This document shows, piece by piece, positions 1-50,354 of a stretch of 50,354 nucleotides of DNA; position 1 is the first letter of the stretch, and every line of letters starts with the position of its first letter. The translations under genes were made by a program, and so were the position numbers. The stretch lies in NCBI GenBank assembly GCA_021846285.1, contig JAJZCB010000015.1, positions 1 to 50,354 on the forward strand. The letters are read 5' to 3'. The notes beneath the pieces were generated by a model, which did no database searches, had not been told where the DNA came from, and saw only the letters and a program-made list of their open reading frames with translations. This stretch comes from Bacillota bacterium. GTDB lineage: Bacteria > Bacillota > Bacilli > Alicyclobacillales > SLC66.

Positions 1-444
1 AACCTGCCGCGCAGCGTTGTCGTCAAGGTTCCTGATCTTCTCCCAGAGGGATGCGTTGTCCTGTACGTCCGGTTGCAAGCGCCCGCTTTGCTGGCGCTTG
101 CGGTTGATCACGGCCAACATTTGATGGTCGTGAAAGGAACTACACTTTACACCCACATGCGGGTCGAGCTTGATTTTTATATAGCATATTTTACCATCTA
201 TACTCTTGCGAAAGATCCACACAGGGCACGGATCGCCGCTATCATCGGAGAGCGGCCCTTTGGCATAGTCGTTTGACGTCAATTTACAAAGGGTGCGGAA
301 AACGTCGTTCGATTTTAGACCGTGTTTTGCAAGCGCCTGCAGGTTCTTTGCGCGAGGAATCAGCACAAATTTCCCGCTCTTTAGCTCCTGTTGTACCTGG
401 TCCAAAAAGTCCTCCAACACGATTTTCTCCCCTTCGATTGACAT
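1..444 (-). CDS. MqsR-like mRNA interferase toxin, 3' end outside window
   Basis: Reading the minus strand from ATG at 444 gives an uninterrupted frame to the window edge (148 codons, no stop). The core motifs NLQALAKHGL, SNDYAKGPLSDD, VWIFRKSIDGK, YIKIKL and SFHDH follow the layout of the MqsR toxin family (Ala-Leu helix, DY.xGP turn, WxFgK strand, YIK strand, SFH end). Members of the family cleave mRNA and are usually neutralised by an HTH antitoxin. Family members normally end shortly after the SFH motif at about 100-110 residues. Here the frame stays open for at least 40 more residues rich in Arg and Gln. No antitoxin is visible; if present it lies to the left of the window. Alternative: an uncharacterised relative with a fused C-terminal part. 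The family call rests on motif memory only. Confidence 0.5.
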   Translation of the reverse strand, partial: MSIEGEKIVLEDFLDQVQQELKSGKFVLIPRAKNLQALAKHGLKSNDVFRTLCKLTSNDYAKGPLSDDSGDPCPVWIFRKSIDGKICYIKIKLDPHVGVKCSSFHDHQMLAVINRKRQQSGRLQPDVQDNASLWEKIRNLDDNAARQV

Positions 445-573
445 TATACAACAACGATTCAGTAAGCACAATCATTTGATTGTATTTATTGAACAAAATA
501 CTACCTCCACGAGTATTCAGAGGAGCTTTTTGTAGCCCGTTTTCCCAGTGGATGAATTATAATGGGAGACTGC

Positions 574-1869
574 CTAACCCGACGCTTCCCGCGGCTCACC
601 GTTCATATGCGCTGGTCGATACCCCTCGGGCAGGGTCGCCTTGACGCCCAATTTCCTTAAAGGGCTGCGCCACATCAGGATCAAATTCAATCCCTGCAAA
701 CTGACGGCCATGCCAAACACAACAACGCATCCGAAACGCTGCGCAAGAAACCCGCCGACCATCGCTCCAACAGGAATCATGATCCACGCCAGCATCGAAT
801 GGACACTGGTGACCCGACCCCGGATAACATCTGGCACATGCAACTGGCGCAAAGACGCCGATTGCACATTCCACAGCACCATCCAAACGCCATTCAAGGC
901 CGCTGCGATGACAAGACCGTATGGCGAGGCAACGGTCGCGAACAGAAGCGAAGGCACAAGGGACAAAAAACGGCTCGTCAACATCACACTTCCACTTCGA
1001 AACCGGTCACTCACCATGGAACTGCCCACCGAACCAGCGAACAGTCCCGCCCCGAACGCCCCCAGAATGACGGCCGTCCACCCTGCAGATAAATGAAGCA
1101 CGTCTCGACTGTAAAAAACGAGAATCGAAAATGAAGCAAAATTGGCGAAGTTCGAAATCGACATGATGAACGTACTGCTGCGAAGCATGGGATCGCCAAG
1201 AAGAAAACGCAAGCCAACCAACGAGCGATCAGGCCGCGTATCGCGGCTGCTAAGAGCCGCCTGCAGCGGTGTCTTGATAAACCAGACAAGCAGGCCCGCG
1301 ATCAGATACGATAGTGCGTCGAACGACAACGCCCATGCCACAGGCATCACGGCCATCAGCGCTCCACCGAGCGTGGGACCGACCATCGCTGCAACGGCGT
1401 TTCCCCATTGCATGAGGCTGTTACCCTGGTGAATGGCATCGGACGGCAGCACCCTCGGAAGAACCGACGATTTAGCTGCGTTGAACCAGACAGAAATCGC
1501 GGCGTTCAAAAATGATGCGATGTAAATATCCATCATGCTCAAGTGACGTGCCTCGTACAACAAAGGCAGGTTGAACAAAATCAGGGCGCGAAGCACATTT
1601 GTCCAGATCAGCAGACTTTTTCTGTTCCATCTGTCAGCCATCGCTCCCGCTATGACAGAAAAGAATACATACGGAACAAATTCGAGGGCGATGGTCAGGC
1701 TGGATTGCAGGGCTGAGTGCGTGATAACAAGAACCAGCCATGGAATCGCAATCAAGGACACATTGGTTCCCAAGGACGATACTGTTTCGCCGATGAACCA
1801 AAGCCAAAACTCCGGATATGACAGGAGGAGTTTTTTTCGATACGGAGTTGCCCCGGGTATCATGACCAT
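574..1869 (-). CDS. MFS transporter, drug-exporter type
   Basis: A 431-residue hydrophobic protein with about 12 membrane helices. It has the MFS loop motif after helix 2 (AGAMADRWNRKSLL) and a cytoplasmic start ending in SYPEFWLWFIGETVSSLGTN. This arrangement is typical of the major facilitator proteins of the MFS_3/enterobactin-exporter-like group that pump drugs or small metabolites out of the cell. Its start overlaps the last 10 bases of the upstream ArsR-type regulator gene, so the two are very likely co-transcribed and translationally coupled. Substrate unknown. The regulator-exporter pairing suggests induction by the exported compound. Confidence 0.8.
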   Translation of the reverse strand: MVMIPGATPYRKKLLLSYPEFWLWFIGETVSSLGTNVSLIAIPWLVLVITHSALQSSLTIALEFVPYVFFSVIAGAMADRWNRKSLLIWTNVLRALILFNLPLLYEARHLSMMDIYIASFLNAAISVWFNAAKSSVLPRVLPSDAIHQGNSLMQWGNAVAAMVGPTLGGALMAVMPVAWALSFDALSYLIAGLLVWFIKTPLQAALSSRDTRPDRSLVGLRFLLGDPMLRSSTFIMSISNFANFASFSILVFYSRDVLHLSAGWTAVILGAFGAGLFAGSVGSSMVSDRFRSGSVMLTSRFLSLVPSLLFATVASPYGLVIAAALNGVWMVLWNVQSASLRQLHVPDVIRGRVTSVHSMLAWIMIPVGAMVGGFLAQRFGCVVVFGMAVSLQGLNLILMWRSPLRKLGVKATLPEGYRPAHMNGEPREASG

Positions 1870-2927
1870 TCACCTTCCAGCCCGACATACTCCGCCAAAC
1901 GCGGTCCCAATCGCCCGACGTTCTTTGCTTCCAACGTGTAAACACCATTCTCCGTCCGCACCAATCCAGCGCTGCGAAGCAGCAGCAAATGGTGATGGGC
2001 GGTCGATTTCGCCAAATCGAGCAACTGACCGAGTTCCGTCACCGACCGCGGCGAGCGGTGGAGCAACTGCAGAATCCTCACCCGATGTACATCCCCGACC
2101 GCCTTGTGAAGATTAGCCACCTGAAGCGCTGACGGATGCTCGCGTTGACCGGGCATCCGTTCGTCGGCGACAGGATAGTAATAGATGCCGGTCTCCGGTA
2201 TTCGATTGAAAATAGTAAACGGTCGATAGGAGATCTGCGGCGCCAGCCATATCCGCCGGATCATCGGTTCTGGTTGCAGTTCGGTCCCGTTTGTGGCGCG
2301 TCGCACAAGTTCGGCGGGAGACATTGTGGAGACAAGTTGTTGTACAGCTTCTCGATCGGACTCCAGGGCCTCCAGCACTGCTTCCTTGTGCGGCATTGCT
2401 TCATACCACCCGAGCAAGAGTCGGCGAAGATGCAGCCCGATTTGCTCCGGCGAAGTGGCAAGCAGATATTGCAAGTTGGGAAGAACCAATGGATCTTCCC
2501 GGAAGTCTCGCAATAGCTCCGTTCGTACTTTCTCGTCGCCTGCCAAAGCCGCTTCCAGTCTTTCCTCGTTCCGTTCCCCCAAGTACGGCGCAGCCAGTGC
2601 GGAAATATCCGTTCCCAACGTGGACATCCACTCACTGAAATAGGAAACGTGAGCGGTCATCGAAATAGTGGACAAATCAGGGCACCGGTGGGCCAGAAGC
2701 AGCAAACTGCGCCAGGTATGGACCTTGCCTGCAAGATCGACCTCCTCTTTGGTCTGTGATGACGCAGTGGCAATCATCGCTTGCCACTGTTCCGGTGTTC
2801 TCTCCAGTTTATCCACCATCGCCGGCCAGGTGTAAGCCGCAGCGCCTAACGCGCATTCATAGACAGGAGAACATGTGACCAGGATTTCGTATGTATCCTG
2901 TTGCGCTGTCAAGTTCACGGCAGGCAT
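1860..2927 (-). CDS. ArsR-type winged-helix regulator with long N-terminal domain
   Basis: A 355-residue protein. The C-terminal third (about residues 260-345) is a winged helix: LHKAVGDVHRVRILQLLHRS, then SVTELGQLLDLAKSTAHHHL as recognition helix, then GLVRTENGVYTLE as the wing. The N-terminal 250 residues are a helical domain like that seen in the DUF5937-type ArsR regulators, much longer than a classical 100-residue ArsR. No metal-binding Cys pair is seen in the HTH part, so a small-molecule or non-metal signal is more likely. The start at 2927 has a strong GGAGGAGTGA ribosome site. It overlaps the MFS exporter and probably represses the pair. Confidence 0.78.
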   Translation of the reverse strand: MPAVNLTAQQDTYEILVTCSPVYECALGAAAYTWPAMVDKLERTPEQWQAMIATASSQTKEEVDLAGKVHTWRSLLLLAHRCPDLSTISMTAHVSYFSEWMSTLGTDISALAAPYLGERNEERLEAALAGDEKVRTELLRDFREDPLVLPNLQYLLATSPEQIGLHLRRLLLGWYEAMPHKEAVLEALESDREAVQQLVSTMSPAELVRRATNGTELQPEPMIRRIWLAPQISYRPFTIFNRIPETGIYYYPVADERMPGQREHPSALQVANLHKAVGDVHRVRILQLLHRSPRSVTELGQLLDLAKSTAHHHLLLLRSAGLVRTENGVYTLEAKNVGRLGPRLAEYVGLEGEWS

Positions 2928-2979
2928 GCAATCACTCCTCCAGATTTTGTTCTCAGCAGCTTTGTCTCCAAAATGTATC

Positions 2980-3120
2980 TCATGAATTTTGTATCAAATA
3001 TATCACGTTCGATATTTTTCGAACAGGCGGCGGCGACATGTCGTAGATAACGTCGTCAATCACTTCATAGCGTTCAAAGACTTCTCCGCATCCGGCCTGC
3101 GGCATGTCTTCGTCTTCCAT
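2980..3120 (-). pseudogene. Uma2 endonuclease N-terminal fragment
   Basis: ATG at 3120 begins MEDEDMPQAGCGEVFERYEV, nearly identical to the first 30 residues of the intact Uma2 gene at 5943-6476. After YDMSPPP the sequence diverges and stops at 2980, about 46 codons in all. It lacks the whole catalytic part. It is one end of a duplicated block (3025-3371) and is not expected to be functional. Confidence 0.8.
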
Positions 3121-3371
3121 TATATTCCGTTTCCTTCCGCATCACATCCAGATCACAGTTCGTCAAGCTGGCTCACTGTCAACCTGTCCACGCGGAAATC
3201 CTTTGCATTGAAAGTTACGATGTGCGCCGGCTTCTTGGTCTTTGCATACGCGGCGAGGTACGCATCGACAAAGTCAACTTGCCTCTTCTGGCCGAATCGA
3301 GTGAAAGCCTCAACCATGACTGTCTTTTCCGCGGTTTCGTCGCCAGCGAGGTCCATGAATTTGAGCATGGC
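3025..3371. repeat. 347-bp duplicate of 6387-6727 (PIN/Uma2 junction)
   Basis: This block is near-identical and colinear with 6387-6727. It spans the end of the PIN gene, the short intergenic gap and the start of the Uma2 gene. The main length difference is a 6-base indel near 3090. The match begins at AGGCGGCGGCGACATG and ends at GAGCATGGC. The right edge abuts the IS91-like element exactly at 3371/3372. Confidence 0.85.
3153..3371 (-). pseudogene. PIN-domain toxin C-terminal fragment
   Basis: The frame encodes the last 70 or so residues of the PIN protein at 6509-6943 (AMLKFMDL through RVDRLTVSQLDEL, with VDFVDAYLA retained). The frame runs on to 3518, but residues beyond 3371 come from the IS91-like element and are unrelated. 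The N-terminal Asp-containing half of the PIN active site is missing, so it should be inactive. It lies 32 bp before the Uma2 fragment, as in the intact copy. Confidence 0.8.
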
Positions 3372-4870
3372 CCTAGGGGAGCAGTGATAAACCCAATTTG
3401 GACGAAACCGCTGACGCGGTGGTAAAAGATAGTGTCCTCCGTCACCCTGTGATCCTGGTGTAAGCTTTCCTTGTTCACGTAACTCTCTTAAGATTCCCAG
3501 TGAGCAGTTCGGCTGCAACTGCGACTAGATCTTGAGGAGACGAGCACATGGACAACCAAGAACACGTACTACAGAGGATGGCAGAGGACATTCGACTTCG
3601 GGAACTGTCGCCCCGTACATTGGAGAGCTATACCTCGTATGCGCGCGCCTTTCTCACGTTTAGCCACCATCCCGTGGCACAACTTGGCGCCGAGGAGATT
3701 CGTCGCTTCCTATCGTACCTGATCGCCCCAAGCATCCTGAAGGATGGCTCTTTGTCGACACCCACCAAGTCTCCCATATTACCTCGGGCAGCATCCAGTG
3801 CAATCGCCATTGTCCAAAGTGCCAGACGCTCACGAAAGAACGGTGGATTGAGGCGAGGAAAGCGGACCTGCTGAATGTCGGCTATTTCCATGTGGTGTTT
3901 ACCTTGCCTGACTCCCTCAATCCGGTCGCCTACCAGAACCCCGACACGATCTATACCCTGTTGTTTAAGGCCGCTGCCGAAACCTTGTCCGAACTCGCCG
4001 CTGACCCGGCCTATTTAGGGGCGCAGATTGGCTTTACGGCGGTCCTCCACACATGGGGGCAGAATCTGATGCACCATCCACACTTGCACTGCATTGTTCC
4101 CGGAGGTGGGTTGACCTCTAGTGGCAAGTGGGTTTACGGGAGAAAGAAATTCTTTCTCCCGGTCAAGGTGCTGTCACGCAAGTTTCGGGGCAAGTTTCTT
4201 CACGATTTGAAACAGGCCAAACTGGACTTCTATGGTACGATCGTACACCTGAAAGATCCGGTTTCGTTCCACGACTGGATGTCTTCTTTGTACCAGAAGG
4301 AATGGGTGGTGTACTGCAAGCCCCCTTTCAAAAACGCAGGCTGTGTGGTGGAGTATCTAGGCCGGTACACGCACCGTGTCGCCATTTCGAATCACCGCAT
4401 CCTAAAACTCGAAGATGGTGCTGTGACGTTCAAGTGGCGCGATTACAAGGATGACAACAAGCAAAAAGAGATGACCCTGTCGGCCAATGAATTCATTCGC
4501 CGTTTCCTGGTCCATGTCTTGCCTACTGGCTTTACGCGCATCCGACACTACGGACTGCTGAGCCCCAGGAACAAAGCGACCAAACTGAAGCTGTGTAAAC
4601 GACTGACTCGTACGGCACTGAAGACGGCACCCCTGTCCAGACTGTCGGCTGTCGACTTCCTGAAACAACTCATCGGCCGCGATGTGACCCTCTGTCCGTG
4701 CTGCAAAGTGGGTCATCTCAGCAGAGCTTCGCCTGCTGTCATGATCGTCTACACTACGGTGCGGATCCTGCGCCGAGCGCGTAGAGGGGGAGGTGATGTG
4801 CAGTGAGGGCACGATGGCGGTCGCTGCTTGTGTCTGTGCCGATCTTGACGGGGTGTAGTTTTGTAGCACA
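3372..4870 (+). mobile_element. IS91-like rolling-circle element, degenerate
   Basis: The block between the PIN fragment and the HicA gene carries a broken IS91-family transposase. Near its left edge there is a small perfect hairpin, ACCGC-TGAC-GCGGT (3407-3420), as often found at the ends of rolling-circle elements. No long terminal inverted repeat or target duplication was seen, which is normal for this family. The right edge is uncertain: somewhere between the transposase stop at 4806 and the HicA stop at 4893. Confidence 0.65.
3548..4806 (+). pseudogene. IS91-family transposase fused to integrase N-terminus, frameshifted
   Basis: The 5' part, from ATG at 3548, encodes the N-terminal SAM-like domain of a tyrosine recombinase (ELSPRTLESYTSYARAFLTF ... 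EEIRRFLSYLI). At about 3725-3750 the reading shifts to frame 1, which continues as an IS91-type transposase. That part shows the remaining zinc-binding piece QCNRHCPKCQ, then YFHVVFTLPD, HHPHLHCIVPGGG (metal-binding His), YLGRYTHRVAISNHRI (catalytic Tyr) and LPTGFTRIRHYGLLS. The first half of the zinc finger and most of the integrase are missing, so an internal deletion has joined two neighbouring genes. Not functional as a whole. Confidence 0.8.
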
Positions 4871-4892
4871 TCCGTTTCAGACCGACAATAGG

Positions 4893-5123
4893 CTAGCAGG
4901 TTCCCAGCCAGTCACGAAGGGCATCCATGGACAGGTCGGACTGTCGCAGAATCGAGTGTAGTGTGCCGGGTGCAAGCTCACGGTGCATGGGGATGATGGC
5001 CGTACGACCATCTGCGTGACGCATTTTTCGATGGCTGCCTTTCTGGCCAACGGTAGAGAAGCCAAAGTGGGATAGGCAGGCAACCATCTGCTGGCCGGAC
5101 AATACTGGCGTGTGAGGACTCAT
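4893..5123 (-). CDS. hicA: HicA mRNA interferase toxin
   Basis: A 76-residue protein with the full HicA pattern: SGQQMVACLSHFGF, the active-site His in QKGSHRKMRH, PMHRELAPGTLHSIL and the final helix DALRDWL. HicA folds like a dsRNA-binding domain and cleaves mRNA. The gene starts inside the stop of hicB (4-bp ATGA overlap), the antitoxin-first order seen in many HicBA loci. It ends just before the IS91 remnant, and its reading frame is intact. Confidence 0.88.
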   Translation of the reverse strand: MSPHTPVLSGQQMVACLSHFGFSTVGQKGSHRKMRHADGRTAIIPMHRELAPGTLHSILRQSDLSMDALRDWLGTC

Positions 5124-5332
5124 GACGGCACGTCGATCTCAACAGGGGCGATGATAGCGGCCGGCGTCACTGGCACATCGTGGTCTTCGAAGTACAGTTC
5201 CAGCGCCTCCTGCAGGTTGCTGAGTGCACTTTCGAGCGTCTCGCCTTGGCTGGTGACTTCGACCTCCAGACAGCGCGCGACATACCATGATCCCTCATGC
5301 GTAATGGCGGAGGTCAAGCGGATGGCACTCAT
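5120..5332 (-). CDS. hicB: HicB antitoxin (degenerate RNase H fold)
   Basis: A 70-residue protein with the HicB pattern: ITHEGSWYVARCLEVEVTSQ, then GETLESALSNLQEALELYFED. This is the domain that binds and blocks HicA. It ends in VEIDVPS and lacks a C-terminal HTH or ribbon-helix-helix extension, so it is a minimal HicB. DNA binding for autoregulation may come from elsewhere, possibly the ribbon-helix-helix-like protein encoded just upstream. Translationally coupled to hicA. Confidence 0.88.
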   Translation of the reverse strand: MSAIRLTSAITHEGSWYVARCLEVEVTSQGETLESALSNLQEALELYFEDHDVPVTPAAIIAPVEIDVPS

Positions 5333-5367
5333 GTCGACACCTCCTGGTGTAGGGCTGTAGGCACGCG

Positions 5368-5547
5368 TTACTGCTGCTTGGGAACGTCTTCTGCACCCCT
5401 GACGGGATCAGGCAATGGAACCTTGGCGCCACAATAGCTCATGACTATCAGTCGCAGCAGGTCACTACGACTTATTGCGCTTATCGCAGCGGTATCGTCT
5501 ATCATTCTTACAAATTGATCGGCAGGTCGGGATTGGACGGTGATCAT
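5368..5547 (-). CDS. Small ribbon-helix-helix-like protein
   Basis: About 59 residues from ATG at 5547, chosen for the GAGAGG ribosome site just upstream; a longer frame begins at 5604. The pattern MITVQSRPADQFVRMID followed by AISRSDLLRLIVMSYCG is that of a CopG/Arc-type strand-helix-helix DNA-binding protein. The tail PLPDPVRGAEDVPKQQ looks disordered. It lies 35 bp upstream of hicB on the same strand and could provide operator binding for the toxin-antitoxin operon. Family assignment is tentative. Confidence 0.5.
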   Translation of the reverse strand: MITVQSRPADQFVRMIDDTAAISAISRSDLLRLIVMSYCGAKVPLPDPVRGAEDVPKQQ

Positions 5548-5620
5548 CTTGGTGCCTCTCACGGCCGCACAGCCTCCGCAATCGTTTGTCATGAAGTGTA
5601 CCACATCACACTACAGTACG

Positions 5621-5956
5621 TCATCTGGACCATCCAGAGAGACCGCGATAGTGCTGGGTGTCAGGGTTGTACCAAACCGGGTACGCTCTCACCTCATCCC
5701 ATGGCTCACCATGCGGTCGGTGCCCGGTGTACACCAGGTACACGTAGGTATGCGATCTCAAGGTGCACACTATAACCTTGCCCTGCATTTCTTCCCCCAT
5801 CGGGCCTGTGAATGGGAGCCAACTATAATCGCGGTACACGCGTTCGAGAGGGTGCACGTACACATGCATGATTCGATAATCCCAATCATTTGTATTTATT
5901 GGACAAAATCTCGGATCGTATTCCTCCAATGCCCGAATGATTTCACAACGTCTCAA
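5621..5956 (-). CDS. Hypothetical protein, 111 aa
   Basis: The start at 5956 overlaps the 3' end of the Uma2 gene by 14 bp, which supports expression as part of the same operon. The sequence is rich in Tyr, Trp and Arg (WDYRIMHVYVHPLERVYRDY; TYVYLVYTGHRPHGEPWDEV) with no signal peptide or membrane segment. I do not recognise the family. It may be a small accessory protein of the Uma2/toxin cluster or a remnant. Confidence 0.45.
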   Translation of the reverse strand: MRRCEIIRALEEYDPRFCPINTNDWDYRIMHVYVHPLERVYRDYSWLPFTGPMGEEMQGKVIVCTLRSHTYVYLVYTGHRPHGEPWDEVRAYPVWYNPDTQHYRGLSGWSR

Positions 5957-6476
5957 ATACGCCCCCGAGACTTATGTCCAAGTCGTCGAATATGCCGACG
6001 CTTACCATATCCTCCCGACCATAGACTTTCGGTTCCGTAAAAACATTCCCGTCCAACTTGTAAACCTCAACGAGTTCATGCACAGGATCAATGATCCAGT
6101 ATTCGCGCACGCCCGATCGCCTGTACAGCCTTAATTTAATGCTTTTGTCCTTCAAAGCAGTGGACGGGCTCAGAACTTCCACAACCATGTCGGGAACACC
6201 CACACATCCCCGGGGCTGTATCTTCGAAGGGTCGCACACTATCGTTATATCAGGTTCGACGTGTTCCCGTTCTTTGTCCGTCATCCATACGCCAAATGGC
6301 CCAGGAAATACCCTGCACGTTTTGCCCCTCAGATAATTCCGAAATTCCGTTGCCAGGTTGATGACCACACTCTGGTGTTCCGACGAAGGCGGCGGCGACA
6401 TGTCGTAGATAATGTCGTCAATCACTTCATAGCGTTCAAAGACTTCTCCGGCCTTCGGCATGTCCTTGGCTTCCAT
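5943..6476 (-). CDS. Uma2-family putative restriction endonuclease
   Basis: A 177-residue protein with the Uma2 (DUF820) PD-(D/E)xK fold. Features are VFERYEVIDDIIYDMSPPPS at the start, EPDITIVCDPSKI (catalytic Asp), PDMVVEVLSPSTALKD (the E-V-L-SPST motif) and KLRLYRRSGVREYWIIDP (the K...Y motif). Such genes are numerous in cyanobacteria and some Bacillota; their biological role is unsettled, with nuclease or transposon-associated functions proposed. It follows the PIN gene by 32 bp. A 5'-end copy of this gene exists at 2980-3120. Confidence 0.85.
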   Translation of the reverse strand: MEAKDMPKAGEVFERYEVIDDIIYDMSPPPSSEHQSVVINLATEFRNYLRGKTCRVFPGPFGVWMTDKEREHVEPDITIVCDPSKIQPRGCVGVPDMVVEVLSPSTALKDKSIKLRLYRRSGVREYWIIDPVHELVEVYKLDGNVFTEPKVYGREDMVSVGIFDDLDISLGGVFETL

Positions 6477-6508
6477 TATCTTTCATTCCCTTCCGCATCA
6501 GATCCAGA

Positions 6509-6943
6509 TCACAGTTCGTCAGGCTGGCTCACTGTCAACCTGTCCACGCGGAAATCCTTTGCATTAAAAGTAACGATGTGCGCCGGCTTCTTGGTCTTTG
6601 CATACGCGGCGAGGTACGCATCGACAAAGTCAACTTGCCTCTCCTGGCCGAATCGAGTAAAAGCCTCAACCATGACTGTCTTTTCCTCGGTCTCGACGCC
6701 GTCGAGGTCCATGAATTTGAGCATGGCTTTAGAAATGTCCTGCTTGTCAATCCTCATCGCATGGCGCATGGTGTCACAGCATTCCATGGCGATTACCATG
6801 GACAGCCTGAGTTTGATTTGTCCGCGCTCCGCCTTTTTCACCAGGGCCGCCGACTCGGGGGAGTGATCGTCATGATCATTCAACAGGTATCGAAATATCA
6901 CATTGGTATCAAGCCACACCACGGGCGCTGCAGCCGTCGTCAC
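6509..6943 (-). CDS. PIN-domain RNase toxin (VapC-like)
   Basis: A 144-residue PIN protein starting with GTG at 6943, directly abutting the stop of the AbrB-type antitoxin gene. It has the first acidic residue in VVWLDTNVIFRYLLND, the central Glu in VIAMECCD, and the C-terminal acid in QVDFVDAYLAAYA, followed by HIVTFNAKDF. This set forms the metal-binding active site of PIN RNases. The pairing with the AbrB/MazE protein makes a VapBC-type toxin-antitoxin module. A C-terminal copy exists at 3153-3371. Confidence 0.85.
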   Translation of the reverse strand: MTTAAAPVVWLDTNVIFRYLLNDHDDHSPESAALVKKAERGQIKLRLSMVIAMECCDTMRHAMRIDKQDISKAMLKFMDLDGVETEEKTVMVEAFTRFGQERQVDFVDAYLAAYAKTKKPAHIVTFNAKDFRVDRLTVSQPDEL

Positions 6944-7381
6944 TTACTCATGTCTCCTTGTCGGATATTCTTCCGCTTTGCGATTTTGGGCGATCTGACG
7001 GATTTCATCCCAGTCGCGATTGCGCATTGCTGGCTGAACCTTCCCCTTCAAGATCCCGAAGAGATCGTCAGACGTTGGTTTTTTTTCAATTCGCACGACC
7101 ATCGTATGATCGTCAAGTGCGCGAAAGACAACGCGATCTCCTCTTTCCGCTTTGAGCACATTCCGGATTTCGATTGGAATGACAATCTGTCCACGACTGG
7201 AAAGAACGCTGGAAGCCCGCACTCCGCCTAACTTTGCTGCCGTCACAATCCGTCCGGATGTGTTTCGACGAACTCGCAGCGGAGCCATGCGACGATCTTG
7301 TCGCTTCCCGTTTCCCTTCTTGACCGTGTCTGGCGCCGTGGTCATCGAATCTTCCTCCCCCACTTCCTTCTTGTCTGTCAT
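6944..7381 (-). CDS. AbrB/MazE-type antitoxin with basic N-terminal extension
   Basis: The swapped-hairpin AbrB domain is clear: RASSVLSSRGQIVIPIEIRN, then LKAERGDRVVFRALDDHTMVV. It is preceded by an unusual 60-residue Lys/Arg-rich, likely disordered stretch (KKGNGKRQDRRMAPLRVRRN), and followed by a tail that typically binds the toxin. Typical family members are 75-95 residues; this one is about 145. Start ATG at 7381 is preferred because GGAAG lies about 9 nt upstream; a GTG at 7399 is the alternative. It overlaps nothing but abuts the PIN gene. Confidence 0.75.
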   Translation of the reverse strand: MTDKKEVGEEDSMTTAPDTVKKGNGKRQDRRMAPLRVRRNTSGRIVTAAKLGGVRASSVLSSRGQIVIPIEIRNVLKAERGDRVVFRALDDHTMVVRIEKKPTSDDLFGILKGKVQPAMRNRDWDEIRQIAQNRKAEEYPTRRHE

Positions 7382-7513
7382 TATAGCACTTCCTTTCACG
7401 CATTGGTAAGACGCTCATTTCATGACTTACTCTATATTTGTATTCTTTCCATACCCAGAGCATTCATAACACAAGCATTCCTGTCAGACGGCAATTTCGA
7501 GGTTTTAGAGAAC

Positions 7514-7570
7514 GAAAAACTCCTGATATCGTGGGAATTGTCCGGACGGACGATCACTCGACATCAGGAG
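7514..7570 (-). terminator. Rho-independent terminator of the allose-type operon
   Basis: The arms CTCCTGATATCG (7520-7531) and CGACATCAGGAG (7559-7570) pair over 12 positions with one wobble. On the minus strand the stem is followed by TTTTT. It lies about 95 bp after the permease stop. A smaller GTCC/GGAC hairpin sits inside the loop. Confidence 0.7.
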
Positions 7571-7663
7571 GGTTACAGGATGCGCAAACAGTTTTTTAAA
7601 TCAACATTTCTGTTGAAATTGAAATTTCAACGTCGCCACGTCTTTGGCATCTGCCTCACATGG

Positions 7664-8638
7664 CTATCTGCCTTTGCGCAATTGTCCCATCAAAACCGCC
7701 AGGACAATGACTACTCCTTCGGCAATTGGTTGATAGTTGGAGGAGACGCCAAGCAGGCTTAATCCGTTCAGTAATACCCCGAGGATCAGCGAACCCAGCA
7801 CGGGGCCAACAATACTTCCTTCTCCGCCAAACAGGCTCACTCCTCCCATCACAACTGCCGCGACGGAATCAAGCATATAGGAGCCGCCAGCAGTTGGTTC
7901 TGCAGAGCCGAGCCTCCCCGTTAAAATTATTCCGCCGACTGTCGCCAGCAGACTGCATAAAACATACACCATCGTCCTGTTGAAGCGGGTGTGAATACCC
8001 GCCATTTTCGCCGCCTGTTCACTGCCTCCAATAGCCAATACATAGGTGCCAAATGGGTTGTGCCTAAGCAGGATATGCGCCACAATCACCACAATTAAAG
8101 TGACGACCGAAGCGATGGGAACAGGACCCAAATACCCCGAGCCCAGCGACATGAGCGGCATGTTCTCCACCGGAATGGGAGTGGCGTTGGATACAATCAG
8201 AGCCAGACCGTTGATCGCACTGTACGTTCCAAGGGTCGCGATAAAAGGGGCTATTTTTCCACGAGTGATCAGGATGCCGTTGACAAGGCCAACTATGGAC
8301 CCGGAGAGGAGCGCCGCGACAATGACCAAAGGAAGCGGCAGTCCGACGGACAACATTTCGCCCACGATCACCGTGGTCAACGCCATAACGGAACCGACAG
8401 ACAGATCAATGCCGCCCGTCATGATGACCAATGCCTGTCCGCTGGCCACAATGCTGGTGATGGAAGACTCCAGAATCACTGTGAATAAATTATTGACCGT
8501 GAAAAAATAAGGAGACAGGATGCTAAACACCAAACAGAGAAGCAACAGCGGGATCAAGATGCGCAAATGAGAGAGGGCTGGGCGCCCAAGCGCTCGTTTG
8601 AACCGCCCTGCCGATTCGATCGATTGAGCATTGTTCAT
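7664..8638 (-). CDS. alsC: Sugar ABC transporter permease, AlsC/RbsC family
   Basis: A 324-residue inner-membrane permease of the ribose/allose (CUT2) type with 8-10 helices. The signature SSITSIVASGQALVIMTGGI followed by DLSVGSVMALT is diagnostic of the RbsC/AlsC family, and SVAAVVMGGVSLFGGEGSIV is the later conserved loop. Its ATG overlaps the TAA stop of the ATPase gene (TAATG). It is the last gene of the operon, followed by the terminator at 7514-7570. The allose assignment comes from the neighbouring AlsB- and AlsE-like genes; by itself it could equally be a ribose permease. Confidence 0.85.
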   Translation of the reverse strand: MNNAQSIESAGRFKRALGRPALSHLRILIPLLLLCLVFSILSPYFFTVNNLFTVILESSITSIVASGQALVIMTGGIDLSVGSVMALTTVIVGEMLSVGLPLPLVIVAALLSGSIVGLVNGILITRGKIAPFIATLGTYSAINGLALIVSNATPIPVENMPLMSLGSGYLGPVPIASVVTLIVVIVAHILLRHNPFGTYVLAIGGSEQAAKMAGIHTRFNRTMVYVLCSLLATVGGIILTGRLGSAEPTAGGSYMLDSVAAVVMGGVSLFGGEGSIVGPVLGSLILGVLLNGLSLLGVSSNYQPIAEGVVIVLAVLMGQLRKGR

Positions 8639-10143
8639 TACAAAGTGGCCTCCTTTACACCCAGTGCGGTTTGACCAATCGCCTCAGCTGTGAATTGTGG
8701 TCGTTCAAAAACGCCTGCGATTCGTCCCCTGCGCATGACTAGCAACCGATCGCTCAGTCCCATCACTTCGTTCAATTCCGAACTGACCATAAGGACAGCA
8801 ATACCGGATTCCTTGAGCTGATTGATAATTCGGTAGATTTCATATTTTGCTCCTACGTCGATTCCCCGTGTCGGTTCATCAAACAGGACGCAGCGTGGCT
8901 GAATAGATAAAGCCCTTCCTATAATCACCTTTTGTTGATTGCCGCCGCTAAGCTGCCCGACGGCCGTCCAAGGGGATGCAGTCTTTACTCTGTAGCGCTG
9001 AATCAAGTCTTTTGCAAACTGCCCTACCTTGAGATTAGACTTCCAGCCAAAAGGAACGGATAATTGCTTCAATTTGGTCATCGCAATATTTTCCGCTACA
9101 GATAATGCCAACCACAATCCTTCATCCTTGCGATTTTCCGGAAGAAGAACCAGCCCGCGGTGAAGCGATTCAGCTGGATTACCTACCGGAAGCCGTTCTT
9201 CTCCGACTTGAATCGTTCCTTTCTGATACCGGTCAATACCAAAGATTGCCCGCATAAGCGCAGACCGCCCCGATCCAATCAGCCCAGTGATGCCCACCAC
9301 TTCTCCCGCACGCACCTGCAGGTCGATATCGCTGAACCTGCCGGTAAACCCACTGAGCCCCCGAACATCCAGCACCGTCCGACCTGCCGGAACGGCAACG
9401 TAGGGATACTGTTCTTCCAACTCTCGTCCCACCATCAGTTTTACCAACTGTTCTTCCGTTAGCCCTGCAGCCGGCAGGTCAGCCACCACTTCCCCATCGC
9501 GCAGGACAGTAACACGATCCGCAATCGCCAATACTTCAGGGAGTTTATGGGATACAAACAGGACAGAAACTCCTTTTTTCCTAATTCGTCGAATCAAATC
9601 CAGCATCCGCTCAATCTCAACACCGCTTAGGCTGGATGTCGGTTCGTCCAAGATTAACAGCTTGATTTCGCGATCTACCGCGCGTGCTATTTCCACCAGT
9701 TGACGATTGGCTAAACTAAGAAATTGTACCGGTGTGTCTAGTTCAACATTCAGTTGCAGCGCAGAGAGAGCTTGACTAGCCCTTCGCCTGATTTCTGCCC
9801 TTTGCATCAACCCACCACGGGTTACCATTTGCTCTCGTCCGAGCAAGATGTTCTGCGCGGCAGTCAGTTGCGGCACCAGCATCAGTTCTTGAAAAACCGT
9901 TGCAATGCCAAGCTCCAGAGCCAAGTCTGGACGAAGGTGAACTTCCTGGCCATTCCAGAGAATCTGGCCGCTGCTTAAGGACTGCGCTCCGCTAAGCGCT
10001 TTGATCAGCGTTGATTTGCCTGCGCCGTTTTCTCCAATTAGCGCGTGCACAGTTCCCGGCTGAATCTGCAGATTTACTGTTTTTAGGGCGACAACCCCGG
10101 GAAAACTACGGGAACCATCGACTACCTCCAGAAGTGGCGGCAT
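8638..10143 (-). CDS. alsA: Sugar ABC transporter ATPase, double nucleotide-binding domain
   Basis: A 501-residue CUT2 ATPase with two fused ABC modules. The first has Walker A GENGAGKSTLIKALSG and Walker B LLILDEPTSSL. The second has the degenerate P-loop GLIGSGRSALMRAIFG, signature LSGGNQQKVIIGRALS and Walker B CVLFDEPTRGIDVG. The weakened second Walker A is usual for this family. ATG follows the rpiB stop with no gap. It powers uptake through the AlsC-like permease. RbsA-like by sequence; allose specificity is inferred from the operon. Confidence 0.87.
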   Translation of the reverse strand: MPPLLEVVDGSRSFPGVVALKTVNLQIQPGTVHALIGENGAGKSTLIKALSGAQSLSSGQILWNGQEVHLRPDLALELGIATVFQELMLVPQLTAAQNILLGREQMVTRGGLMQRAEIRRRASQALSALQLNVELDTPVQFLSLANRQLVEIARAVDREIKLLILDEPTSSLSGVEIERMLDLIRRIRKKGVSVLFVSHKLPEVLAIADRVTVLRDGEVVADLPAAGLTEEQLVKLMVGRELEEQYPYVAVPAGRTVLDVRGLSGFTGRFSDIDLQVRAGEVVGITGLIGSGRSALMRAIFGIDRYQKGTIQVGEERLPVGNPAESLHRGLVLLPENRKDEGLWLALSVAENIAMTKLKQLSVPFGWKSNLKVGQFAKDLIQRYRVKTASPWTAVGQLSGGNQQKVIIGRALSIQPRCVLFDEPTRGIDVGAKYEIYRIINQLKESGIAVLMVSSELNEVMGLSDRLLVMRRGRIAGVFERPQFTAEAIGQTALGVKEATL

Positions 10144-10587
10144 TTATCTGCCCTCCTCCAAAACGCCAATCATATCGAGTCTCCTTTGGTGACGCCCGCC
10201 TTCATACTCAGACGATAGCCATTCAAAGAATATCGTCTCTGCCAGATCAGAACCGACCACCCGAGAACCTAAGCAGAGCACATTCGTATTGTTATGCCGA
10301 CGAGACATGCGTGCTGTGTGAACGTCCATCGTCAGCACAGGTCGAATTCCATTGAGTTTGCCTGCTGCAATCGACATTCCCACTCCTGAACCGCAAATAA
10401 GCAATGCCCTCTCAGCTTCCCCGTTCTGCACGGCCTTACACGCAAGAACTGCGTATTCCGGGTAATCACAACGATCTGTCGTCTTCGTACCAAAGTCGAG
10501 GCACTCATGACCGTGTTCTTGTGCGATACGTACGATCTGTTCTCTCAAAGCCACGCCCATGTGATCCGATGCAAAAGCGATTTTCAC
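10144..10587 (-). CDS. rpiB: RpiB-type sugar-phosphate isomerase (allose-6-P or ribose-5-P)
   Basis: About 147 residues: VKIAFASDHMGVALREQI at the start, the catalytic Cys in RALLICGSGVGMSIAAGK, and SRRHNNTNVLCLGSR. RpiB isomerises ribose-5-P and also D-allose-6-P to D-allulose-6-P, the second step of allose breakdown in E. coli. GTG at 10587 is chosen as start because it overlaps the kinase stop as GTGA and has GGGGGG about 8 nt upstream; a TTG two codons earlier is possible. It lies between the kinase and transporter genes. Confidence 0.85.
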   Translation of the reverse strand: MKIAFASDHMGVALREQIVRIAQEHGHECLDFGTKTTDRCDYPEYAVLACKAVQNGEAERALLICGSGVGMSIAAGKLNGIRPVLTMDVHTARMSRRHNNTNVLCLGSRVVGSDLAETIFFEWLSSEYEGGRHQRRLDMIGVLEEGR

Positions 10588-11468
10588 GCCCAAATCCCCC
10601 CGATCAGTGGCGCCTGATTTCCCAACTGGGACGTTTCAATGACTGTTTGCGTCACCCTCCGTGAACGAGCGTGCGCGCGTGCGACGGATGCAATGGCCCC
10701 TGTCAGTTCAGGAGTACCCTCGATCACGCCTCCCCCCAACACGATGCGCACAGGGTCAAGTAAATTGATCAAATCCGCTACGGTATTGCCAAGGTGATGA
10801 ATTGCCGAATTGACAGCCGCCGCAGCGCGCTCCTCTCCGGAACTCCACCCCTTGAGCAATGAAGCAACCGCCGTTTCTTTCTCGTAGCCAAGCGCCGTGG
10901 CGGCTTTCTCCAGCGCACTGCCAGACGCTACCGTCTCCAGACAACCCCGATTTCCACAGGCGCAGACTTCACCGTCTGCCTGCACCACCCAGTGACCGAT
11001 CTCTCCAGCCAGACCGCGCGCCCCAAGCAGCGGACTTCCCTGCACGATCGCCCCCATACCGATGCCGGTTCCAACATAAATGACGACCAAGTCGCTTTCA
11101 ATTGAATGCTGACTGTTCCATTCGCCCATGACCGCGAGATTGACATCCTTCACGACCCGCACGGAACATCCCGTGTTTTCACGCAATGAACTTACATCGA
11201 GATTCTCCCACTCCGGGGCGTTGGGGCAGTTATAGATTTCGCCCTTCGTACTTACCATGCCAGGTACACCTATCGATATTTGATGAACAACACGCCAGTC
11301 TACCCCTATCGATTGCAGCAGCTCTGCGCCCCCGCTATACAAGGTTGGAACGATGTCTGATCGTCTTTGTTCTGTTGGGCGTACACTTGTAGCGATCACT
11401 TTGCGGGTGGATCTTGAAACCACACCCCACCTCGTCTTGGTGCCACCGACATCAATACTAATCACCAT
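10584..11468 (-). CDS. alsK: ROK-family sugar kinase, probable D-allose kinase
   Basis: About 294 residues. N-terminal ATP-binding motif MVISIDVGGTKTRWGVVS, catalytic region VKDVNLAVMGEW, YVGTGIGMGAIVQG, and the ROK zinc motif around EIGHWVVQ with CACGNRGCLE. No N-terminal HTH, so it is a kinase and not a ROK repressor. ATG at 11468 (GGATAGGG upstream) is preferred over an earlier in-frame start at 11504 inside the epimerase gene. In the allose pathway it would make allose-6-phosphate. Substrate is inferred from the operon. Confidence 0.82.
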   Translation of the reverse strand: MVISIDVGGTKTRWGVVSRSTRKVIATSVRPTEQRRSDIVPTLYSGGAELLQSIGVDWRVVHQISIGVPGMVSTKGEIYNCPNAPEWENLDVSSLRENTGCSVRVVKDVNLAVMGEWNSQHSIESDLVVIYVGTGIGMGAIVQGSPLLGARGLAGEIGHWVVQADGEVCACGNRGCLETVASGSALEKAATALGYEKETAVASLLKGWSSGEERAAAAVNSAIHHLGNTVADLINLLDPVRIVLGGGVIEGTPELTGAIASVARAHARSRRVTQTVIETSQLGNQAPLIGGIWA

Positions 11469-11472
11469 GTCC

Positions 11473-12159
11473 CTATCCAAGCGAAATACCTCCGGATGTT
11501 GCACTTTCCTGCAACCGCTTCAAAGCAGCCTCATAATCCGATTCGCGAAACAGTCCGGATGTGCCCAGAACAATCTGTTTGGCGCCCGCATTCACAACAC
11601 GCGGAACAGTTTGCAAATGCATCTGTCCGTCTACCATGAGCGGAACCTGCAAATTGCGTTCATCCAACTGCCCCTTCAAATAGGCAATGTGATCCACTAC
11701 GTGCGGCATAAAAGCCTGTCCAGCAAAGCCGGGATCGACTGTCATCACCAAAATTCCGTCCACCTCATGCAAGATGCTCTCCAGGAACGCTGGCGGCGTG
11801 GCCGGATTGATAGCCACTCCGGCTTGTACTCCTCGACTTCGAATGTGTCGGATCAGGCGACTCGGCGTACGGGTGGCCTCGATGTGAAAATAGATCCGAT
11901 CAGCACCAGCATCGATCATCATTTCCACAAATTGTTCTGGTGACTCCACCATCAAATGGACATCGATGGGCAACTGCGTCAATTGGCGGACCGACACAAG
12001 CACATCCGGTCCAAGAGTGAGATTAGGCACGAAATGTCCGTCCATGACATCGAAATGCCAACGATGCACCCCAGCGTGTGTCAAATTATGGATTTCTTCC
12101 CCCAAACGCGAAAAGTCCGCACACATCAAGGAAGGCGCCCATTCAATATCGTTCAACAT
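11473..12159 (-). CDS. alsE: AlsE-like allulose-6-phosphate 3-epimerase
   Basis: A 228-residue TIM barrel of the Rpe family: APSLMCADFSRLGEEI, metal site HFDVMDGHFVPNLTLGP, HLMV, VMTVDPGFAGQAFMP and the phosphate-binding end LGTSGLFRES. PSLMC and GTSGLF match what I recall of E. coli AlsE better than standard ribulose-5-P epimerase, which ends around GSAIF. It would convert allulose-6-P to fructose-6-P. Good ribosome site (AGAGGGGGG) before ATG at 12159. It follows the binding-protein gene after a stable hairpin. Confidence 0.82.
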   Translation of the reverse strand: MLNDIEWAPSLMCADFSRLGEEIHNLTHAGVHRWHFDVMDGHFVPNLTLGPDVLVSVRQLTQLPIDVHLMVESPEQFVEMMIDAGADRIYFHIEATRTPSRLIRHIRSRGVQAGVAINPATPPAFLESILHEVDGILVMTVDPGFAGQAFMPHVVDHIAYLKGQLDERNLQVPLMVDGQMHLQTVPRVVNAGAKQIVLGTSGLFRESDYEAALKRLQESATSGGISLG

Positions 12160-12188
12160 ATAAGCCCCCCTCTGTGCATTGATGGAGG

Positions 12189-12242
12189 GGATGACACCCC
12201 GCGCGGAACACTGTTATACATCATCCGCACAGGGTGTGATCC
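12189..12242 (-). promoter_or_regulatory. Intercistronic hairpin between binding protein and epimerase
   Basis: The arms 12189-12206 and 12225-12242 pair over 18 positions with one mismatch and two wobbles, leaving an 18-nt loop. No U-run follows on the minus strand, so it is unlikely to be a full terminator. Such hairpins after the first gene of ABC operons often protect the binding-protein mRNA, giving it a higher dose than the downstream genes. Function inferred. Confidence 0.6.
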
Positions 12243-12256
12243 CAAAGATGGGTACA

Positions 12257-13294
12257 TTATTTTACTTGTGGCAGGGGATCTTTAAACGGCACAAACGGCG
12301 CCGGGAATTTCTTGATTGCAGCTTTTGCATTGGCCTGTGTGATCAACTGAATGGGAGAACTGATTTGAGATGGAATTTTCTTACCTTCCAGTACATCCAC
12401 CGCAGCCTGGACACTCAGCACTCCTTCTTCAAATGGATATTGGCTGACCGTTCCCGCCATCCCGCCTGACGCGATCGATTGCATCGATTGAAGGATTCCA
12501 TCCGTGCCGACTACCTTCACGCTGCCTGTCTTATGAACGTTCTTTACAGCCTGAAATACGCCAAGAGCCATGTCGTCATTGCACGCGTAAAATCCCCGCA
12601 GTTGTGGATGAGCGCTCATGATCTCCGTGGCGTCATTCAGAGCTGTCAGGCGATCCCAGTTACCCGGCAGCGCAGTGACCACTTTAAGCCCGCCAGCTTT
12701 AGCTGCTTTGTCAAAGCCATTCATCCTGGCCTGGCTGGTTGCATCACCGGCTAGACCCTCTACGACGGCCACCTGACCTTTGTGATGGAGAATTTTGGCC
12801 ATATAGGATCCCGCGATTTCACCTGCCAGGAAATTGTTGCTCGAGATGAACGTATCCAATTTGACTCCAGCTGCTTTCGCCTGTATGGGATCTACCGGCG
12901 AGTCGACGTTGATGATGGGAACGCGATTGTGTGTCAGCGTCTGCAATTGAGGAATCAAGTTGTTCCCAGTAATCGGTGCGACGATATAAGCATTGTAATT
13001 CTTGTTTTCCATAGTGTTCAGGATGTTCACTTGCCCAGAGATGCTGCCTTCTGTCGTTGCCGCCTGAATGTCCACCTTCACACCGAGTTTCTTCGCCTCG
13101 GCTTCCACACCATCTTTCATCGCGACCCAGTATGGATTTGAAAGGGTTTTCAAAACGACGCCTAAACGAAAGTTTAAGTGACTTGCCCTTTGGGCTGTAG
13201 TAGCTGCACTGGCTCCACTTGTTGCAAAAAGGCCTGTTGCGCTCGTGAGTATGCTGATCATCGACAGACCACTGATTTTCATCCACTTTTTCAT
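12257..13294 (-). CDS. alsB: AlsB-like sugar-binding protein of ABC transporter
   Basis: About 345 residues with a signal peptide (MKKWMKISG, hydrophobic core, ASA cleavage region). There is no obvious lipobox Cys, which is unusual for a Gram-positive binding protein. The mature start FRLGVVLKTLSNPYWVAMKD, the KLGVKVDIQA stretch, NWDRLTALNDATEIM and VKVVGTDGI closely follow E. coli AlsB as I remember it. ATG at 13294 is chosen because GGGAGGT, which also forms the start of the longer frame at 13312, is its ribosome site. First structural gene of the operon after the repressor. Confidence 0.85.
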   Translation of the reverse strand: MKKWMKISGLSMISILTSATGLFATSGASAATTAQRASHLNFRLGVVLKTLSNPYWVAMKDGVEAEAKKLGVKVDIQAATTEGSISGQVNILNTMENKNYNAYIVAPITGNNLIPQLQTLTHNRVPIINVDSPVDPIQAKAAGVKLDTFISSNNFLAGEIAGSYMAKILHHKGQVAVVEGLAGDATSQARMNGFDKAAKAGGLKVVTALPGNWDRLTALNDATEIMSAHPQLRGFYACNDDMALGVFQAVKNVHKTGSVKVVGTDGILQSMQSIASGGMAGTVSQYPFEEGVLSVQAAVDVLEGKKIPSQISSPIQLITQANAKAAIKKFPAPFVPFKDPLPQVK

Positions 13295-13315
13295 CTCGAA
13301 ATGACCTCCCATTTT

Positions 13316-14278
13316 TTACGCGGTTCCTCGTATCAGCAATTTTGGCGTCAATTCCACTCGTTCACATACACGCTTGCTTTCTTCATACGCTCGGAACAGC
13401 ACCATCGTGGCGGCCTGTTTTCCCAACTCATACATGGGTTGAGCAACTGTCGTCAAGGACGGCGTCGTATGCGCGGACAAGTCAATCCCATCGTATCCGA
13501 TAACGGATAAATCGCCAGGAATCTGCAGCCCCATTTCCATCGCGGCTCGCACCACGCCCAATGCCATGAGATCGTTGCCAGCAAAGATTGCACTAGTTTC
13601 CCCTTGCTTCAAACATTCCAGTGCAATTGCATAACCTTCCGCAAAATCAAAGCGCTTTCCTTCTATCCATTGAGGTCGAAAGCCTGCATCTTCCATCATC
13701 TGTCTATATCCCTGCAATCGGAGACTTGCACCGGTATTTTGCAAGGGCCCGGAAAGAAAAAGGATATCTCTGTGACCCTTGGACAAGAGATAGCGAGTGG
13801 CTATCATTCCTCCTTGAACGTGATCCGTCCTTACGCTGTCTACCGCTGACGTACCATTCACCCGATCAAGCATCACTAAGGGCACGGAAACGCTACTGGG
13901 GTTCTCAAGACCGGAAGCGCTGATAAGTCCATCCACCCCGCGTTGGATGAGATTATTAATCACGGCCTCTACTCTGTCTTCCCTTTCTGCCGTATGTGCT
14001 AACATGACCATGACCCCGGCGTTTTCGCAGGTCTCCTCGACTCCATGAATGATTCCAGGGAAAAAAGGATTATTCAGATCCGGAATAACCAAACCAACTG
14101 CCTTAGAACGACCAGTGGACAGACTGCGAGCCACTTCGTTAATTCTGAAATCAAGCTCATGTATGGCGCGTAACACGCGTGATTTTTTTTCATCACTGAT
14201 GTATCCGCCATTGAGAAAACGAGAAACAGTAGCCACTCCGACTTCTGCCTGACGAGCAACGTCACGAATCGTGGTCAT
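13316..14278 (-). CDS. LacI-family transcriptional regulator of the sugar operon
   Basis: About 320 residues. N-terminal HTH MTTIRDVARQAEVGVATVSR, hinge helix INEVARSLSTGRSKAVGLVI, then a periplasmic-binding-like sensor domain (PDLNNPFFPGIIHG; AIFAGNDLMALGVVRA; VIGYDGIDLSAHTTPSLTTV). ATG at 14278 has GGGGGGG just upstream; the frame opens earlier at 14335. It lies only 22 bp before the alsB ATG and three LacI-type operators sit upstream of it, so it likely represses itself together with the operon. E. coli regulates allose with an RpiR-type protein instead. Confidence 0.85.
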   Translation of the reverse strand: MTTIRDVARQAEVGVATVSRFLNGGYISDEKKSRVLRAIHELDFRINEVARSLSTGRSKAVGLVIPDLNNPFFPGIIHGVEETCENAGVMVMLAHTAEREDRVEAVINNLIQRGVDGLISASGLENPSSVSVPLVMLDRVNGTSAVDSVRTDHVQGGMIATRYLLSKGHRDILFLSGPLQNTGASLRLQGYRQMMEDAGFRPQWIEGKRFDFAEGYAIALECLKQGETSAIFAGNDLMALGVVRAAMEMGLQIPGDLSVIGYDGIDLSAHTTPSLTTVAQPMYELGKQAATMVLFRAYEESKRVCERVELTPKLLIRGTA

Positions 14279-14321
14279 ATTACCCCCCCTTTCACTAGTA
14301 TATACTTGACAACGTCTTTGC

Positions 14322-14434
14322 GGAACCGGTTCCACAACCGTTAAAACAAAAGTCTCCTGCGAAATTGATATGGCACCGGTTCCACATTCCGTATAACAAA
14401 AGTCTCCTGTAAATATGTGTGTGGAACCGGTTCC
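14322..14434. promoter_or_regulatory. Three LacI-type operators in a 50-bp tandem array
   Basis: GGAACCGGTTCC (14322-14333), GGCACCGGTTCC (14372-14383) and GGAACCGGTTCC (14423-14434) are palindromes with the central CCGG typical of LacI-family sites. Centres are 50 and 51 bp apart. The intervening DNA is also partly repeated: ACAAAAGTCTCCTG occurs at 14346-14359 and 14396-14409. The array is upstream of the LacI-family gene. The regular spacing would allow cooperative or looped binding. Confidence 0.82.
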
Positions 14435-14645
14435 ATATTTAGAAAGGAAACCTTGAATGTCTGAATCTTACCCTGTCAGATTCAATCTGTCAACACTTCT
14501 TCTCAAAACTTATCCATGATGGAGCAAGCAGCCATTGACCAACTCCATATGTAGGGGTACGAGAATGTTCTGGAAGTTGGGCTCGGATCAGGCGTATCGT
14601 ATTCATAAGCCCCACGCCCAGTGTTGTTTTTCTATTCCACACGAC

Positions 14646-15167
14646 TCAACCAAAAATATCTTCCAGTGCAATTTGAGGACCCTGCGTAATCCCTACAGGA
14701 ACGAACTCGTCTTCGCCAAGAGCATACGTCTCCGCAGGACCGAACAGATTCATGTCAAGACGAAATACTTCGACTGTACGCATGACAGGATCAACAATCC
14801 AGTACTCGCGCACACCGGATCGCTGATACAAGCGTAATTTTGCCTTGCGATCCTTCCCCGCCGTAGACGGACTCAGCACCTCCACAACCAGATCCGGGGC
14901 GCCAACGCATCCGGCGTCTGTAATCTTGCCGGAATCACAAATGACAGTCACATCCGGCTGGACATACGCGTCCTTGGTGTCACCAGTCGGCCACACATCG
15001 AAGGGAGAGACATAAGTTCGACATCGCCCCTTCAGAGCCAAAAACAACAGGCTCCCTACCGCAGTGGTGACACGCTGATGTCCCTCAGTAGGCGAGGGAG
15101 ACATATCATAGACAACTCCATCAATCATCTCGTAACGTTCCAGGTCTTCCGGGTCCAGAGCCTCCAC
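14646..15167 (-). CDS. Uma2-family putative endonuclease, second locus, possible 5' frameshift
   Basis: A 173-residue Uma2 protein: LERYEMIDGVVYDMSPSPTE, VQPDVTVICDSGKI, PDLVVEVLSPSTAGKD, KLRLYQRSGVREYWIVDP. The only in-frame start is GTG at 15167 with no clear ribosome site. Upstream, ATG at 15211 begins MVMYEKPEEIRG, which resembles normal Uma2 N-termini. It joins the Uma2 frame only if one G is added to the GGGGG run (plus 15176-15180). So this is either a shortened gene, a frameshift mutation, or a base-calling error in a homopolymer. It lies next to the IS200/IS605 right end. Confidence 0.75.
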   Translation of the reverse strand: MEALDPEDLERYEMIDGVVYDMSPSPTEGHQRVTTAVGSLLFLALKGRCRTYVSPFDVWPTGDTKDAYVQPDVTVICDSGKITDAGCVGAPDLVVEVLSPSTAGKDRKAKLRLYQRSGVREYWIVDPVMRTVEVFRLDMNLFGPAETYALGEDEFVPVGITQGPQIALEDIFG

Positions 15168-15212
15168 TTGGGGCGCCCCCTGATCTCTTCGGGTTTTTCG
15201 TACATGACCATT

Positions 15213-16500
15213 TTGACCTCCTCCTCGCCCCGAGGAACGAGGATTCCGAGTCTCACGGCTCGGCTTTCCTGCTTCTCTGAGGCTTGCCTTGGCGTTTTGC
15301 GGAAAGCTTGCGCCCGGGTCTTACGGCCTCTCCACAGGCTGACACTGCCAGCCCGGCAGCCAATACATTGTGCGCGGCGTTAATGTCACGGTCATGAACT
15401 TCACCGCACTCGGGACAGGTCCATCCGCGAACCTCCAGCGGCATTTTCGCCATGATGTGCCCACATTCGGAACACCGCTTGCTCGACGGATACCACTTGT
15501 CGATCTTGACCAGGGTGCGCCCGTGCCACGCAGCCTTGTATTCCAGTTGCCGGATGATCTCGCTCCAACCGACATCCGCGATGGACTTGGCCAGACTGTG
15601 ATTGCGAACCATGTTCTTGACCTGCAAACTCTCCACGGCGATGACTTGGTTTTCGTTAATCAGCCGTGTGGTGAGTTTGTGGGCGAAATCTCTGCGGCGA
15701 TCCGCAATACGCGCATGGATGCGAGCCACCTTAACTCTGGCTTTGGCGCGATTCTTAGAGCCTTTCTGTTTCTTGGACAGCCTCTGTTGCGCAATCGCAA
15801 GTCGCTTCTCGTCACAACGCAAGAACTTCGGATTCCCGACTTTCTCCCCCGTCGAGAGAATGACTGTATGCGTCAGCCCTAAGTCCACACCGACCTGCGC
15901 ATGTACGATCGGAAGGGGGGCGGTTGCCTCGTCCACCAGGATGGAGATGTGATAGCGGTTTGCAGCGTCGCGGGTCACCGTCACAGACGACGGAACACCT
16001 GAGAAGCGCCGTGACCAGCGGATGGCGAGCGGTTCCTTCATCTTGGCGAGCATGATATGCTGTCCATCCCACTTAAAAGCGCTCGACGCAAAGGTGGCAG
16101 ACTGTTTACCGTGCTTCTTGTGGAACTCTGGGTATTTCGCGCGGCCTTCAAAAAAGTTGAGGAAGGCGCTGTCCAGATGGCGCAATCCCTGCTGAAGCGC
16201 AACGCTGGACACCTCGTTGAGCCACACGGTTTCTGGTTGTCGTTTCAGAGCTGTCAATTGCGAAGACAGCGCGTCGTAATACAGGCGCTTTCCTTCTTTG
16301 TAGTAGGCGTCCGTCTTGAGGCGCAACCCCCAATTGTAGATGTAGCGAACACACCCGAAGGTTCGGGACAGCATCTGCGCTTGCTCTTCGGTTGGGTAAA
16401 AACGGAATTTGTAGGCTCTCTGCGTCATGTTTACAGTATATCGTATGACCCGTAAGAAGTCTAGTGCACACCTTATATCCTCGGCCTAAACGCCGAGGTT
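15213..16500 (-). mobile_element. IS200/IS605-type element carrying only tnpB
   Basis: The tnpB gene is flanked on its 5' side by a perfect hairpin CCTCGGC-CTAAAC-GCCGAGG (16479-16498). On its 3' side is a GC-rich hairpin (15223-15242) followed by GAGGAGGTCAA, and TCAA at 15216-15213 is the likely right end. Subterminal hairpins and no terminal inverted repeats are typical of this family. There is no tnpA transposase, so it would need one in trans. The left boundary is approximate. The right end brings GGAGG to within a few bases of the ATG at 15211. Confidence 0.72.
15253..16428 (-). CDS. tnpB: TnpB RNA-guided endonuclease
   Basis: A 391-residue, intact TnpB. RuvC residues are in VGVDLGLTH (Asp182), VIAVESLQVKNM (Glu266) and HDRDINAAHN (Asp348). 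The zinc finger has Cys319/322 and Cys338/341 (CSECGH, CPECGE). The N-terminal RAYKFRFYPTEEQAQMLSRT is the standard opening. TnpB cuts DNA using an omega RNA made from the element's right end, with the guide taken from the flanking sequence past TCAA, here the 5' end of the adjacent Uma2 locus. Intact catalytic residues suggest it is active. The C-terminus is Lys/Arg-rich. Confidence 0.9.
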   Translation of the reverse strand: MTQRAYKFRFYPTEEQAQMLSRTFGCVRYIYNWGLRLKTDAYYKEGKRLYYDALSSQLTALKRQPETVWLNEVSSVALQQGLRHLDSAFLNFFEGRAKYPEFHKKHGKQSATFASSAFKWDGQHIMLAKMKEPLAIRWSRRFSGVPSSVTVTRDAANRYHISILVDEATAPLPIVHAQVGVDLGLTHTVILSTGEKVGNPKFLRCDEKRLAIAQQRLSKKQKGSKNRAKARVKVARIHARIADRRRDFAHKLTTRLINENQVIAVESLQVKNMVRNHSLAKSIADVGWSEIIRQLEYKAAWHGRTLVKIDKWYPSSKRCSECGHIMAKMPLEVRGWTCPECGEVHDRDINAAHNVLAAGLAVSACGEAVRPGRKLSAKRQGKPQRSRKAEP

Positions 16501-16620
16501 TTACGGCGCTTCTCGATAACATTGTTTCACCGAGCCACAGAGCACGCAGGCGCCAGTGACGCTGTCAGCGACATAGCTCTGGCGACTGAGTTTCTCAGCT
16601 ATGCGCAAGCCAAAGTTCAT
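16501..16620 (-). CDS. Possible 39-aa protein truncated by the IS element
   Basis: ATG at 16620 overlaps the ybaK stop (ATGA) and opens MNFGLRIAEKLSRQSYVADS, then a CVLCG motif, ending at the left edge of the IS200/IS605 element. The coupling to ybaK favours translation, but the ending falls at the insertion point, so it may be the start of a longer interrupted gene. Family not recognised. Confidence 0.3.
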   Translation of the reverse strand: MNFGLRIAEKLSRQSYVADSVTGACVLCGSVKQCYREAP

Positions 16621-17090
16621 TTGACGGACATCACGGTTCCATCTGTCATCCGTTTGAGTTCTGCAGGCGTCAGACGAAACACCGCCTTGGGATGGCCGGA
16701 CGCCGCCCAAATCGTCTCATATCGAAACAGATCCTCGTCGATAACCGTCTGTAGTCGTTCATGATGGCCAATGGGCGGCACACCCCCGATGACAAAGCCA
16801 GTATGTTCCCGGACAAAATCCGCGTCCGCTTTGCCAAGCGTTTCCCCGATCCACTGGGCTATGAGGTTCTCGTCAACCCGATTTACGCCACTCGCGATGA
16901 TGAGAAGCGGCTTCCCGCTCACTGCCAGGCGAAAGATCAGGGACTTCGCAATCTGCGCCACGTCGCAGCCCACTGCCTGCGCCGCTTCCGCTGCGGTTCG
17001 GGTGCTGTCTGGCAACTCCACGACTTCATTTGTAAAACCCTGCTCCCGTAGTGCATTTTGCACACGCTGGGCGCTCTCTTTCAACACCAT
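16617..17090 (-). CDS. ybaK: YbaK/EbsC-type aminoacyl-tRNA deacylase
   Basis: A 157-residue trans-editing protein of the YbaK/ProX group: RTAAEAAQAVGCDVAQIAKSL with the key Lys, PLLIIASGVNRVDENLI, FVIGGVPPIGHHERLQTVID and the final AVFRLTPAELKRMTDG. Members clear mischarged tRNA such as Cys-tRNA(Pro) or Ala-tRNA(Pro) in the cytosol. Exact tRNA specificity cannot be told by eye. Start ATG at 17090. Confidence 0.85.
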   Translation of the reverse strand: MVLKESAQRVQNALREQGFTNEVVELPDSTRTAAEAAQAVGCDVAQIAKSLIFRLAVSGKPLLIIASGVNRVDENLIAQWIGETLGKADADFVREHTGFVIGGVPPIGHHERLQTVIDEDLFRYETIWAASGHPKAVFRLTPAELKRMTDGTVMSVK

Positions 17091-17193
17091 CTGACGATCC
17101 TCCAGTGTACCACTGGGGAGAGCGGCCGCAACCGCTCGCCCGCGTGTTCATCTCCTGCTGTCCTCTCCCTGCTGTCCCCGCTTGCTTGCGTGG

Positions 17194-18063
17194 TCATTCT
17201 CTGATGGCAAGCGCCACGCCTGCCAATATCAGGCCAGCGCCTGCCCAAAATGCGAGTCCCACCTGCTCTCCAAGCACCAGCCAGCCTAGCAGGGTTCCCA
17301 CGAGCGGCTGAAAGAAAAAGTACAGACCGCCCGTCGCCGCGTCGACCATTTGCAGCCCCTTGTTCCACAGGAAAAATGCGCCCGCCGTTGACACGATCCC
17401 CACATACAGGACACCCGCCCAAAGCACTGGACGCGATAGGACCGTAAGGATCACTGTGTTCATGTGCGGCAAGGCAGCCGGACTGATGATCACCGTCGCG
17501 ACCAGCATCGCGTATGTCGTCACGACAATCAGCGAGCACCCCTCAGATACACGTTTTACGAGCACCGACATGAGCGCCCATGTGAGCGCCGCCACTGCAA
17601 GCACCAACCCGCCCAAACGATAGGACGGACTGACATTTCCTAGACCGACAATCAGCAGCACTCCGAAAGTCGCAAGAGCGACGGACAGCGCCTTTTTCCC
17701 CGTGATCCGTTCCCCGAGCAGCAGCCTTGCAAACACCACCATGAAAGCGGGTGTGGCCGATGTGATCAGCGAGCCCATCTGTGCCGATGACAGCTGTGTT
17801 CCCAGAAACTGCGCCCAGATCGACGCCACATACCCGATCACGCCAATGGCGAGCACAAGCCCGATATCCCGTCGACGAAGGCGCCAGGACTGACGAGTCA
17901 CGCCCCCTATAACTGCGAGTACAACCAGCGCTACGACAAAGCGCAGCCAGACCAGTTCGAGCGGCGCAATCACCTGCAGGACGACCTTGCTGACAACGTA
18001 CATCCCGCCCCAGATGCTCGCCGCAAGACCCAGATACAGACTACCCAGATACCGCCTGTTCAT
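17194..18063 (-). CDS. EamA/DMT-family transporter
   Basis: About 289 residues, ten predicted membrane helices in two EamA repeats. The first repeat begins YLGLAASIWGGMYVVSKVVL with ELVWLRFVVALVVL. The second begins GGLVLAVAALTWALMSVLVK, followed later by FLWNKGLQMVDAATGGLYFFFQPL and GLAFWAGAGLILAGVAL. These are metabolite or amino-acid exporters. ATG at 18063 is chosen for the GGAGGGGAACGGG ribosome site; the frame extends upstream to 18246 without supporting signals. It lies about 100 bp upstream of ybaK. Confidence 0.85.
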   Translation of the reverse strand: MNRRYLGSLYLGLAASIWGGMYVVSKVVLQVIAPLELVWLRFVVALVVLAVIGGVTRQSWRLRRRDIGLVLAIGVIGYVASIWAQFLGTQLSSAQMGSLITSATPAFMVVFARLLLGERITGKKALSVALATFGVLLIVGLGNVSPSYRLGGLVLAVAALTWALMSVLVKRVSEGCSLIVVTTYAMLVATVIISPAALPHMNTVILTVLSRPVLWAGVLYVGIVSTAGAFFLWNKGLQMVDAATGGLYFFFQPLVGTLLGWLVLGEQVGLAFWAGAGLILAGVALAIRE

Positions 18064-18131
18064 CCCGTTCCCCTCCACCTGAGAATTGAATACACAGTCA
18101 CCTGAGCAGAGAGTTCCCCGCGCGTCTCCCG

Positions 18132-19001
18132 TCAGACGCTCTTCACGCTCAGTTCCTTCCTCACTTGTAAAGGGGGAAACAGAAAATCCATGTCTTCGAG
18201 CAACAACTGCCCTGCCAGCGCGTGCCCCTTGGCATTCGGGTGCCATCCATTCGCTTCATATGACTGATAACTTTGCCCGTTCTGCTGAAGCCATGAAGTC
18301 ATCTGACTGTACACTGGACACATCACGACATGCGGGTCGTGCAAGGACCCCACCACGGCCTGTTCAGCCTGAAAATACAGATCAGGGGTGGCATTGGGCC
18401 CATTGATCGCGGCAGCGGCGGTTACCGGCGGCGTGACGACCCACACGAACTGGGTTCCCCCCTCCAGCGCTGTCTGAATTTCAGCGCGCAGCGCCTGTTG
18501 AAACGCACTCACGGACGTGCCGTCCACCGCATCATTCAGACCACCCCATGAGAGGACCACCCAGTCCGGCCGGGTCTGCTTAATCACTGTAGGGAATTGC
18601 CTGCTCATTTGAATAATTGACATTCCGGGATCGGCTCTATGTTCGAGTACCACATGCACTTGGGACTGATGAGCCCACGAACGAAGCGCACGCGAGATAT
18701 AGCCGCCCTTTGTATCGACCCATCCCGCCGCGATTGATCCTCCAAACACATCCACGCGCACAGGTGCGCCCCACATCCAGGAACGAAACATGGCCAATGC
18801 CACTTTGCGATCAGCGATTGTCGGGATCCCGCCGTCGGAAGTTTGCGGCGCGTCGGTAAACGACGTGTTGGCTGCTCCAAAATTGACATGGAATACTTGC
18901 CCCTGACCAACATGGCCGCGAATCGCAACAACAGAAACAACCAGTGCCGCCGTCGCCGTTAAAGCAGCAGATATCCATCCAGTGCCTATCTTTTTATCCA
19001 C
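18132..19001 (-). CDS. Membrane-anchored or secreted SGNH/GDSL hydrolase
   Basis: About 289 residues from GTG at 19001, chosen for GGAGG seven bases upstream. An N-terminal hydrophobic helix (ISAALTATAALVVSVVAI) acts as signal or anchor. SGNH blocks: VDVFGGSIAAGW (Ser near residue 89), the Gly block, SWGGLNDAV (Asn) and ANGWHPNAKGH (catalytic His; the usual Asp of DxxH is Asn here). The family includes esterases, lipases and polysaccharide O-acetyl esterases, and the extracellular placement fits sugar deacetylation. The substituted Asp may lower activity, although some SGNH enzymes work as Ser-His dyads. Confidence 0.78.
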   Translation of the reverse strand: MDKKIGTGWISAALTATAALVVSVVAIRGHVGQGQVFHVNFGAANTSFTDAPQTSDGGIPTIADRKVALAMFRSWMWGAPVRVDVFGGSIAAGWVDTKGGYISRALRSWAHQSQVHVVLEHRADPGMSIIQMSRQFPTVIKQTRPDWVVLSWGGLNDAVDGTSVSAFQQALRAEIQTALEGGTQFVWVVTPPVTAAAAINGPNATPDLYFQAEQAVVGSLHDPHVVMCPVYSQMTSWLQQNGQSYQSYEANGWHPNAKGHALAGQLLLEDMDFLFPPLQVRKELSVKSV

Positions 19002-19225
19002 TGCGAGCCTCCATTTTATTGGTTCCCTTACCTTTCCCGCGAGGATAACGATAGAGAGCGCCAAAGCGGATGAGATCACTTTGCATGTGCATCGTACAGG
19101 GTGTGCCTGATGTTTCGCTGAAGACGAATCGCACACCGCGTTTAGCACACAAAATGATATCCTTTACGGAGCTTCCAGTCAAAGATGGCCCCCGGGTTGC
19201 CGACCCTAGGCCACATCGCATTGTT

Positions 19226-19366
19226 CTAACAATCAGGGATTATTCTGTTGGTCTTGGCCCGGGCCTCCACGGGCTGCAATCCCGCAGTTGCGCAGTACAT
19301 CCGCAACAGGTCTCGCATGTTCGGTTCATCATCGACAAGAAGCACAACTGGGAACTGCGGTTTCAT
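19226..19366 (-). pseudogene. Response-regulator receiver fragment
   Basis: ATG at 19366, with GAGGTGAGCGACG before it, encodes MKPQFPVVLLVDDEPNMRDL then LRMYCATAGLQPVEA, the first strand, acidic pair and first helix of a CheY-like receiver. It then runs into unrelated residues and a stop at 19226, 46 codons in all. The phosphorylated Asp and everything after it are missing, so it should be a remnant. The 220 bp between it and the SGNH gene hold no supported gene. Confidence 0.7.
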
Positions 19367-19477
19367 CGTCGCTCACCTCGCATACAGTTTATCTTTTTCA
19401 CGCATAACAATTCCATCACAGAATAAAGGTACAATGTGCCTGTCAGGCGACAAGAATGAATGAGGGAGTGAACGAAC

Positions 19478-19717
19478 ATGATGGGTTACGGTTATGGACC
19501 CGGCTTTAACCCGATGTACGGGATAATGGCAATGGGAGGCATGGGGTTGTTCTGGTTTCTGGTTTTGGGCGCGATCATCTGGGGTTTCGTACATTTCAGC
19601 CGACAACGGACGCATTCGCATGATGAGCGCCGCAGCATTGACATTTTGCGGGAACGGTACGCCAGAGGCGAGATTGACGAGGAAGAATACGAGCGTCGGT
19701 TGAATCGCCTGAAATAA
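19478..19717 (+). CDS. Small membrane protein with SHOCT domain
   Basis: 79 residues. A Met/Gly-rich start (MMGYGYGPGFNPMYGIMAMG), one membrane helix (GLFWFLVLGAIIWGFVHF), then the SHOCT motif ILRERYARGEIDEEEYERRL. SHOCT is a short C-terminal oligomerisation-type motif, often seen near copper or stress genes. Good ribosome site (GAGGGAGTG) before ATG. It precedes the DsrE-like gene on the same strand. Confidence 0.8.
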   Translation: MMGYGYGPGFNPMYGIMAMGGMGLFWFLVLGAIIWGFVHFSRQRTHSHDERRSIDILRERYARGEIDEEEYERRLNRLK

Positions 19718-19744
19718 CCTTCTGCGAAACGAGACGGGGTTGCT

Positions 19745-19771
19745 TTAATACTTGCAATAGTATAGTATTAA
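19745..19771. promoter_or_regulatory. Inverted repeat upstream of the DsrE-like gene
   Basis: TTAATACT (19745-19752) and AGTATTAA (19764-19771) form a perfect 8-bp dyad with an 11-bp centre, in an AT-rich stretch 77 bp before the DsrE-like start. The centre holds a further ATACT/AGTAT-like half. It looks like an operator for an ArsR-type or similar dimeric regulator. Confidence 0.45.
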
Positions 19772-19847
19772 GGGAGATTCAACGGCGCTCCTGAAGCAAA
19801 GGGAGACCTCCGATGAAAATCTCGCGTTTGAAGGAGTTTGATCGCCG

Positions 19848-20186
19848 ATGGCTAAACTGGCGTTCTGGATTACAGCAGGCCCCACCATGGTCGATAAAGT
19901 ACTGGCCAATCTTGTTCTCGCAACACGCTTGAAAGCAAATCGCGAACAGGACGTTGAGGTGTATTTCTTCGGCCCCGGCGTTGATCTGGCCGGACATGCG
20001 CAGGGACAGTTCGCGGAAGCCCTGCAGGCGCTGATGAACACCGCAGTTCCGGTGGGCGTATGCCCCGCCAATGCAACCCAGTATGAAGTCACGGCGGTTC
20101 TTACGGAACAGGGCGTGAAGATGGAACCAGCAGGAGAGGCATTGGTCCGCCTCGTCGAAGCGGGCTATCAAATTGTCGGGGTCTAG
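19848..20186 (+). CDS. DsrE-family protein
   Basis: 112 residues: MAKLAFWITAGPTMVDKVLA, VEVYFFGPGVDLA, and VGVCPANATQYEVTAVLTEQ with one Cys in the position where DsrE/TusD-like proteins carry the sulfur-accepting Cys. These small cytosolic proteins carry or sense sulfane sulfur. The neighbouring thioredoxin-reductase-like flavoprotein fits a sulfur or thiol redox role. Starts with ATG after GGAGTTTGATCGCC. Confidence 0.72.
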   Translation: MAKLAFWITAGPTMVDKVLANLVLATRLKANREQDVEVYFFGPGVDLAGHAQGQFAEALQALMNTAVPVGVCPANATQYEVTAVLTEQGVKMEPAGEALVRLVEAGYQIVGV

Positions 20187-20227
20187 TCTAGTCGCTTGAA
20201 CACCCCCCTGCTGAGCACCGTCAGCTG

Positions 20228-20519
20228 AATGAAGAGCCCACTTATCAGGATTCACATGCTGTGCCCGTCGCGAGTTCGGCGTAGCCGTGTCTGAGCAGGG
20301 GCGCAGCATGTGAATCCGGCTCCCAGGGATGAAAATGCTGTGCCCGTCGCGAGTTCGGCGTAGCCGTGTCTGAGCAGGGGCGCAGCATGTGAATCCGGCT
20401 CGCAGGGATGAAAATGACTCGCCTGGTCGGATCATGCGTTGTACTGCAGCGAGTTTTGCGGCCTTTTGGCCGCGCCTGTTTGAGCGGCGGTGCAACGCAT
20501 GATCCGTCCAGGCACAGGC
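20228..20519. repeat. Tandem hairpin repeats (two 79-bp units plus a degenerate third)
   Basis: Unit 1 starts at 20256 and unit 2 at 20335 (period 79 bp), nearly identical. Each folds as a long hairpin: ATGCTGTGCCC pairs with GGGCGCAGCAT with one wobble, and the loop contains GCGAGTT...TGAGC. A third, diverged hairpin (20429-20505) has arms GGATCATGCGTTG / CAACGCATGATCC and the same GCGAGTT and TGAGC loop blocks. Each hairpin is followed by CAGGGATGA. The leading 20228-20274 segment recurs inverted at 23387-23433. The intergenic region has no supported gene; the long frame across it has no start signal. Confidence 0.85.
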
Positions 20520-20570
20520 AGGGATGATCGTATTAAGCAACTGCTTAACCAGTGTCGCGCTTGGGCGGTC

Positions 20571-20605
20571 GAGAGGGGCAACCATTTCGCCCCTCTTTGG
20601 TTTTG
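20571..20605 (+). terminator. Rho-independent terminator before the flavoprotein gene
   Basis: GAGAGGGGC pairs with GCCCCTCT over 8 bp around an ACCATTT loop, followed by TTGGTTTT. It ends the DsrE transcription unit and separates it from the oxidoreductase gene at 20667. Confidence 0.65.
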
Positions 20606-20666
20606 TGAGCCATGAGTCGATAGGAAATCCGCGCAGAGAGAGCGCCGAATCTGATAGGAGGCCGCT

Positions 20667-21662
20667 ATGGAAAAAGAGTATGACGTCGTTGTGATCGGTG
20701 GGGGTGCGGGCGGGCTGCAGGCCGCTATTCATTCCGGACGTTACCACTGGCGCACATTGGTGATTGACCGCGGAAAAGGTCGGACATTTTACACCCCGAT
20801 CTATCACAATCTGCTGGGCTATCCGGACGGGATTTCCGGAGCCGAACTGCTGTCAAAAGGCAAAGAGCAGGCAAAAAAATACGGTGTCGAGTTCTTGATG
20901 AAAATAGTCACAAACATCACAAAAGACGAAGACGGCATGTTTACGATCACCGCCCAGCGCCGAAAAGAGCTCCGGGAAGGATCGCATGAGAACATTGATG
21001 TTGTGCGCGCGCGCAAAATCGTGCTGGCAACGGGAATCATGGACCGACATCCCGATGTGCCCGATGTCTATCACTGGGCAGGATTCAGCATCTATTACTG
21101 TCCAGACTGCGATGGGCATGAGATTACGGACGAGCGGGTTGTTGTCATTGGAAGCGGAAACGGCGGTCCGGGGTTGGCGAATACCCTGTTGTCCTGGACT
21201 GATGACATCGCCGTCGTGAACATTGACCCAACAAAAGAAATCAGCGACCATTGGAAGATGGTCATGGCGGACCATGGCATCCCTATTTACACGGGACCTC
21301 TCAAAGAATTTGTGGGAAAAGACAGGAATAGGATTGAGCAAGTTGTCCTGGAGGACAAAACGGTCATCCCCTGCAACAAGGTTTTTTCAGCACTCGGAAT
21401 GTACAGTGTGCACTCCGAACTTGGCAAAAAAATCGGTGTAGAGACATTGGAAAACGGGCATATCGTTGTCGACCCGCGCACAAAACAGACATCGGTGGAA
21501 GGCGTGTGGGCGGTTGGGGACGTGGTGGCGCATTCACAGCAGGTGATGATTGCCATGGGCGAAGGAGCTCAAGCTGCCATCTGGGTCAACAAGAGCTTAC
21601 GCAAGGAAGGTTTGTTGCCCATGCGCAAGCGCCTGATGGAATTCGCCGCGGCAAAGGACTGA
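20667..21662 (+). CDS. Thioredoxin-reductase-like FAD/NAD(P) oxidoreductase
   Basis: 331 residues. FAD motif VVVIGGGAGGLQAAIHSGRY, redox-type CPDC (Cys145, Cys148), NAD(P) motif VVVIGSGNGGPGLANTLLSW, and the C-terminal FAD loop VEGVWAVGDVVAHSQQV. The CxxC sits in the thioredoxin-reductase position, but flanking residues (YYCPDCDGHE) differ from the classical CATCDG. The true acceptor could be thioredoxin, another thiol protein or a small disulfide. It lies 13 bp before the MFS gene, probably one operon. Ribosome site AGGAGG. Confidence 0.82.
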   Translation: MEKEYDVVVIGGGAGGLQAAIHSGRYHWRTLVIDRGKGRTFYTPIYHNLLGYPDGISGAELLSKGKEQAKKYGVEFLMKIVTNITKDEDGMFTITAQRRKELREGSHENIDVVRARKIVLATGIMDRHPDVPDVYHWAGFSIYYCPDCDGHEITDERVVVIGSGNGGPGLANTLLSWTDDIAVVNIDPTKEISDHWKMVMADHGIPIYTGPLKEFVGKDRNRIEQVVLEDKTVIPCNKVFSALGMYSVHSELGKKIGVETLENGHIVVDPRTKQTSVEGVWAVGDVVAHSQQVMIAMGEGAQAAIWVNKSLRKEGLLPMRKRLMEFAAAKD

Positions 21663-21675
21663 ATGGGGGCGCGCC

Positions 21676-22944
21676 ATGGCGCAGAGGGAACCATCCGAAG
21701 TGATGCAAAATCCGTTGGTTCAACAGACGTCGCGTTCGCGATGGACGGCGTTGTTTTGGATCACTCTGTCGGAATTGTTGGTCATGAGTGTATGGTTCAG
21801 CGCATCGGCCGTTGTTCCAGCCCTGATTCAGGCCTGGCACGTCTCCGGAGCAGCCATTGTGTGGTTAACATCGGCAGTGCAACTGGGGTTTGTGGTTGGC
21901 GCCCTGACCAGCGCGACCTTTGGGTTGCCGGACCGGATTCGACCACGCACGCTTATGGGATGGGGCGCTTTCGGAGCTGGACTGTCCACAGCGGCAATTC
22001 TGCTGTATCCTGATGGTGGGCCATGGCCCTTCATTTTCCGTGGGTTGACGGGTGCGTTTCTGGCTGTCGTTTACCCGGTTGCCGTTCAGTGGGTGGCGAC
22101 ATGGTTCCCACAGAAACGGGGACTGGCTGTCGGTATCCTGATTGGGGGTCTCACGGTCGGATCCGCGCTGCCGCACCTGCTGACGGGCCTCCCGCTATTG
22201 CGCCATTGGCAAGGAGTCATGGGGGGAAGCGCAGTGTTGGCGGGTGTTTCCTGGGCCCTGGTGTTGTGGGTGGTTCCGGAAAACCCTGTTCCCTTCACCG
22301 CACCCGTATTCCAATGGAACAGCGTGGGAGCCGTTCTTCGCGACCGCCCGGTCATGTTGGCCAACCTTGGGTATTGGGGCCACATGTGGGAACTCTACGC
22401 CATGTGGACATGGCTGCCCGGATTTCTTCTGGCCAGTTGGGCGCCTGCACTGCCTCATCTGGACATCGGTCAACTGGTCGGCTGGGCGAGTTTCGCGACC
22501 ATTGGACTCACCGGTGTGCTTGGCGCCCTGGCGGGAGGATGGCTCGCCGATCGCTTTGGCCGCACCGCCGCGACCATGGCGGCGCTCATCGTGAGCGGCG
22601 CCATGTCTCTGGTTATCGGACTCACCTACCGGCGCGGCGTCTGGTTAACCCTGCTGATAGCCCTGATCTGGGGATTTAGCGTGATTGCCGATTCGGCTCA
22701 GTTCTCTGCGGCTGTGACGGAACTCTGCCCGGCAAGTCGAAAGGGGAGCGCTCTCACCATTCAAATGGCCGTCGGCTTTCTGATTACGATTGCATCCATC
22801 AACTTGGTGGGGATCGCTGAACCAGTCATGGGATGGTCGCACGTTTTCATTTTACTGGCTATGGGGCCGCTTGTGGGCATTGTGGCCATGATGCGGCTGC
22901 GCAATCGTCCGGAGGCAAGCCACATGGCGAATGGCCGACGCTAG
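21676..22944 (+). CDS. MFS transporter
   Basis: 422 residues, 12 membrane helices. MFS signatures: TSATFGLPDRIRPRTLMGWG after helix 2, and GALAGGWLADRFGRTAATMA after helix 8. The start region WTALFWITLSELLVMSVWFS resembles the CynX/nitrate-like anion and drug transporter group. Substrate unknown. It starts 13 bp after the flavoprotein stop and is followed by an HxlR regulator, so the three may respond to one compound. Confidence 0.83.
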   Translation: MAQREPSEVMQNPLVQQTSRSRWTALFWITLSELLVMSVWFSASAVVPALIQAWHVSGAAIVWLTSAVQLGFVVGALTSATFGLPDRIRPRTLMGWGAFGAGLSTAAILLYPDGGPWPFIFRGLTGAFLAVVYPVAVQWVATWFPQKRGLAVGILIGGLTVGSALPHLLTGLPLLRHWQGVMGGSAVLAGVSWALVLWVVPENPVPFTAPVFQWNSVGAVLRDRPVMLANLGYWGHMWELYAMWTWLPGFLLASWAPALPHLDIGQLVGWASFATIGLTGVLGALAGGWLADRFGRTAATMAALIVSGAMSLVIGLTYRRGVWLTLLIALIWGFSVIADSAQFSAAVTELCPASRKGSALTIQMAVGFLITIASINLVGIAEPVMGWSHVFILLAMGPLVGIVAMMRLRNRPEASHMANGRR

Positions 22945-23013
22945 CCAAGAGCGAACCCAGAGCGTTCAGAACGACGCACCGATCAAGAAACCGATCTGTA
23001 GGGATGTGAGCCC

Positions 23014-23409
23014 ATGCAATCATGGAAAGAAATCCCGTGTCCGATTCAACGTACAGCGATGGTGTTTGCCGATGTATACACCATTATGATTGTTCGCAAC
23101 TTAATGGAAGGCCCGCTCCGTTTCACTCATTTGGCGGAGTCAGGCATCAATCCCCGGACCTTGACGGAGCGACTGAAGGTGTTGGTCGACAATGAAGTCC
23201 TGGTTCGTCATGTGTACGCGGAACGGCCTCCTCGTGTGGAATATTCGTTGACTGAGAAAGGCCAGGCGCTGATTCCGGTGCTAAAAGCGCTTCAGGCATT
23301 CGGTGAACGGTGGATGCCGATGTCAGACGCCACAGATCAGTGTGCGGACGAAGTGCTGCTGCCGTCCAACTCAACATCTCCCACGAGTCGCGACGGGCAC
23401 AACATGTGA
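23014..23409 (+). CDS. HxlR-family winged-helix regulator
   Basis: 131 residues with the HxlR pattern: CPIQRTAMVFADVYTIMIVR, NLMEGPLRFTHLAESGINPR, TLTERLKVLVDNEVLVRHVY, and RVEYSLTEKGQALIPVLKAL. HxlR proteins sense aldehydes, quinones or redox stress through a Cys near the N-terminus; Cys9 here is in that place. The last residues (TSRDGHNM) are encoded by a dispersed repeat copy, so the native C-terminus may have been replaced. Same strand as the MFS gene, 69 bp downstream. Confidence 0.83.
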   Translation: MQSWKEIPCPIQRTAMVFADVYTIMIVRNLMEGPLRFTHLAESGINPRTLTERLKVLVDNEVLVRHVYAERPPRVEYSLTEKGQALIPVLKALQAFGERWMPMSDATDQCADEVLLPSNSTSPTSRDGHNM

Positions 23410-23433
23410 ATCCTAACAAGAGGACTCTTCATC
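23387..23433 (-). repeat. Inverted single copy of the 20228-20274 repeat
   Basis: The reverse complement of this segment matches 20228-20274 with about eight differences over 47 positions, including ATTCACATG-TGTGCCCGTCGCGA. It is half of the hairpin unit only. It overlaps the last codons and stop of the HxlR gene. Confidence 0.7.
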
Positions 23434-23474
23434 CCACTGATGGCGCTGCGAAGCGGCATGGGGTCTCTCTCCAT

Positions 23475-25007
23475 TCAGTTCAACCGCTGTAACGGCCTGT
23501 TGGCAGGCCCTTCCACAACCTCGCCGCTATGGGAAAATCTCGATCCATGGCAAGGACAATCCCAGGTTCGATCACCGTGGTTCCACTCCACCTCACACCC
23601 CAGGTGTGTACAGGTGGTATCCACCAGGTGCACATGTCCTTCATCGTCCCTGTACGCGCCCGCGCGGGCGCCGTTGAACGAAACGACACTGCCCTCCTGC
23701 TTCGCCAAATCGTCAGCACTCTTCAAAGGCATGTCGAATTTCCCTTTGATAAGATGAGCAGCGACGTTGGCATTTTGCGCAAGAAATGTTCTTAGACTGG
23801 GATCGGCGTAGAAGCGCGACGGAGTGTATAAGGGCGCATAGGGATTGTTCCGCTCCAGCACCCTGTCTCGCAGAATATGCGCTGCGGCTGTTCCTGTGGT
23901 CATGCCCCATTTTCGGTAACCGGTCGCCACAAGCACATTGGGGCGGTCCGGTGTAATTTCCCCGATGTAGGCCACGTTATCTAACGTGATGAGATCCTGA
24001 TTCGACCAGCGATAGAGGATTTCCTTTAGACCCAACACGTCCTGACCGAAAATCTCCAGAGCTCTGTAATGCTCAAGTGTGTCATTCCCCTGTCCAGTCC
24101 TGTGGCTTTCACCGCCAATCAGCACCATTTCTTCGTTGTCGATCTTCACGGATCGCAGTGAACGCGTCGGACTGTCGGCGCTGATATACATCCCCCCAGG
24201 ATACTTCCCGTCCGTCCTGGCGGCGATGACGTAGCTTCTGTCGGCCTGCATCCGTGTAAAATAGAATCCCTGTCCGTCATAAAAGGGGAAATGCGAACAG
24301 GCCAGCACTTTGGCTCCGGTGACGCGATGACCGTCACGCGTCACCACCGTTGGCTGATTGCCGTCCACAACGTCAATCGACACGGCGTTTTCAAATATGC
24401 GTCCTCCCTTGTCCGTGATCACCTGAACCAGATGAGCCAGATAGCGAAGGGGGTGGAACTGGGCCTGCCGTTTCATGGACAATGCGTTATGCACAGGGAT
24501 GTGAAACGGGATGGCGTCGACGAGTTCACCCTCGACGCCCAATTGTTGATAGACCTCATATTCCTGTTCAACTTGCTTGGCGCCGCGGTCGGTCGTCGCG
24601 TAGATACACGCGTCTTCTTCGTGAAAGTCACAGTCGATCCGTTGCTCCTGGATGGTCTCCCTGATAAAACTGAGCGCATCTCTGTTGGCTTCATAGTAGA
24701 GACGCGCTTTGGATTTTCCCATGTGACGGATCAATTCGTCGTAGATCAACCCATGCTGCGCAGTGATCTTGGCCGTCGTATATCCGGTTGTGCCATGCAA
24801 CAACGTATCCGCTTCCAATAACGCCACTCTCAATCCCTCATGGACCAATAGATACGCCGCGGTGATCCCTGTCAGTCCGCCCCCCACAATTACAACATCC
24901 ACCTGCATATCGTCCTCCAGTGAAGGGAACGTCGGCAAATGGACAGAATTAAGCCAGTACGCTTCTGGAATCTCTGGCAGCCTGACATGAGAATGATGTT
25001 CCGGCAC
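23475..25007 (-). CDS. FAD-dependent oxidoreductase with C-terminal Rieske [2Fe-2S] domain
   Basis: 510 residues. The DAO-type flavin domain starts VDVVIVGGGLTGITAAYLLV and includes LLEADTLLHGTTGYTTAKIT. It ends near NVLVATGYRKWGMTTGTAAA. A Rieske domain follows at about 425-510, with cluster ligands Cys466/His468 (CTHLGC) and Cys484/His487 (CPCHGS) and the disulfide Cys pair 471/486. This architecture is common in Bacillota; its substrate is not settled. It is transcribed divergently from the MerR gene, with a palindrome in between. Start ATG at 25007. Confidence 0.88.
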   Translation of the reverse strand: MPEHHSHVRLPEIPEAYWLNSVHLPTFPSLEDDMQVDVVIVGGGLTGITAAYLLVHEGLRVALLEADTLLHGTTGYTTAKITAQHGLIYDELIRHMGKSKARLYYEANRDALSFIRETIQEQRIDCDFHEEDACIYATTDRGAKQVEQEYEVYQQLGVEGELVDAIPFHIPVHNALSMKRQAQFHPLRYLAHLVQVITDKGGRIFENAVSIDVVDGNQPTVVTRDGHRVTGAKVLACSHFPFYDGQGFYFTRMQADRSYVIAARTDGKYPGGMYISADSPTRSLRSVKIDNEEMVLIGGESHRTGQGNDTLEHYRALEIFGQDVLGLKEILYRWSNQDLITLDNVAYIGEITPDRPNVLVATGYRKWGMTTGTAAAHILRDRVLERNNPYAPLYTPSRFYADPSLRTFLAQNANVAAHLIKGKFDMPLKSADDLAKQEGSVVSFNGARAGAYRDDEGHVHLVDTTCTHLGCEVEWNHGDRTWDCPCHGSRFSHSGEVVEGPANRPLQRLN

Positions 25008-25088
25008 ATACAGCCCCCCGCTTGTTGATCTGTATCATGACTCTGTCTTCCCCCAACTCGGAAGATGCTATACAACTGCCATATTGCA

Positions 25089-25105
25089 TATAGGATATTC
25101 CTATA
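25089..25105. promoter_or_regulatory. Perfect palindrome between Rieske and MerR genes
   Basis: TATAGGATATTCCTATA is a perfect 17-bp palindrome in the 125-bp divergent promoter region, 28 bp before the MerR-family start. It is a plausible operator for that regulator, controlling itself and the Rieske oxidoreductase. Confidence 0.5.
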
Positions 25106-25132
25106 GTAATATATTCTTTGGAGGTGAATCGC

Positions 25133-25861
25133 ATGCCGGGACATTACCTGCGCGTTCAAGAAGCAGCGTCCTTATTGGGAGTCGCTCCCCCAACCATCCG
25201 TTGGTACTGTTCGCAGGGACTTCTTCCCACGTACTGGATTGGCAGGGGTCAGACTGGCCATCGACGCTTTTCCTACGCGGACGTTGCGGCGCTCGGCGCA
25301 CATCTGGGGCGCAGTGTCCCTCCTGAAAAGACATGGGATCTGGCGTCGCCATGGAACCTGAAGAGGATCGCAGAGTATTTGGGGCTGTCCGACAAGTTCC
25401 TGATCAGCACAGGTGCGGCAGCATCCGGCGTCGAATTGAGTTGGCCTGAATTGCAGGGCCTGGAGCGCAGCATTTACGGCGACCACCCTGACAAAGCGGA
25501 AGAGGAGCGTGCAGACGACATGAATCAAGAACAAGAAGCGACGGCGGACGGCAACGAGCCCGAGCATGTCCACGGGCACGGGCGCGGGCGTCAACAGCAT
25601 TGTCATTGCGAAGGCCCACAACACCGGGGAGGCCGCGGACCTGGATTCGGTCCGCGACACGGCGCGGGGCGGCCGCCCATGTTTGGAGCGTGGGCGTCAC
25701 GGATGCACTGGCAGAACGCAATGACACCACCGGTTGATCCCACTGATCTGCTCGCGCTAAAGAGCGCCAGGAGACACTTGGAGGCCCAGAGAGCGGACTT
25801 GGAGGATCAGATCGCCGAACTCACGCGCCAGATTGAGACGCATCCGGATCATGAGTCGTGA
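25133..25861 (+). CDS. MerR/excisionase-type regulator with His/Gly-rich linker and coiled coil
   Basis: About 242 residues. N-terminal winged HTH: LRVQEAASLLGVAPPTIRWY, then QTGHRRFSYADVAAL. A middle helical region follows, then an unusual low-complexity linker (HVHGHGRGRQQHCHCEG and later GRGPGFGPRHGAGRPP) with many His and two Cys, able to bind metal. The C-terminus is a coiled coil (LKSARRHLEAQRADLEDQIA). ATG at 25133 is preferred because GGAGGTG lies eight bases before; a TTG at 25118 overlaps that site. Divergent from the Rieske oxidoreductase. Confidence 0.75.
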   Translation: MPGHYLRVQEAASLLGVAPPTIRWYCSQGLLPTYWIGRGQTGHRRFSYADVAALGAHLGRSVPPEKTWDLASPWNLKRIAEYLGLSDKFLISTGAAASGVELSWPELQGLERSIYGDHPDKAEEERADDMNQEQEATADGNEPEHVHGHGRGRQQHCHCEGPQHRGGRGPGFGPRHGAGRPPMFGAWASRMHWQNAMTPPVDPTDLLALKSARRHLEAQRADLEDQIAELTRQIETHPDHES

Positions 25862-25865
25862 GAAA

Positions 25866-25887
25866 TGGGATCCCCGCTGGGGATCCC
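25866..25887. terminator. Convergent hairpin between MerR and histidine kinase genes
   Basis: GGGATCCCC-GCT-GGGGATCCC, a perfect 9-bp stem with a three-base loop (25867-25887), lies between the two converging stops. U-runs are weak on both sides, so it may be a partial, two-way terminator. Confidence 0.5.
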
Positions 25888-25895
25888 TCCGCTGC

Positions 25896-28800
25896 CTATG
25901 GACGCTCCTGCGCTCCCAACTCCAGTTGGACGCTCTCCTCCTCGCGATCGGAAAACGCGGACACTCCTGCGGCCACAGGCAGCGTAAAATTGATTCGTGT
26001 GCCCTTGCCACGATCGCTGGCTGCCCAAATCTGACCGTCATGCGCTGTCACAATCGACTTGCAAATCGCCAAACCAAGGCCGCTGCCGCCGATGGCGCTG
26101 CGATTGCGTGAAGGATCCGCCTTGTAAAAGCGCTCAAAAATGAACGGCAAATCCTTCTCTCCAATGCCAGCACCCGTATCCTCGATGACAAAGAGAGCGT
26201 GTCTCGGCGCTTCGCCCTCCACCGCCAGCGTGCCTTGCGCGTCAGAACACAGCAGCACATGAAACACGATCCTTCCGCCAGAAGGCGTGTGGCGGACCGC
26301 ATTGCCGATCAGATTGTTGAACACCTGATCAATCCGCCGCATATCGACATGAACAAATATCTCGTTGTCCGGCGAAAATTGATCCAAGTCCAGCGCCTGC
26401 ATTTCCCGCAATGTCTCATCCAGCACAAGGGAAAACTGAAAACCATTCCGCCCAACATCGAATTCGTGCTTTCGGAAAACGGAATACGCCAGATCGATGA
26501 TTGACACCATATCCTTGTGGAGACGACCGTAATTCTCGTCAAACTTCGAAAGATCAAGCAGGTCCTGAATGAGCGCGTTGATCTGCAGTGTGCGGTCCCG
26601 CGCGATCGTTAGATACTTGCGAACCTCCGCCGGTCGTACGACCCCGTCCACGACAGCCTCCAGGTACCCCTGAATGGATGTGAGCGGCGTGCGCAAATCA
26701 TGCGAGATGTCGCTGATCATCTGCCGCCGTATTTCTTCCGATCTTGACAGCCGTTCATTGGTCTCCCGCAGCACCTCGTTAAATGTGTTCAACACCTCTG
26801 TACGCGCCTTGATGCGTGTCTCCAACGTCTCATACAAGTACGCATTTTCGATCGAAACGGCCGCCTGTGCGCCGATCATGGTAACCAGCCGCAATTGCTC
26901 CTGCGAAAACAGATCCGGAATCGACGTGTGCTCCAGATAGACAACCCCGATGAGCGCCATCTGCCGCAAAATCGGTACACACATGATAGAAATGGGCTGG
27001 CGACTGGCGAAGGAAGCATCGCCCGCAAAACGCACATCGAGTCTGACATCCGGCGCCACTACCGGCTCCAAAGTGCGACGGACGTAGTACACGATGCTCT
27101 TTGGCACTTCAGAGAAGGACTCCAGTGGAGTCTCTCCTCTGAACAGCGATATCGATTCTTCAGATTCTCCCCCTTCAGCCTCCATATAAAGGGATTCACC
27201 TCTCTCCAGCACGACCACGCCACGTTCCGCGCCCGTGTGAAGAACCATATTGCGAATCAGTTTTCGCAGCAGTTTATCGAGTGTCACCTCTTCCGAAAGC
27301 GACCGAGTCACATCAAGCACCAGATCGATATCGATCAGACGGATAAACTCGTCCATGCTGAGCGCGGCGGCCGCTTCTGCCGCCATCTCGGGCGGTCTGG
27401 AATTCAGGACGGGGAACAGCGATCGCATTTGTTCCGCTTTTGCCGCGCAGCCCCATGACTCATAGGCTGCCATCGCCTGTTGCGCATAGACGTCAATCAA
27501 CAGGGTCCTGCCCGTTTCCATGCACAGCGAGGCAGCTCGCTCGTAGGCAATGCCGGCAAAAGGATGGCGCCCCAACAGCCGCGCGTCCTCGCCGGCCCGT
27601 TCATACAGGCGTAAAGACTGCTCTGCAGCGCCGGTCAAGCGAAAACGCTCCGCCTGGAGCAGCCAGATTTGATGCTGCGCCTCGGAGCGCGCCGTACGAA
27701 TGCAGCCGCCCAGTTCTCGCTCCGCCCTGCGCATTTGCCGCTCGGCCCGGCGTTTCGCCCCGCCCCGCGCATGCTTGGCGTCAACAGCAGCGAACAGCCC
27801 CACAAGCGTGGTCCATTCCGCCGTATAGATCGTGAACAGCTTCTTCGGGTCCAGTTTGCGGATCTGCGAAATCGCCGCTTTGCCTTCCGCAAAAAATCCA
27901 AACATGTACAGCGCGCGCAACAGCACTGTACCTGCGCCTTGCGCCGTCTCCTCAACAAGATATTGCGAAGCCCCCCGCAGATACTCTAGCGGGCGCTGTC
28001 CCAGCAACACCTCGATCACAGGACGGGTCGTCTCATACAGGCTCTGAAGCAACGTGTCCCCGGTGCGCTTCGCGATCGGTTCGTAGTCTTCAATACGATC
28101 GAGCACCTCTGAAAGCGGTCTTCCGAGCAACCATACGGCAAGAAACTTAAAGCCGGCGATGGGACCGTGAATCATCACGTTGTCAGCGCGTTTGGCGTAG
28201 ACGGCTGCGCGCTCCAGATAAATCAGGCTCTCTTGCAAAGGTCCGCTGCCCGGGTTGACGAACGTCGCAAATGTGAACACCGCACCCACCTGTATGGCAG
28301 GAATCTTGGACTGATTCGCGATCCGAATGGCCGTCACGCCATAAAATCTGGCTGTCTTGAATCGACGAAGCGCAGCAGAACAGATCATTGCCAGATTATT
28401 TAGGCTATGGGAAAATTCAGGACTCATGCCATATTGGAAATTGAGACGCATCATCGTAAGACCGATCGTCATGAAGAAGCGCTCATCCACATGGTAGGCC
28501 GATGGAGTCAGCGCCTGAAGCAGTTGCAGTTGGAGTTCCACGGAATGATTCGTCAGTGGACGACTCGTCTGAATCGACCGCATGCTGCGACCTCTCCAGT
28601 ACATCGCCAGTTGCGCGATCGACACCGCCAACCCCAGAGATTTTGTTCCATAAATGACCAGACCCAGACGTCGAAGTCCGGCCAACGTCAGGTCCGCCAC
28701 GTCTTGCCACCGCTCCTGATAGTCGAGCCAGAACATTTTCGTTCTGATCGCCTTGACAAACTGTTCCTCCGTGTTTGCTCTATCAAGAGCCTGCGCCAGA

Positions 28801-30893
28801 AAGTCCTCAGCCAGTTGAAACCAGCGCACCGCGTAATGGCAAAGGGACAACTCGAAGTGCAGCGTCCACATCAGATCATGCATTTCCGTCCAATCATCAG
28901 GTGTCAACACGGCGATGCCCAGAGAAAAATACGAGATAGCCTGCTCGTGATGCAAAGTCTCCTTGGCAAGCAATCCCGCTTTCAGAGAACAGCGCGCAAA
29001 AAACTCCCGGTCTTCTTCCGCGCGCCTGCCAAAACTCAGATGATACATGGCCCGGAATACCGGTACAGCGTCATTGTCCTCCCCGCCTTTACCCAACCCG
29101 GCGATCTGGTCGTGCATCTCCTTGCAGTGTTCGCCGTCGATGGACTCGTAGAAAGCCGCCCTCACTTCATCGTGGGAAAACAGGATGCGCCCCGTCTCCT
29201 CCTCCAGCGCCACAAATCCCCACCGGATCGCCGGAGCCATGCGAAGTTCCAGTTCCTCTAGGGACAAGCGGCAGAGGCTGGCGGTGCGACTGACAGTGCA
29301 GTCTGAGCCCAGACACGAACACCACTGCAGCAAGTCGCGCGTATGTTCCGGCAGTATCAACATCTGTTCACGCAGGAGTTGCAACATGTTGCGACTCATC
29401 GGTATTTGTTCAATCTGTCCGAACAGGATCTGCCATGTTCCCTGTTTCGAGTCAAAATACACCCAGTTACGCGCAATCAAATCCAGAAGAAACTGACGAA
29501 CATAGAGAGGATTGCCAGCCGTGCGCGCATGAATCATCTGACCCAGTCTGAGCAGTTGCACGGATGCGGTCGAAGTAGTCCGTAACGTGTCAGAAAGCAT
29601 GCGCACGATGTTCCCGGCGGTCAGGGGCTGAAGAAGGGTGCGGTGCTGTACGTCGAATAGTGGGTCCAAATAGTCCGGATACTGGCTTCTTGCGGCCAGT
29701 ACGAACATCACTCCAGGGATGCGCTCTCCCGCGATGAAAGCCGTCATCAATTCCACCATTCGGTTGTCGGCCCAATGTAAGTCATCCAAACACAGGAGCA
29801 CCGGACGCACTGCGGCAAACTCTTGCAGCAGAGAGCGCAGAGCCGCATACACATGTTCCTTGATGTTCTCAGATTTGATCGGGTCCTGCCCCACGGTTCC
29901 CGCGAACAGAATATCCATTTCCGGAATCACGCCGGGGAGCAGAAACGCGAAGGGCAGCCTTCGCAGTTTGCCCCTCCAGTTCTCTAACTCCTCATCGTCG
30001 CTTGCGAGGATGCGTTGCACGAGAATGCGCAACGCATCGACGAGCGGCGAATAGCCCGATCTCATCAACGAAGGTTCCACTTGTGCGTAAGCGATGAACG
30101 CTCCTGAAGAGAGCAGGGACTCTGTGAGGTTTTTCAATAACGTCGTCTTGCCTGCTCCTGGATCGCCCATGATCACTGCCACAGGCGCCTTTCCCAGTTC
30201 GGTTTCTCGCCACAGCCCGTTAAGAAACTCTTCATCGGATTCGCGGGCATACAGTTTTCGCGATATCCGCAAAGCGCCAGGCACATCCGATAACCCAGGA
30301 TAAAAACCGTGTTCACCCTTCTGAACAGACATGCTCCAATCTTCCAGATCGCAGACCAGACCGTACATGCTCTGATAGCGATCTTCAGGCAACTTCTGCA
30401 TGCATTTCATGGCTATGTGAGAGACATACACATATTCGGACGCGTCTGAGACCCGCTTCGGCGTCAATGCGATATGAGCATGCACCCACTCAATGCGATT
30501 GTGCGCGACAAAGGGATATTCCCCCGTCATCATCTGATACAATATGACGCCGTAAGAGTAGATGTCGGTTCTGTGATCGATCTTGCGCTGCATGCGGCCG
30601 GTCTGTTCAGGAGCAATGTACGGCAGTCGGTCCGGTTCAAACCCGGTCTGCGCACTTCCTTCATCGATTCGCATAATCGCTGCCGAATTCCGTTCCAGCC
30701 CAATTTGAACACATTGCGGCGTAAGATTGCCGTGAACGCCGCCCTCATCATGAATCTTTAACAATTCGCGCCCCACGCCAATGGAAATATTGATAAATAC
30801 CTCCATTGAGACTGCGCCGTCTTCCAGCAACTCCACAAGGGTCGTAGACTGCTCTGATTGTTGCGATCCACTCATGGTCTCTTCGGACCCCAT
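25896..30893 (-). CDS. Giant hybrid sensor: pseudokinase, AAA ATPase, GAF and histidine kinase
   Basis: About 1,665 residues. Order: a Ser/Thr kinase C-lobe (about 30-200; HGNLTPQCV in place of HRDLKPxN, IDEGSA in place of DFG, then PYIAPEQTGRM), an AAA/NACHT-like ATPase (P-loop GDPGAGKTTLL at about 243, Walker B LLCLDDLHWAD), a long helical TPR-like region, a GAF domain (about 1190-1330), and a histidine kinase core (SDISHDLRTPLTSI with His near 1398, NLIGNAVRHTPSGG, DTGAGIGEKD, GGSGLGLAICKSIV). The kinase part lacks an N-lobe and catalytic residues, so it is a binding module. It starts 8 bp after the response-regulator stop. Cytosolic, no membrane segments seen. Confidence 0.87.
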   Translation of the reverse strand: MGSEETMSGSQQSEQSTTLVELLEDGAVSMEVFINISIGVGRELLKIHDEGGVHGNLTPQCVQIGLERNSAAIMRIDEGSAQTGFEPDRLPYIAPEQTGRMQRKIDHRTDIYSYGVILYQMMTGEYPFVAHNRIEWVHAHIALTPKRVSDASEYVYVSHIAMKCMQKLPEDRYQSMYGLVCDLEDWSMSVQKGEHGFYPGLSDVPGALRISRKLYARESDEEFLNGLWRETELGKAPVAVIMGDPGAGKTTLLKNLTESLLSSGAFIAYAQVEPSLMRSGYSPLVDALRILVQRILASDDEELENWRGKLRRLPFAFLLPGVIPEMDILFAGTVGQDPIKSENIKEHVYAALRSLLQEFAAVRPVLLCLDDLHWADNRMVELMTAFIAGERIPGVMFVLAARSQYPDYLDPLFDVQHRTLLQPLTAGNIVRMLSDTLRTTSTASVQLLRLGQMIHARTAGNPLYVRQFLLDLIARNWVYFDSKQGTWQILFGQIEQIPMSRNMLQLLREQMLILPEHTRDLLQWCSCLGSDCTVSRTASLCRLSLEELELRMAPAIRWGFVALEEETGRILFSHDEVRAAFYESIDGEHCKEMHDQIAGLGKGGEDNDAVPVFRAMYHLSFGRRAEEDREFFARCSLKAGLLAKETLHHEQAISYFSLGIAVLTPDDWTEMHDLMWTLHFELSLCHYAVRWFQLAEDFLAQALDRANTEEQFVKAIRTKMFWLDYQERWQDVADLTLAGLRRLGLVIYGTKSLGLAVSIAQLAMYWRGRSMRSIQTSRPLTNHSVELQLQLLQALTPSAYHVDERFFMTIGLTMMRLNFQYGMSPEFSHSLNNLAMICSAALRRFKTARFYGVTAIRIANQSKIPAIQVGAVFTFATFVNPGSGPLQESLIYLERAAVYAKRADNVMIHGPIAGFKFLAVWLLGRPLSEVLDRIEDYEPIAKRTGDTLLQSLYETTRPVIEVLLGQRPLEYLRGASQYLVEETAQGAGTVLLRALYMFGFFAEGKAAISQIRKLDPKKLFTIYTAEWTTLVGLFAAVDAKHARGGAKRRAERQMRRAERELGGCIRTARSEAQHQIWLLQAERFRLTGAAEQSLRLYERAGEDARLLGRHPFAGIAYERAASLCMETGRTLLIDVYAQQAMAAYESWGCAAKAEQMRSLFPVLNSRPPEMAAEAAAALSMDEFIRLIDIDLVLDVTRSLSEEVTLDKLLRKLIRNMVLHTGAERGVVVLERGESLYMEAEGGESEESISLFRGETPLESFSEVPKSIVYYVRRTLEPVVAPDVRLDVRFAGDASFASRQPISIMCVPILRQMALIGVVYLEHTSIPDLFSQEQLRLVTMIGAQAAVSIENAYLYETLETRIKARTEVLNTFNEVLRETNERLSRSEEIRRQMISDISHDLRTPLTSIQGYLEAVVDGVVRPAEVRKYLTIARDRTLQINALIQDLLDLSKFDENYGRLHKDMVSIIDLAYSVFRKHEFDVGRNGFQFSLVLDETLREMQALDLDQFSPDNEIFVHVDMRRIDQVFNNLIGNAVRHTPSGGRIVFHVLLCSDAQGTLAVEGEAPRHALFVIEDTGAGIGEKDLPFIFERFYKADPSRNRSAIGGSGLGLAICKSIVTAHDGQIWAASDRGKGTRINFTLPVAAGVSAFSDREEESVQLELGAQERP

Positions 30894-30900
30894 AATCGCT

Positions 30901-31602
30901 TCACACCGCACCCTCACCGTTAAATTTGTAGCCCGCTCCGCGAATCGTTACAATATACTTGGGAATGGAAGGGTCTGGTTCGATCTTTTTTCTTAAATTA
31001 CTGATGTGAACCATAACCGTGCGCGCATCACCCAAAGCAGGCGAGTTCCAGATATGGTGAAACAGATCCTCCGGTCGAAAAACCCGATCGGGGTTCTGGG
31101 CCATCAACATAAGAATTTGAAATTCCTTGGCTGATAACGTGACCTTGGCACGAGGCGTAGATACCATAAAACACCCTTCATCAATCTCCAGATCTGCAAT
31201 TCGAATCAGAGAGCCCGGTTGCCCCTGTTTTGCCGAAAGTCCCTTATAGCGGCGCAGTTGCGCCTTGACACGGGCAACCAATTCGCTGGGACTGAACGGT
31301 TTCGTCAAATAATCGTCCCCTCCAAGGGAAAGACCGAGGATCTTATCCGATTCGGCGGATTTCGCGCTCATAAAGAGTATAGGGATATCCGTATATTTTC
31401 TTATCTCCTGACACAACTCAAATCCACTTGGACCAGGCAACATGATGTCGAGAAGCACCAGATCAACGGACCCTTCCTGTAAAATATCAATGGCTTTCCA
31501 GTCATGGGCCGTCAGAACCTCAAAATCATGCCTATACAAATAGAGAGATACCAGTTCGGTAATCTCGTCGTCGTCCTCGACAATAAGCACTGTATCTTTC
31601 AT
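30901..31602 (-). CDS. OmpR-family response regulator
   Basis: 233 residues. Receiver: TVLIVEDDDEITELV, phosphoacceptor Asp52 in LVLLDIMLPGPSG, conserved Ser/Lys in ILFMSAKSAES, then KPFSPSELVARV. The C-terminal winged helix (SAKEFQILMLMAQNPDRVFR; HISNLRKKIEPDPSIPKYIV; TIRGAGYKF) is of OmpR/PhoB type. It is immediately upstream of the giant histidine kinase gene and is its obvious partner. The 118 bp before it are very AT-rich, with a TTGACA at 31691-31686 that may be a -35 element. Confidence 0.92.
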   Translation of the reverse strand: MKDTVLIVEDDDEITELVSLYLYRHDFEVLTAHDWKAIDILQEGSVDLVLLDIMLPGPSGFELCQEIRKYTDIPILFMSAKSAESDKILGLSLGGDDYLTKPFSPSELVARVKAQLRRYKGLSAKQGQPGSLIRIADLEIDEGCFMVSTPRAKVTLSAKEFQILMLMAQNPDRVFRPEDLFHHIWNSPALGDARTVMVHISNLRKKIEPDPSIPKYIVTIRGAGYKFNGEGAV

Positions 31603-31720
31603 GATGCCGAGATCACCATCCCACGCTGATAAACGAAGAAATACTATTACATTATAATATACAGACTATTATTCATTCCTTCCAATGTCAACTCTGCTGT
31701 TCCAGTATATCTGTTCCGCA

Positions 31721-32698
31721 TCATCCCAGCGACGATTTAACATCACCGACAAGTTTACCAACCATTTCCTCCGAGTATATGGAAAATCCCTTGCCTCCCT
31801 GATGCTTGACTGAATACATGGCCTTATCGGCAGCCTGAATCAAAGTCTCAAAGTCCCTGCCATCCTGAGGAAAGATGCTGACCCCCAAACTGGCCGATAC
31901 CCGAAATTGCCGACTGTCGATGGAGTACTCGACATCAAGGGATCGGCTTAACCGCTGGACAACGTTCGACACCACATTTCCATTGCGAATGATGTCAGTC
32001 AGGACCACGACAAATTCATCACCTCCGACGCGAACCACGACATCCTCCATACGAATGCGTCGTTTCAGCCGCTGCACAATCACGCGGAGAACGGAATCGC
32101 CGCACTCATGACCATACATGTCGTTGACCGTCTTAAACCCATCCAGGTCAATATAAATAAGTGCGAACGCTTCGCCAAATTCCTTCTGCAGACCGACACG
32201 ATACCGTTCCAGAAATAACCGATTCAGCGCGCCCGTCAATGGATCGTGTATGGCCATGCGTTCCAGTTCGATAACATAGGCCAACATATCCGCCGCAAGC
32301 TGCATGGAATGCAACTCCGTTCTATTGAAATCGTAGGGCTCAACATTGGCAGTGCACAGAGTTCCGTAAAGCGTGCCATCCTGGAGTAGAATTGGCACTC
32401 CCATATAAGCGCCGATTCGTTGAGCAGCCAATGACTCGCCTTTCACATGGTTGGCGGTATCTGCGATGACCAGCGACTGAGTCTGGTGCATAAGTTCAAA
32501 ACCTGTGAGTTCTGAGAGACGCAGCACCGTCAGATCATTGGAGTTCTCGTCTTCTTTGTGGAACAGTCTCACCAGTGTAAAGAATCCGTCTTGCATCGTA
32601 ACAATAAAGAATGTGGATGTAGGAATGATGTTGCTCAGTTGACTCAGGCTGTCGCGCAACGATCGTGTAAAATGGCTCCATGGCGCTATTCTCGGCAT
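31721..32698 (-). CDS. GAF-GGDEF diguanylate cyclase
   Basis: 325 residues. GAF-like domain at about 15-145 (IADTANHVKGESL; YMGVPILLQDGTLYGTLCT) and a GGDEF domain at about 148-320. The active site GGDEF is intact (225-229), and RMED at 216-219 is a standard inhibitory I-site five residues before it. HDPLTGALNRLFLERY and IDLDGFKTVNDMYGHECGD are canonical. It should make c-di-GMP from GTP under control of the GAF ligand, with product inhibition. It lies 26 bp after manC and has an AGGAGGTG ribosome site, so it is probably co-expressed with polysaccharide genes. Confidence 0.92.
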   Translation of the reverse strand: MPRIAPWSHFTRSLRDSLSQLSNIIPTSTFFIVTMQDGFFTLVRLFHKEDENSNDLTVLRLSELTGFELMHQTQSLVIADTANHVKGESLAAQRIGAYMGVPILLQDGTLYGTLCTANVEPYDFNRTELHSMQLAADMLAYVIELERMAIHDPLTGALNRLFLERYRVGLQKEFGEAFALIYIDLDGFKTVNDMYGHECGDSVLRVIVQRLKRRIRMEDVVVRVGGDEFVVVLTDIIRNGNVVSNVVQRLSRSLDVEYSIDSRQFRVSASLGVSIFPQDGRDFETLIQAADKAMYSVKHQGGKGFSIYSEEMVGKLVGDVKSSLG

Positions 32699-32724
32699 TT
32701 CCTACACCTCCTATCGATTGCCTA

Positions 32725-34092
32725 CTATCGCTCAACCACGCCACAACAACACTCCAAAATGTCATCCCACTCCTGGAACCGCCGTATGCAATCTGCTTCC
32801 GACAGATCGGATCCCCGTTGCACTTCAATCGCCACGAGATCTTCCTCAGCCAGAAATGCGTGCCATTGACCGGGGCGTATTCGAATCACATCTCCCGCTG
32901 TCACCATCGCCAGACCGCCATCAAGCGCCAACAGTCCCCGGCCGCGAATGACCGTCCAGACCTCCTCGCGAAACAGATGCTGATGATAGCTCATATTCGC
33001 CCCCGACCGCAAAGTGTTATGCCGTGTCAGAACCTCTGTTCCGTCCGCCAACGCGCAGCGGTCCAAGACGCGATAACTGCCCCAACGGCGTTCCTCAAAC
33101 ATGGGCCGTCCAGCAAACGGCGCCACCAGCCCCTTGATATCTCCTGCATGCTCTTTGTCCGCCACCAGGATGCCATCTGGACTTGCCACCACAATCGTGT
33201 TGCGAAGCCCTGCCGCCACGACCGGAATATTCAACTCGTTAATCACATGGGACTCTTCACAGCGTTCGGAGACGCCGTATCCTATAAAGTCATTTCTCAG
33301 TTCAGGAGCCAACACAGGCCAGGTGCCCATATCCTTCCATGCGCCGTCGTAAGGAGTCACCACGATTGATCGGCTCGATTCAAGCACTTCGTAATCGAAA
33401 CTGCGCTTGGGCATCCGATCAAACTGTTCAACCATGTCCCGATAGGTGCTTGGATATCCCCGTTCGCGCAGAAGGTTGATCAGATAGGACGAGCGAAAGC
33501 AGAACACCCCGCAATTCCAGAGCGCTCCTTCCGCAACCAAACGAGCCGCGCGATCACGATCAGGCTTTTCCGTAAATGAAACGACACGTCGATAGGGAGC
33601 CTGGCTGTCCGGCCGTTCGACGCGGATATAGCCAAACTGACTCGACGGACACAGCGGGCGAACACCGAGAAGAGCCAGATCAGCGCCGGAGTCGACAAGT
33701 GGCCGTTGCAGTTCCAGGATCGCTTGGAAGAAGGACTTGTCTACATACTGATCGACAGGCGCCACGGCCACCACTTCGTCCACCAGAGTCTCCTGCGCCA
33801 GATACAGCGTTGCCAAGGCGATGGCGGGAAACGTGTCCATGCGCTGCGGCTCCACGATCACACTCACATCGCCCAATTGGGAGTAGATAATATCCGTTTG
33901 CGCATGTGACGCACAGACATAAACGTCTTCCAATGCATCCAAGTCCGTGAGTTGCGACCAGACTCGCTCCAACATTGAAACCATGTCACCCTGCTCGTTC
34001 TGCAGCACCCGCAGGAACTGTTTCGATCGCACATCGTTCGACAGAGGCCACAGTCGTTTACCCGATCCACCCGAGAGAAGCACCAGTTTCAC
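32725..34092 (-). CDS. manC: Mannose-1-phosphate guanylyltransferase / phosphomannose isomerase
   Basis: About 455 residues. N-terminal nucleotidyltransferase (LVLLSGGSGKRLWPLSND; VAPVDQYV; FTEKPDRDRA) and a C-terminal type-II phosphomannose isomerase cupin (FEERRWGSYRVLDR; SGANMSYHQHLFREEVWTVI). It makes GDP-mannose, the donor for mannosylated exopolysaccharide. GTG at 34092 is chosen because it overlaps the glycosyltransferase stop as GTGA; the frame opens at 34107. It sits between the GT2-GtrA gene and the diguanylate cyclase gene. Confidence 0.88.
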   Translation of the reverse strand: MKLVLLSGGSGKRLWPLSNDVRSKQFLRVLQNEQGDMVSMLERVWSQLTDLDALEDVYVCASHAQTDIIYSQLGDVSVIVEPQRMDTFPAIALATLYLAQETLVDEVVAVAPVDQYVDKSFFQAILELQRPLVDSGADLALLGVRPLCPSSQFGYIRVERPDSQAPYRRVVSFTEKPDRDRAARLVAEGALWNCGVFCFRSSYLINLLRERGYPSTYRDMVEQFDRMPKRSFDYEVLESSRSIVVTPYDGAWKDMGTWPVLAPELRNDFIGYGVSERCEESHVINELNIPVVAAGLRNTIVVASPDGILVADKEHAGDIKGLVAPFAGRPMFEERRWGSYRVLDRCALADGTEVLTRHNTLRSGANMSYHQHLFREEVWTVIRGRGLLALDGGLAMVTAGDVIRIRPGQWHAFLAEEDLVAIEVQRGSDLSEADCIRRFQEWDDILECCCGVVER

Positions 34093-35273
34093 TCTTCTAC
34101 CACCCACTTTCTATCTGTTAACGCGCTTCGCATTGATCGTATTGCACCTAGAGAATCACTGTCAGCGGAACTGGAAGCACAGGACAGCGCGACCTCAATC
34201 TCTCGATACTCCGTTTTCCACGTCCAAACATTATTGACGTAGAAATTCCAGATCATCGCTACAAAAATTCCTATTCCGTTCGCAATGAAATAATCCACAT
34301 GCATCCCATACGCGAGCATCGAGAGCACCATGGTGTCGATGCCAATTCCGGTTAGAGAGGTGGCCACATATTTGCCGAATCGTTTTAGCCCCGGAGTGGA
34401 TCTGGAATCATGCCAAGTCAACCTGTCATTCAAAGCGAAGTTCGACACCATCGCAACAGCGCCAGCCAGAACGCCCGCCTGCCAGAAATCCATGTGTAGT
34501 TTTACCAGACCAACGTAGACCATCATATTAACAAGGACACCTGAAATTCCAACAGCAGCAAAAACATACTTCCGCCGATCTTCGGAACTGGACACGACCA
34601 ATTTGAAAATGTGCTTGAGATAGTTCCATTGTTCTCGAAGCGACATGTTTGACGACCCGGCTATCCTGGGCTGAAAACGGTACGGAATCTCCACAATCCG
34701 AGAATAATTTCCATGTACAAGGATTTCAATTAATACTTTCCACCCGATGGGCTGCAACCGCACGTTTTCCACTACACTCCGCCGCAAGAGAAAGAACCCA
34801 CTGGTCGGATCTGTCACGCTGCGTACTCGCTTTAGTGTCGCCTGGCCAATAACTCGAGCGACCCAGGAAATCAACTTCCGAGACGGAGATAATCCCCCGT
34901 CGTCACCACCCGGCACAAAGCGACTGGGGATAACTATGTCGCAACCGATTTCCGCCGCGGCCATCATAGCCTTCAAAAGTTCCGGCGGATGCTGCATATC
35001 AGAGTCCATGACTGCAATGAGTTCCCCACGGGCAAGTTCGAATCCACGCACAACCGCAGTTCCCAGACTTCGCTCATGCTCACGATGCTCATACCGTACC
35101 CAGGGAAACTCCCCACAAAGATGCTCAAGTGACTCCACAGACTCTTTCGAGGTGCTGTCATCCACAAAGATCAGTTCGAACTCGAGCGGATGAAGAACTT
35201 TAATCAACGTTTCTGCGACGACGGCAGGATTGTTCCCCTCGTTAAACGTTGGCACAACAATACTGATTTTCAT
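34089..35273 (-). CDS. GT2 glycosyltransferase (dolichol-phosphate-mannose-synthase type) fused to GtrA
   Basis: About 394 residues. GT2 domain: ISIVVPTFNEGNN, FVDDSTSKES, DxD in VMDSDMQHPPELL, and DPTSGFFLLRRSVV. A GtrA-like four-helix membrane domain follows (about 235-365; FAAVGISGVLVNMMVYVG, WNFYVNNVWTWK). Such fusions load mannose or another sugar from GDP-sugar onto a polyprenyl phosphate and present it across the membrane. ManC directly downstream would supply GDP-mannose. ATG at 35273 has GAGGTGATC upstream. The product may feed the GT-C enzyme at 39986. Confidence 0.87.
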   Translation of the reverse strand: MKISIVVPTFNEGNNPAVVAETLIKVLHPLEFELIFVDDSTSKESVESLEHLCGEFPWVRYEHREHERSLGTAVVRGFELARGELIAVMDSDMQHPPELLKAMMAAAEIGCDIVIPSRFVPGGDDGGLSPSRKLISWVARVIGQATLKRVRSVTDPTSGFFLLRRSVVENVRLQPIGWKVLIEILVHGNYSRIVEIPYRFQPRIAGSSNMSLREQWNYLKHIFKLVVSSSEDRRKYVFAAVGISGVLVNMMVYVGLVKLHMDFWQAGVLAGAVAMVSNFALNDRLTWHDSRSTPGLKRFGKYVATSLTGIGIDTMVLSMLAYGMHVDYFIANGIGIFVAMIWNFYVNNVWTWKTEYREIEVALSCASSSADSDSLGAIRSMRSALTDRKWVVEE

Positions 35274-35417
35274 ACTCAGATCACCTCGTAACATCAGTAG
35301 TCGCGATGGCTTTAAATACCAGTTGCTTCAATCGCGCATCTTCTGAATACAAAGCTAGATCCTTGGTCACAAGGAGTCAATGAGTGGAAAATCGGTTGTT
35401 AAAGGCGCGTAATCGAT

Positions 35418-35457
35418 AAAAAAGTGAGACCTCCGCGCAAAAACGAGAACGGAGATC
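35418..35457 (-). terminator. Rho-independent terminator
   Basis: On the minus strand GATCTCCG pairs with CGGAGGTC (one wobble) and TCACTTTTTT follows. It is the second hairpin after the glycoside hydrolase gene and backs up the weaker one at 35521-35548. The rest of the 285-bp gap to the GT2-GtrA start (35274-35557) shows no gene. Confidence 0.65.
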
Positions 35458-35520
35458 CCTGCTTCTTTATGTCTTAAAAGTTTTTTTATATGCAGAAAAT
35501 AACAAATGATCTCTACAAAC

Positions 35521-35548
35521 CCGGCATCTCCGACTCCGAGACGGCCGG
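35521..35548 (-). terminator. Terminator-like hairpin after the 512-aa glycoside hydrolase
   Basis: CCGG...CCGG hairpin with inner CGTCTC/GAGATG pairing, only a short T run on the minus strand. Its sequence closely matches the terminator at 37193-37231 (29 of 34 positions). Confidence 0.5.
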
Positions 35549-35557
35549 CTCGCGGCG

Positions 35558-37096
35558 CTATTTTCCCTGATGTCCTGTAGGAACCAGAACGACAGTGGTG
35601 AGCGAGTAGGGCGCCACTGTCTGCCTGAATGCAGTGCCATGCATGGAACTTTTGGCAGATGTGATGCTCATACTGTTTTCCCCGTAGGTGTAGACAGTTG
35701 CCGAATTGACATGGCTCTGCTCACCTGCCACATTCACGTGGACATTGTAACTATTGTGCGGACTGTCATTAATAATCAGCACCGCAAGTTTGCCGCCGGC
35801 ACGCCGCGCAGCGTACACCTGAACCATGCTCTGGTTCGAGACGGCCCGCACGAGTCTCGCCCCGGGACTGACGATGTGAGTCAACATTTGCAATCCGTAA
35901 AATGTAGGAAACGGCGCATTGAGCGGCGGTTCCGAGATTCCGTTCTGCGTATTTCCATAAGACAGCACGCCGTAGTCGCCGTACTGTGCTGTGCCATAGA
36001 GAGAGGAACTGTGATTGGTTCCCAACATCTCGCCGTTGTGCAGGTCCCACCAGTCGATGTTTGCCGCACCGTTATCAAGCCAGGTCATATAGTCGTTCGC
36101 CAGAAACAGTGCATTCACGAGCGACACCGTCTGTTTGCCTGGAGCGGAATAGACGGAGTTGGTCTCCGTGACCATGATCTTTACGTGCTTCGCGTTTGAT
36201 CCGCAGTATTGATTGATCTCCTTGCGCAACGTGCTCACCATATACGGAATGGTGTTGGTCGAAGCGAGCAGTTCGCTGTCCGATTCATGACCAGGCGCTT
36301 GAGCGTACCAGTGCACATCCACGAAGTTGGCTGCCTTGCCCACCTGTGACAGCACACCCGAGTTCCAGTCTGGAGTTGCGCCAAACGGCCAGTTTCCCGG
36401 CGCCGTCAGCACCACGCCGACTTTGATCTTTGGATCGACTTTCTTCATCGCCATGATGAAAGCGAGTGCATTCTTGCCGTACACTGTCGGACCGAGATGC
36501 TTGTGCAGGTCAGTCTCCCATTTCGTTTTATAGGTGCCGTTGCCGTACACTTCATTTCCAATTTCCCAGTATTTGATATTATAGTGATGCGTGACATTGG
36601 CGTACTTCACCCATGCGGCTGCATTGGCAGGCGTCCCGCCGCCCGTATAGGTGAAATTGGACCCGTAGTTGACGGTGATCATGGCCTGTGCGCCCGATTG
36701 GTCTACAACGCTCATAAACGACTTGAAATCTGTCGCAGGGCGCCACTCTTTACTCGGACTCGCCGCCAGTTCAGTGTTCGTTTTCCAATCATACCCATCC
36801 GCAAACAATCCGCCAGGATAACGCATGATTTTGATGCCCGCCCGGCGCATCAAACTCGGAACGGCCGGATTGGTCAATTGCGCATCCCACGCCGCAGTGT
36901 TGATACCCACAGCAGTGCTCGGCACCGTGCTCAGCACCGACCGCGTGTTCACCGTCACGTTGACCTCCGGATGCGTGGACATTAGCGAGGTGATGCGCGC
37001 AGAGTTCGCCGTGGCAGCGAATGCGCTGATCGAACCACCCACCATCATCGCAAGTGCTACAGCAGCCGCTTCACGGACAAATCTCCTATGCAACAT
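35558..37096 (-). CDS. Secreted clan-A glycoside hydrolase (arabinofuranosidase/GH51-39-like)
   Basis: About 512 residues. Signal peptide: MLHRRFVREAAAVALAMMVG with an AFA cleavage region. A TIM-barrel hydrolase follows, with acid/base Glu182 (YWEIGNEVYGNG) and nucleophile Glu311 (IMVTETNSVYS); RYPGGLFADGYDWK resembles GH51/GH39 entry motifs. A C-terminal beta-domain ends the protein. Such enzymes release arabinose or similar sugars from polysaccharide. ATG at 37096 is preferred for TGGAGGTG upstream; the frame opens at 37153. It is a distant paralog of the next gene. A role in trimming the cell's own polysaccharide is possible but unproven. Confidence 0.78.
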   Translation of the reverse strand: MLHRRFVREAAAVALAMMVGGSISAFAATANSARITSLMSTHPEVNVTVNTRSVLSTVPSTAVGINTAAWDAQLTNPAVPSLMRRAGIKIMRYPGGLFADGYDWKTNTELAASPSKEWRPATDFKSFMSVVDQSGAQAMITVNYGSNFTYTGGGTPANAAAWVKYANVTHHYNIKYWEIGNEVYGNGTYKTKWETDLHKHLGPTVYGKNALAFIMAMKKVDPKIKVGVVLTAPGNWPFGATPDWNSGVLSQVGKAANFVDVHWYAQAPGHESDSELLASTNTIPYMVSTLRKEINQYCGSNAKHVKIMVTETNSVYSAPGKQTVSLVNALFLANDYMTWLDNGAANIDWWDLHNGEMLGTNHSSSLYGTAQYGDYGVLSYGNTQNGISEPPLNAPFPTFYGLQMLTHIVSPGARLVRAVSNQSMVQVYAARRAGGKLAVLIINDSPHNSYNVHVNVAGEQSHVNSATVYTYGENSMSITSAKSSMHGTAFRQTVAPYSLTTVVLVPTGHQGK

Positions 37097-37192
37097 CCAT
37101 ACACCTCCAGACAATGTAATCATCATTGCGGAACATGAGGCATGCAAAGACAATTACATAACGAAAAAATGCTGTCAAGCGAGTAGGCGATT

Positions 37193-37231
37193 AAAAAAAC
37201 CCGGCATCTTTGACTGCGAGACGACCGGGTT
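37193..37231 (-). terminator. Rho-independent terminator after the TIG-domain hydrolase
   Basis: On the minus strand AACCCGG (37231-37225) pairs with CCGGGTT (37204-37198), followed by TTTTT. The loop carries CGTCTCG-AGTC, shared with the hairpin at 35521-35548. It separates the two hydrolase genes into different transcription units. Confidence 0.78.
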
Positions 37232-37258
37232 GACCGAAGCGGATTTCCCTATGAAATA

Positions 37259-39577
37259 TTAACCTACGTTAACCTGCACGGAAGCCGTGGAAACTCCCTG
37301 TGAACTTACAATGCGAATGGTCGCTGGCCCACTTAGAACACCCACGCCTGGTGCATTCTTCCCATCCGGCACTAAGAAAGTAACCTGAGTCGCAGACCAT
37401 CCCGTGATCTTTACTCCATAAACATTCCCAGGAGCCCCCCAACTGGTTCCTCCTTGCATAAGTTGAACATATCCGGCTGATGATCCGAATCCTGTTCCTG
37501 CAACACTGACAGACTCTCCAGGTGTAATCGTCGTAGGCGAGATAGTGGATATGATCGCCCCATTCGCGGAGACGGTGATCGACTGCGGTTGTGATGAAGC
37601 ACCCGTGGCATTGACGACCTGAAGCGTAGCGGTACCGCTCGGCAGCGGTTCGCCGGATCCGTTCATTCCGTTTGGCACCTGGAATCGTATCCGGTCATTT
37701 GTCCAGGAAGAGAAGTTGATGTGGTACCAGTTCCCAGGAGCCCCCCAGTTTACTCCATTGTCTGCTATGTGGAGGTAGGAACCATTCTTGTTCGAACCAA
37801 AATTCACTCCTTTCAAAGTAACCCATTCGCCAGGATACAGATTCGATGCGGACACCTGTTCAAGAGTAACGGGGGGCGCCGATGACACCTGCACATTGGC
37901 CGCCGATGAAATTGTCTGATCAGCCGTGACGACCGACAGGGTAGCCGAACGGCCAGCGCTTAGCGCACTGTAGAAATGACCATTGGGCGCCGAAGTATTA
38001 TTCGGTACGACAAATGTTATCTTACTGGGACTCCAGGAAAGTGTATCAACAGCATTGAAGTTTCCCGGCAGCCCCCAGGAAACCGTGGCCGAGGTCGAAG
38101 TGCCCCAAACGAGCGGGCCTTGAGACAGATGAATGTATCCCTTCCGTTTCCCGAAGCCCGCCCCCTGAATAGTCACTGTTTCACCAGCATATAACGACTG
38201 TGGAACGTGAATTAACGCTGGCAGAGACAATGGAATTCCATTGGATGGAATACTTGGTTTCTGATAAGCTGTCATGCCCACTACCGACTGCACGCTGGCC
38301 GAGACCTCGACCATAGAATCGGAAGGAACAACAACCGTGTTCGACCCATTGTACACGTATGATTGAGTTGACCCCGTGGTGTTAATGAAGAACGCTTTAC
38401 CAACTGAGCCCTGCACCTCTGCTGCAAAACCGTTAGCGCCGGTCCATGCAGTCAATGAGGAGCCAGAACCGACAGCCTGCATAAATGACGCGACAGCCTG
38501 ACCGGATGGATACAGTTGATTCATGGCCAACGAACCCAGCGCGCCATTTGCCACCAGACCAAACGTACCGTTGTTTCCAGGTGCATCTGCACCGCCGTCA
38601 AACGACCACACAAAGACCTTGTGCGCCCCTGCCGCTCTTAAGGCGACCAGCGATTCGACCATCGCCGCTCCGTACGTGGAAGTCAGCGATAGACTACCAG
38701 GCGTTGACTCGGGGTTCCATTCTGTAACCCAAACTGTTATACGGGATGCCACCGCGGGTGGCACGTTGGCGGCAATCTGTTGATCTGCCGTGGCCATGAG
38801 CTTCTCGACGGCGGACGGCAAACCCTGAAGCAGTGTGGATGGACTCACAGAAGAACTGAATGGATACGCATGCACCGACAGAAAATTGATATACGGCGCA
38901 TCAAGTCGAAGAACGTCTTGATCCCACTCCAGTGCGTGCGCAGAGAGACCATCCTCAAAACTCACGCCTATCTTGACAGCGGGCAGGACAGTGTGAATCG
39001 CTTGCGCTATAACCGCTGCATTTTTCGCGTACGCAAGAGCGGACTTGTTCTTGTGAAGGTTGTGAGCAAAATCCCACTGTCCGTATTCCTCGGAGCCGAT
39101 TACTATGGCTGACACGGGTATATGGTGTTGCAAAATATAATTGGCAAGCTGCGTTGCATCCTGTGCTGTGCCCCCACCTGTCCATCCAGGCGCCTGATCG
39201 TAATTGTATATATATAGACCCGTCTGCCCAGTGGCTGTCAATAGTTTACCCCAGGCATTCAGGCTCTCTGGACTACTGCTCGGATTGACTGGATTCTGCG
39301 GGTTGGCAACCGCCATGTTCGTCTGCCAATTCCAGTTAACGGAGTTTGGAAACTGTTGCATACCAACGCCGAGTGATTCCAGCGCCGATGTGGCGCCGAC
39401 CGTGGTAATCTGCGAATCCCATGTAAACGTGTTGACCCCGAAATCGGATCTGGAAACGGGTACGCCTGGCACATTAGCTTGACCAAATGCCTGCGCTGCA
39501 GGTGTGAAACACAATAAGGCGATGAGACTACCGACCATACTTGTCGCCAGAGTGGTCGACAATAAGCTCTTTTGCAC
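37259..39577 (-). CDS. Secreted glycoside-hydrolase-like protein with three IPT/TIG domains, riboswitch-controlled
   Basis: About 772 residues from GTG at 39577 (AGGAGGACACACA upstream). Signal peptide ending near AAQAFGQA. The catalytic-like domain (about 35-330) has VIGSEEYGQW (Glu163) and ITVWVTEWNPES (Glu286), the two acids of clan-A glycosidases, then a beta-domain. Three IPT/TIG Ig-like repeats follow (about 450-560, 565-660, 665-772), each with GxxVTxxGxxFG and W(S/T)xxxIxFxVP-type motifs; WGAPGN recurs. TIG domains would hold it on a carbohydrate or cell surface. A c-di-GMP-type riboswitch with terminator precedes it. Substrate unknown. Confidence 0.77.
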   Translation of the reverse strand: MQKSLLSTTLATSMVGSLIALLCFTPAAQAFGQANVPGVPVSRSDFGVNTFTWDSQITTVGATSALESLGVGMQQFPNSVNWNWQTNMAVANPQNPVNPSSSPESLNAWGKLLTATGQTGLYIYNYDQAPGWTGGGTAQDATQLANYILQHHIPVSAIVIGSEEYGQWDFAHNLHKNKSALAYAKNAAVIAQAIHTVLPAVKIGVSFEDGLSAHALEWDQDVLRLDAPYINFLSVHAYPFSSSVSPSTLLQGLPSAVEKLMATADQQIAANVPPAVASRITVWVTEWNPESTPGSLSLTSTYGAAMVESLVALRAAGAHKVFVWSFDGGADAPGNNGTFGLVANGALGSLAMNQLYPSGQAVASFMQAVGSGSSLTAWTGANGFAAEVQGSVGKAFFINTTGSTQSYVYNGSNTVVVPSDSMVEVSASVQSVVGMTAYQKPSIPSNGIPLSLPALIHVPQSLYAGETVTIQGAGFGKRKGYIHLSQGPLVWGTSTSATVSWGLPGNFNAVDTLSWSPSKITFVVPNNTSAPNGHFYSALSAGRSATLSVVTADQTISSAANVQVSSAPPVTLEQVSASNLYPGEWVTLKGVNFGSNKNGSYLHIADNGVNWGAPGNWYHINFSSWTNDRIRFQVPNGMNGSGEPLPSGTATLQVVNATGASSQPQSITVSANGAIISTISPTTITPGESVSVAGTGFGSSAGYVQLMQGGTSWGAPGNVYGVKITGWSATQVTFLVPDGKNAPGVGVLSGPATIRIVSSQGVSTASVQVNVG

Positions 39578-39598
39578 TGTGTGTCCTCCTCTTGGGCA

Positions 39599-39629
39599 CA
39601 AAAAATACGGCAGAAATGTTCCTGCCGCG
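39599..39629 (-). terminator. Riboswitch expression-platform terminator
   Basis: On the minus strand CGGCAG (39627-39622) pairs with CTGCCG (39613-39608) around GAACATTT, followed by TATTTTTT. It ends about 10 bases before the Shine-Dalgarno. The first arm, extended to CGCGGCAG (39629-39622), can instead pair with CTGCCGCG (39656-39649) at the end of the aptamer, giving a mutually exclusive antiterminator. Confidence 0.8.
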
Positions 39630-39644
39630 GATTCAGCGCAAAAT

Positions 39645-39730
39645 AAAACGCGGCAGCTGGCTGGCCTAGCGCGTATGCGCCTTAGCCCCTCTAGTTTTGC
39701 GCCCCCGCCTTTCGACGAGTTTGCCTTTTA
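39645..39730 (-). promoter_or_regulatory. GEMM-type (c-di-GMP-I) riboswitch aptamer
   Basis: On the minus strand the order of conserved blocks is GGCAAAC, GTCGAAAGGC (GAAA tetraloop), GGGGGCGCAAAACTAGAGG, GGGCTAAGG, then CAGCCAGCTGCC. This matches the GEMM-I pattern (P1 arm, tetraloop helix, GACGCAAAGCC-like block, CUAAGG receptor, CAGCC end, P1 closing). P1 is GGCA (39725-39722) with TGCC (39655-39652). The G in GGCAAA fits c-di-GMP rather than the cGAMP-type variant. Ligand binding would hold TGCC in P1, free the downstream arm for the terminator, and turn the hydrolase gene off. Confidence 0.85.
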
Positions 39731-39882
39731 CACTCACATGCATCTTAACATTTCTGATATCTATCTGCAACTTTTTTACGCCGGGCCATCAATCATGCCG
39801 ACTCTCTTTTTTACCCATACCCACCAGACAAAACACAATAAAATTTCCTTTAACTTCACTTGCTAGTAGGCAAAACTCCTTG

Positions 39883-39910
39883 TTGTACAGCGCTTTTTCT
39901 TATCTATAGA
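39883..39910 (+). promoter_or_regulatory. Candidate sigma-A promoter for the GT-C gene
   Basis: TTGTAC (39883-39888) and TATAGA (39905-39910) are 16 bp apart, about 75 bp before the TTG start. The region 39731-39882 is AT-rich, shared with the divergent riboswitch promoter, and holds no gene. Confidence 0.4.
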
Positions 39911-39985
39911 AGTATCTTTGAATGTTGTGGAAAAACGTTCTATCGTATACATTCTTGCTATGGAACATAATTGGGAGGTATTGCT

Positions 39986-41653
39986 TTGTCCACAGTATGG
40001 AGTCGATCAGCAATACCCGTTAACGCGGCAATCGAAACGAATGAAACCAGAGAAGTGGCTAGTTACCCAAAGTGGGAGGGTCGCATACTCGCGCTTTTTG
40101 TACTCGCGCTTTCCTTGTTTGTCGGATATCAACTTGTCTTTCACTATCACATCGTCTATGGGGACGCGATGAGCCGTGCGCTGTCTGGGCTTTACACTGT
40201 GTTTCGTCCCAGTTTCCACTTGGCGGCTGTTGGGTTCCTATGGAATCCACTCCCGAGCCTGTTATCCATCCCGCTCGCTCTATTTCGCAGCCTTTGGCCA
40301 CCAATAACTGAATACGGATTTGCCGCCAATATCATTTCCTCCTGTTTCGCTGCAGTCGGCGTTTACCACTTGAACCGCATCCTGTGGCGCTTTGGCCTCG
40401 GACGCACGGCTCGTGTGCTCTGGTGTCTGTTGTATATCGCCAATCCTATGCTTCTTCTATATGGAGGCAACGGGATGACTGACGGAATGATGGTTGCGAT
40501 CTGCGTGGCGTGTGCGGATAACGTAATCGGCTACCTTCAGACTGAGGAATTGAATCGTTTGATCATAGCTGCAGTCTGGCTCGCGGCCGGTTTCATGGTG
40601 CGATACGAGAGTGTTCCGATCGGCGCAGCAATGGGTGTAGGCCTAGCGTTCTCAGTCTATCGCACAAACCGGAATTGGCGCAAAGCAGAGGCAATGCTTG
40701 TCACATTTTGGTTTCCCGTCGTCGCTGCCGGGATCACTTGGATCCTGCTCAACTGGATAATTATGCATAATCCTCTGTATTTCGCCTCATCCCGCTATAG
40801 CAACACGGTGCAGCTTACTTCCGGGTCATACAACACTCCGGCCGTCATGGCCGCCAAGCATCACCTGAGTGTAGCACTCTCTCAAGTCATTCACTTTTCC
40901 ATTCTTTTCTGGCCCTATATTCCCGCTGCGCTTGTTGTGCTTGCACTGCAGTTTCGCAGAAAGGAACATTCTGTTGGATTGCCAATCTTGTTGGGTTCAC
41001 TTGGCGCGCCCCTGCTGCAACTCATCATGCTATACGGTCACCGTTCGGCAGACTGGGCGCGGTTCTTCATCTATTACATCCCGTTCGGGTTCATGCTCTG
41101 CGGTTATCTTATGTCCGCCATTCCCCTGAAGTGGCGGCAATGGAGCGCCGCCGGCGCATGCGGGCTGCTCCTGTCGGCGGACGTCGTCACGTTCTCAACA
41201 CTCCAGAATCCCGTATGGGGGCACGGTGACCACTGGGTGGTCAGCAATGTTTCCCATAACATCGAATTTGGGAATTCGACAAAACAAGCAGTCCAAGGTG
41301 TTGGTATTTGGCCAACCATCATGGCGGGAAAAGAAGTTGCGAATTATATGGCCGCTCATCCAAAGATGCGGGTGTTGATATCCAGCTTCACCTCGTATGC
41401 AGTGATCCCATTGATTCACAATCCAGCGCAAATCGTGTTTACAGCCGACCCTAATTTCAAAGCCGTACTCGAAAATCCTCGTGGACGCGTCAGTGCGATT
41501 CTGGCGCCTCCAGTCAATAACTTAACCAAAGCGTCCGACGCCATCACCAGAACTTATCCATCTCTTTGGTCAGGAGGTATTCCCTGGACCAAATTCATTA
41601 AGCAGTTTCCTGGCGGCGATCGTCTCTATGCCGTTCTCCCAACCGCGCCGTGA
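39986..41653 (+). CDS. GT-C membrane glycosyltransferase, GT39/ArnT-like
   Basis: About 555 residues with 11-12 membrane helices. After the first helix comes VYGDAMSRALSGLY, carrying the acidic residue that GT-C enzymes use in the first extracytoplasmic loop. Later WNPLPSLLSIPLALF, YGGNGMTDGMMVAI and RYESVPIGAAMG follow the GT39 style. These enzymes transfer sugar from polyprenyl-phosphate on the outer face of the membrane. The GT2-GtrA protein could make the donor. Start: TTG at 39986, with GGGAGG about eight bases before; another TTG at 39971 precedes that site. Own promoter and terminator. Confidence 0.75.
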   Translation: MSTVWSRSAIPVNAAIETNETREVASYPKWEGRILALFVLALSLFVGYQLVFHYHIVYGDAMSRALSGLYTVFRPSFHLAAVGFLWNPLPSLLSIPLALFRSLWPPITEYGFAANIISSCFAAVGVYHLNRILWRFGLGRTARVLWCLLYIANPMLLLYGGNGMTDGMMVAICVACADNVIGYLQTEELNRLIIAAVWLAAGFMVRYESVPIGAAMGVGLAFSVYRTNRNWRKAEAMLVTFWFPVVAAGITWILLNWIIMHNPLYFASSRYSNTVQLTSGSYNTPAVMAAKHHLSVALSQVIHFSILFWPYIPAALVVLALQFRRKEHSVGLPILLGSLGAPLLQLIMLYGHRSADWARFFIYYIPFGFMLCGYLMSAIPLKWRQWSAAGACGLLLSADVVTFSTLQNPVWGHGDHWVVSNVSHNIEFGNSTKQAVQGVGIWPTIMAGKEVANYMAAHPKMRVLISSFTSYAVIPLIHNPAQIVFTADPNFKAVLENPRGRVSAILAPPVNNLTKASDAITRTYPSLWSGGIPWTKFIKQFPGGDRLYAVLPTAP

Positions 41654-41705
41654 CAGGAACCCGCTACGCATCTAGAAGGACCGATGCGTAGTGGGTTCCT
41701 GTTTA
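41654..41705 (+). terminator. Long Rho-independent terminator after the GT-C gene
   Basis: The arms 41654-41672 and 41683-41701 pair over 19 positions with one wobble, begin one base after the start of the stop codon region, and are followed by TTTATC. Ten-base loop. Confidence 0.8.
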
Positions 41706-42338
41706 TCAAACGTCTCGGCGGTGAACAGCAATGTCAGGTGGACGTGGATATGCGGCTAGCTCGGGGAATGGCAACTCCGCATCTTCAGATTCTAACGATT
41801 CGGTCAGCAGCGGCGGCTCCGCGGCAACCTTGCTCGGCTATGCCCGCTTGCCCACGACCGCCGCAATCGGGCAGAAACGGTTTACTGAAGTACCAGCGAT
41901 CCATGACCACCCATAGGTGACAGGGACTCTATGTCAGGGCCGGCTTCATTTTGACCCTTTTCGCCGGACTGCGACACAGGAGCAAGGGCAGGGCGAAACG
42001 ATTCCAGAGTGTATGCAAGACGGGAATGCCCCCGAGGCGGCTGATGGAAGACAGGGATTGAAACTGTGGTTGGAACAACGGGTCACGGGCTACACGGCCA
42101 TCGAGAGAAGATAGTCAGTTTAGGCGCCCTCGCCGCGATTGTTGCGAGTTTTTCCGTTTATCAAGAGAAACTAGCCGATTGTCATGCCTTGTTCAAAAAT
42201 TCTCGCCCCCAATTTCATACTTCAAGTGTGTTGCCGCAAGTGCCTGGGGCAGTGTGGTGCTATCGTTCGTATGACTGGACTTTTCGGGTAACCATAACCT
42301 AACACAAGGGGCGAAATTTGTTCAGTAGATAATGATCT
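41706..42338. other. Region of 630 bp without a supported gene
   Basis: Between the GT-C terminator and the stop of the MshEN glycosyltransferase gene, only short frames exist (65-78 codons), none with a good ribosome site. One, at 41731-41916, reads as Ser/Gly-rich and contains LPTTAA. A different frame further on gives LYVRAGFILTLFAGLRHRSK, a short hydrophobic-basic stretch. Together these could be a frameshifted, decayed surface-protein gene. I see no terminator for the GT2 gene and no known RNA. Confidence 0.35.
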
Positions 42339-44582
42339 CTATACTCCGACATTTTTAGCGTTCTTATCCAATATTAGATGATCGTTCGCCTTGACATTGG
42401 AGAGTCCATGCACTGTTTTCTCCCAGTACGAGGGTTTGAAAATCAACTGAACCAGCGCCTTATAAGAAGCGATCGACATAAACACCCAATAGATCGGGCT
42501 GAGAAGCGCCCACTTGGCGAGACTCCATCTTCCCGACTTCAAAACGCCAACGATATTTGCGTATGTAAAAGCGACGTTCCCTAAGAAAAGGCTTAAAGAG
42601 CCCAAGTAAAATATCCAGCCTGAGAACACGGCCATGAGAAACATGGGCCGAAACAGATACCACGAGAGCGTGAGCCCCCACAGAATGGGATTTAAGAGAA
42701 ACTGGAGAGCCGTTCCACCGATCGTCGCCTGAAATCCGAAGAAACCGATTGGCTTGAGTTCTTTCCATAGCCTTATAGGGTGACGCATATGCACCAGCCA
42801 AGTTTGCAAGTACCCCTTGACCCAGCGAGACCGCTGACGCATCCAGTTGACGAAGTCAGAATTGGCCTCTTCATAGGTGACAGAGTTCATGACGGCGGTA
42901 TGGTACCCTGTCTTATGCAATCTGACACCCAGATCCGCATCTTCTGTGACGTTAAAGGGGTCCCAGGCCCCCAACTCACGCAGTATCTCAGTTCGAAAGT
43001 GGTTGGAACTGCCGCCGAGTGGGATCGGCATCCGCATCGTGAAAAGCGCCGGCAGCATCAGTTCAAACCAGTTGGCGTACTCTGCGGTAAACCAGCGTGT
43101 CTGGATGTTTTGGTTCTCATTGTAATACGATAGCTTCGCCTGCACACAGGCCAGTTGATCATTTTCGTTTTGCCGAAATACGGTGATCGCCTTGAGCAAT
43201 TGATCTGGTTCCGGGATATCCTCCGCATCAAAAATGACAAGATACTCTCCACGCGCTTTGGTCAGGCCATAGTTGCAAGCCTTCGGCTTGGTTCGCGGTT
43301 CAGATGCGGGCACGATCACCAACTCGATGTAGTTTGGCAGACCGGCGTCGCGCGCCGCTGCGATCGTTTCCGTATCGTCCTCTTCAAGCAGAAACTTCAC
43401 ATCCAAGCGGTCCTTTGGATACTGCAAGCGCTTGATCGCCTCGGTTAAGGTGGGCAGAACGGCCGCTTCCCGGTAAAGTGGCACAAGAACAGTATATTCC
43501 GGCAACGAAGTGAGAGGGATGTTGTCGATATCTGCCTTAGTGATGATGAATTCGGCATCGCTGCCCGCCGACTTTTGCATCGCCCACAGTCTAAATATAC
43601 TGGTAACGCCGTAAAGTACTTCTACCAGTGCAGCCAACACGGTTCCAGTAACCAATGAGTTTAAGACAAAACCACCGGTTAATGCCAGGGCAATTCCAAT
43701 CAACCAGAACGCCTGCAGCCGTGATATTTGTTTGAAGGCACTATCTTCTGGACTCCGATTCAATAGCGACAGTCGGCTCTCTTCCTCGTGCTCCTTGCGA
43801 AATCGTAGATTCAGCGCCATCATGACATCACGGTAACCTGTGACAAATACCCGCACCCGGCGATTGGTCCGGGATTGCAACTGCACTAACGCCTCTTGAT
43901 CGTCTACGTCAACCATGGCAACCGTTATACTGTAATCATCCAGCGCCAGTGGAACGATCAGATGGCGAAACCAGAATCGCTCGTCAACGAGATTCCATGC
44001 CGCAAACAGAGCTGGATCGCAAAAAAGGGCTGCGGTGTTGTTTCCATTTAGGAGGTCTATCAGGGGCAGACCTCGTTGCATCGCAAAAGCCTCCGCAATA
44101 TCCCAGTGCGATGCGGATCCCCTATTCATCAAAACGGATCCAATCTTGATCTTTGTGTCTGCACTCCTCTGTTCCTGAAGGGCCGCCGAGAGTTCAGCGG
44201 GGGATATGCGTCCGCTGGCAATCAGGTATGCGCCAAGTCGCTCATCCGGCAATCCTGATAAGAGGCCATACACGCGATCCTGCGCATGAACCAAATCCTC
44301 TAGCTCCACCCTGCATAAAATGACCTTGCCTTCCACAAATTCCGTCACAGAGAGGGCAGAGGGGCTCTCCGTGTCCACCGCAGCGACAAAGATAAACTCA
44401 CCTGTCTGTTGAAAGGGGAGAACTTGCCCGTTGCGCGACATTTCTGCAGAGATCAGATGAGCCACCTTGAGTTCGACGGGGTCATACCAAACGGACTGCC
44501 CATTCAACTTGTATGGTCGGAGCGAGATAAATAATTTTCCGTCCAGCTCCGCTATACCGCGTTCGTCGGTATCCACACTCAT
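42339..44582 (-). CDS. Processive GT2 glycosyltransferase with N-terminal MshEN-like c-di-GMP domain
   Basis: 747 residues. The N-terminal 100-250 region is a GspE/MshE N-domain: ERLGAYLIASGRISPAEL plus LQEQ (about 114-138), then a second half, KIGSVLMNRGSASHWDIAEA with QRGLPLIDLL. The RLG...GxI...L...Q spacing is that of c-di-GMP-binding MshEN motifs. Membrane helices follow (about 290-335), then the GT2 catalytic core with FDAEDIPEPDQL, TEDADLGVRLHKTGY and QRSRWVKGYLQTW (Q/RxxRW), and C-terminal helices. Cellulose-synthase-like. NfrB of E. coli combines the same domains in a different order and is c-di-GMP-activated. Coupled by ATGA overlap to the upstream coiled-coil gene. Confidence 0.85.
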   Translation of the reverse strand: MSVDTDERGIAELDGKLFISLRPYKLNGQSVWYDPVELKVAHLISAEMSRNGQVLPFQQTGEFIFVAAVDTESPSALSVTEFVEGKVILCRVELEDLVHAQDRVYGLLSGLPDERLGAYLIASGRISPAELSAALQEQRSADTKIKIGSVLMNRGSASHWDIAEAFAMQRGLPLIDLLNGNNTAALFCDPALFAAWNLVDERFWFRHLIVPLALDDYSITVAMVDVDDQEALVQLQSRTNRRVRVFVTGYRDVMMALNLRFRKEHEEESRLSLLNRSPEDSAFKQISRLQAFWLIGIALALTGGFVLNSLVTGTVLAALVEVLYGVTSIFRLWAMQKSAGSDAEFIITKADIDNIPLTSLPEYTVLVPLYREAAVLPTLTEAIKRLQYPKDRLDVKFLLEEDDTETIAAARDAGLPNYIELVIVPASEPRTKPKACNYGLTKARGEYLVIFDAEDIPEPDQLLKAITVFRQNENDQLACVQAKLSYYNENQNIQTRWFTAEYANWFELMLPALFTMRMPIPLGGSSNHFRTEILRELGAWDPFNVTEDADLGVRLHKTGYHTAVMNSVTYEEANSDFVNWMRQRSRWVKGYLQTWLVHMRHPIRLWKELKPIGFFGFQATIGGTALQFLLNPILWGLTLSWYLFRPMFLMAVFSGWIFYLGSLSLFLGNVAFTYANIVGVLKSGRWSLAKWALLSPIYWVFMSIASYKALVQLIFKPSYWEKTVHGLSNVKANDHLILDKNAKNVGV

Positions 44583-45064
44583 GCCGATACTCCCCTCGGT
44601 GATACATGCACCAACTCATGATCCACCGCTATATCGCGCACGAGTGAATGAGCACGCAACCAACCGATAAACTTATTTCGATCATGAGCTTGACCGTCAA
44701 CGCGATAAAACCCATCGCGAAACACCCGAAACCTGACTGCCAGATGCGGTGAACCCTCTAAAGCATCAATCAATCCCGTAATGTGACCAATCGAATCCGT
44801 TGGTCCGACGATGACCGTTATCGATTCTCCCGCACCCGACATACTCACTGACTGAATGTGCTGACGGCGCATGGCCGCTACAGTGATGGCCAACTCTTCT
44901 CTTTGCGACTCTGCCTTCGCCAGTCGAAGTGTAAGTTCACTCACCTGCTGTTCCGCATCAGCCAGTTTCTGCTCGCAAATCCTCATTTTCTCATCAACAG
45001 AAGATTTCGCATACCCAAAAAATTGTCTTTCGAAACGATTTCTACGCACTTTGCTTCCTCCCAT
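44579..45064 (-). CDS. Coiled-coil protein with small C-terminal alpha/beta domain
   Basis: 161 residues. The opening RRNRFERQFFGYAKSSVDEK resembles the lipid-binding start of DivIVA/GpsB proteins. A coiled coil of about 50 residues follows (KLADAEQQVSELTLRLAKAE). The C-terminal 80 residues (ITVIVGPTDSIGHITGLIDA; VRFRVFRDGFYRVDG) suggest a ferredoxin-like fold. Family not recognised. The 4-bp overlap with the MshEN glycosyltransferase gene suggests that the products act together, perhaps localising the synthase. It starts 15 bp after the sorted-protein gene ends. Confidence 0.6.
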   Translation of the reverse strand: MGGSKVRRNRFERQFFGYAKSSVDEKMRICEQKLADAEQQVSELTLRLAKAESQREELAITVAAMRRQHIQSVSMSGAGESITVIVGPTDSIGHITGLIDALEGSPHLAVRFRVFRDGFYRVDGQAHDRNKFIGWLRAHSLVRDIAVDHELVHVSPRGVSA

Positions 45065-45079
45065 TCAGTCCGCACAGAT

Positions 45080-45637
45080 TTAATGTGGAACATTCACGCG
45101 ACGTCTGCGCACCACTTGCCACACGCCCAGCATCCCAAGCGGCAGAGCCGCCGCCAGCGGCGCCTCTGGCAATGTATCCACAAGCGGGCCAACGGTTTCC
45201 TGATAATATTTGGAGTTCGGAGCCGGAGATGTGTATGCCATGGACACGTTGACACTCACGGCGCGCCCGAAATTTGGCAACGGAATCTTGTACCTCACCG
45301 GATGCATCGAATACAGGACGCCTGTCTCCATAATCGGTGGAGTGTCCGAAGTGCCGATCGAGCCAATGGGAAAAACGGGCGACGCCACGGTAAACTCAAA
45401 CCGCAGAGTCTGAGGAGCTGTCAGTCCTTCTCCCTTGAGGACAGGAAAGTCCACGATAACGTATCGGGCACCCTTGTGTACGACAACCTTGCGAATCGCC
45501 GACGTCGCGTGTGCCGCGGTTGGAACGTTTGTCAGCAACGGTGGGTTGTTCGGAGAAGCTGCGAAGGTGGTCACCGTCATCGTCAGAGAAGCGAAGACCA
45601 ACCCGCCAAAGAGCAATGCTTTTTTCCCACCTGTCAT
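45080..45637 (-). CDS. Secreted protein with C-terminal LPEAP exosortase-type sorting signal
   Basis: 185 residues. Signal peptide (KKALLFGGLVFASLTMTVTT, FAA). Beta-rich middle: METGVLYSMHPVRYKIPLPN, VSMAYTSPAPNSKYYQETVG. C-terminal tripartite signal: DTLPEAPLAAALPLGMLGVW, a hydrophobic helix, and RRRR. This matches PEP-CTERM logic (Pro-Glu-x-Pro motif, helix, basic end). Same architecture and about half-identical sequence to the protein at 47642-48133. It lies between the exosortase gene and the coiled-coil/GT2 genes, same strand. Confidence 0.78.
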   Translation of the reverse strand: MTGGKKALLFGGLVFASLTMTVTTFAASPNNPPLLTNVPTAAHATSAIRKVVVHKGARYVIVDFPVLKGEGLTAPQTLRFEFTVASPVFPIGSIGTSDTPPIMETGVLYSMHPVRYKIPLPNFGRAVSVNVSMAYTSPAPNSKYYQETVGPLVDTLPEAPLAAALPLGMLGVWQVVRRRRVNVPH

Positions 45638-45742
45638 GTCTGTTGCCCCCTTGTGTCAATACCGGCATCCGCAGAGCTGAGCTGGCCCAATGATACATCC
45701 GCGTTCTGCAGATGCAGCGCGGAGTACTTCGCCCATCATCTC

Positions 45743-47425
45743 TCAGGCGTTCAGCGCTTTCGATGAGACTGGCGCCGACCCCTTGGGAGCGATAAAAATA
45801 CTCCGTGCCATCCCATGCACCAGGGAGAAGTAGTTTTCCAGATGTATCGTCTGATCCGGGCTCAGCAAACCCGCAGTCTGCAGCGGCGATCCCGGTGTGG
45901 CCAGAAGCTCGTTCAATGCGGTTGGCATCTGAGCTACAAGTGGATTGCTTGGGTGGATAAAGTACGCCACCGGCGTTGCCGTCTCGGAACGGATGAACGC
46001 CACGCGCCCATGATACCGGACTGAAAATGAGTATACCGTATCCAAATATAGATTGCGTGGACTGCCAATGGCTGCGGGCGCCAACAGCACCGTGTAAACG
46101 GTCGCGTTGATGCCGGAGGCAATCGCCAAAGGACGTTGATCAATGATCTGCGCTCCGTGAAACAGCAGACAATTATGTTCCGTATAGCCTTGCAATGAAA
46201 TGGGTTGATACGTCCACCACCATTCCGACAGCGCCTGATCGCCATAGATCGAACGGTACGTGACCGCCGTGCTGACGGCCCCCGGCCCCAAAATCGACGC
46301 TGCGTCATAGTTCCCGATCGGGCTCACCGTCCATCCCACCACTTTCGGCATCAGTTTGGGCAACGCGTTTGACGTCACCGGAATCGGCGCGTGATCCGTT
46401 CCCGGCCCCCCCTGATACAGCGGCCATAGCAACACCGTTAGCGCTCCGACCGATAAAATGGACATCGACACCCGAATCCGACCCGGCGTTCGAATCATCT
46501 GCCCCTTCTTGAATTTGCGATTCTCAAGACCCAACCAGTGGGAAAACTTCACGACGGCGGCCACCATCGCCATAAACAGAAGGATACCAAGCACCGGATG
46601 AAGAACGCCTAGCGAAAAATTGGGCCCCAGCATATGAATGGAAAAAATGATCACGGCCAAACGCAGCCAATTGGCCAGCAGCGCCAGGCACGCTGCAAGC
46701 AAAATGGACATGCTCTTCTTCCACAGCGGTCCCATGAAGGTCACCAGCACGATGGGCAGCAGGATAGCCACCGCCAGAAGGCTGTCCGCTCCGCTGCAGA
46801 CCGACGTTACATAGACCGTCACGGACTGGCGGTGATACAGAACCCGATAGGTGCCCACGGGACTGCTGATGACGAGCCACGAAAACTTATGCGCCAGTTC
46901 CGCCACAAAGCGATTTGCAAAATTCTCTAAAATGGGATTGGTGAAACTGACAATGGTCGAATAGAGAGGCGGCCAACTCAGCCATAGATACATAAGCGGC
47001 CGAATCAGATACTTCGTAACGCCGACCCCAAACACGAGCCACGCCAACCCCAGCGCCCACAGTGGCCAGATGAGCAGACCGACGCTTTGGCCAACAAAGT
47101 AATACTGCCACACGGTGATGCCGGCCACCAGCAAGGAACCCGCCACTAACAGCATCGGAATTCCCATGATTCCGTTAAGTTCAGCATCGTCATTGTAGCT
47201 CAGCGCCCTCTGTAGCTGCCAACCCGCCCAGATAAACGCGAATACTGGAATCCACACCAGATAAGCGTACGGGGTGTCTGCCAGGGCCCCCGACCACAGA
47301 GGAGTGGCATAGGGAATCATAGGAAGCGAACTGCCGATCGCCCATGCGTAGATCCAGGCGAGCGGTCCATGACGCCTGCGCGTGCTCGTTCTTCTGCTCC
47401 GTTTGACCGGAATCTCCACAGCCAT
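45743..47425 (-). CDS. Exosortase with C-terminal EpsI-like domain
   Basis: About 560 residues. Eight or more membrane helices with the exosortase catalytic set: Cys210 in VTSVCSGADSLLAVAILL, Arg255 in LANWLRLAVIIFSI, and His276 in GVLHPVLGILLF. After the last helix (about 320-340) comes an extracytoplasmic domain of about 220 residues with EWWWTYQPISL and HNCLLFHGAQII, reminiscent of EpsI, the usual partner of exosortases. ATG at 47425 is chosen for GGGAGGG upstream (frame opens at 47449). It would cleave the LPE(V/A)P proteins encoded on both sides. Membrane enzyme, active site on the outer face. Confidence 0.85.
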   Translation of the reverse strand: MAVEIPVKRSRRTSTRRRHGPLAWIYAWAIGSSLPMIPYATPLWSGALADTPYAYLVWIPVFAFIWAGWQLQRALSYNDDAELNGIMGIPMLLVAGSLLVAGITVWQYYFVGQSVGLLIWPLWALGLAWLVFGVGVTKYLIRPLMYLWLSWPPLYSTIVSFTNPILENFANRFVAELAHKFSWLVISSPVGTYRVLYHRQSVTVYVTSVCSGADSLLAVAILLPIVLVTFMGPLWKKSMSILLAACLALLANWLRLAVIIFSIHMLGPNFSLGVLHPVLGILLFMAMVAAVVKFSHWLGLENRKFKKGQMIRTPGRIRVSMSILSVGALTVLLWPLYQGGPGTDHAPIPVTSNALPKLMPKVVGWTVSPIGNYDAASILGPGAVSTAVTYRSIYGDQALSEWWWTYQPISLQGYTEHNCLLFHGAQIIDQRPLAIASGINATVYTVLLAPAAIGSPRNLYLDTVYSFSVRYHGRVAFIRSETATPVAYFIHPSNPLVAQMPTALNELLATPGSPLQTAGLLSPDQTIHLENYFSLVHGMARSIFIAPKGSAPVSSKALNA

Positions 47426-47492
47426 AAAAACCCTCCCGCATTTCTGCACACATCATACCAAGCGATTCACTGAAACGAGTTAAATTTTTCGC

Positions 47493-47515
47493 TTGGCAAC
47501 ATCAAGAAAATTTCA
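47493..47515 (-). promoter_or_regulatory. Conserved upstream element, exosortase gene copy
   Basis: A 23-bp segment containing TTGGCAACAT (plus strand) matches 48272-48294 at 20 of 23 positions. It lies about 70 bp upstream of the exosortase start. On the minus strand it reads as TTGATG, 17 bp, TAACTC, a weak promoter-like pair. Confidence 0.5.
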
Positions 47516-47579
47516 AGTGATGTGAGAGACGCTACGCACGCCGCAAAAACCTACAAACTATTAAACATAATCTCTATAG

Positions 47580-47615
47580 AAGCGCGAGCGGCTGAGGATT
47601 CGACCGCTCGCGCTT
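47580..47615. terminator. Terminator hairpin after the LPEVP protein gene
   Basis: AAGCGCGAGCGG (47580-47591) and CCGCTCGCGCTT (47604-47615) form a perfect 12-bp stem with a 12-base loop, 26 bp after the stop at 47642. The U-run on the minus strand is poor (CTATAG). The stem is strong enough to stop or protect transcripts. Confidence 0.65.
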
Positions 47616-47641
47616 CCCGTCCTCACTACAACAGAAGTGCC

Positions 47642-48133
47642 TCAACGCACGGCGTTCAATCGACGCCTGCGCATCACGTACCATACACCCAACATTCCCA
47701 AAGGCAGAGCCGCCGCCAACGGAACTTCAGGCAGGGTATCCAACAGTGGACCAACTGTTTCCGCATAATAGTTGGAGTTCGGGCCTGGGGACGTGTAGCT
47801 CATCGACACATACACGTTCTGAGCGTGGCCGTAGTTCGGAACCGGAATCTTGTAGCTTATCGCCGGACTGGTTGAATACAACACACCCGTCTCGTAAATC
47901 GGAGCTGTGGTCGATGGCGTTCCAGGCGGTCCGGTCGTAAAGTCATATTGCAGCGTTGGTGGAGGAGTCAACGACACCCCCTGAAGGGTCGGGAAGTTTA
48001 GGATCAAGTATGTTTGACCCGCTGGAATCGTAACTTCCTGGGTTGTGCTTGAGGCCGCAAAGGCAGGCACCGAAACGGCCATTGACCCTGCCACCAAACC
48101 GGCGGTGACCAAGACTTGTTTCCATCCCCTCAT
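47642..48133 (-). CDS. Secreted protein with C-terminal LPEVP exosortase-type sorting signal
   Basis: 163 residues. Signal peptide (VLVTAGLVAGSMAVSVPAFA). Middle region: IYETGVLYSTSPAISYKIPV, PNYGHAQNVYVSMSYTSPGP, NYYAETVGPLLDT. The ending is LPEVPLAAALPLGMLGVW then YVMRRRR. It is a paralog of the protein at 45080-45637; the C-terminal signal and the YTSPxPNS block are almost the same. AAAGGAGGTG precedes ATG, a very strong ribosome site, so it may be abundant. Likely a surface-anchored or released beta-sandwich protein. Family not recognised. Confidence 0.8.
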   Translation of the reverse strand: MRGWKQVLVTAGLVAGSMAVSVPAFAASSTTQEVTIPAGQTYLILNFPTLQGVSLTPPPTLQYDFTTGPPGTPSTTAPIYETGVLYSTSPAISYKIPVPNYGHAQNVYVSMSYTSPGPNSNYYAETVGPLLDTLPEVPLAAALPLGMLGVWYVMRRRRLNAVR

Positions 48134-48271
48134 TGATTCACCTCCTTTCTGCTATGGAGTGAGGAGCCACCCTGAGACGTGAACTCCTGTACATCGTAAG
48201 GAACATCGCGTGTTCACAAACTAACTATTATGGTATCAGTGTTTTCCGCTTGAGTGCTTTAAGTTTCGGGT

Positions 48272-48294
48272 TTGGCAACATGAAGAAAACTTTA
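48272..48294 (-). promoter_or_regulatory. Conserved upstream element, LPEVP gene copy
   Basis: The second copy of the 23-bp element (TTGGCAACAT on the plus strand), about 140 bp upstream of the LPEVP protein start. On the minus strand it reads TTCATG, 17 bp, TAAAGC. It flanks an ACCCGAAAC half-site at 48271-48263. Confidence 0.5.
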
Positions 48295-48296
48295 GA

Positions 48297-48325
48297 TTGA
48301 CCCGAAATGCATCATTCAGAATAAT
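48297..48325 (+). promoter_or_regulatory. Candidate sigma-A promoter for the MPEVP protein gene
   Basis: TTGACC (48297-48302) and AATAAT (48320-48325) are 17 bp apart. The motif ACCCGAAATGC overlaps the -35 (48300-48310) and recurs at 48442-48452 ahead of TATAGT. The remaining sequence up to the start at 48513 shows no gene. Confidence 0.5.
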
Positions 48326-48512
48326 ACACGCGCAAGATTGTGGTGACCTCGCGCAAGTTCTGCAATATATTGATTTGATTAAGGTTGAGTGACTGCGACA
48401 TAAAGAATTTTTAGTCTGGTAAAAGCCTGCTATGTATGGTTACCCGAAATGCCCTGTGCTATAGTTGCCTCGCGCGGAAATGGAGAGTCCTTATAGGGGG
48501 AGTGAAAATTCA

Positions 48513-49202
48513 ATGATACAACGGAGGAATCGCCGACATACAGTGACCGTGGCTGCCGGAGGAGCGCTGGCGCTATGGATGGTGAGCAGCCTCGCCCTCG
48601 GCGGCACAGCATTTGCTTCATCGGGAGGGTCGGGAGGGTCGGGCGACAACGGTGGGAACGGAGAAGGAACCCTGTATATGTACTCAACGCTGGCGAACGC
48701 GGAGAACGGTTCCGCCCCCGTCTCTGCGTTGACAGAAGGCCAAACCTACTATTTCGTTCTTGCGAGTCCAGGCGGGAAGACGCAGGAAAATAACTTGAAA
48801 AACGTACCTCCCGCGCTGACGTTCAACTTCTACAATCCGGCCCACAATTTTCAGGGTAACCCGAAGAAGGCTGAGAAGTACGCCAAAGACATTCGATTTT
48901 CGGTTCTCAGCGGACAACTCAGCAATAAACATCCGTTCGTGTATCCGGTGACACTGCCGCCCAATGTCTCGCCAGGCGACTATACGATCGGCACCTTCGG
49001 CGTCAATGCGCAGCCGCAATCGAACGGCAATAGCGGCGAGGATGAATTCTTCTTCTCTACGGATCCTTCGATCGACGGCACAGTAACCGTTCAACCAGCG
49101 ACGCAGGGAAACATGCCGGAAGTTCCGTTTGCGGGCCTCTTGCCGGTCGCTCTGGCCGCAATCGGCGGCGTGGTTTGGTATGCACGCCGCCGGGCGCGCT
49201 GA
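48513..49202 (+). CDS. Secreted protein with C-terminal MPEVP exosortase-type sorting signal
   Basis: About 229 residues. Signal peptide (VTVAAGGALALWMVSSLALG, then AFA). A Gly/Ser/Asn-rich linker (GGSGGSGDNGGNGEG) follows, then a beta-rich domain (LTEGQTYYFVLASPGGKTQE; LTFNFYNPAHNFQG; FVYPVTLPPNVSPGDYTIGT). The ending NMPEVPFAGLLPVALAAIGG, WYARRRAR is the same type of tripartite signal as in the two minus-strand proteins, but the rest is unrelated. ATG at 48513 is chosen for GGGGGAGTG upstream; the frame opens at 48465. It lies between the two exosortase genes, on the opposite strand. Confidence 0.78.
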   Translation: MIQRRNRRHTVTVAAGGALALWMVSSLALGGTAFASSGGSGGSGDNGGNGEGTLYMYSTLANAENGSAPVSALTEGQTYYFVLASPGGKTQENNLKNVPPALTFNFYNPAHNFQGNPKKAEKYAKDIRFSVLSGQLSNKHPFVYPVTLPPNVSPGDYTIGTFGVNAQPQSNGNSGEDEFFFSTDPSIDGTVTVQPATQGNMPEVPFAGLLPVALAAIGGVVWYARRRAR

Positions 49203-49319
49203 TCCAAAACGCTCGCTTCGCGATTGAGATGAACACATGGCGGCAAAGGGTGCGTCTCGCAGTCAGGATGCACGGCCCGCTGCGAAGGTTAATGTGATAA
49301 TGTGAGACAATATCAAACT

Positions 49320-49347
49320 AGGCCGTTTCCAGACAGGGAAGCGGCCT
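49320..49347. terminator. Shared terminator between MPEVP gene and second exosortase
   Basis: AGGCCG...CGGCCT with an inner TTCC/GGGAA pairing, between the two converging stops (49202 and 49357). T-rich on one side only (TTCGTCCT). Confidence 0.6.
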
Positions 49348-49356
49348 TCGTCCTGC

Positions 49357-50354
49357 TCAGGCGTTCGTGGCGGGCGACGTTGAACCCGGCGCTGTGTTCC
49401 CTACAGTCTTCATGCTCAGACTGGCAAAGGTGCGCACGAAGAAGTCAAACGCCCGCAGATTGCGCCGTTCAGACGCGGTGAGCGCTGACAACGCGGACAG
49501 CGCTTGCGGCGCCGAACCACTCGCGCCATATTGTGACTTAAGCGCCAACGGCAGCACCGACGCCAGCGGGCTCGTGGCCTGCACCCCGTAGCGGACGGGC
49601 GTCATGAACTCCGCGCGGATGTACGCGTCGCGTCCTTTGTATTTCACGGCGTAGATGTACGCCACGTCTTCATATGCGTCACGGGAGTTGCTGCCCGCCG
49701 CGTTCGGCGGGAGTAAAACGGCGAAAGCTTGCGCCGTGACTCCCGGGCGAACGATAAAATTCTGGCGCCCCAAGACGCTGTAGCCGTGAAAGAGAAGGCA
49801 GTTATTAACACCGTAACTCTGCAGGGCACTGAGATTATACGTCCACCATTCCTCAGCCATCATATAGCGGCCCCGCCTATCAGTGTAGGCAAATGCCCTG
49901 CCATACGAACCGGGGCCCAGCACGCTGGCCTCGTCAAACGTGCCCAACACGCTGCGGTTGTATCCTGTCATCCGCGGCATCAGCAGTGAGAGGTTATTTG
50001 TATTGACGGAAATCGGCGTTCCGAACGATCCGGCGGCCCAGTTGTAGATGGGCCAGAGCAGCACAGTCAGCGCCAGCGCGCCCGCCATTGCCATGCCAAC
50101 GCGAATCCAGCCTGGAACAGGCAGGGATTTGGACGATTGAACCATCTTGCCGCGCACACCGATCACGTTGCCGACCAAGGCAAGAATACCAAGGGTGACG
50201 ATGAATAGAATCAGGCCCAGCACCGGATGCAGCGTGCCAAAGGTGAAATTGCTGCCCACCAGATGACCGGAGATCACCAGAATGATCAAACGCAGGAGAT
50301 TCATGACGACGGACATGACCGCCGCCAGACCGATAAGGATCAACTTCCTTACAA
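49357..50354 (-). CDS. Second exosortase with EpsI-like domain, 5' end outside window
   Basis: The frame is open to the window edge; 332 residues are visible and the catalytic Cys region lies outside. It has the Arg in SVVMNLLRLIILVISGHLVG and His in GTLHPVLGLILF, the last helix, then a C-terminal domain with EEWWTYNLSALQSYGVNNCL and LFHG. It aligns through its length with the exosortase at 45743-47425, including the conserved Asn-Cys-Leu-Leu-Phe-His-Gly. The tail is Ala/Ser-rich. It may serve the same or a different subset of PEVP proteins. The TTG at 50343 is not the true start, as codons continue beyond it. Confidence 0.82.
   Translation of the reverse strand, partial: VRKLILIGLAAVMSVVMNLLRLIILVISGHLVGSNFTFGTLHPVLGLILFIVTLGILALVGNVIGVRGKMVQSSKSLPVPGWIRVGMAMAGALALTVLLWPIYNWAAGSFGTPISVNTNNLSLLMPRMTGYNRSVLGTFDEASVLGPGSYGRAFAYTDRRGRYMMAEEWWTYNLSALQSYGVNNCLLFHGYSVLGRQNFIVRPGVTAQAFAVLLPPNAAGSNSRDAYEDVAYIYAVKYKGRDAYIRAEFMTPVRYGVQATSPLASVLPLALKSQYGASGSAPQALSALSALTASERRNLRAFDFFVRTFASLSMKTVGNTAPGSTSPATNA

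Follow-up and report, generated by a model that had tools for sequence, protein, structure and literature searches.

The locus described here, which lies within a 50,354-nucleotide stretch of a Bacillota bacterium contig (JAJZCB010000015.1; hereafter the window), is probably a surface-polysaccharide system whose two outputs c-di-GMP controls in opposite directions: high c-di-GMP would favour building of a polymer and low c-di-GMP its trimming or release. An earlier sequence-only reading had listed a cyclase, GDP-mannose synthesis, membrane glycosyltransferases, a riboswitch on a secreted hydrolase and a synthase with an MshEN-like domain, and every one of these genes and RNAs was recovered at its place with Pfam and Rfam. 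That inventory was nevertheless incomplete, having missed a histidine kinase/response regulator pair and an exosortase. Additional observations were a second clan GH-A hydrolase and, adjoining the synthase, exosortases and proteins that look sorted.

The riboswitch and the hydrolase it precedes

A c-di-GMP-I riboswitch aptamer (RF01051; 39649..39735, minus strand) is located 5' of the gene for a secreted hydrolase, GH_B (37259..39577, minus strand). The Rfam match spans the full length of the model (positions 1-87 of 87) at 75.5 bits against a gathering threshold of 35 (E 4e-13), and a match by chance is excluded. Between aptamer and gene lies an expression platform composed of an intrinsic terminator (39607..39628, minus strand; 9-bp stem followed by ATTTTTT) and an 8-bp antiterminator, whose 5' arm is the aptamer 3' strand CUGCCGCG (39649-39656) and whose other arm is a shared switching strand, CGCGGCAG (39622..39629, minus strand). 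The switching strand can pair either with the aptamer 3' strand or, partly, with the 3' arm of the terminator, and analysis of the leader sequence showed the two helices to be in competition and mutually exclusive. The CUGCCGCG/CGCGGCAG pairing was matched in 0 of 1000 shuffles. CGCGGCAG is conserved in relatives G001 and G002, and in G002 every switch strand is identical while the linkers have varied.

Because the aptamer contributes its conserved 3' strand to the antiterminator, ligand binding and read-through should be mutually exclusive, and the leader architecture predicts an OFF switch for c-di-GMP. A thermodynamic proxy for the ligand-bound fold returned the downstream hairpin in the minimum-energy structure every time, with the constraint changing nothing; since minimum-energy folding was unable to decide the sign of the switch, explicit helix competition was used instead. 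The earlier proposal that the signal silences the hydrolase agrees with the predicted architecture in the window. In G052, G040 and G010 the aptamer is likewise followed by a terminator; against the OFF reading, no significant antiterminator was found in G008, G004, G040 or L096, no clear terminator was seen in the leaders of L096 and L103, and the U tract is absent from the L096 leader.

The GH_B start was placed at a GTG (39577) behind GAGGAGG, the TTG start of the longer open reading frame lying upstream of this site. The protein carries a signal peptide (judged by eye) and TIG domains, in line with the original description of a secreted hydrolase. Its predicted fold (model pLDDT 74.6) matches GH51, GH79 and GH39, and the two glutamates taken as acid/base and nucleophile, E163 and E286, are invariant in 7 sequences; the Pfam GH39 score is 15.5 bits against a cutoff of 26. 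By its modelled structure, GH_B is a clan GH-A glycoside hydrolase with a (beta/alpha)8 barrel. A second secreted clan GH-A hydrolase, GH79/ArfA-like, is encoded at 35558..37153 on the minus strand (Glyco_hydro_79n 23.4 bits; ArfA model E 4.5e-12) and, among the neighbourhoods of relatives that were searched, was found only in G001.

An intrinsic terminator lies directly 3' of the riboswitch-controlled gene (37198..37231, minus strand; 8-bp stem, 18-nt loop, TTTTT), and another separates the hydrolases from the downstream GT2-GtrA/ManC/cyclase operon (35426..35459, minus strand; 11-bp stem and T tract). At the sequence level, terminators bracket the riboswitch-controlled hydrolase as a monocistronic unit. 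Control of the ManC/cyclase operon by the same riboswitch was considered and largely rejected, as both terminators intervene and the two units are separated or differently oriented in G002 and G004.

The synthase, its neighbours and the cyclase

The building arm centres on a predicted polysaccharide synthase (42339..44582, minus strand) with an N-terminal MshEN domain, a cellulose synthase-like GT2 domain and C-terminal membrane helices. The GT2 signatures DxD, TED and QxxRW are present as DAED 452, TED 546 and QRSRW 583, and the fold is near those of BcsA, hyaluronan synthase and the mannosyltransferase PcManGT. With the CelA equivalog model the protein reaches 62 bits against a cutoff of 699, so that it was not labelled a cellulose synthase. 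The nearest match from a named cultured organism, in a scan that excluded the records of the window itself and those closest to it, is from Sulfobacillus harzensis (48%).

The MshEN domain noted earlier scores 61.7 bits with PF05157 (gathering cutoff 23.1), and its c-di-GMP motif pair falls at synthase residues 115-169 (MshEN_N; 44076..44240, minus strand). The criterion residues Gly 11, 18, 40 and 47 and Gln 32 and 61 (MshE numbering; PMC5013675) are all present, and contact residues G11, L25, Q32, G40 and Q61 do not vary among 15 orthologs whose identity falls as low as 41%. The exact tandem RLGxx..LxxxLxxQ with a 5-residue spacer is not matched: motif I fits except for Arg at position 19, as in the non-binder XpsE; motif II reads KIG..IAEAFAMQ, with substitutions R38K, L39I, L54I and L58F; and the spacer is 7 residues, as it also is in the solved PilB structure 5tsg. 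The NCBIfam c-di-GMP motif model NF053729 gives 33.2 bits, below its cutoff of 38, while the predicted helices are compatible with an MshEN_N bundle. The conserved contact residues and the analogy with NfrB (PMC8669469) suggest that the synthase may bind c-di-GMP through this domain and be activated by it.

A small coiled-coil protein, a conserved partner, overlaps the synthase start (44579..45064, minus strand). A GT-C membrane glycosyltransferase (39971..41653, plus strand; PMT_2-like at E 3e-4, below gathering) is divergent from the hydrolase and is a constant neighbour of the synthase in relatives. GDP-mannose would be supplied by the mannose-1-phosphate guanylyltransferase ManC (32725..34107, minus strand; Pfam NTP_transferase and MannoseP_isomer), which is accompanied by a GT2 fused to a GtrA/DPMS membrane domain and resembling polyprenyl-phosphate sugar synthases (34089..35294, minus strand; Glycos_transf_2 and GtrA_DPMS_TM). 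All three enzymes agree with their first annotation. Beyond the coiled-coil gene are a secreted protein with a C-terminal LPEAP-TM-RRRR sorting-like signal (45080..45637, minus strand) and an exosortase with Cys-Arg-His motifs (VCSGADS, NWLRL, LHPVLG) and a C-terminal extension (45743..47449, minus strand). The exosortase scores 69.5 bits with Exosortase_EpsH and 41.9 bits with TIGR04178 (cutoff 23), and is under the cutoff of all named Xrt subfamily models. A decayed exosortase between the GT-C gene and the synthase, suggested by G001, was not found in the window.

The GAF-GGDEF diguanylate cyclase (31721..32698, minus strand; Pfam GAF and GGDEF, the latter 139 bits) has the motif string RMED-VVVRV-GGDEF, in which the I-site RxxD, five residues ahead of GGDEF, is intact, as is GGDEF itself; the intact I-site reported earlier is also kept in 5 orthologs. 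The gene co-travels with ManC, GT2-GtrA, an OmpR-type response regulator (30901..31602, minus strand; Response_reg and Trans_reg_C, gene order conserved) and a giant protein of 1673 aa that ends the operon and combines STAND ATPase, Ser-Thr kinase-like, GAF and histidine kinase regions (25896..30917, minus strand; Pfam HATPase_c, HisKA, AAA_16, GAF, Pkinase). This kinase follows the cyclase and response regulator in G001, G002, G004, G008, G010 and G013. A cyclase ortholog was found in 6 of 6 family genomes with the synthase versus 1 of 12 without it (p 4e-4, with such p values optimistic because related genomes are not independent). The locus cyclase is restricted to the window's own family, however, and is absent from the locus in more distant genomes that have the same riboswitch-hydrolase-synthase set; it is also one of 18 GGDEF matches in its genome, which additionally has 8 EAL matches and 7 riboswitches. 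Of the "dedicated circuit" at three levels proposed originally, the co-inheritance of parts stands, but "dedicated" is only partly supported, given the cyclase's absence from the locus beyond the family and the 18 GGDEF matches. The exosortase accompanies the synthase more consistently than the cyclase does.

Co-inheritance and competing explanations

When gene content was compared among relatives, the parts were found to be co-inherited, and the sequence-only interpretation survives this comparison. A riboswitch on a hydrolase beside the synthase recurs in six genera and in two distant Bacillota MAGs (L096 and L103). In the vicinity of the synthase or of the partners in its operon, the riboswitch-bearing hydrolase is GH_B in G001, G002, G008, G052 and G040 and GH92 in G004 and G010; in these two genera an unrelated enzyme of the alpha-mannosidase family has taken the place of GH_B and the riboswitch has been retained. 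The riboswitch gene is the sole GH92 gene of G004 and G010, and GH92 was found nowhere else in the 11 genomes searched. None of eight hydrolase paralogs outside the locus carries a riboswitch. If riboswitches were placed uniformly, the probability that at least 5 of 8 genera have one no more than 10 kb from the synthase would be approximately 3e-6, a figure that is again optimistic for related genomes. The hydrolase is missing from loci of G031, G045 and G050 that retain the synthase, which indicates that it is not needed for synthesis.

There are several potential explanations for this arrangement. A coincidental neighbourhood of common c-di-GMP parts, conceivable in a genome as rich in riboswitches, GGDEF and EAL domains as this one, is very unlikely considering its recurrence in several genera and distant MAGs, the riboswitch-free paralogs and the low chance probability. 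An improbable alternative is that riboswitch and synthase act in the same direction, with c-di-GMP switching on, or only tuning, a hydrolase of maturation or export. Such hydrolases include BcsZ for cellulose and PslG for Psl. Enzymes of this kind that are required for synthesis are common in biosynthetic loci, some class I riboswitches are ON switches although OFF examples also exist (PMC6366702), and the L096 and L103 leaders would fit this explanation; the window antiterminator is, however, built from the conserved aptamer 3' strand, terminators follow the aptamer in three other genomes as well, and the synthase is kept without the hydrolase in three loci.

It is also rather unlikely that GH_B serves to forage on polysaccharides of foreign origin and is turned off in sessile cells, its adjacency reflecting shared regulation and not a shared polymer. 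Clan GH-A enzymes like those of GH51, GH79 and GH39 do attack many plant and microbial glycans, but GH92, an exo-alpha-mannosidase family, takes its place at precisely those sites that have ManC and a mannosyltransferase-like pathway, and only there in the genomes searched. A degenerate MshEN domain with a structural role only, leaving the riboswitch as the sole c-di-GMP input, would account for the motif II substitutions and the NCBIfam score under cutoff; invariant contact Gly and Gln residues across the orthologs, a Pfam score far over gathering and suitable predicted helices argue against it, and we regard it as improbable too.

Under the preferred reading of opposed outputs, ManC would make GDP-mannose, GT2-GtrA and GT-C would probably use a polyprenyl phosphate carrier to bring mannose, or a sugar related to it, through the membrane, and the synthase with its coiled-coil partner would polymerise and extrude the main chain. 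The co-operonic cyclase, encoded with ManC and the response regulator/histidine kinase pair, would provide part of the c-di-GMP. This would be sensed by MshEN, probably activating the synthase, and separately by the riboswitch in the hydrolase mRNA leader, where bound ligand would hold the aptamer 3' strand, prevent the antiterminator, allow the terminator to form and turn off a hydrolase that presumably attacks the locus's own polymer. A broader proposal, which we advance only tentatively, is that the locus is a self-contained Bacillota matrix switch comprising messenger synthesis by a cyclase linked to the kinase and regulator, protein sensing in the synthase, RNA sensing at the hydrolase and exosortase-sorted proteins anchored to the polymer, its dispersal arm keeping the riboswitch while exchanging hydrolases between unrelated, polymer-matched families.

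Relation to known systems

If the opposed-output reading is correct, the making and the breaking down of a single extracellular polymer are governed by one second messenger, which acts through two types of receptor encoded next to each other. The exchange of GH_B for GH92 is a clue to polymer composition (mannose) and suggests that riboswitch position may predict secreted matrix-dispersal hydrolases in uncultured Bacillota. Each part is already known, while the combination is new; no paper joining c-di-GMP riboswitches, glycoside hydrolases and exopolysaccharide was found in the open PMC literature, of which coverage was partial.

Compared to NfrB of E. coli, a c-di-GMP-activated GT2-MshEN exopolysaccharide synthase of the phage N4 receptor system (PMC8669469), the window synthase likewise joins a GT2 with D, DxD, TED and QxxRW signatures to MshEN, and a locally acting cyclase is proposed in both cases. 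Here, however, MshEN is N-terminal and not C-terminal, GT-C and coiled-coil partners take the place of an NfrA-like outer-membrane partner, which was not seen in the neighbourhood, GDP-mannose genes are found in place of WecB/UDP-ManNAc, and the score with the NfrB equivalog NF008411 is 31.9 bits against a cutoff of 1170. Like BcsA, which is c-di-GMP-activated through PilZ, the synthase combines a processive GT2 fold, membrane helices and a putative c-di-GMP input, but it has MshEN instead of PilZ, no BcsB was seen in the neighbourhood, and it falls under the CelA cutoff. The EpsH-type exosortase with Cys/Arg/His motifs and the PEP-like C-terminal signals resemble PEP-CTERM/EpsH systems tied to EPS loci, although the founding survey reported none in Bacillota (PMC1569441). 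In Clostridioides difficile, a class I OFF riboswitch silences ZmpI/PPEP-1, a secreted remover of c-di-GMP-promoted surface components (PMC6366702), the adhesins CD2831 and CD3246, and the same logic of an OFF riboswitch on a remover is predicted here. There, protease and target proteins are both RNA-controlled (class I OFF, class II ON), whereas the present locus pairs a glycosidase with a polysaccharide, a protein domain being the predicted sensor on the building side, and would, if the reading holds, extend the adhesin/protease logic of C. difficile to polysaccharides.

Conservation of the locus in relatives

Pfam and Rfam searches recovered every part named in the sequence-only reading: the GAF-GGDEF cyclase (31721-32698, minus strand), ManC, the GT2-GtrA and GT-C enzymes, the riboswitch-led secreted hydrolase GH_B (37259-39577, minus strand) and the MshEN-GT2 synthase (42339-44582, minus strand). 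The most likely start codon of the hydrolase is GTG 39577, preceded by a GAGGAGG site, the TTG of the longest open reading frame being disfavoured. Several features had not been used in that reading. Downstream of the cyclase lie a response regulator (OmpR-type, 30901-31602, minus strand) and a 1673-aa histidine kinase (25896-30917, minus strand) that also contains a kinase-like domain, a STAND ATPase and GAF. There is a second clan GH-A hydrolase, and a small coiled-coil gene (44579-45064) overlaps the start of the synthase. Exosortase genes are present at 45743-47449 and, in part, at 49357-50343 where the window ends, together with small secreted proteins ending in LPE(A/V)P-hydrophobic-RRRR. 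The kinase is co-conserved with the regulator and cyclase. Three secreted proteins in 45080-50343 have C-termini in which LPE(A/V)P or MPEVP is followed by hydrophobic residues and a tail rich in Arg. Only the general TIGR04178 signature is passed by the exosortase, and none of the named Xrt families; the founding 2006 survey found no exosortases in Firmicutes (PMC1569441).

Co-conservation in relatives had been set beforehand as one test that could refute the proposed circuit, and the riboswitch-hydrolase pair indeed recurs across genera beside the synthase or the ManC/cyclase operon. Within the order, synthase orthologs were found in two other genomes of the genus, in three further members of the family, and in several genomes belonging to a second family. 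The coiled-coil gene, GT-C gene and an exosortase are near-constant companions of close orthologs, and in distant phyla mainly the GT-C gene still accompanies the synthase. A c-di-GMP-I riboswitch lies immediately 5' of a hydrolase adjoining the synthase in relatives G008 and G052, directly ahead of a hydrolase separated from the synthase by GT-C in G001 and G040, and ahead of a hydrolase near the ManC/cyclase operon in G002. The gene behind the riboswitch in G004 and G010 instead encodes a GH92 enzyme (about 1130 aa, exo-alpha-mannosidase family), the sole GH92 gene of each genome; operon and synthase are on different contigs in G010, where operon linkage alone is visible. Loci of two distant Bacillota MAGs (L096 and L103; synthase 42-44% identical) carry a c-di-GMP-I-GGC riboswitch just upstream of a GH_B homolog, again adjoining synthase, exosortase and GT-C. 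The combination is recurrent, with an exchangeable hydrolase. None of eight hydrolase paralogs elsewhere in the order has a riboswitch, and a riboswitch lies within 10 kb of the synthase in 5/8 genera (probability about 3e-6 under uniform placement with these genomes' riboswitch numbers, a value that is optimistic given relatedness). G001 also has an extra exosortase fragment between synthase and GT-C (L045:1-535), with no counterpart in the window.

Predicted riboswitch mechanism and transcription units

The aptamer is a full-length c-di-GMP-I (75.5 bits against an Rfam gathering threshold of 35). Its 3' end, CUGCCGCG (39656-39649), is perfectly complementary to CGCGGCAG (39629-39622), and 0/1000 shuffles of the downstream sequence paired equally well with the aptamer end. 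The CGCGGCAG strand mostly doubles as the 5' arm of a terminator (39628-39607, minus strand) with a 9-bp stem followed by ATTTTTT. Because the UGCC at the aptamer end belongs to the conserved core, and one of its cytosines contacts the ligand in published aptamer structures, antitermination and ligand binding should exclude each other; bound c-di-GMP would therefore block antitermination, favour termination and switch the hydrolase OFF. In G002 (hydrolase 83% identical) the linkers are altered and the switching bases all unchanged. U-tract terminators also lie 3' of the aptamer in G052, G040 and G010, and hairpins with poorer tracts in G004 and G008; none was seen after the aptamer of L096. 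Minimum free energy folding could not decide between ON and OFF. In C. difficile each of the seven functional class I switches is OFF, but one in B. thuringiensis is ON (PMC6366702), so that the OFF sign is a prediction. The genome has six more c-di-GMP-I riboswitches (L001, L002, L004, L005, L006 and L007), apparently, from translations read by eye, ahead of genes for sensor-kinase-like, small secreted, LytR/CpsA/Psr-like, PAS-GGDEF and sigma-factor-like proteins.

On the minus strand, the riboswitch hydrolase and the second hydrolase are each followed by a terminator (37198-37231 and 35426-35459, respectively); the intervals between GT2-GtrA, ManC, cyclase and regulator showed none on this strand. 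The riboswitch therefore probably governs a single gene, and GT2-GtrA, ManC, cyclase, regulator and kinase probably form a separate operon; in agreement, the two units are differently oriented or apart in G002 and G004. The regions 3' of both hydrolase genes share a near-repeat, GTCTCGCAGTCAAAGATGCCGGGTTT and GTCTCGGAGTCGGAGATGCCGGGTTT (37198-37231 and about 35505-35560), which suggests a duplicated terminator region.

Signal supply and the synthase

A full-length cyclase ortholog (62-94%) occurs in 6/6 synthase-bearing genomes of the family, that of G008 being partly cut by a contig end, compared to 1/12 without synthase (Fisher p 4e-4 by genome, 0.04 by genus). Its I-site is intact in every ortholog checked. 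G001, G002, G004 and G010 all keep the gene order GT2-GtrA, ManC, cyclase, regulator, kinase, of which G008 and G013 show cyclase-regulator-kinase; in G004 all elements share a single contig. In G052 and G040 of the second family, the locus retains regulator and kinase and has no cyclase. The proposed tie of the locus to c-di-GMP at three levels consequently holds within one family, while more widely it reduces to two. The circuit had been suggested to be dedicated; since the genome has 18 GGDEF hits, the cyclase is a candidate local source rather than a proven dedicated one.

By its predicted model (mean pLDDT 77.8), the synthase resembles BcsA, hyaluronan synthase and PcManGT, an archaeal mannosyltransferase. 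Its MshEN_N region retains the glycines and glutamines through which MshE contacts c-di-GMP (PMC5013675), and five contact positions are invariant across 15 orthologs. Motif II is weakened, with K, I, I and F at four of its positions. The spacer is 7 residues long, like that of one solved PilB, compared to the canonical 5 of distant orthologs. Judging from these residues, c-di-GMP binding is likely but not certain, and by analogy with NfrB (PMC8669469) binding would activate the synthase. The N-terminal 110 residues resemble a further, degenerate MshEN domain (residues 20-105; a second PF05157 stretch at 24.7 bits), absent from distant orthologs. The coiled-coil gene immediately precedes the synthase gene in almost all close orthologs; its product's N-terminus, FFGYAKSSVDEKM (FGYDRSEVE in relatives), appears DivIVA-like by eye, and Pfam returned no DivIVA match for it.

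The predicted polymer and comparison with known systems

For GH_B a clan GH-A barrel (GH51/GH79/GH39-like) is predicted, in which two glutamates are invariant; TIG domains come after it. That GH92 replaces GH_B beside ManC suggests that the polymer may contain mannose. One messenger is predicted to control the building and the breaking of one predicted polymer in opposite senses, acting through one receptor that is a protein and another that is an RNA. The individual parts are of known kinds, combined in an apparently new way; the closest logic is that of the C. difficile protein ZmpI and its adhesins, and the closest synthase is NfrB.

Follow-up and report, generated by a model that had tools for sequence, protein, structure and literature searches.

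Exosortase-dependent protein sorting was first described in bacteria that have an outer membrane. In the PEP-CTERM/EpsH (XrtA) system, a single enzyme with multiple membrane helices and Cys, Arg and His residues serves several unrelated targets that share a tripartite C-terminal P-E signal, and there is a link to exopolysaccharide genes (PMC1569441). The founding paper counted Firmicutes among the lineages that lack the PEP-CTERM signal (Haft et al. 2006, PMC1569441). XrtG, with its associated families TIGR03111 and TIGR03112, is a Bacillota exosortase of about 200 aa found beside a GT2 glycosyltransferase. The archaeosortase ArtA, a member of the same superfamily, acts on PGF-CTERM proteins by proteolysis and transfer to lipid (PMC7157517). 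The class A-E sortases also recognise a tripartite C-terminal signal, LPXTG, and attach proteins to the surface by Cys/His/Arg chemistry, but are not homologous to exosortases. In a comparison of bioleaching organisms including Sulfobacillus, Leptospirillum was the only one reported to have a PEP-CTERM exosortase system (PMC5418355), and our literature search found no paper with both "exosortase" and "Alicyclobacillus".

The window analysed here is a stretch of 50,354 nucleotides from a Bacillota genome. It is quite probable that two exosortase genes and three neighbouring genes in it represent a sorting system of their own in single-membrane Bacillota, made up of exosortase and sorting signal, in which the enzyme is paired with its substrates and processes them. 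The genes are as follows.

45080..45637, minus strand: PEVP-type target 1 (P0003), 185 aa; signal peptide, beta domain, DTLPEAPLAAALP, helix, RRRR (alignments A2 and A8)
45743..47449, minus strand: exosortase 1 (P0001), 568 aa, complete; PF09721 match, alignment A1, AlphaFold model
47642..48133, minus strand: PEVP-type target 2 (P0004), 163 aa; signal peptide, DTLPEVPLAAALP, helix, RRRR
48465..49202, plus strand: PEVP-type target 3 (P0005), 245 aa; signal peptide, Gly-rich start, MPEVPFAGLLP, helix, RRRAR
49357..50352, minus strand: exosortase 2 (P0002), 3' part of the gene only; Arg and His present, Cys region beyond the window

P0001 belongs to the exosortase/archaeosortase superfamily, as it passes the cut-offs of both PF09721 (69.5 bits, cut-off 25.7) and TIGR04178 (41.9 bits, cut-off 23). 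It consists of a multi-helix EpsH-type core, a further transmembrane helix and a soluble C-terminal domain of about 200 aa. The catalytic-type residues Cys218, Arg263 and His284 fall in conserved blocks of the transmembrane core; across 21 relatives (alignment A1) the Arg and His are invariant and the Cys is nearly invariant. The AlphaFold model has pLDDT 75.6. With regard to a possible EpsI (DUF3485) domain, the C-terminal domain has no Pfam match at E<=1, and its fold is Mog1/PsbP/LpqN-like (Z about 8, a borderline match). Comparison of P0001 and P0004 with PDB by Foldseek produced no match at E<=0.001, and no solved exosortase was among the matches listed. A scan of genome contigs with alignment A4, in place of A1, produced eight loci.

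The original prediction described two paralogous exosortases with Arg and His in both and Cys in one. The paralogues and their Arg and His residues stand, whereas the difference in Cys is an effect of truncation: contig C97 stops at base 50354, and P0002 is therefore the C-terminal part alone. The Cys has not been lost; the intact counterpart in the sister genome G053 (L026:8598-10352, 95% identical) contains CSGSD. The partial P0002 scores 24.9 bits with PF09721, slightly below the cut-off. No equivalent of the degraded third exosortase of G053 was found in the window.

All three predicted secreted proteins are present, and their tails, MPEVPFAG..., LPEVPLAA... and LPEAPLAA..., each followed by a helix and RRRAR or RRRR, are similar far beyond chance. 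The matches to the C-terminal tail model, which includes the rows of the three proteins themselves, have E values, for one genome, of 2.5e-17 (P0003), 3.3e-17 (P0004) and 3.1e-11 (P0005; 5.3e-14 with a wider model). P0004 is 59% identical to P0003; its predicted structure has six strands, a linker and a C-terminal helix (mean pLDDT 58.6). The consensus of the tail is P-E-[VAI]-P-[YFL]-A-x-x-[LI]-P, then a helix, then a basic cluster. A search of the whole genome with the tail model, proposed in the original prediction, revealed a fourth, unlinked PEVP protein (G000:C130). Several unlinked targets each were observed in G038, G041, G044, G049 and G054. Some of the tailed proteins have a CBM6, GH16, ferritin-like, Big_2 or NHL domain and others no known domain, and because of this diversity the tail is a signal rather than a trait of a single protein family. 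One exosortase neighbour, at L028, has LPFAP in place of LPEAP.

The distribution of tails follows that of the enzyme. In the order-wide sample of 59 genomes, tails at E<=1e-4 were found in all 16 exosortase-positive genomes and in two of the 43 exosortase-negative ones (Fisher p 1.4e-12; 5.6e-11 without the genus of the window), the direction from exosortase to tail being partly circular because the tail model was derived from exosortase neighbours. The reverse direction, the distal matches and the matches outside the order are not circular. Genera g4, g10, g15 and g18 are mixed: the tail and the exosortase are both present in some species and both absent from others. Among 398 Bacillota genomes sampled phylum-wide, 21 encode a TIGR04178 exosortase-family protein, and tail matches spanning the PE motif occur in four, all of them among these 21 (p 5.8e-6; 1.1e-4 without the window's own genome). 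The exosortases of the three tail-positive genomes outside the order are all of the type seen in the window (E 1e-62 to 1e-138). Weak matches in G481, G691 and G758 covered only the helix and the basic part, and were discounted. That exosortases are rare and commonly orphan in Gram-positives is only partly correct: 21 of the 398 genomes have a protein of the family, some of these being XrtG and some lying beside PEP-like tails. Both computational checks suggested in the original prediction, the C-terminal model run on the genome and its relatives and the co-occurrence with this exosortase clade, thus support it. Signals in genomes that lack the exosortase, named there as a refuting outcome, are seen in part: G044 and G054 contain many tails and no detected exosortase. 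These MAGs are 91% and 88% complete, and so a missing contig is a possible reason.

The latter two genomes would also be consistent with the PEVP tail being a mere C-terminal membrane anchor that is never cut, with the exosortase co-inherited as part of the same polysaccharide locus; indeed, a stop-transfer helix and basic residues would suffice for anchoring. However, an anchor needs neither the conserved P-E-x-P-x-A-x-x-x-P pattern on non-homologous proteins nor the strict co-occurrence of unlinked tailed proteins with the enzyme, and we consider this explanation improbable.

It is still harder to believe that the locus encodes a known system, that is, the Gram-positive XrtG/Firmicu-CTERM or the ordinary PEP-CTERM/XrtA. 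The superfamily is shared, the tail is tripartite, and the XrtA model TIGR03109 has a weak match to P0001, but its score of 47.3 bits is far from the cut-off of 208, and no named Xrt model exceeds its own cut-off on the window exosortase. The XrtG model TIGR03110 (cut-off 102.75 bits) does not match P0001, and TIGR03111 scores 47.6 bits against 363.95 on P0006, the GT2 protein of the window, whereas the XrtG of G531, a positive control, passes TIGR03110 with 112.3 bits and has TIGR03111 and TIGR03112 partners. The window enzyme is also much longer than XrtG (about 570 aa with the C-terminal domain), its GT2 neighbour is distinct in having an N-terminal MshEN domain, and it has clear PEVP targets. 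It fits no named Xrt type, and clearly is not XrtG. None of the sorting-signal models listed reaches its cut-off on the window tails. For 24 targets, the PEP-CTERM models (PF07589, TIGR02595) gave no Pfam match at E<=0.01, and neither PEP-CTERM nor Firmicu-CTERM was among the 25 NCBIfam matches listed, of 26, at E<=1. The motif P-E-x-P-[YFL]-A-x-x-[LI]-P differs from PEP, and the host is a monoderm. The MYXO-CTERM models (TIGR03382/TIGR03901) scored 15.3 bits against 15.85 on P0003, covering only the helix-RRR part, and the invariant Cys of MYXO-CTERM is absent from the aligned signature motifs of the PEVP tails. None of the databases searched has a name for the pairing of this enzyme with this label.

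Cleavage of the LPEVP-type tails by a class sortase or another protease is scarcely credible: the motif resembles LPXTG, the LPXTG model (TIGR01167) weakly matches five tails (best E 0.011) and some relatives have sortases, but the model does not match the window targets, no PF04203 sortase was found in the window's genome (G000) and eight other tail-carrying genomes, and the only sortase of G054 adjoins a protein whose tail is of another kind (SPVTGIP...).

The exosortase tree including other Bacillota exosortases had unusably long branches and was set aside. In the tree rebuilt without them, clade b is weakly supported (31/67). The pairing of clade a with DTLPEAPLAAxLPxGM tails is suggestive, but we do not claim clade-specific pairing, since the clade a tails come mostly from one orthologous target family, an LPEAPLAAALP tail adjoins a single-type exosortase in G774, and the support of clade b is weak.

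At nearly all intact loci, the gap between the exosortase and the nearest PEVP gene does not exceed 217 bp, down to overlaps of 4-14 bp. In the window, the genes P0004-P0001-P0003-P0007-P0006 follow each other on the same strand, and P0005 and P0002 are convergent. The adjacent region contains the following genes.

44579..45064, minus strand: P0007, 161 aa; DivIVA-like coiled N-terminus and small C-terminal domain
42339..44582, minus strand: P0006, 747 aa; MshEN (c-di-GMP-binding type) and processive GT2 glycan synthase with TED and QRSRW motifs
39971..41653, plus strand: P0008, 560 aa; GT-C/PMT_2-like membrane glycosyltransferase, conserved in the module
37259..39601, minus strand: secreted glycosidase-like protein with TIG domains
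34089..35294, minus strand: polyprenyl-phosphate sugar transferase type, GT2 and GtrA/DPMS transmembrane domain (PF00535, 97.8 bits; PF04138, 88.6 bits)
32725..34107, minus strand: mannose-1-phosphate guanylyltransferase/mannose-6-phosphate isomerase type (PF00483, 86.5 bits; PF01050, 38.5 bits)
31721..32698, minus strand: GAF-GGDEF diguanylate cyclase (PF00990, 139.3 bits)

The exosortase belongs to a conserved module together with the MshEN glycan synthase, the PMT-like glycosyltransferase and the DivIVA-like protein. P0006, a putative c-di-GMP-binding protein, matches PF05157 (MshEN) at 61.7 bits against a cut-off of 23.1 and contains the pattern RLGxxLxxxG...L...L..Q (RLGAYLIASGRISPAELSAALQEQ). 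P0007-type genes are conserved beside the synthase in relatives; the DivIVA match of P0007 (E 0.018) and the PF13231 match of P0008 (21.3 bits) are below the cut-offs. The module recurs outside the order, in G734, where a TIG-domain protein and a polyprenyl-phosphate sugar transferase of the same type were also observed. The product of 32725..34107 probably supplies GDP-mannose, and the diguanylate cyclase is a possible source of c-di-GMP. Full-length homologues of P0006 with at least 50% identity occur in exactly 11 genomes of the order, all exosortase-positive. The polysaccharide partner is not fixed, since five exosortase-positive genomes (G018, G020, G031, G037, G047) lack a full-length MshEN-GT2 synthase.

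The most likely mechanism would be as follows. The targets would be exported via Sec by the N-terminal signal peptide, and the PEVP signal would stall them in the membrane. On the outer face, the multi-helix exosortase, with Cys as the nucleophile and with Arg and His, would recognise P-E-x-P-[YFL]-A, cut there, and transfer the cut protein to an acceptor. Here proteolysis and transfer are suggested by analogy with ArtA, although the latter is archaeal, transfers to lipid and recognises a different motif. The acceptor would probably derive from the glycan that the neighbouring GT2 synthase produces under putative c-di-GMP control, and therefore the proteins would join a surface or matrix layer; for the coupling to polysaccharide as such, we see somewhat less than an even chance. 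The two paralogues may divide the labour. More tentative, and on the whole doubtful, is the broader reading that this exosortase clade and the PEVP signal are a separate sorting class replacing class sortases for surface attachment in some acidophilic Bacillota with a single membrane. In this reading, the two paralogues would differ in target preference, and the proteins would be attached to a c-di-GMP-controlled exopolysaccharide.

What the locus offers is an enzyme and a signal that match each other in monoderm bacteria, beside one glycan synthase; several of the genomes have no detectable sortase. For the long-open question of the exosortase acceptor, this is a compact system in which no outer membrane interferes. 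The PEVP motif can help in the annotation of surface proteins in these Bacillota. Several of the latter come from MAGs that, judging from their relatives and names, resemble mine-drainage communities.

The window spans contig C97 in full. The final 11 kb of this contig contains genes for P0004, P0001, P0003, P0007 and P0006, in this order on the minus strand. The original prediction of two paralogous exosortases with three PEVP-type targets beside them was borne out. The features considered in the window are as follows.

47642-48133, minus strand: PEVP-type target P0004
45743-47449, minus strand: exosortase 1, P0001 (PF09721 and TIGR04178)
45080-45637, minus strand: PEVP-type target P0003
44579-45064, minus strand: DivIVA-like protein P0007
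42339-44582, minus strand: GT2 synthase P0006 (MshEN and GT2)
48465-49202, plus strand: PEVP-type target P0005
49357-50352, minus strand: exosortase 2, 3' part, interrupted by the contig end
15253-16428: TnpB/OrfB-like ORF, identified by eye only
3892-4806: transposase-like ORF, by eye only
5943-6476 and 14646-15167: two Uma2-like ORFs, by eye only

P0001 is complete, and its residues Cys218, Arg263 and His284 align with the expected exosortase blocks. The AlphaFold model has a helical membrane core plus one additional membrane helix; its soluble domain, roughly 200 residues long, resembles the Mog1/PsbP/LpqN fold at a borderline level. The second exosortase is represented by its 3' part; both are complete in the corresponding contig region of the sister genome G053. 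A broken third copy adjoins a glycan synthase in G053 (L026:17482-18041), and no remnant of it was found at the matching position of the window. Assemblies are broken within or beside exosortase genes at window position 50354, the end of L029, the start of L199 and the ends of L181 and L182; paralogous copies are perhaps the cause.

Alignment of 17 proteins encoded next to exosortases yields the tail consensus P-E-[VAIT]-[PR]-[YLF]-A-x-x-[LIF]-P, followed by a helix and a basic cluster. In the set of 35 tails, P and E are invariant, and P, A and P nearly so. A 35-position tail model matches P0003, P0004 and P0005 and, in a search of the whole genome G000, a fourth protein on a different contig (G000:C130:25574-25675, E 1.3e-8). 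Apart from the tail, the proteins are unrelated: their domains include CBM6, GH16, ferritin-like, Big_2, NHL and TAT-signal, among others, and such variety is what a sorting signal would lead one to expect.

Exosortases of the window's type are present in 16 of 59 genomes of the order Alicyclobacillales. Tails at E<=1e-4 occur in all 16 of these and in two of the 43 others, G044 and G054 (Fisher p 1.4e-12, to be read with caution because the species are related). The next-best match in an exosortase-negative genome of the order has E 0.0046 and begins past the PE motif. Genera g4, g10, g15 and g18 each include species with both enzyme and signal and species with neither. Across the class, matches to the exosortase model are confined to this order, apart from one weak match. 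Of 398 phylum genomes, 21 encode some exosortase-family protein, and these 21 include all four genomes whose tails cover the PE motif; the three tail-positive genomes outside the order all carry the window's exosortase type. G044 and G054 are the exceptions to the prediction that tails occur only where this exosortase clade occurs: no exosortase was found in them with PF09721 or the specific model, and they have 9 and 14 PEVP matches, respectively, at E<=1, mostly strong. The tail loci of these two MAGs are L114, L117, L119, L123-L128 and L198. G055, of the same genus as G054, has neither exosortase nor PEVP tails.

Enzyme and signal are also linked by position. By gene coordinates, the gap between the exosortase and the nearest PEVP gene is at most 217 bp, frequently with an overlap of 4-14 bp, in the window, G053, G049, G052, G051, G041, G038, G027, G008, G031, G019, G020, G018, G047, G734 and G774. 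Among uncut loci only G050 departs from this, its tails lying on contigs other than that of the exosortase. A contig end interrupts the exosortase gene in G037, in G572 and in the second copy of G052.

P0001 belongs to the exosortase superfamily and lies outside every named type: all Xrt type models score far below cut-off, and the positive control, G531, yields a genuine XrtG with partners. No curated sorting-signal model reaches cut-off on the window tails, the closest being MYXO-CTERM on P0003 (15.3 vs 15.85 bits, helix-RRR part); the matches listed for 24 wider targets were weak, judged for most members by E-value. PEP-CTERM was described as absent from Firmicutes (Haft 2006, PMC1569441). 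Proteins beside other Bacillota exosortases end in IPEFP... (L188:5657-7828) and IPEPG... (L187:7157-9550), which are PEF- or PEP-like tails. Immediately upstream of XrtG-type exosortases, proteins ending in PVPALGY or PVPVLGY, a helix and lysines (L183:4785-8675, L190:2013-5915, L186:3645-4061) are candidate XrtG targets. In the exosortase tree, clade a has support 93/99 and clade b 31/67, which supports an old paralogue split in two-exosortase genomes on one side only; separate target sets for the two paralogues are possible.

The exosortase travels with polysaccharide loci, though not with one constant locus. P0006 is an MshEN domain, of the c-di-GMP-binding type, fused to a GT2 synthase. 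The synthase has the TED and QRSRW motifs that, in the established picture of these families, mark processive glycan synthases. Exactly 11 genomes of the order encode a full-length P0006 homologue at 50% identity or more, and each of them is exosortase-positive. The surroundings of the G734 exosortase repeat the set, with P0006-like synthase, P0007-like and P0008-like (GT-C) proteins and a GtrA-type transferase. Upstream in the window are GDP-mannose-type, polyprenyl-phosphate-sugar-type and GGDEF genes. The response regulator at 30901-31602 and the GGDEF protein at 31721-32698 have as their neighbour a 1673-aa protein (25896-30917) with kinase-like, AAA_16, GAF, HisKA and HATPase domains. A different partner, a PelF-like glycosyltransferase (DUF3492), stands beside the exosortase in G020 and G047 and, judging from gene order, in G018; at these loci (L038, L039, L040) a diverged exosortase and PEVP target are accompanied also by a weakly PelG-like protein, families having been scanned for G020 and G047. 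The polysaccharide partner therefore varies.

No PF04203 sortase was found in G000 and eight other genomes, so a class sortase is unlikely to process the tails. Processing by the exosortase would proceed as follows: the target would be exported by Sec and arrested by its PEVP tail; the exosortase would recognise the tail, cleave with its Cys, and pass the protein to an acceptor. What the present data support is the pairing of enzyme and signal. On the model of sortase and ArtA (PMC7157517), the product would most likely be an attached surface protein, and the linked synthase suggests a glycan as the acceptor.
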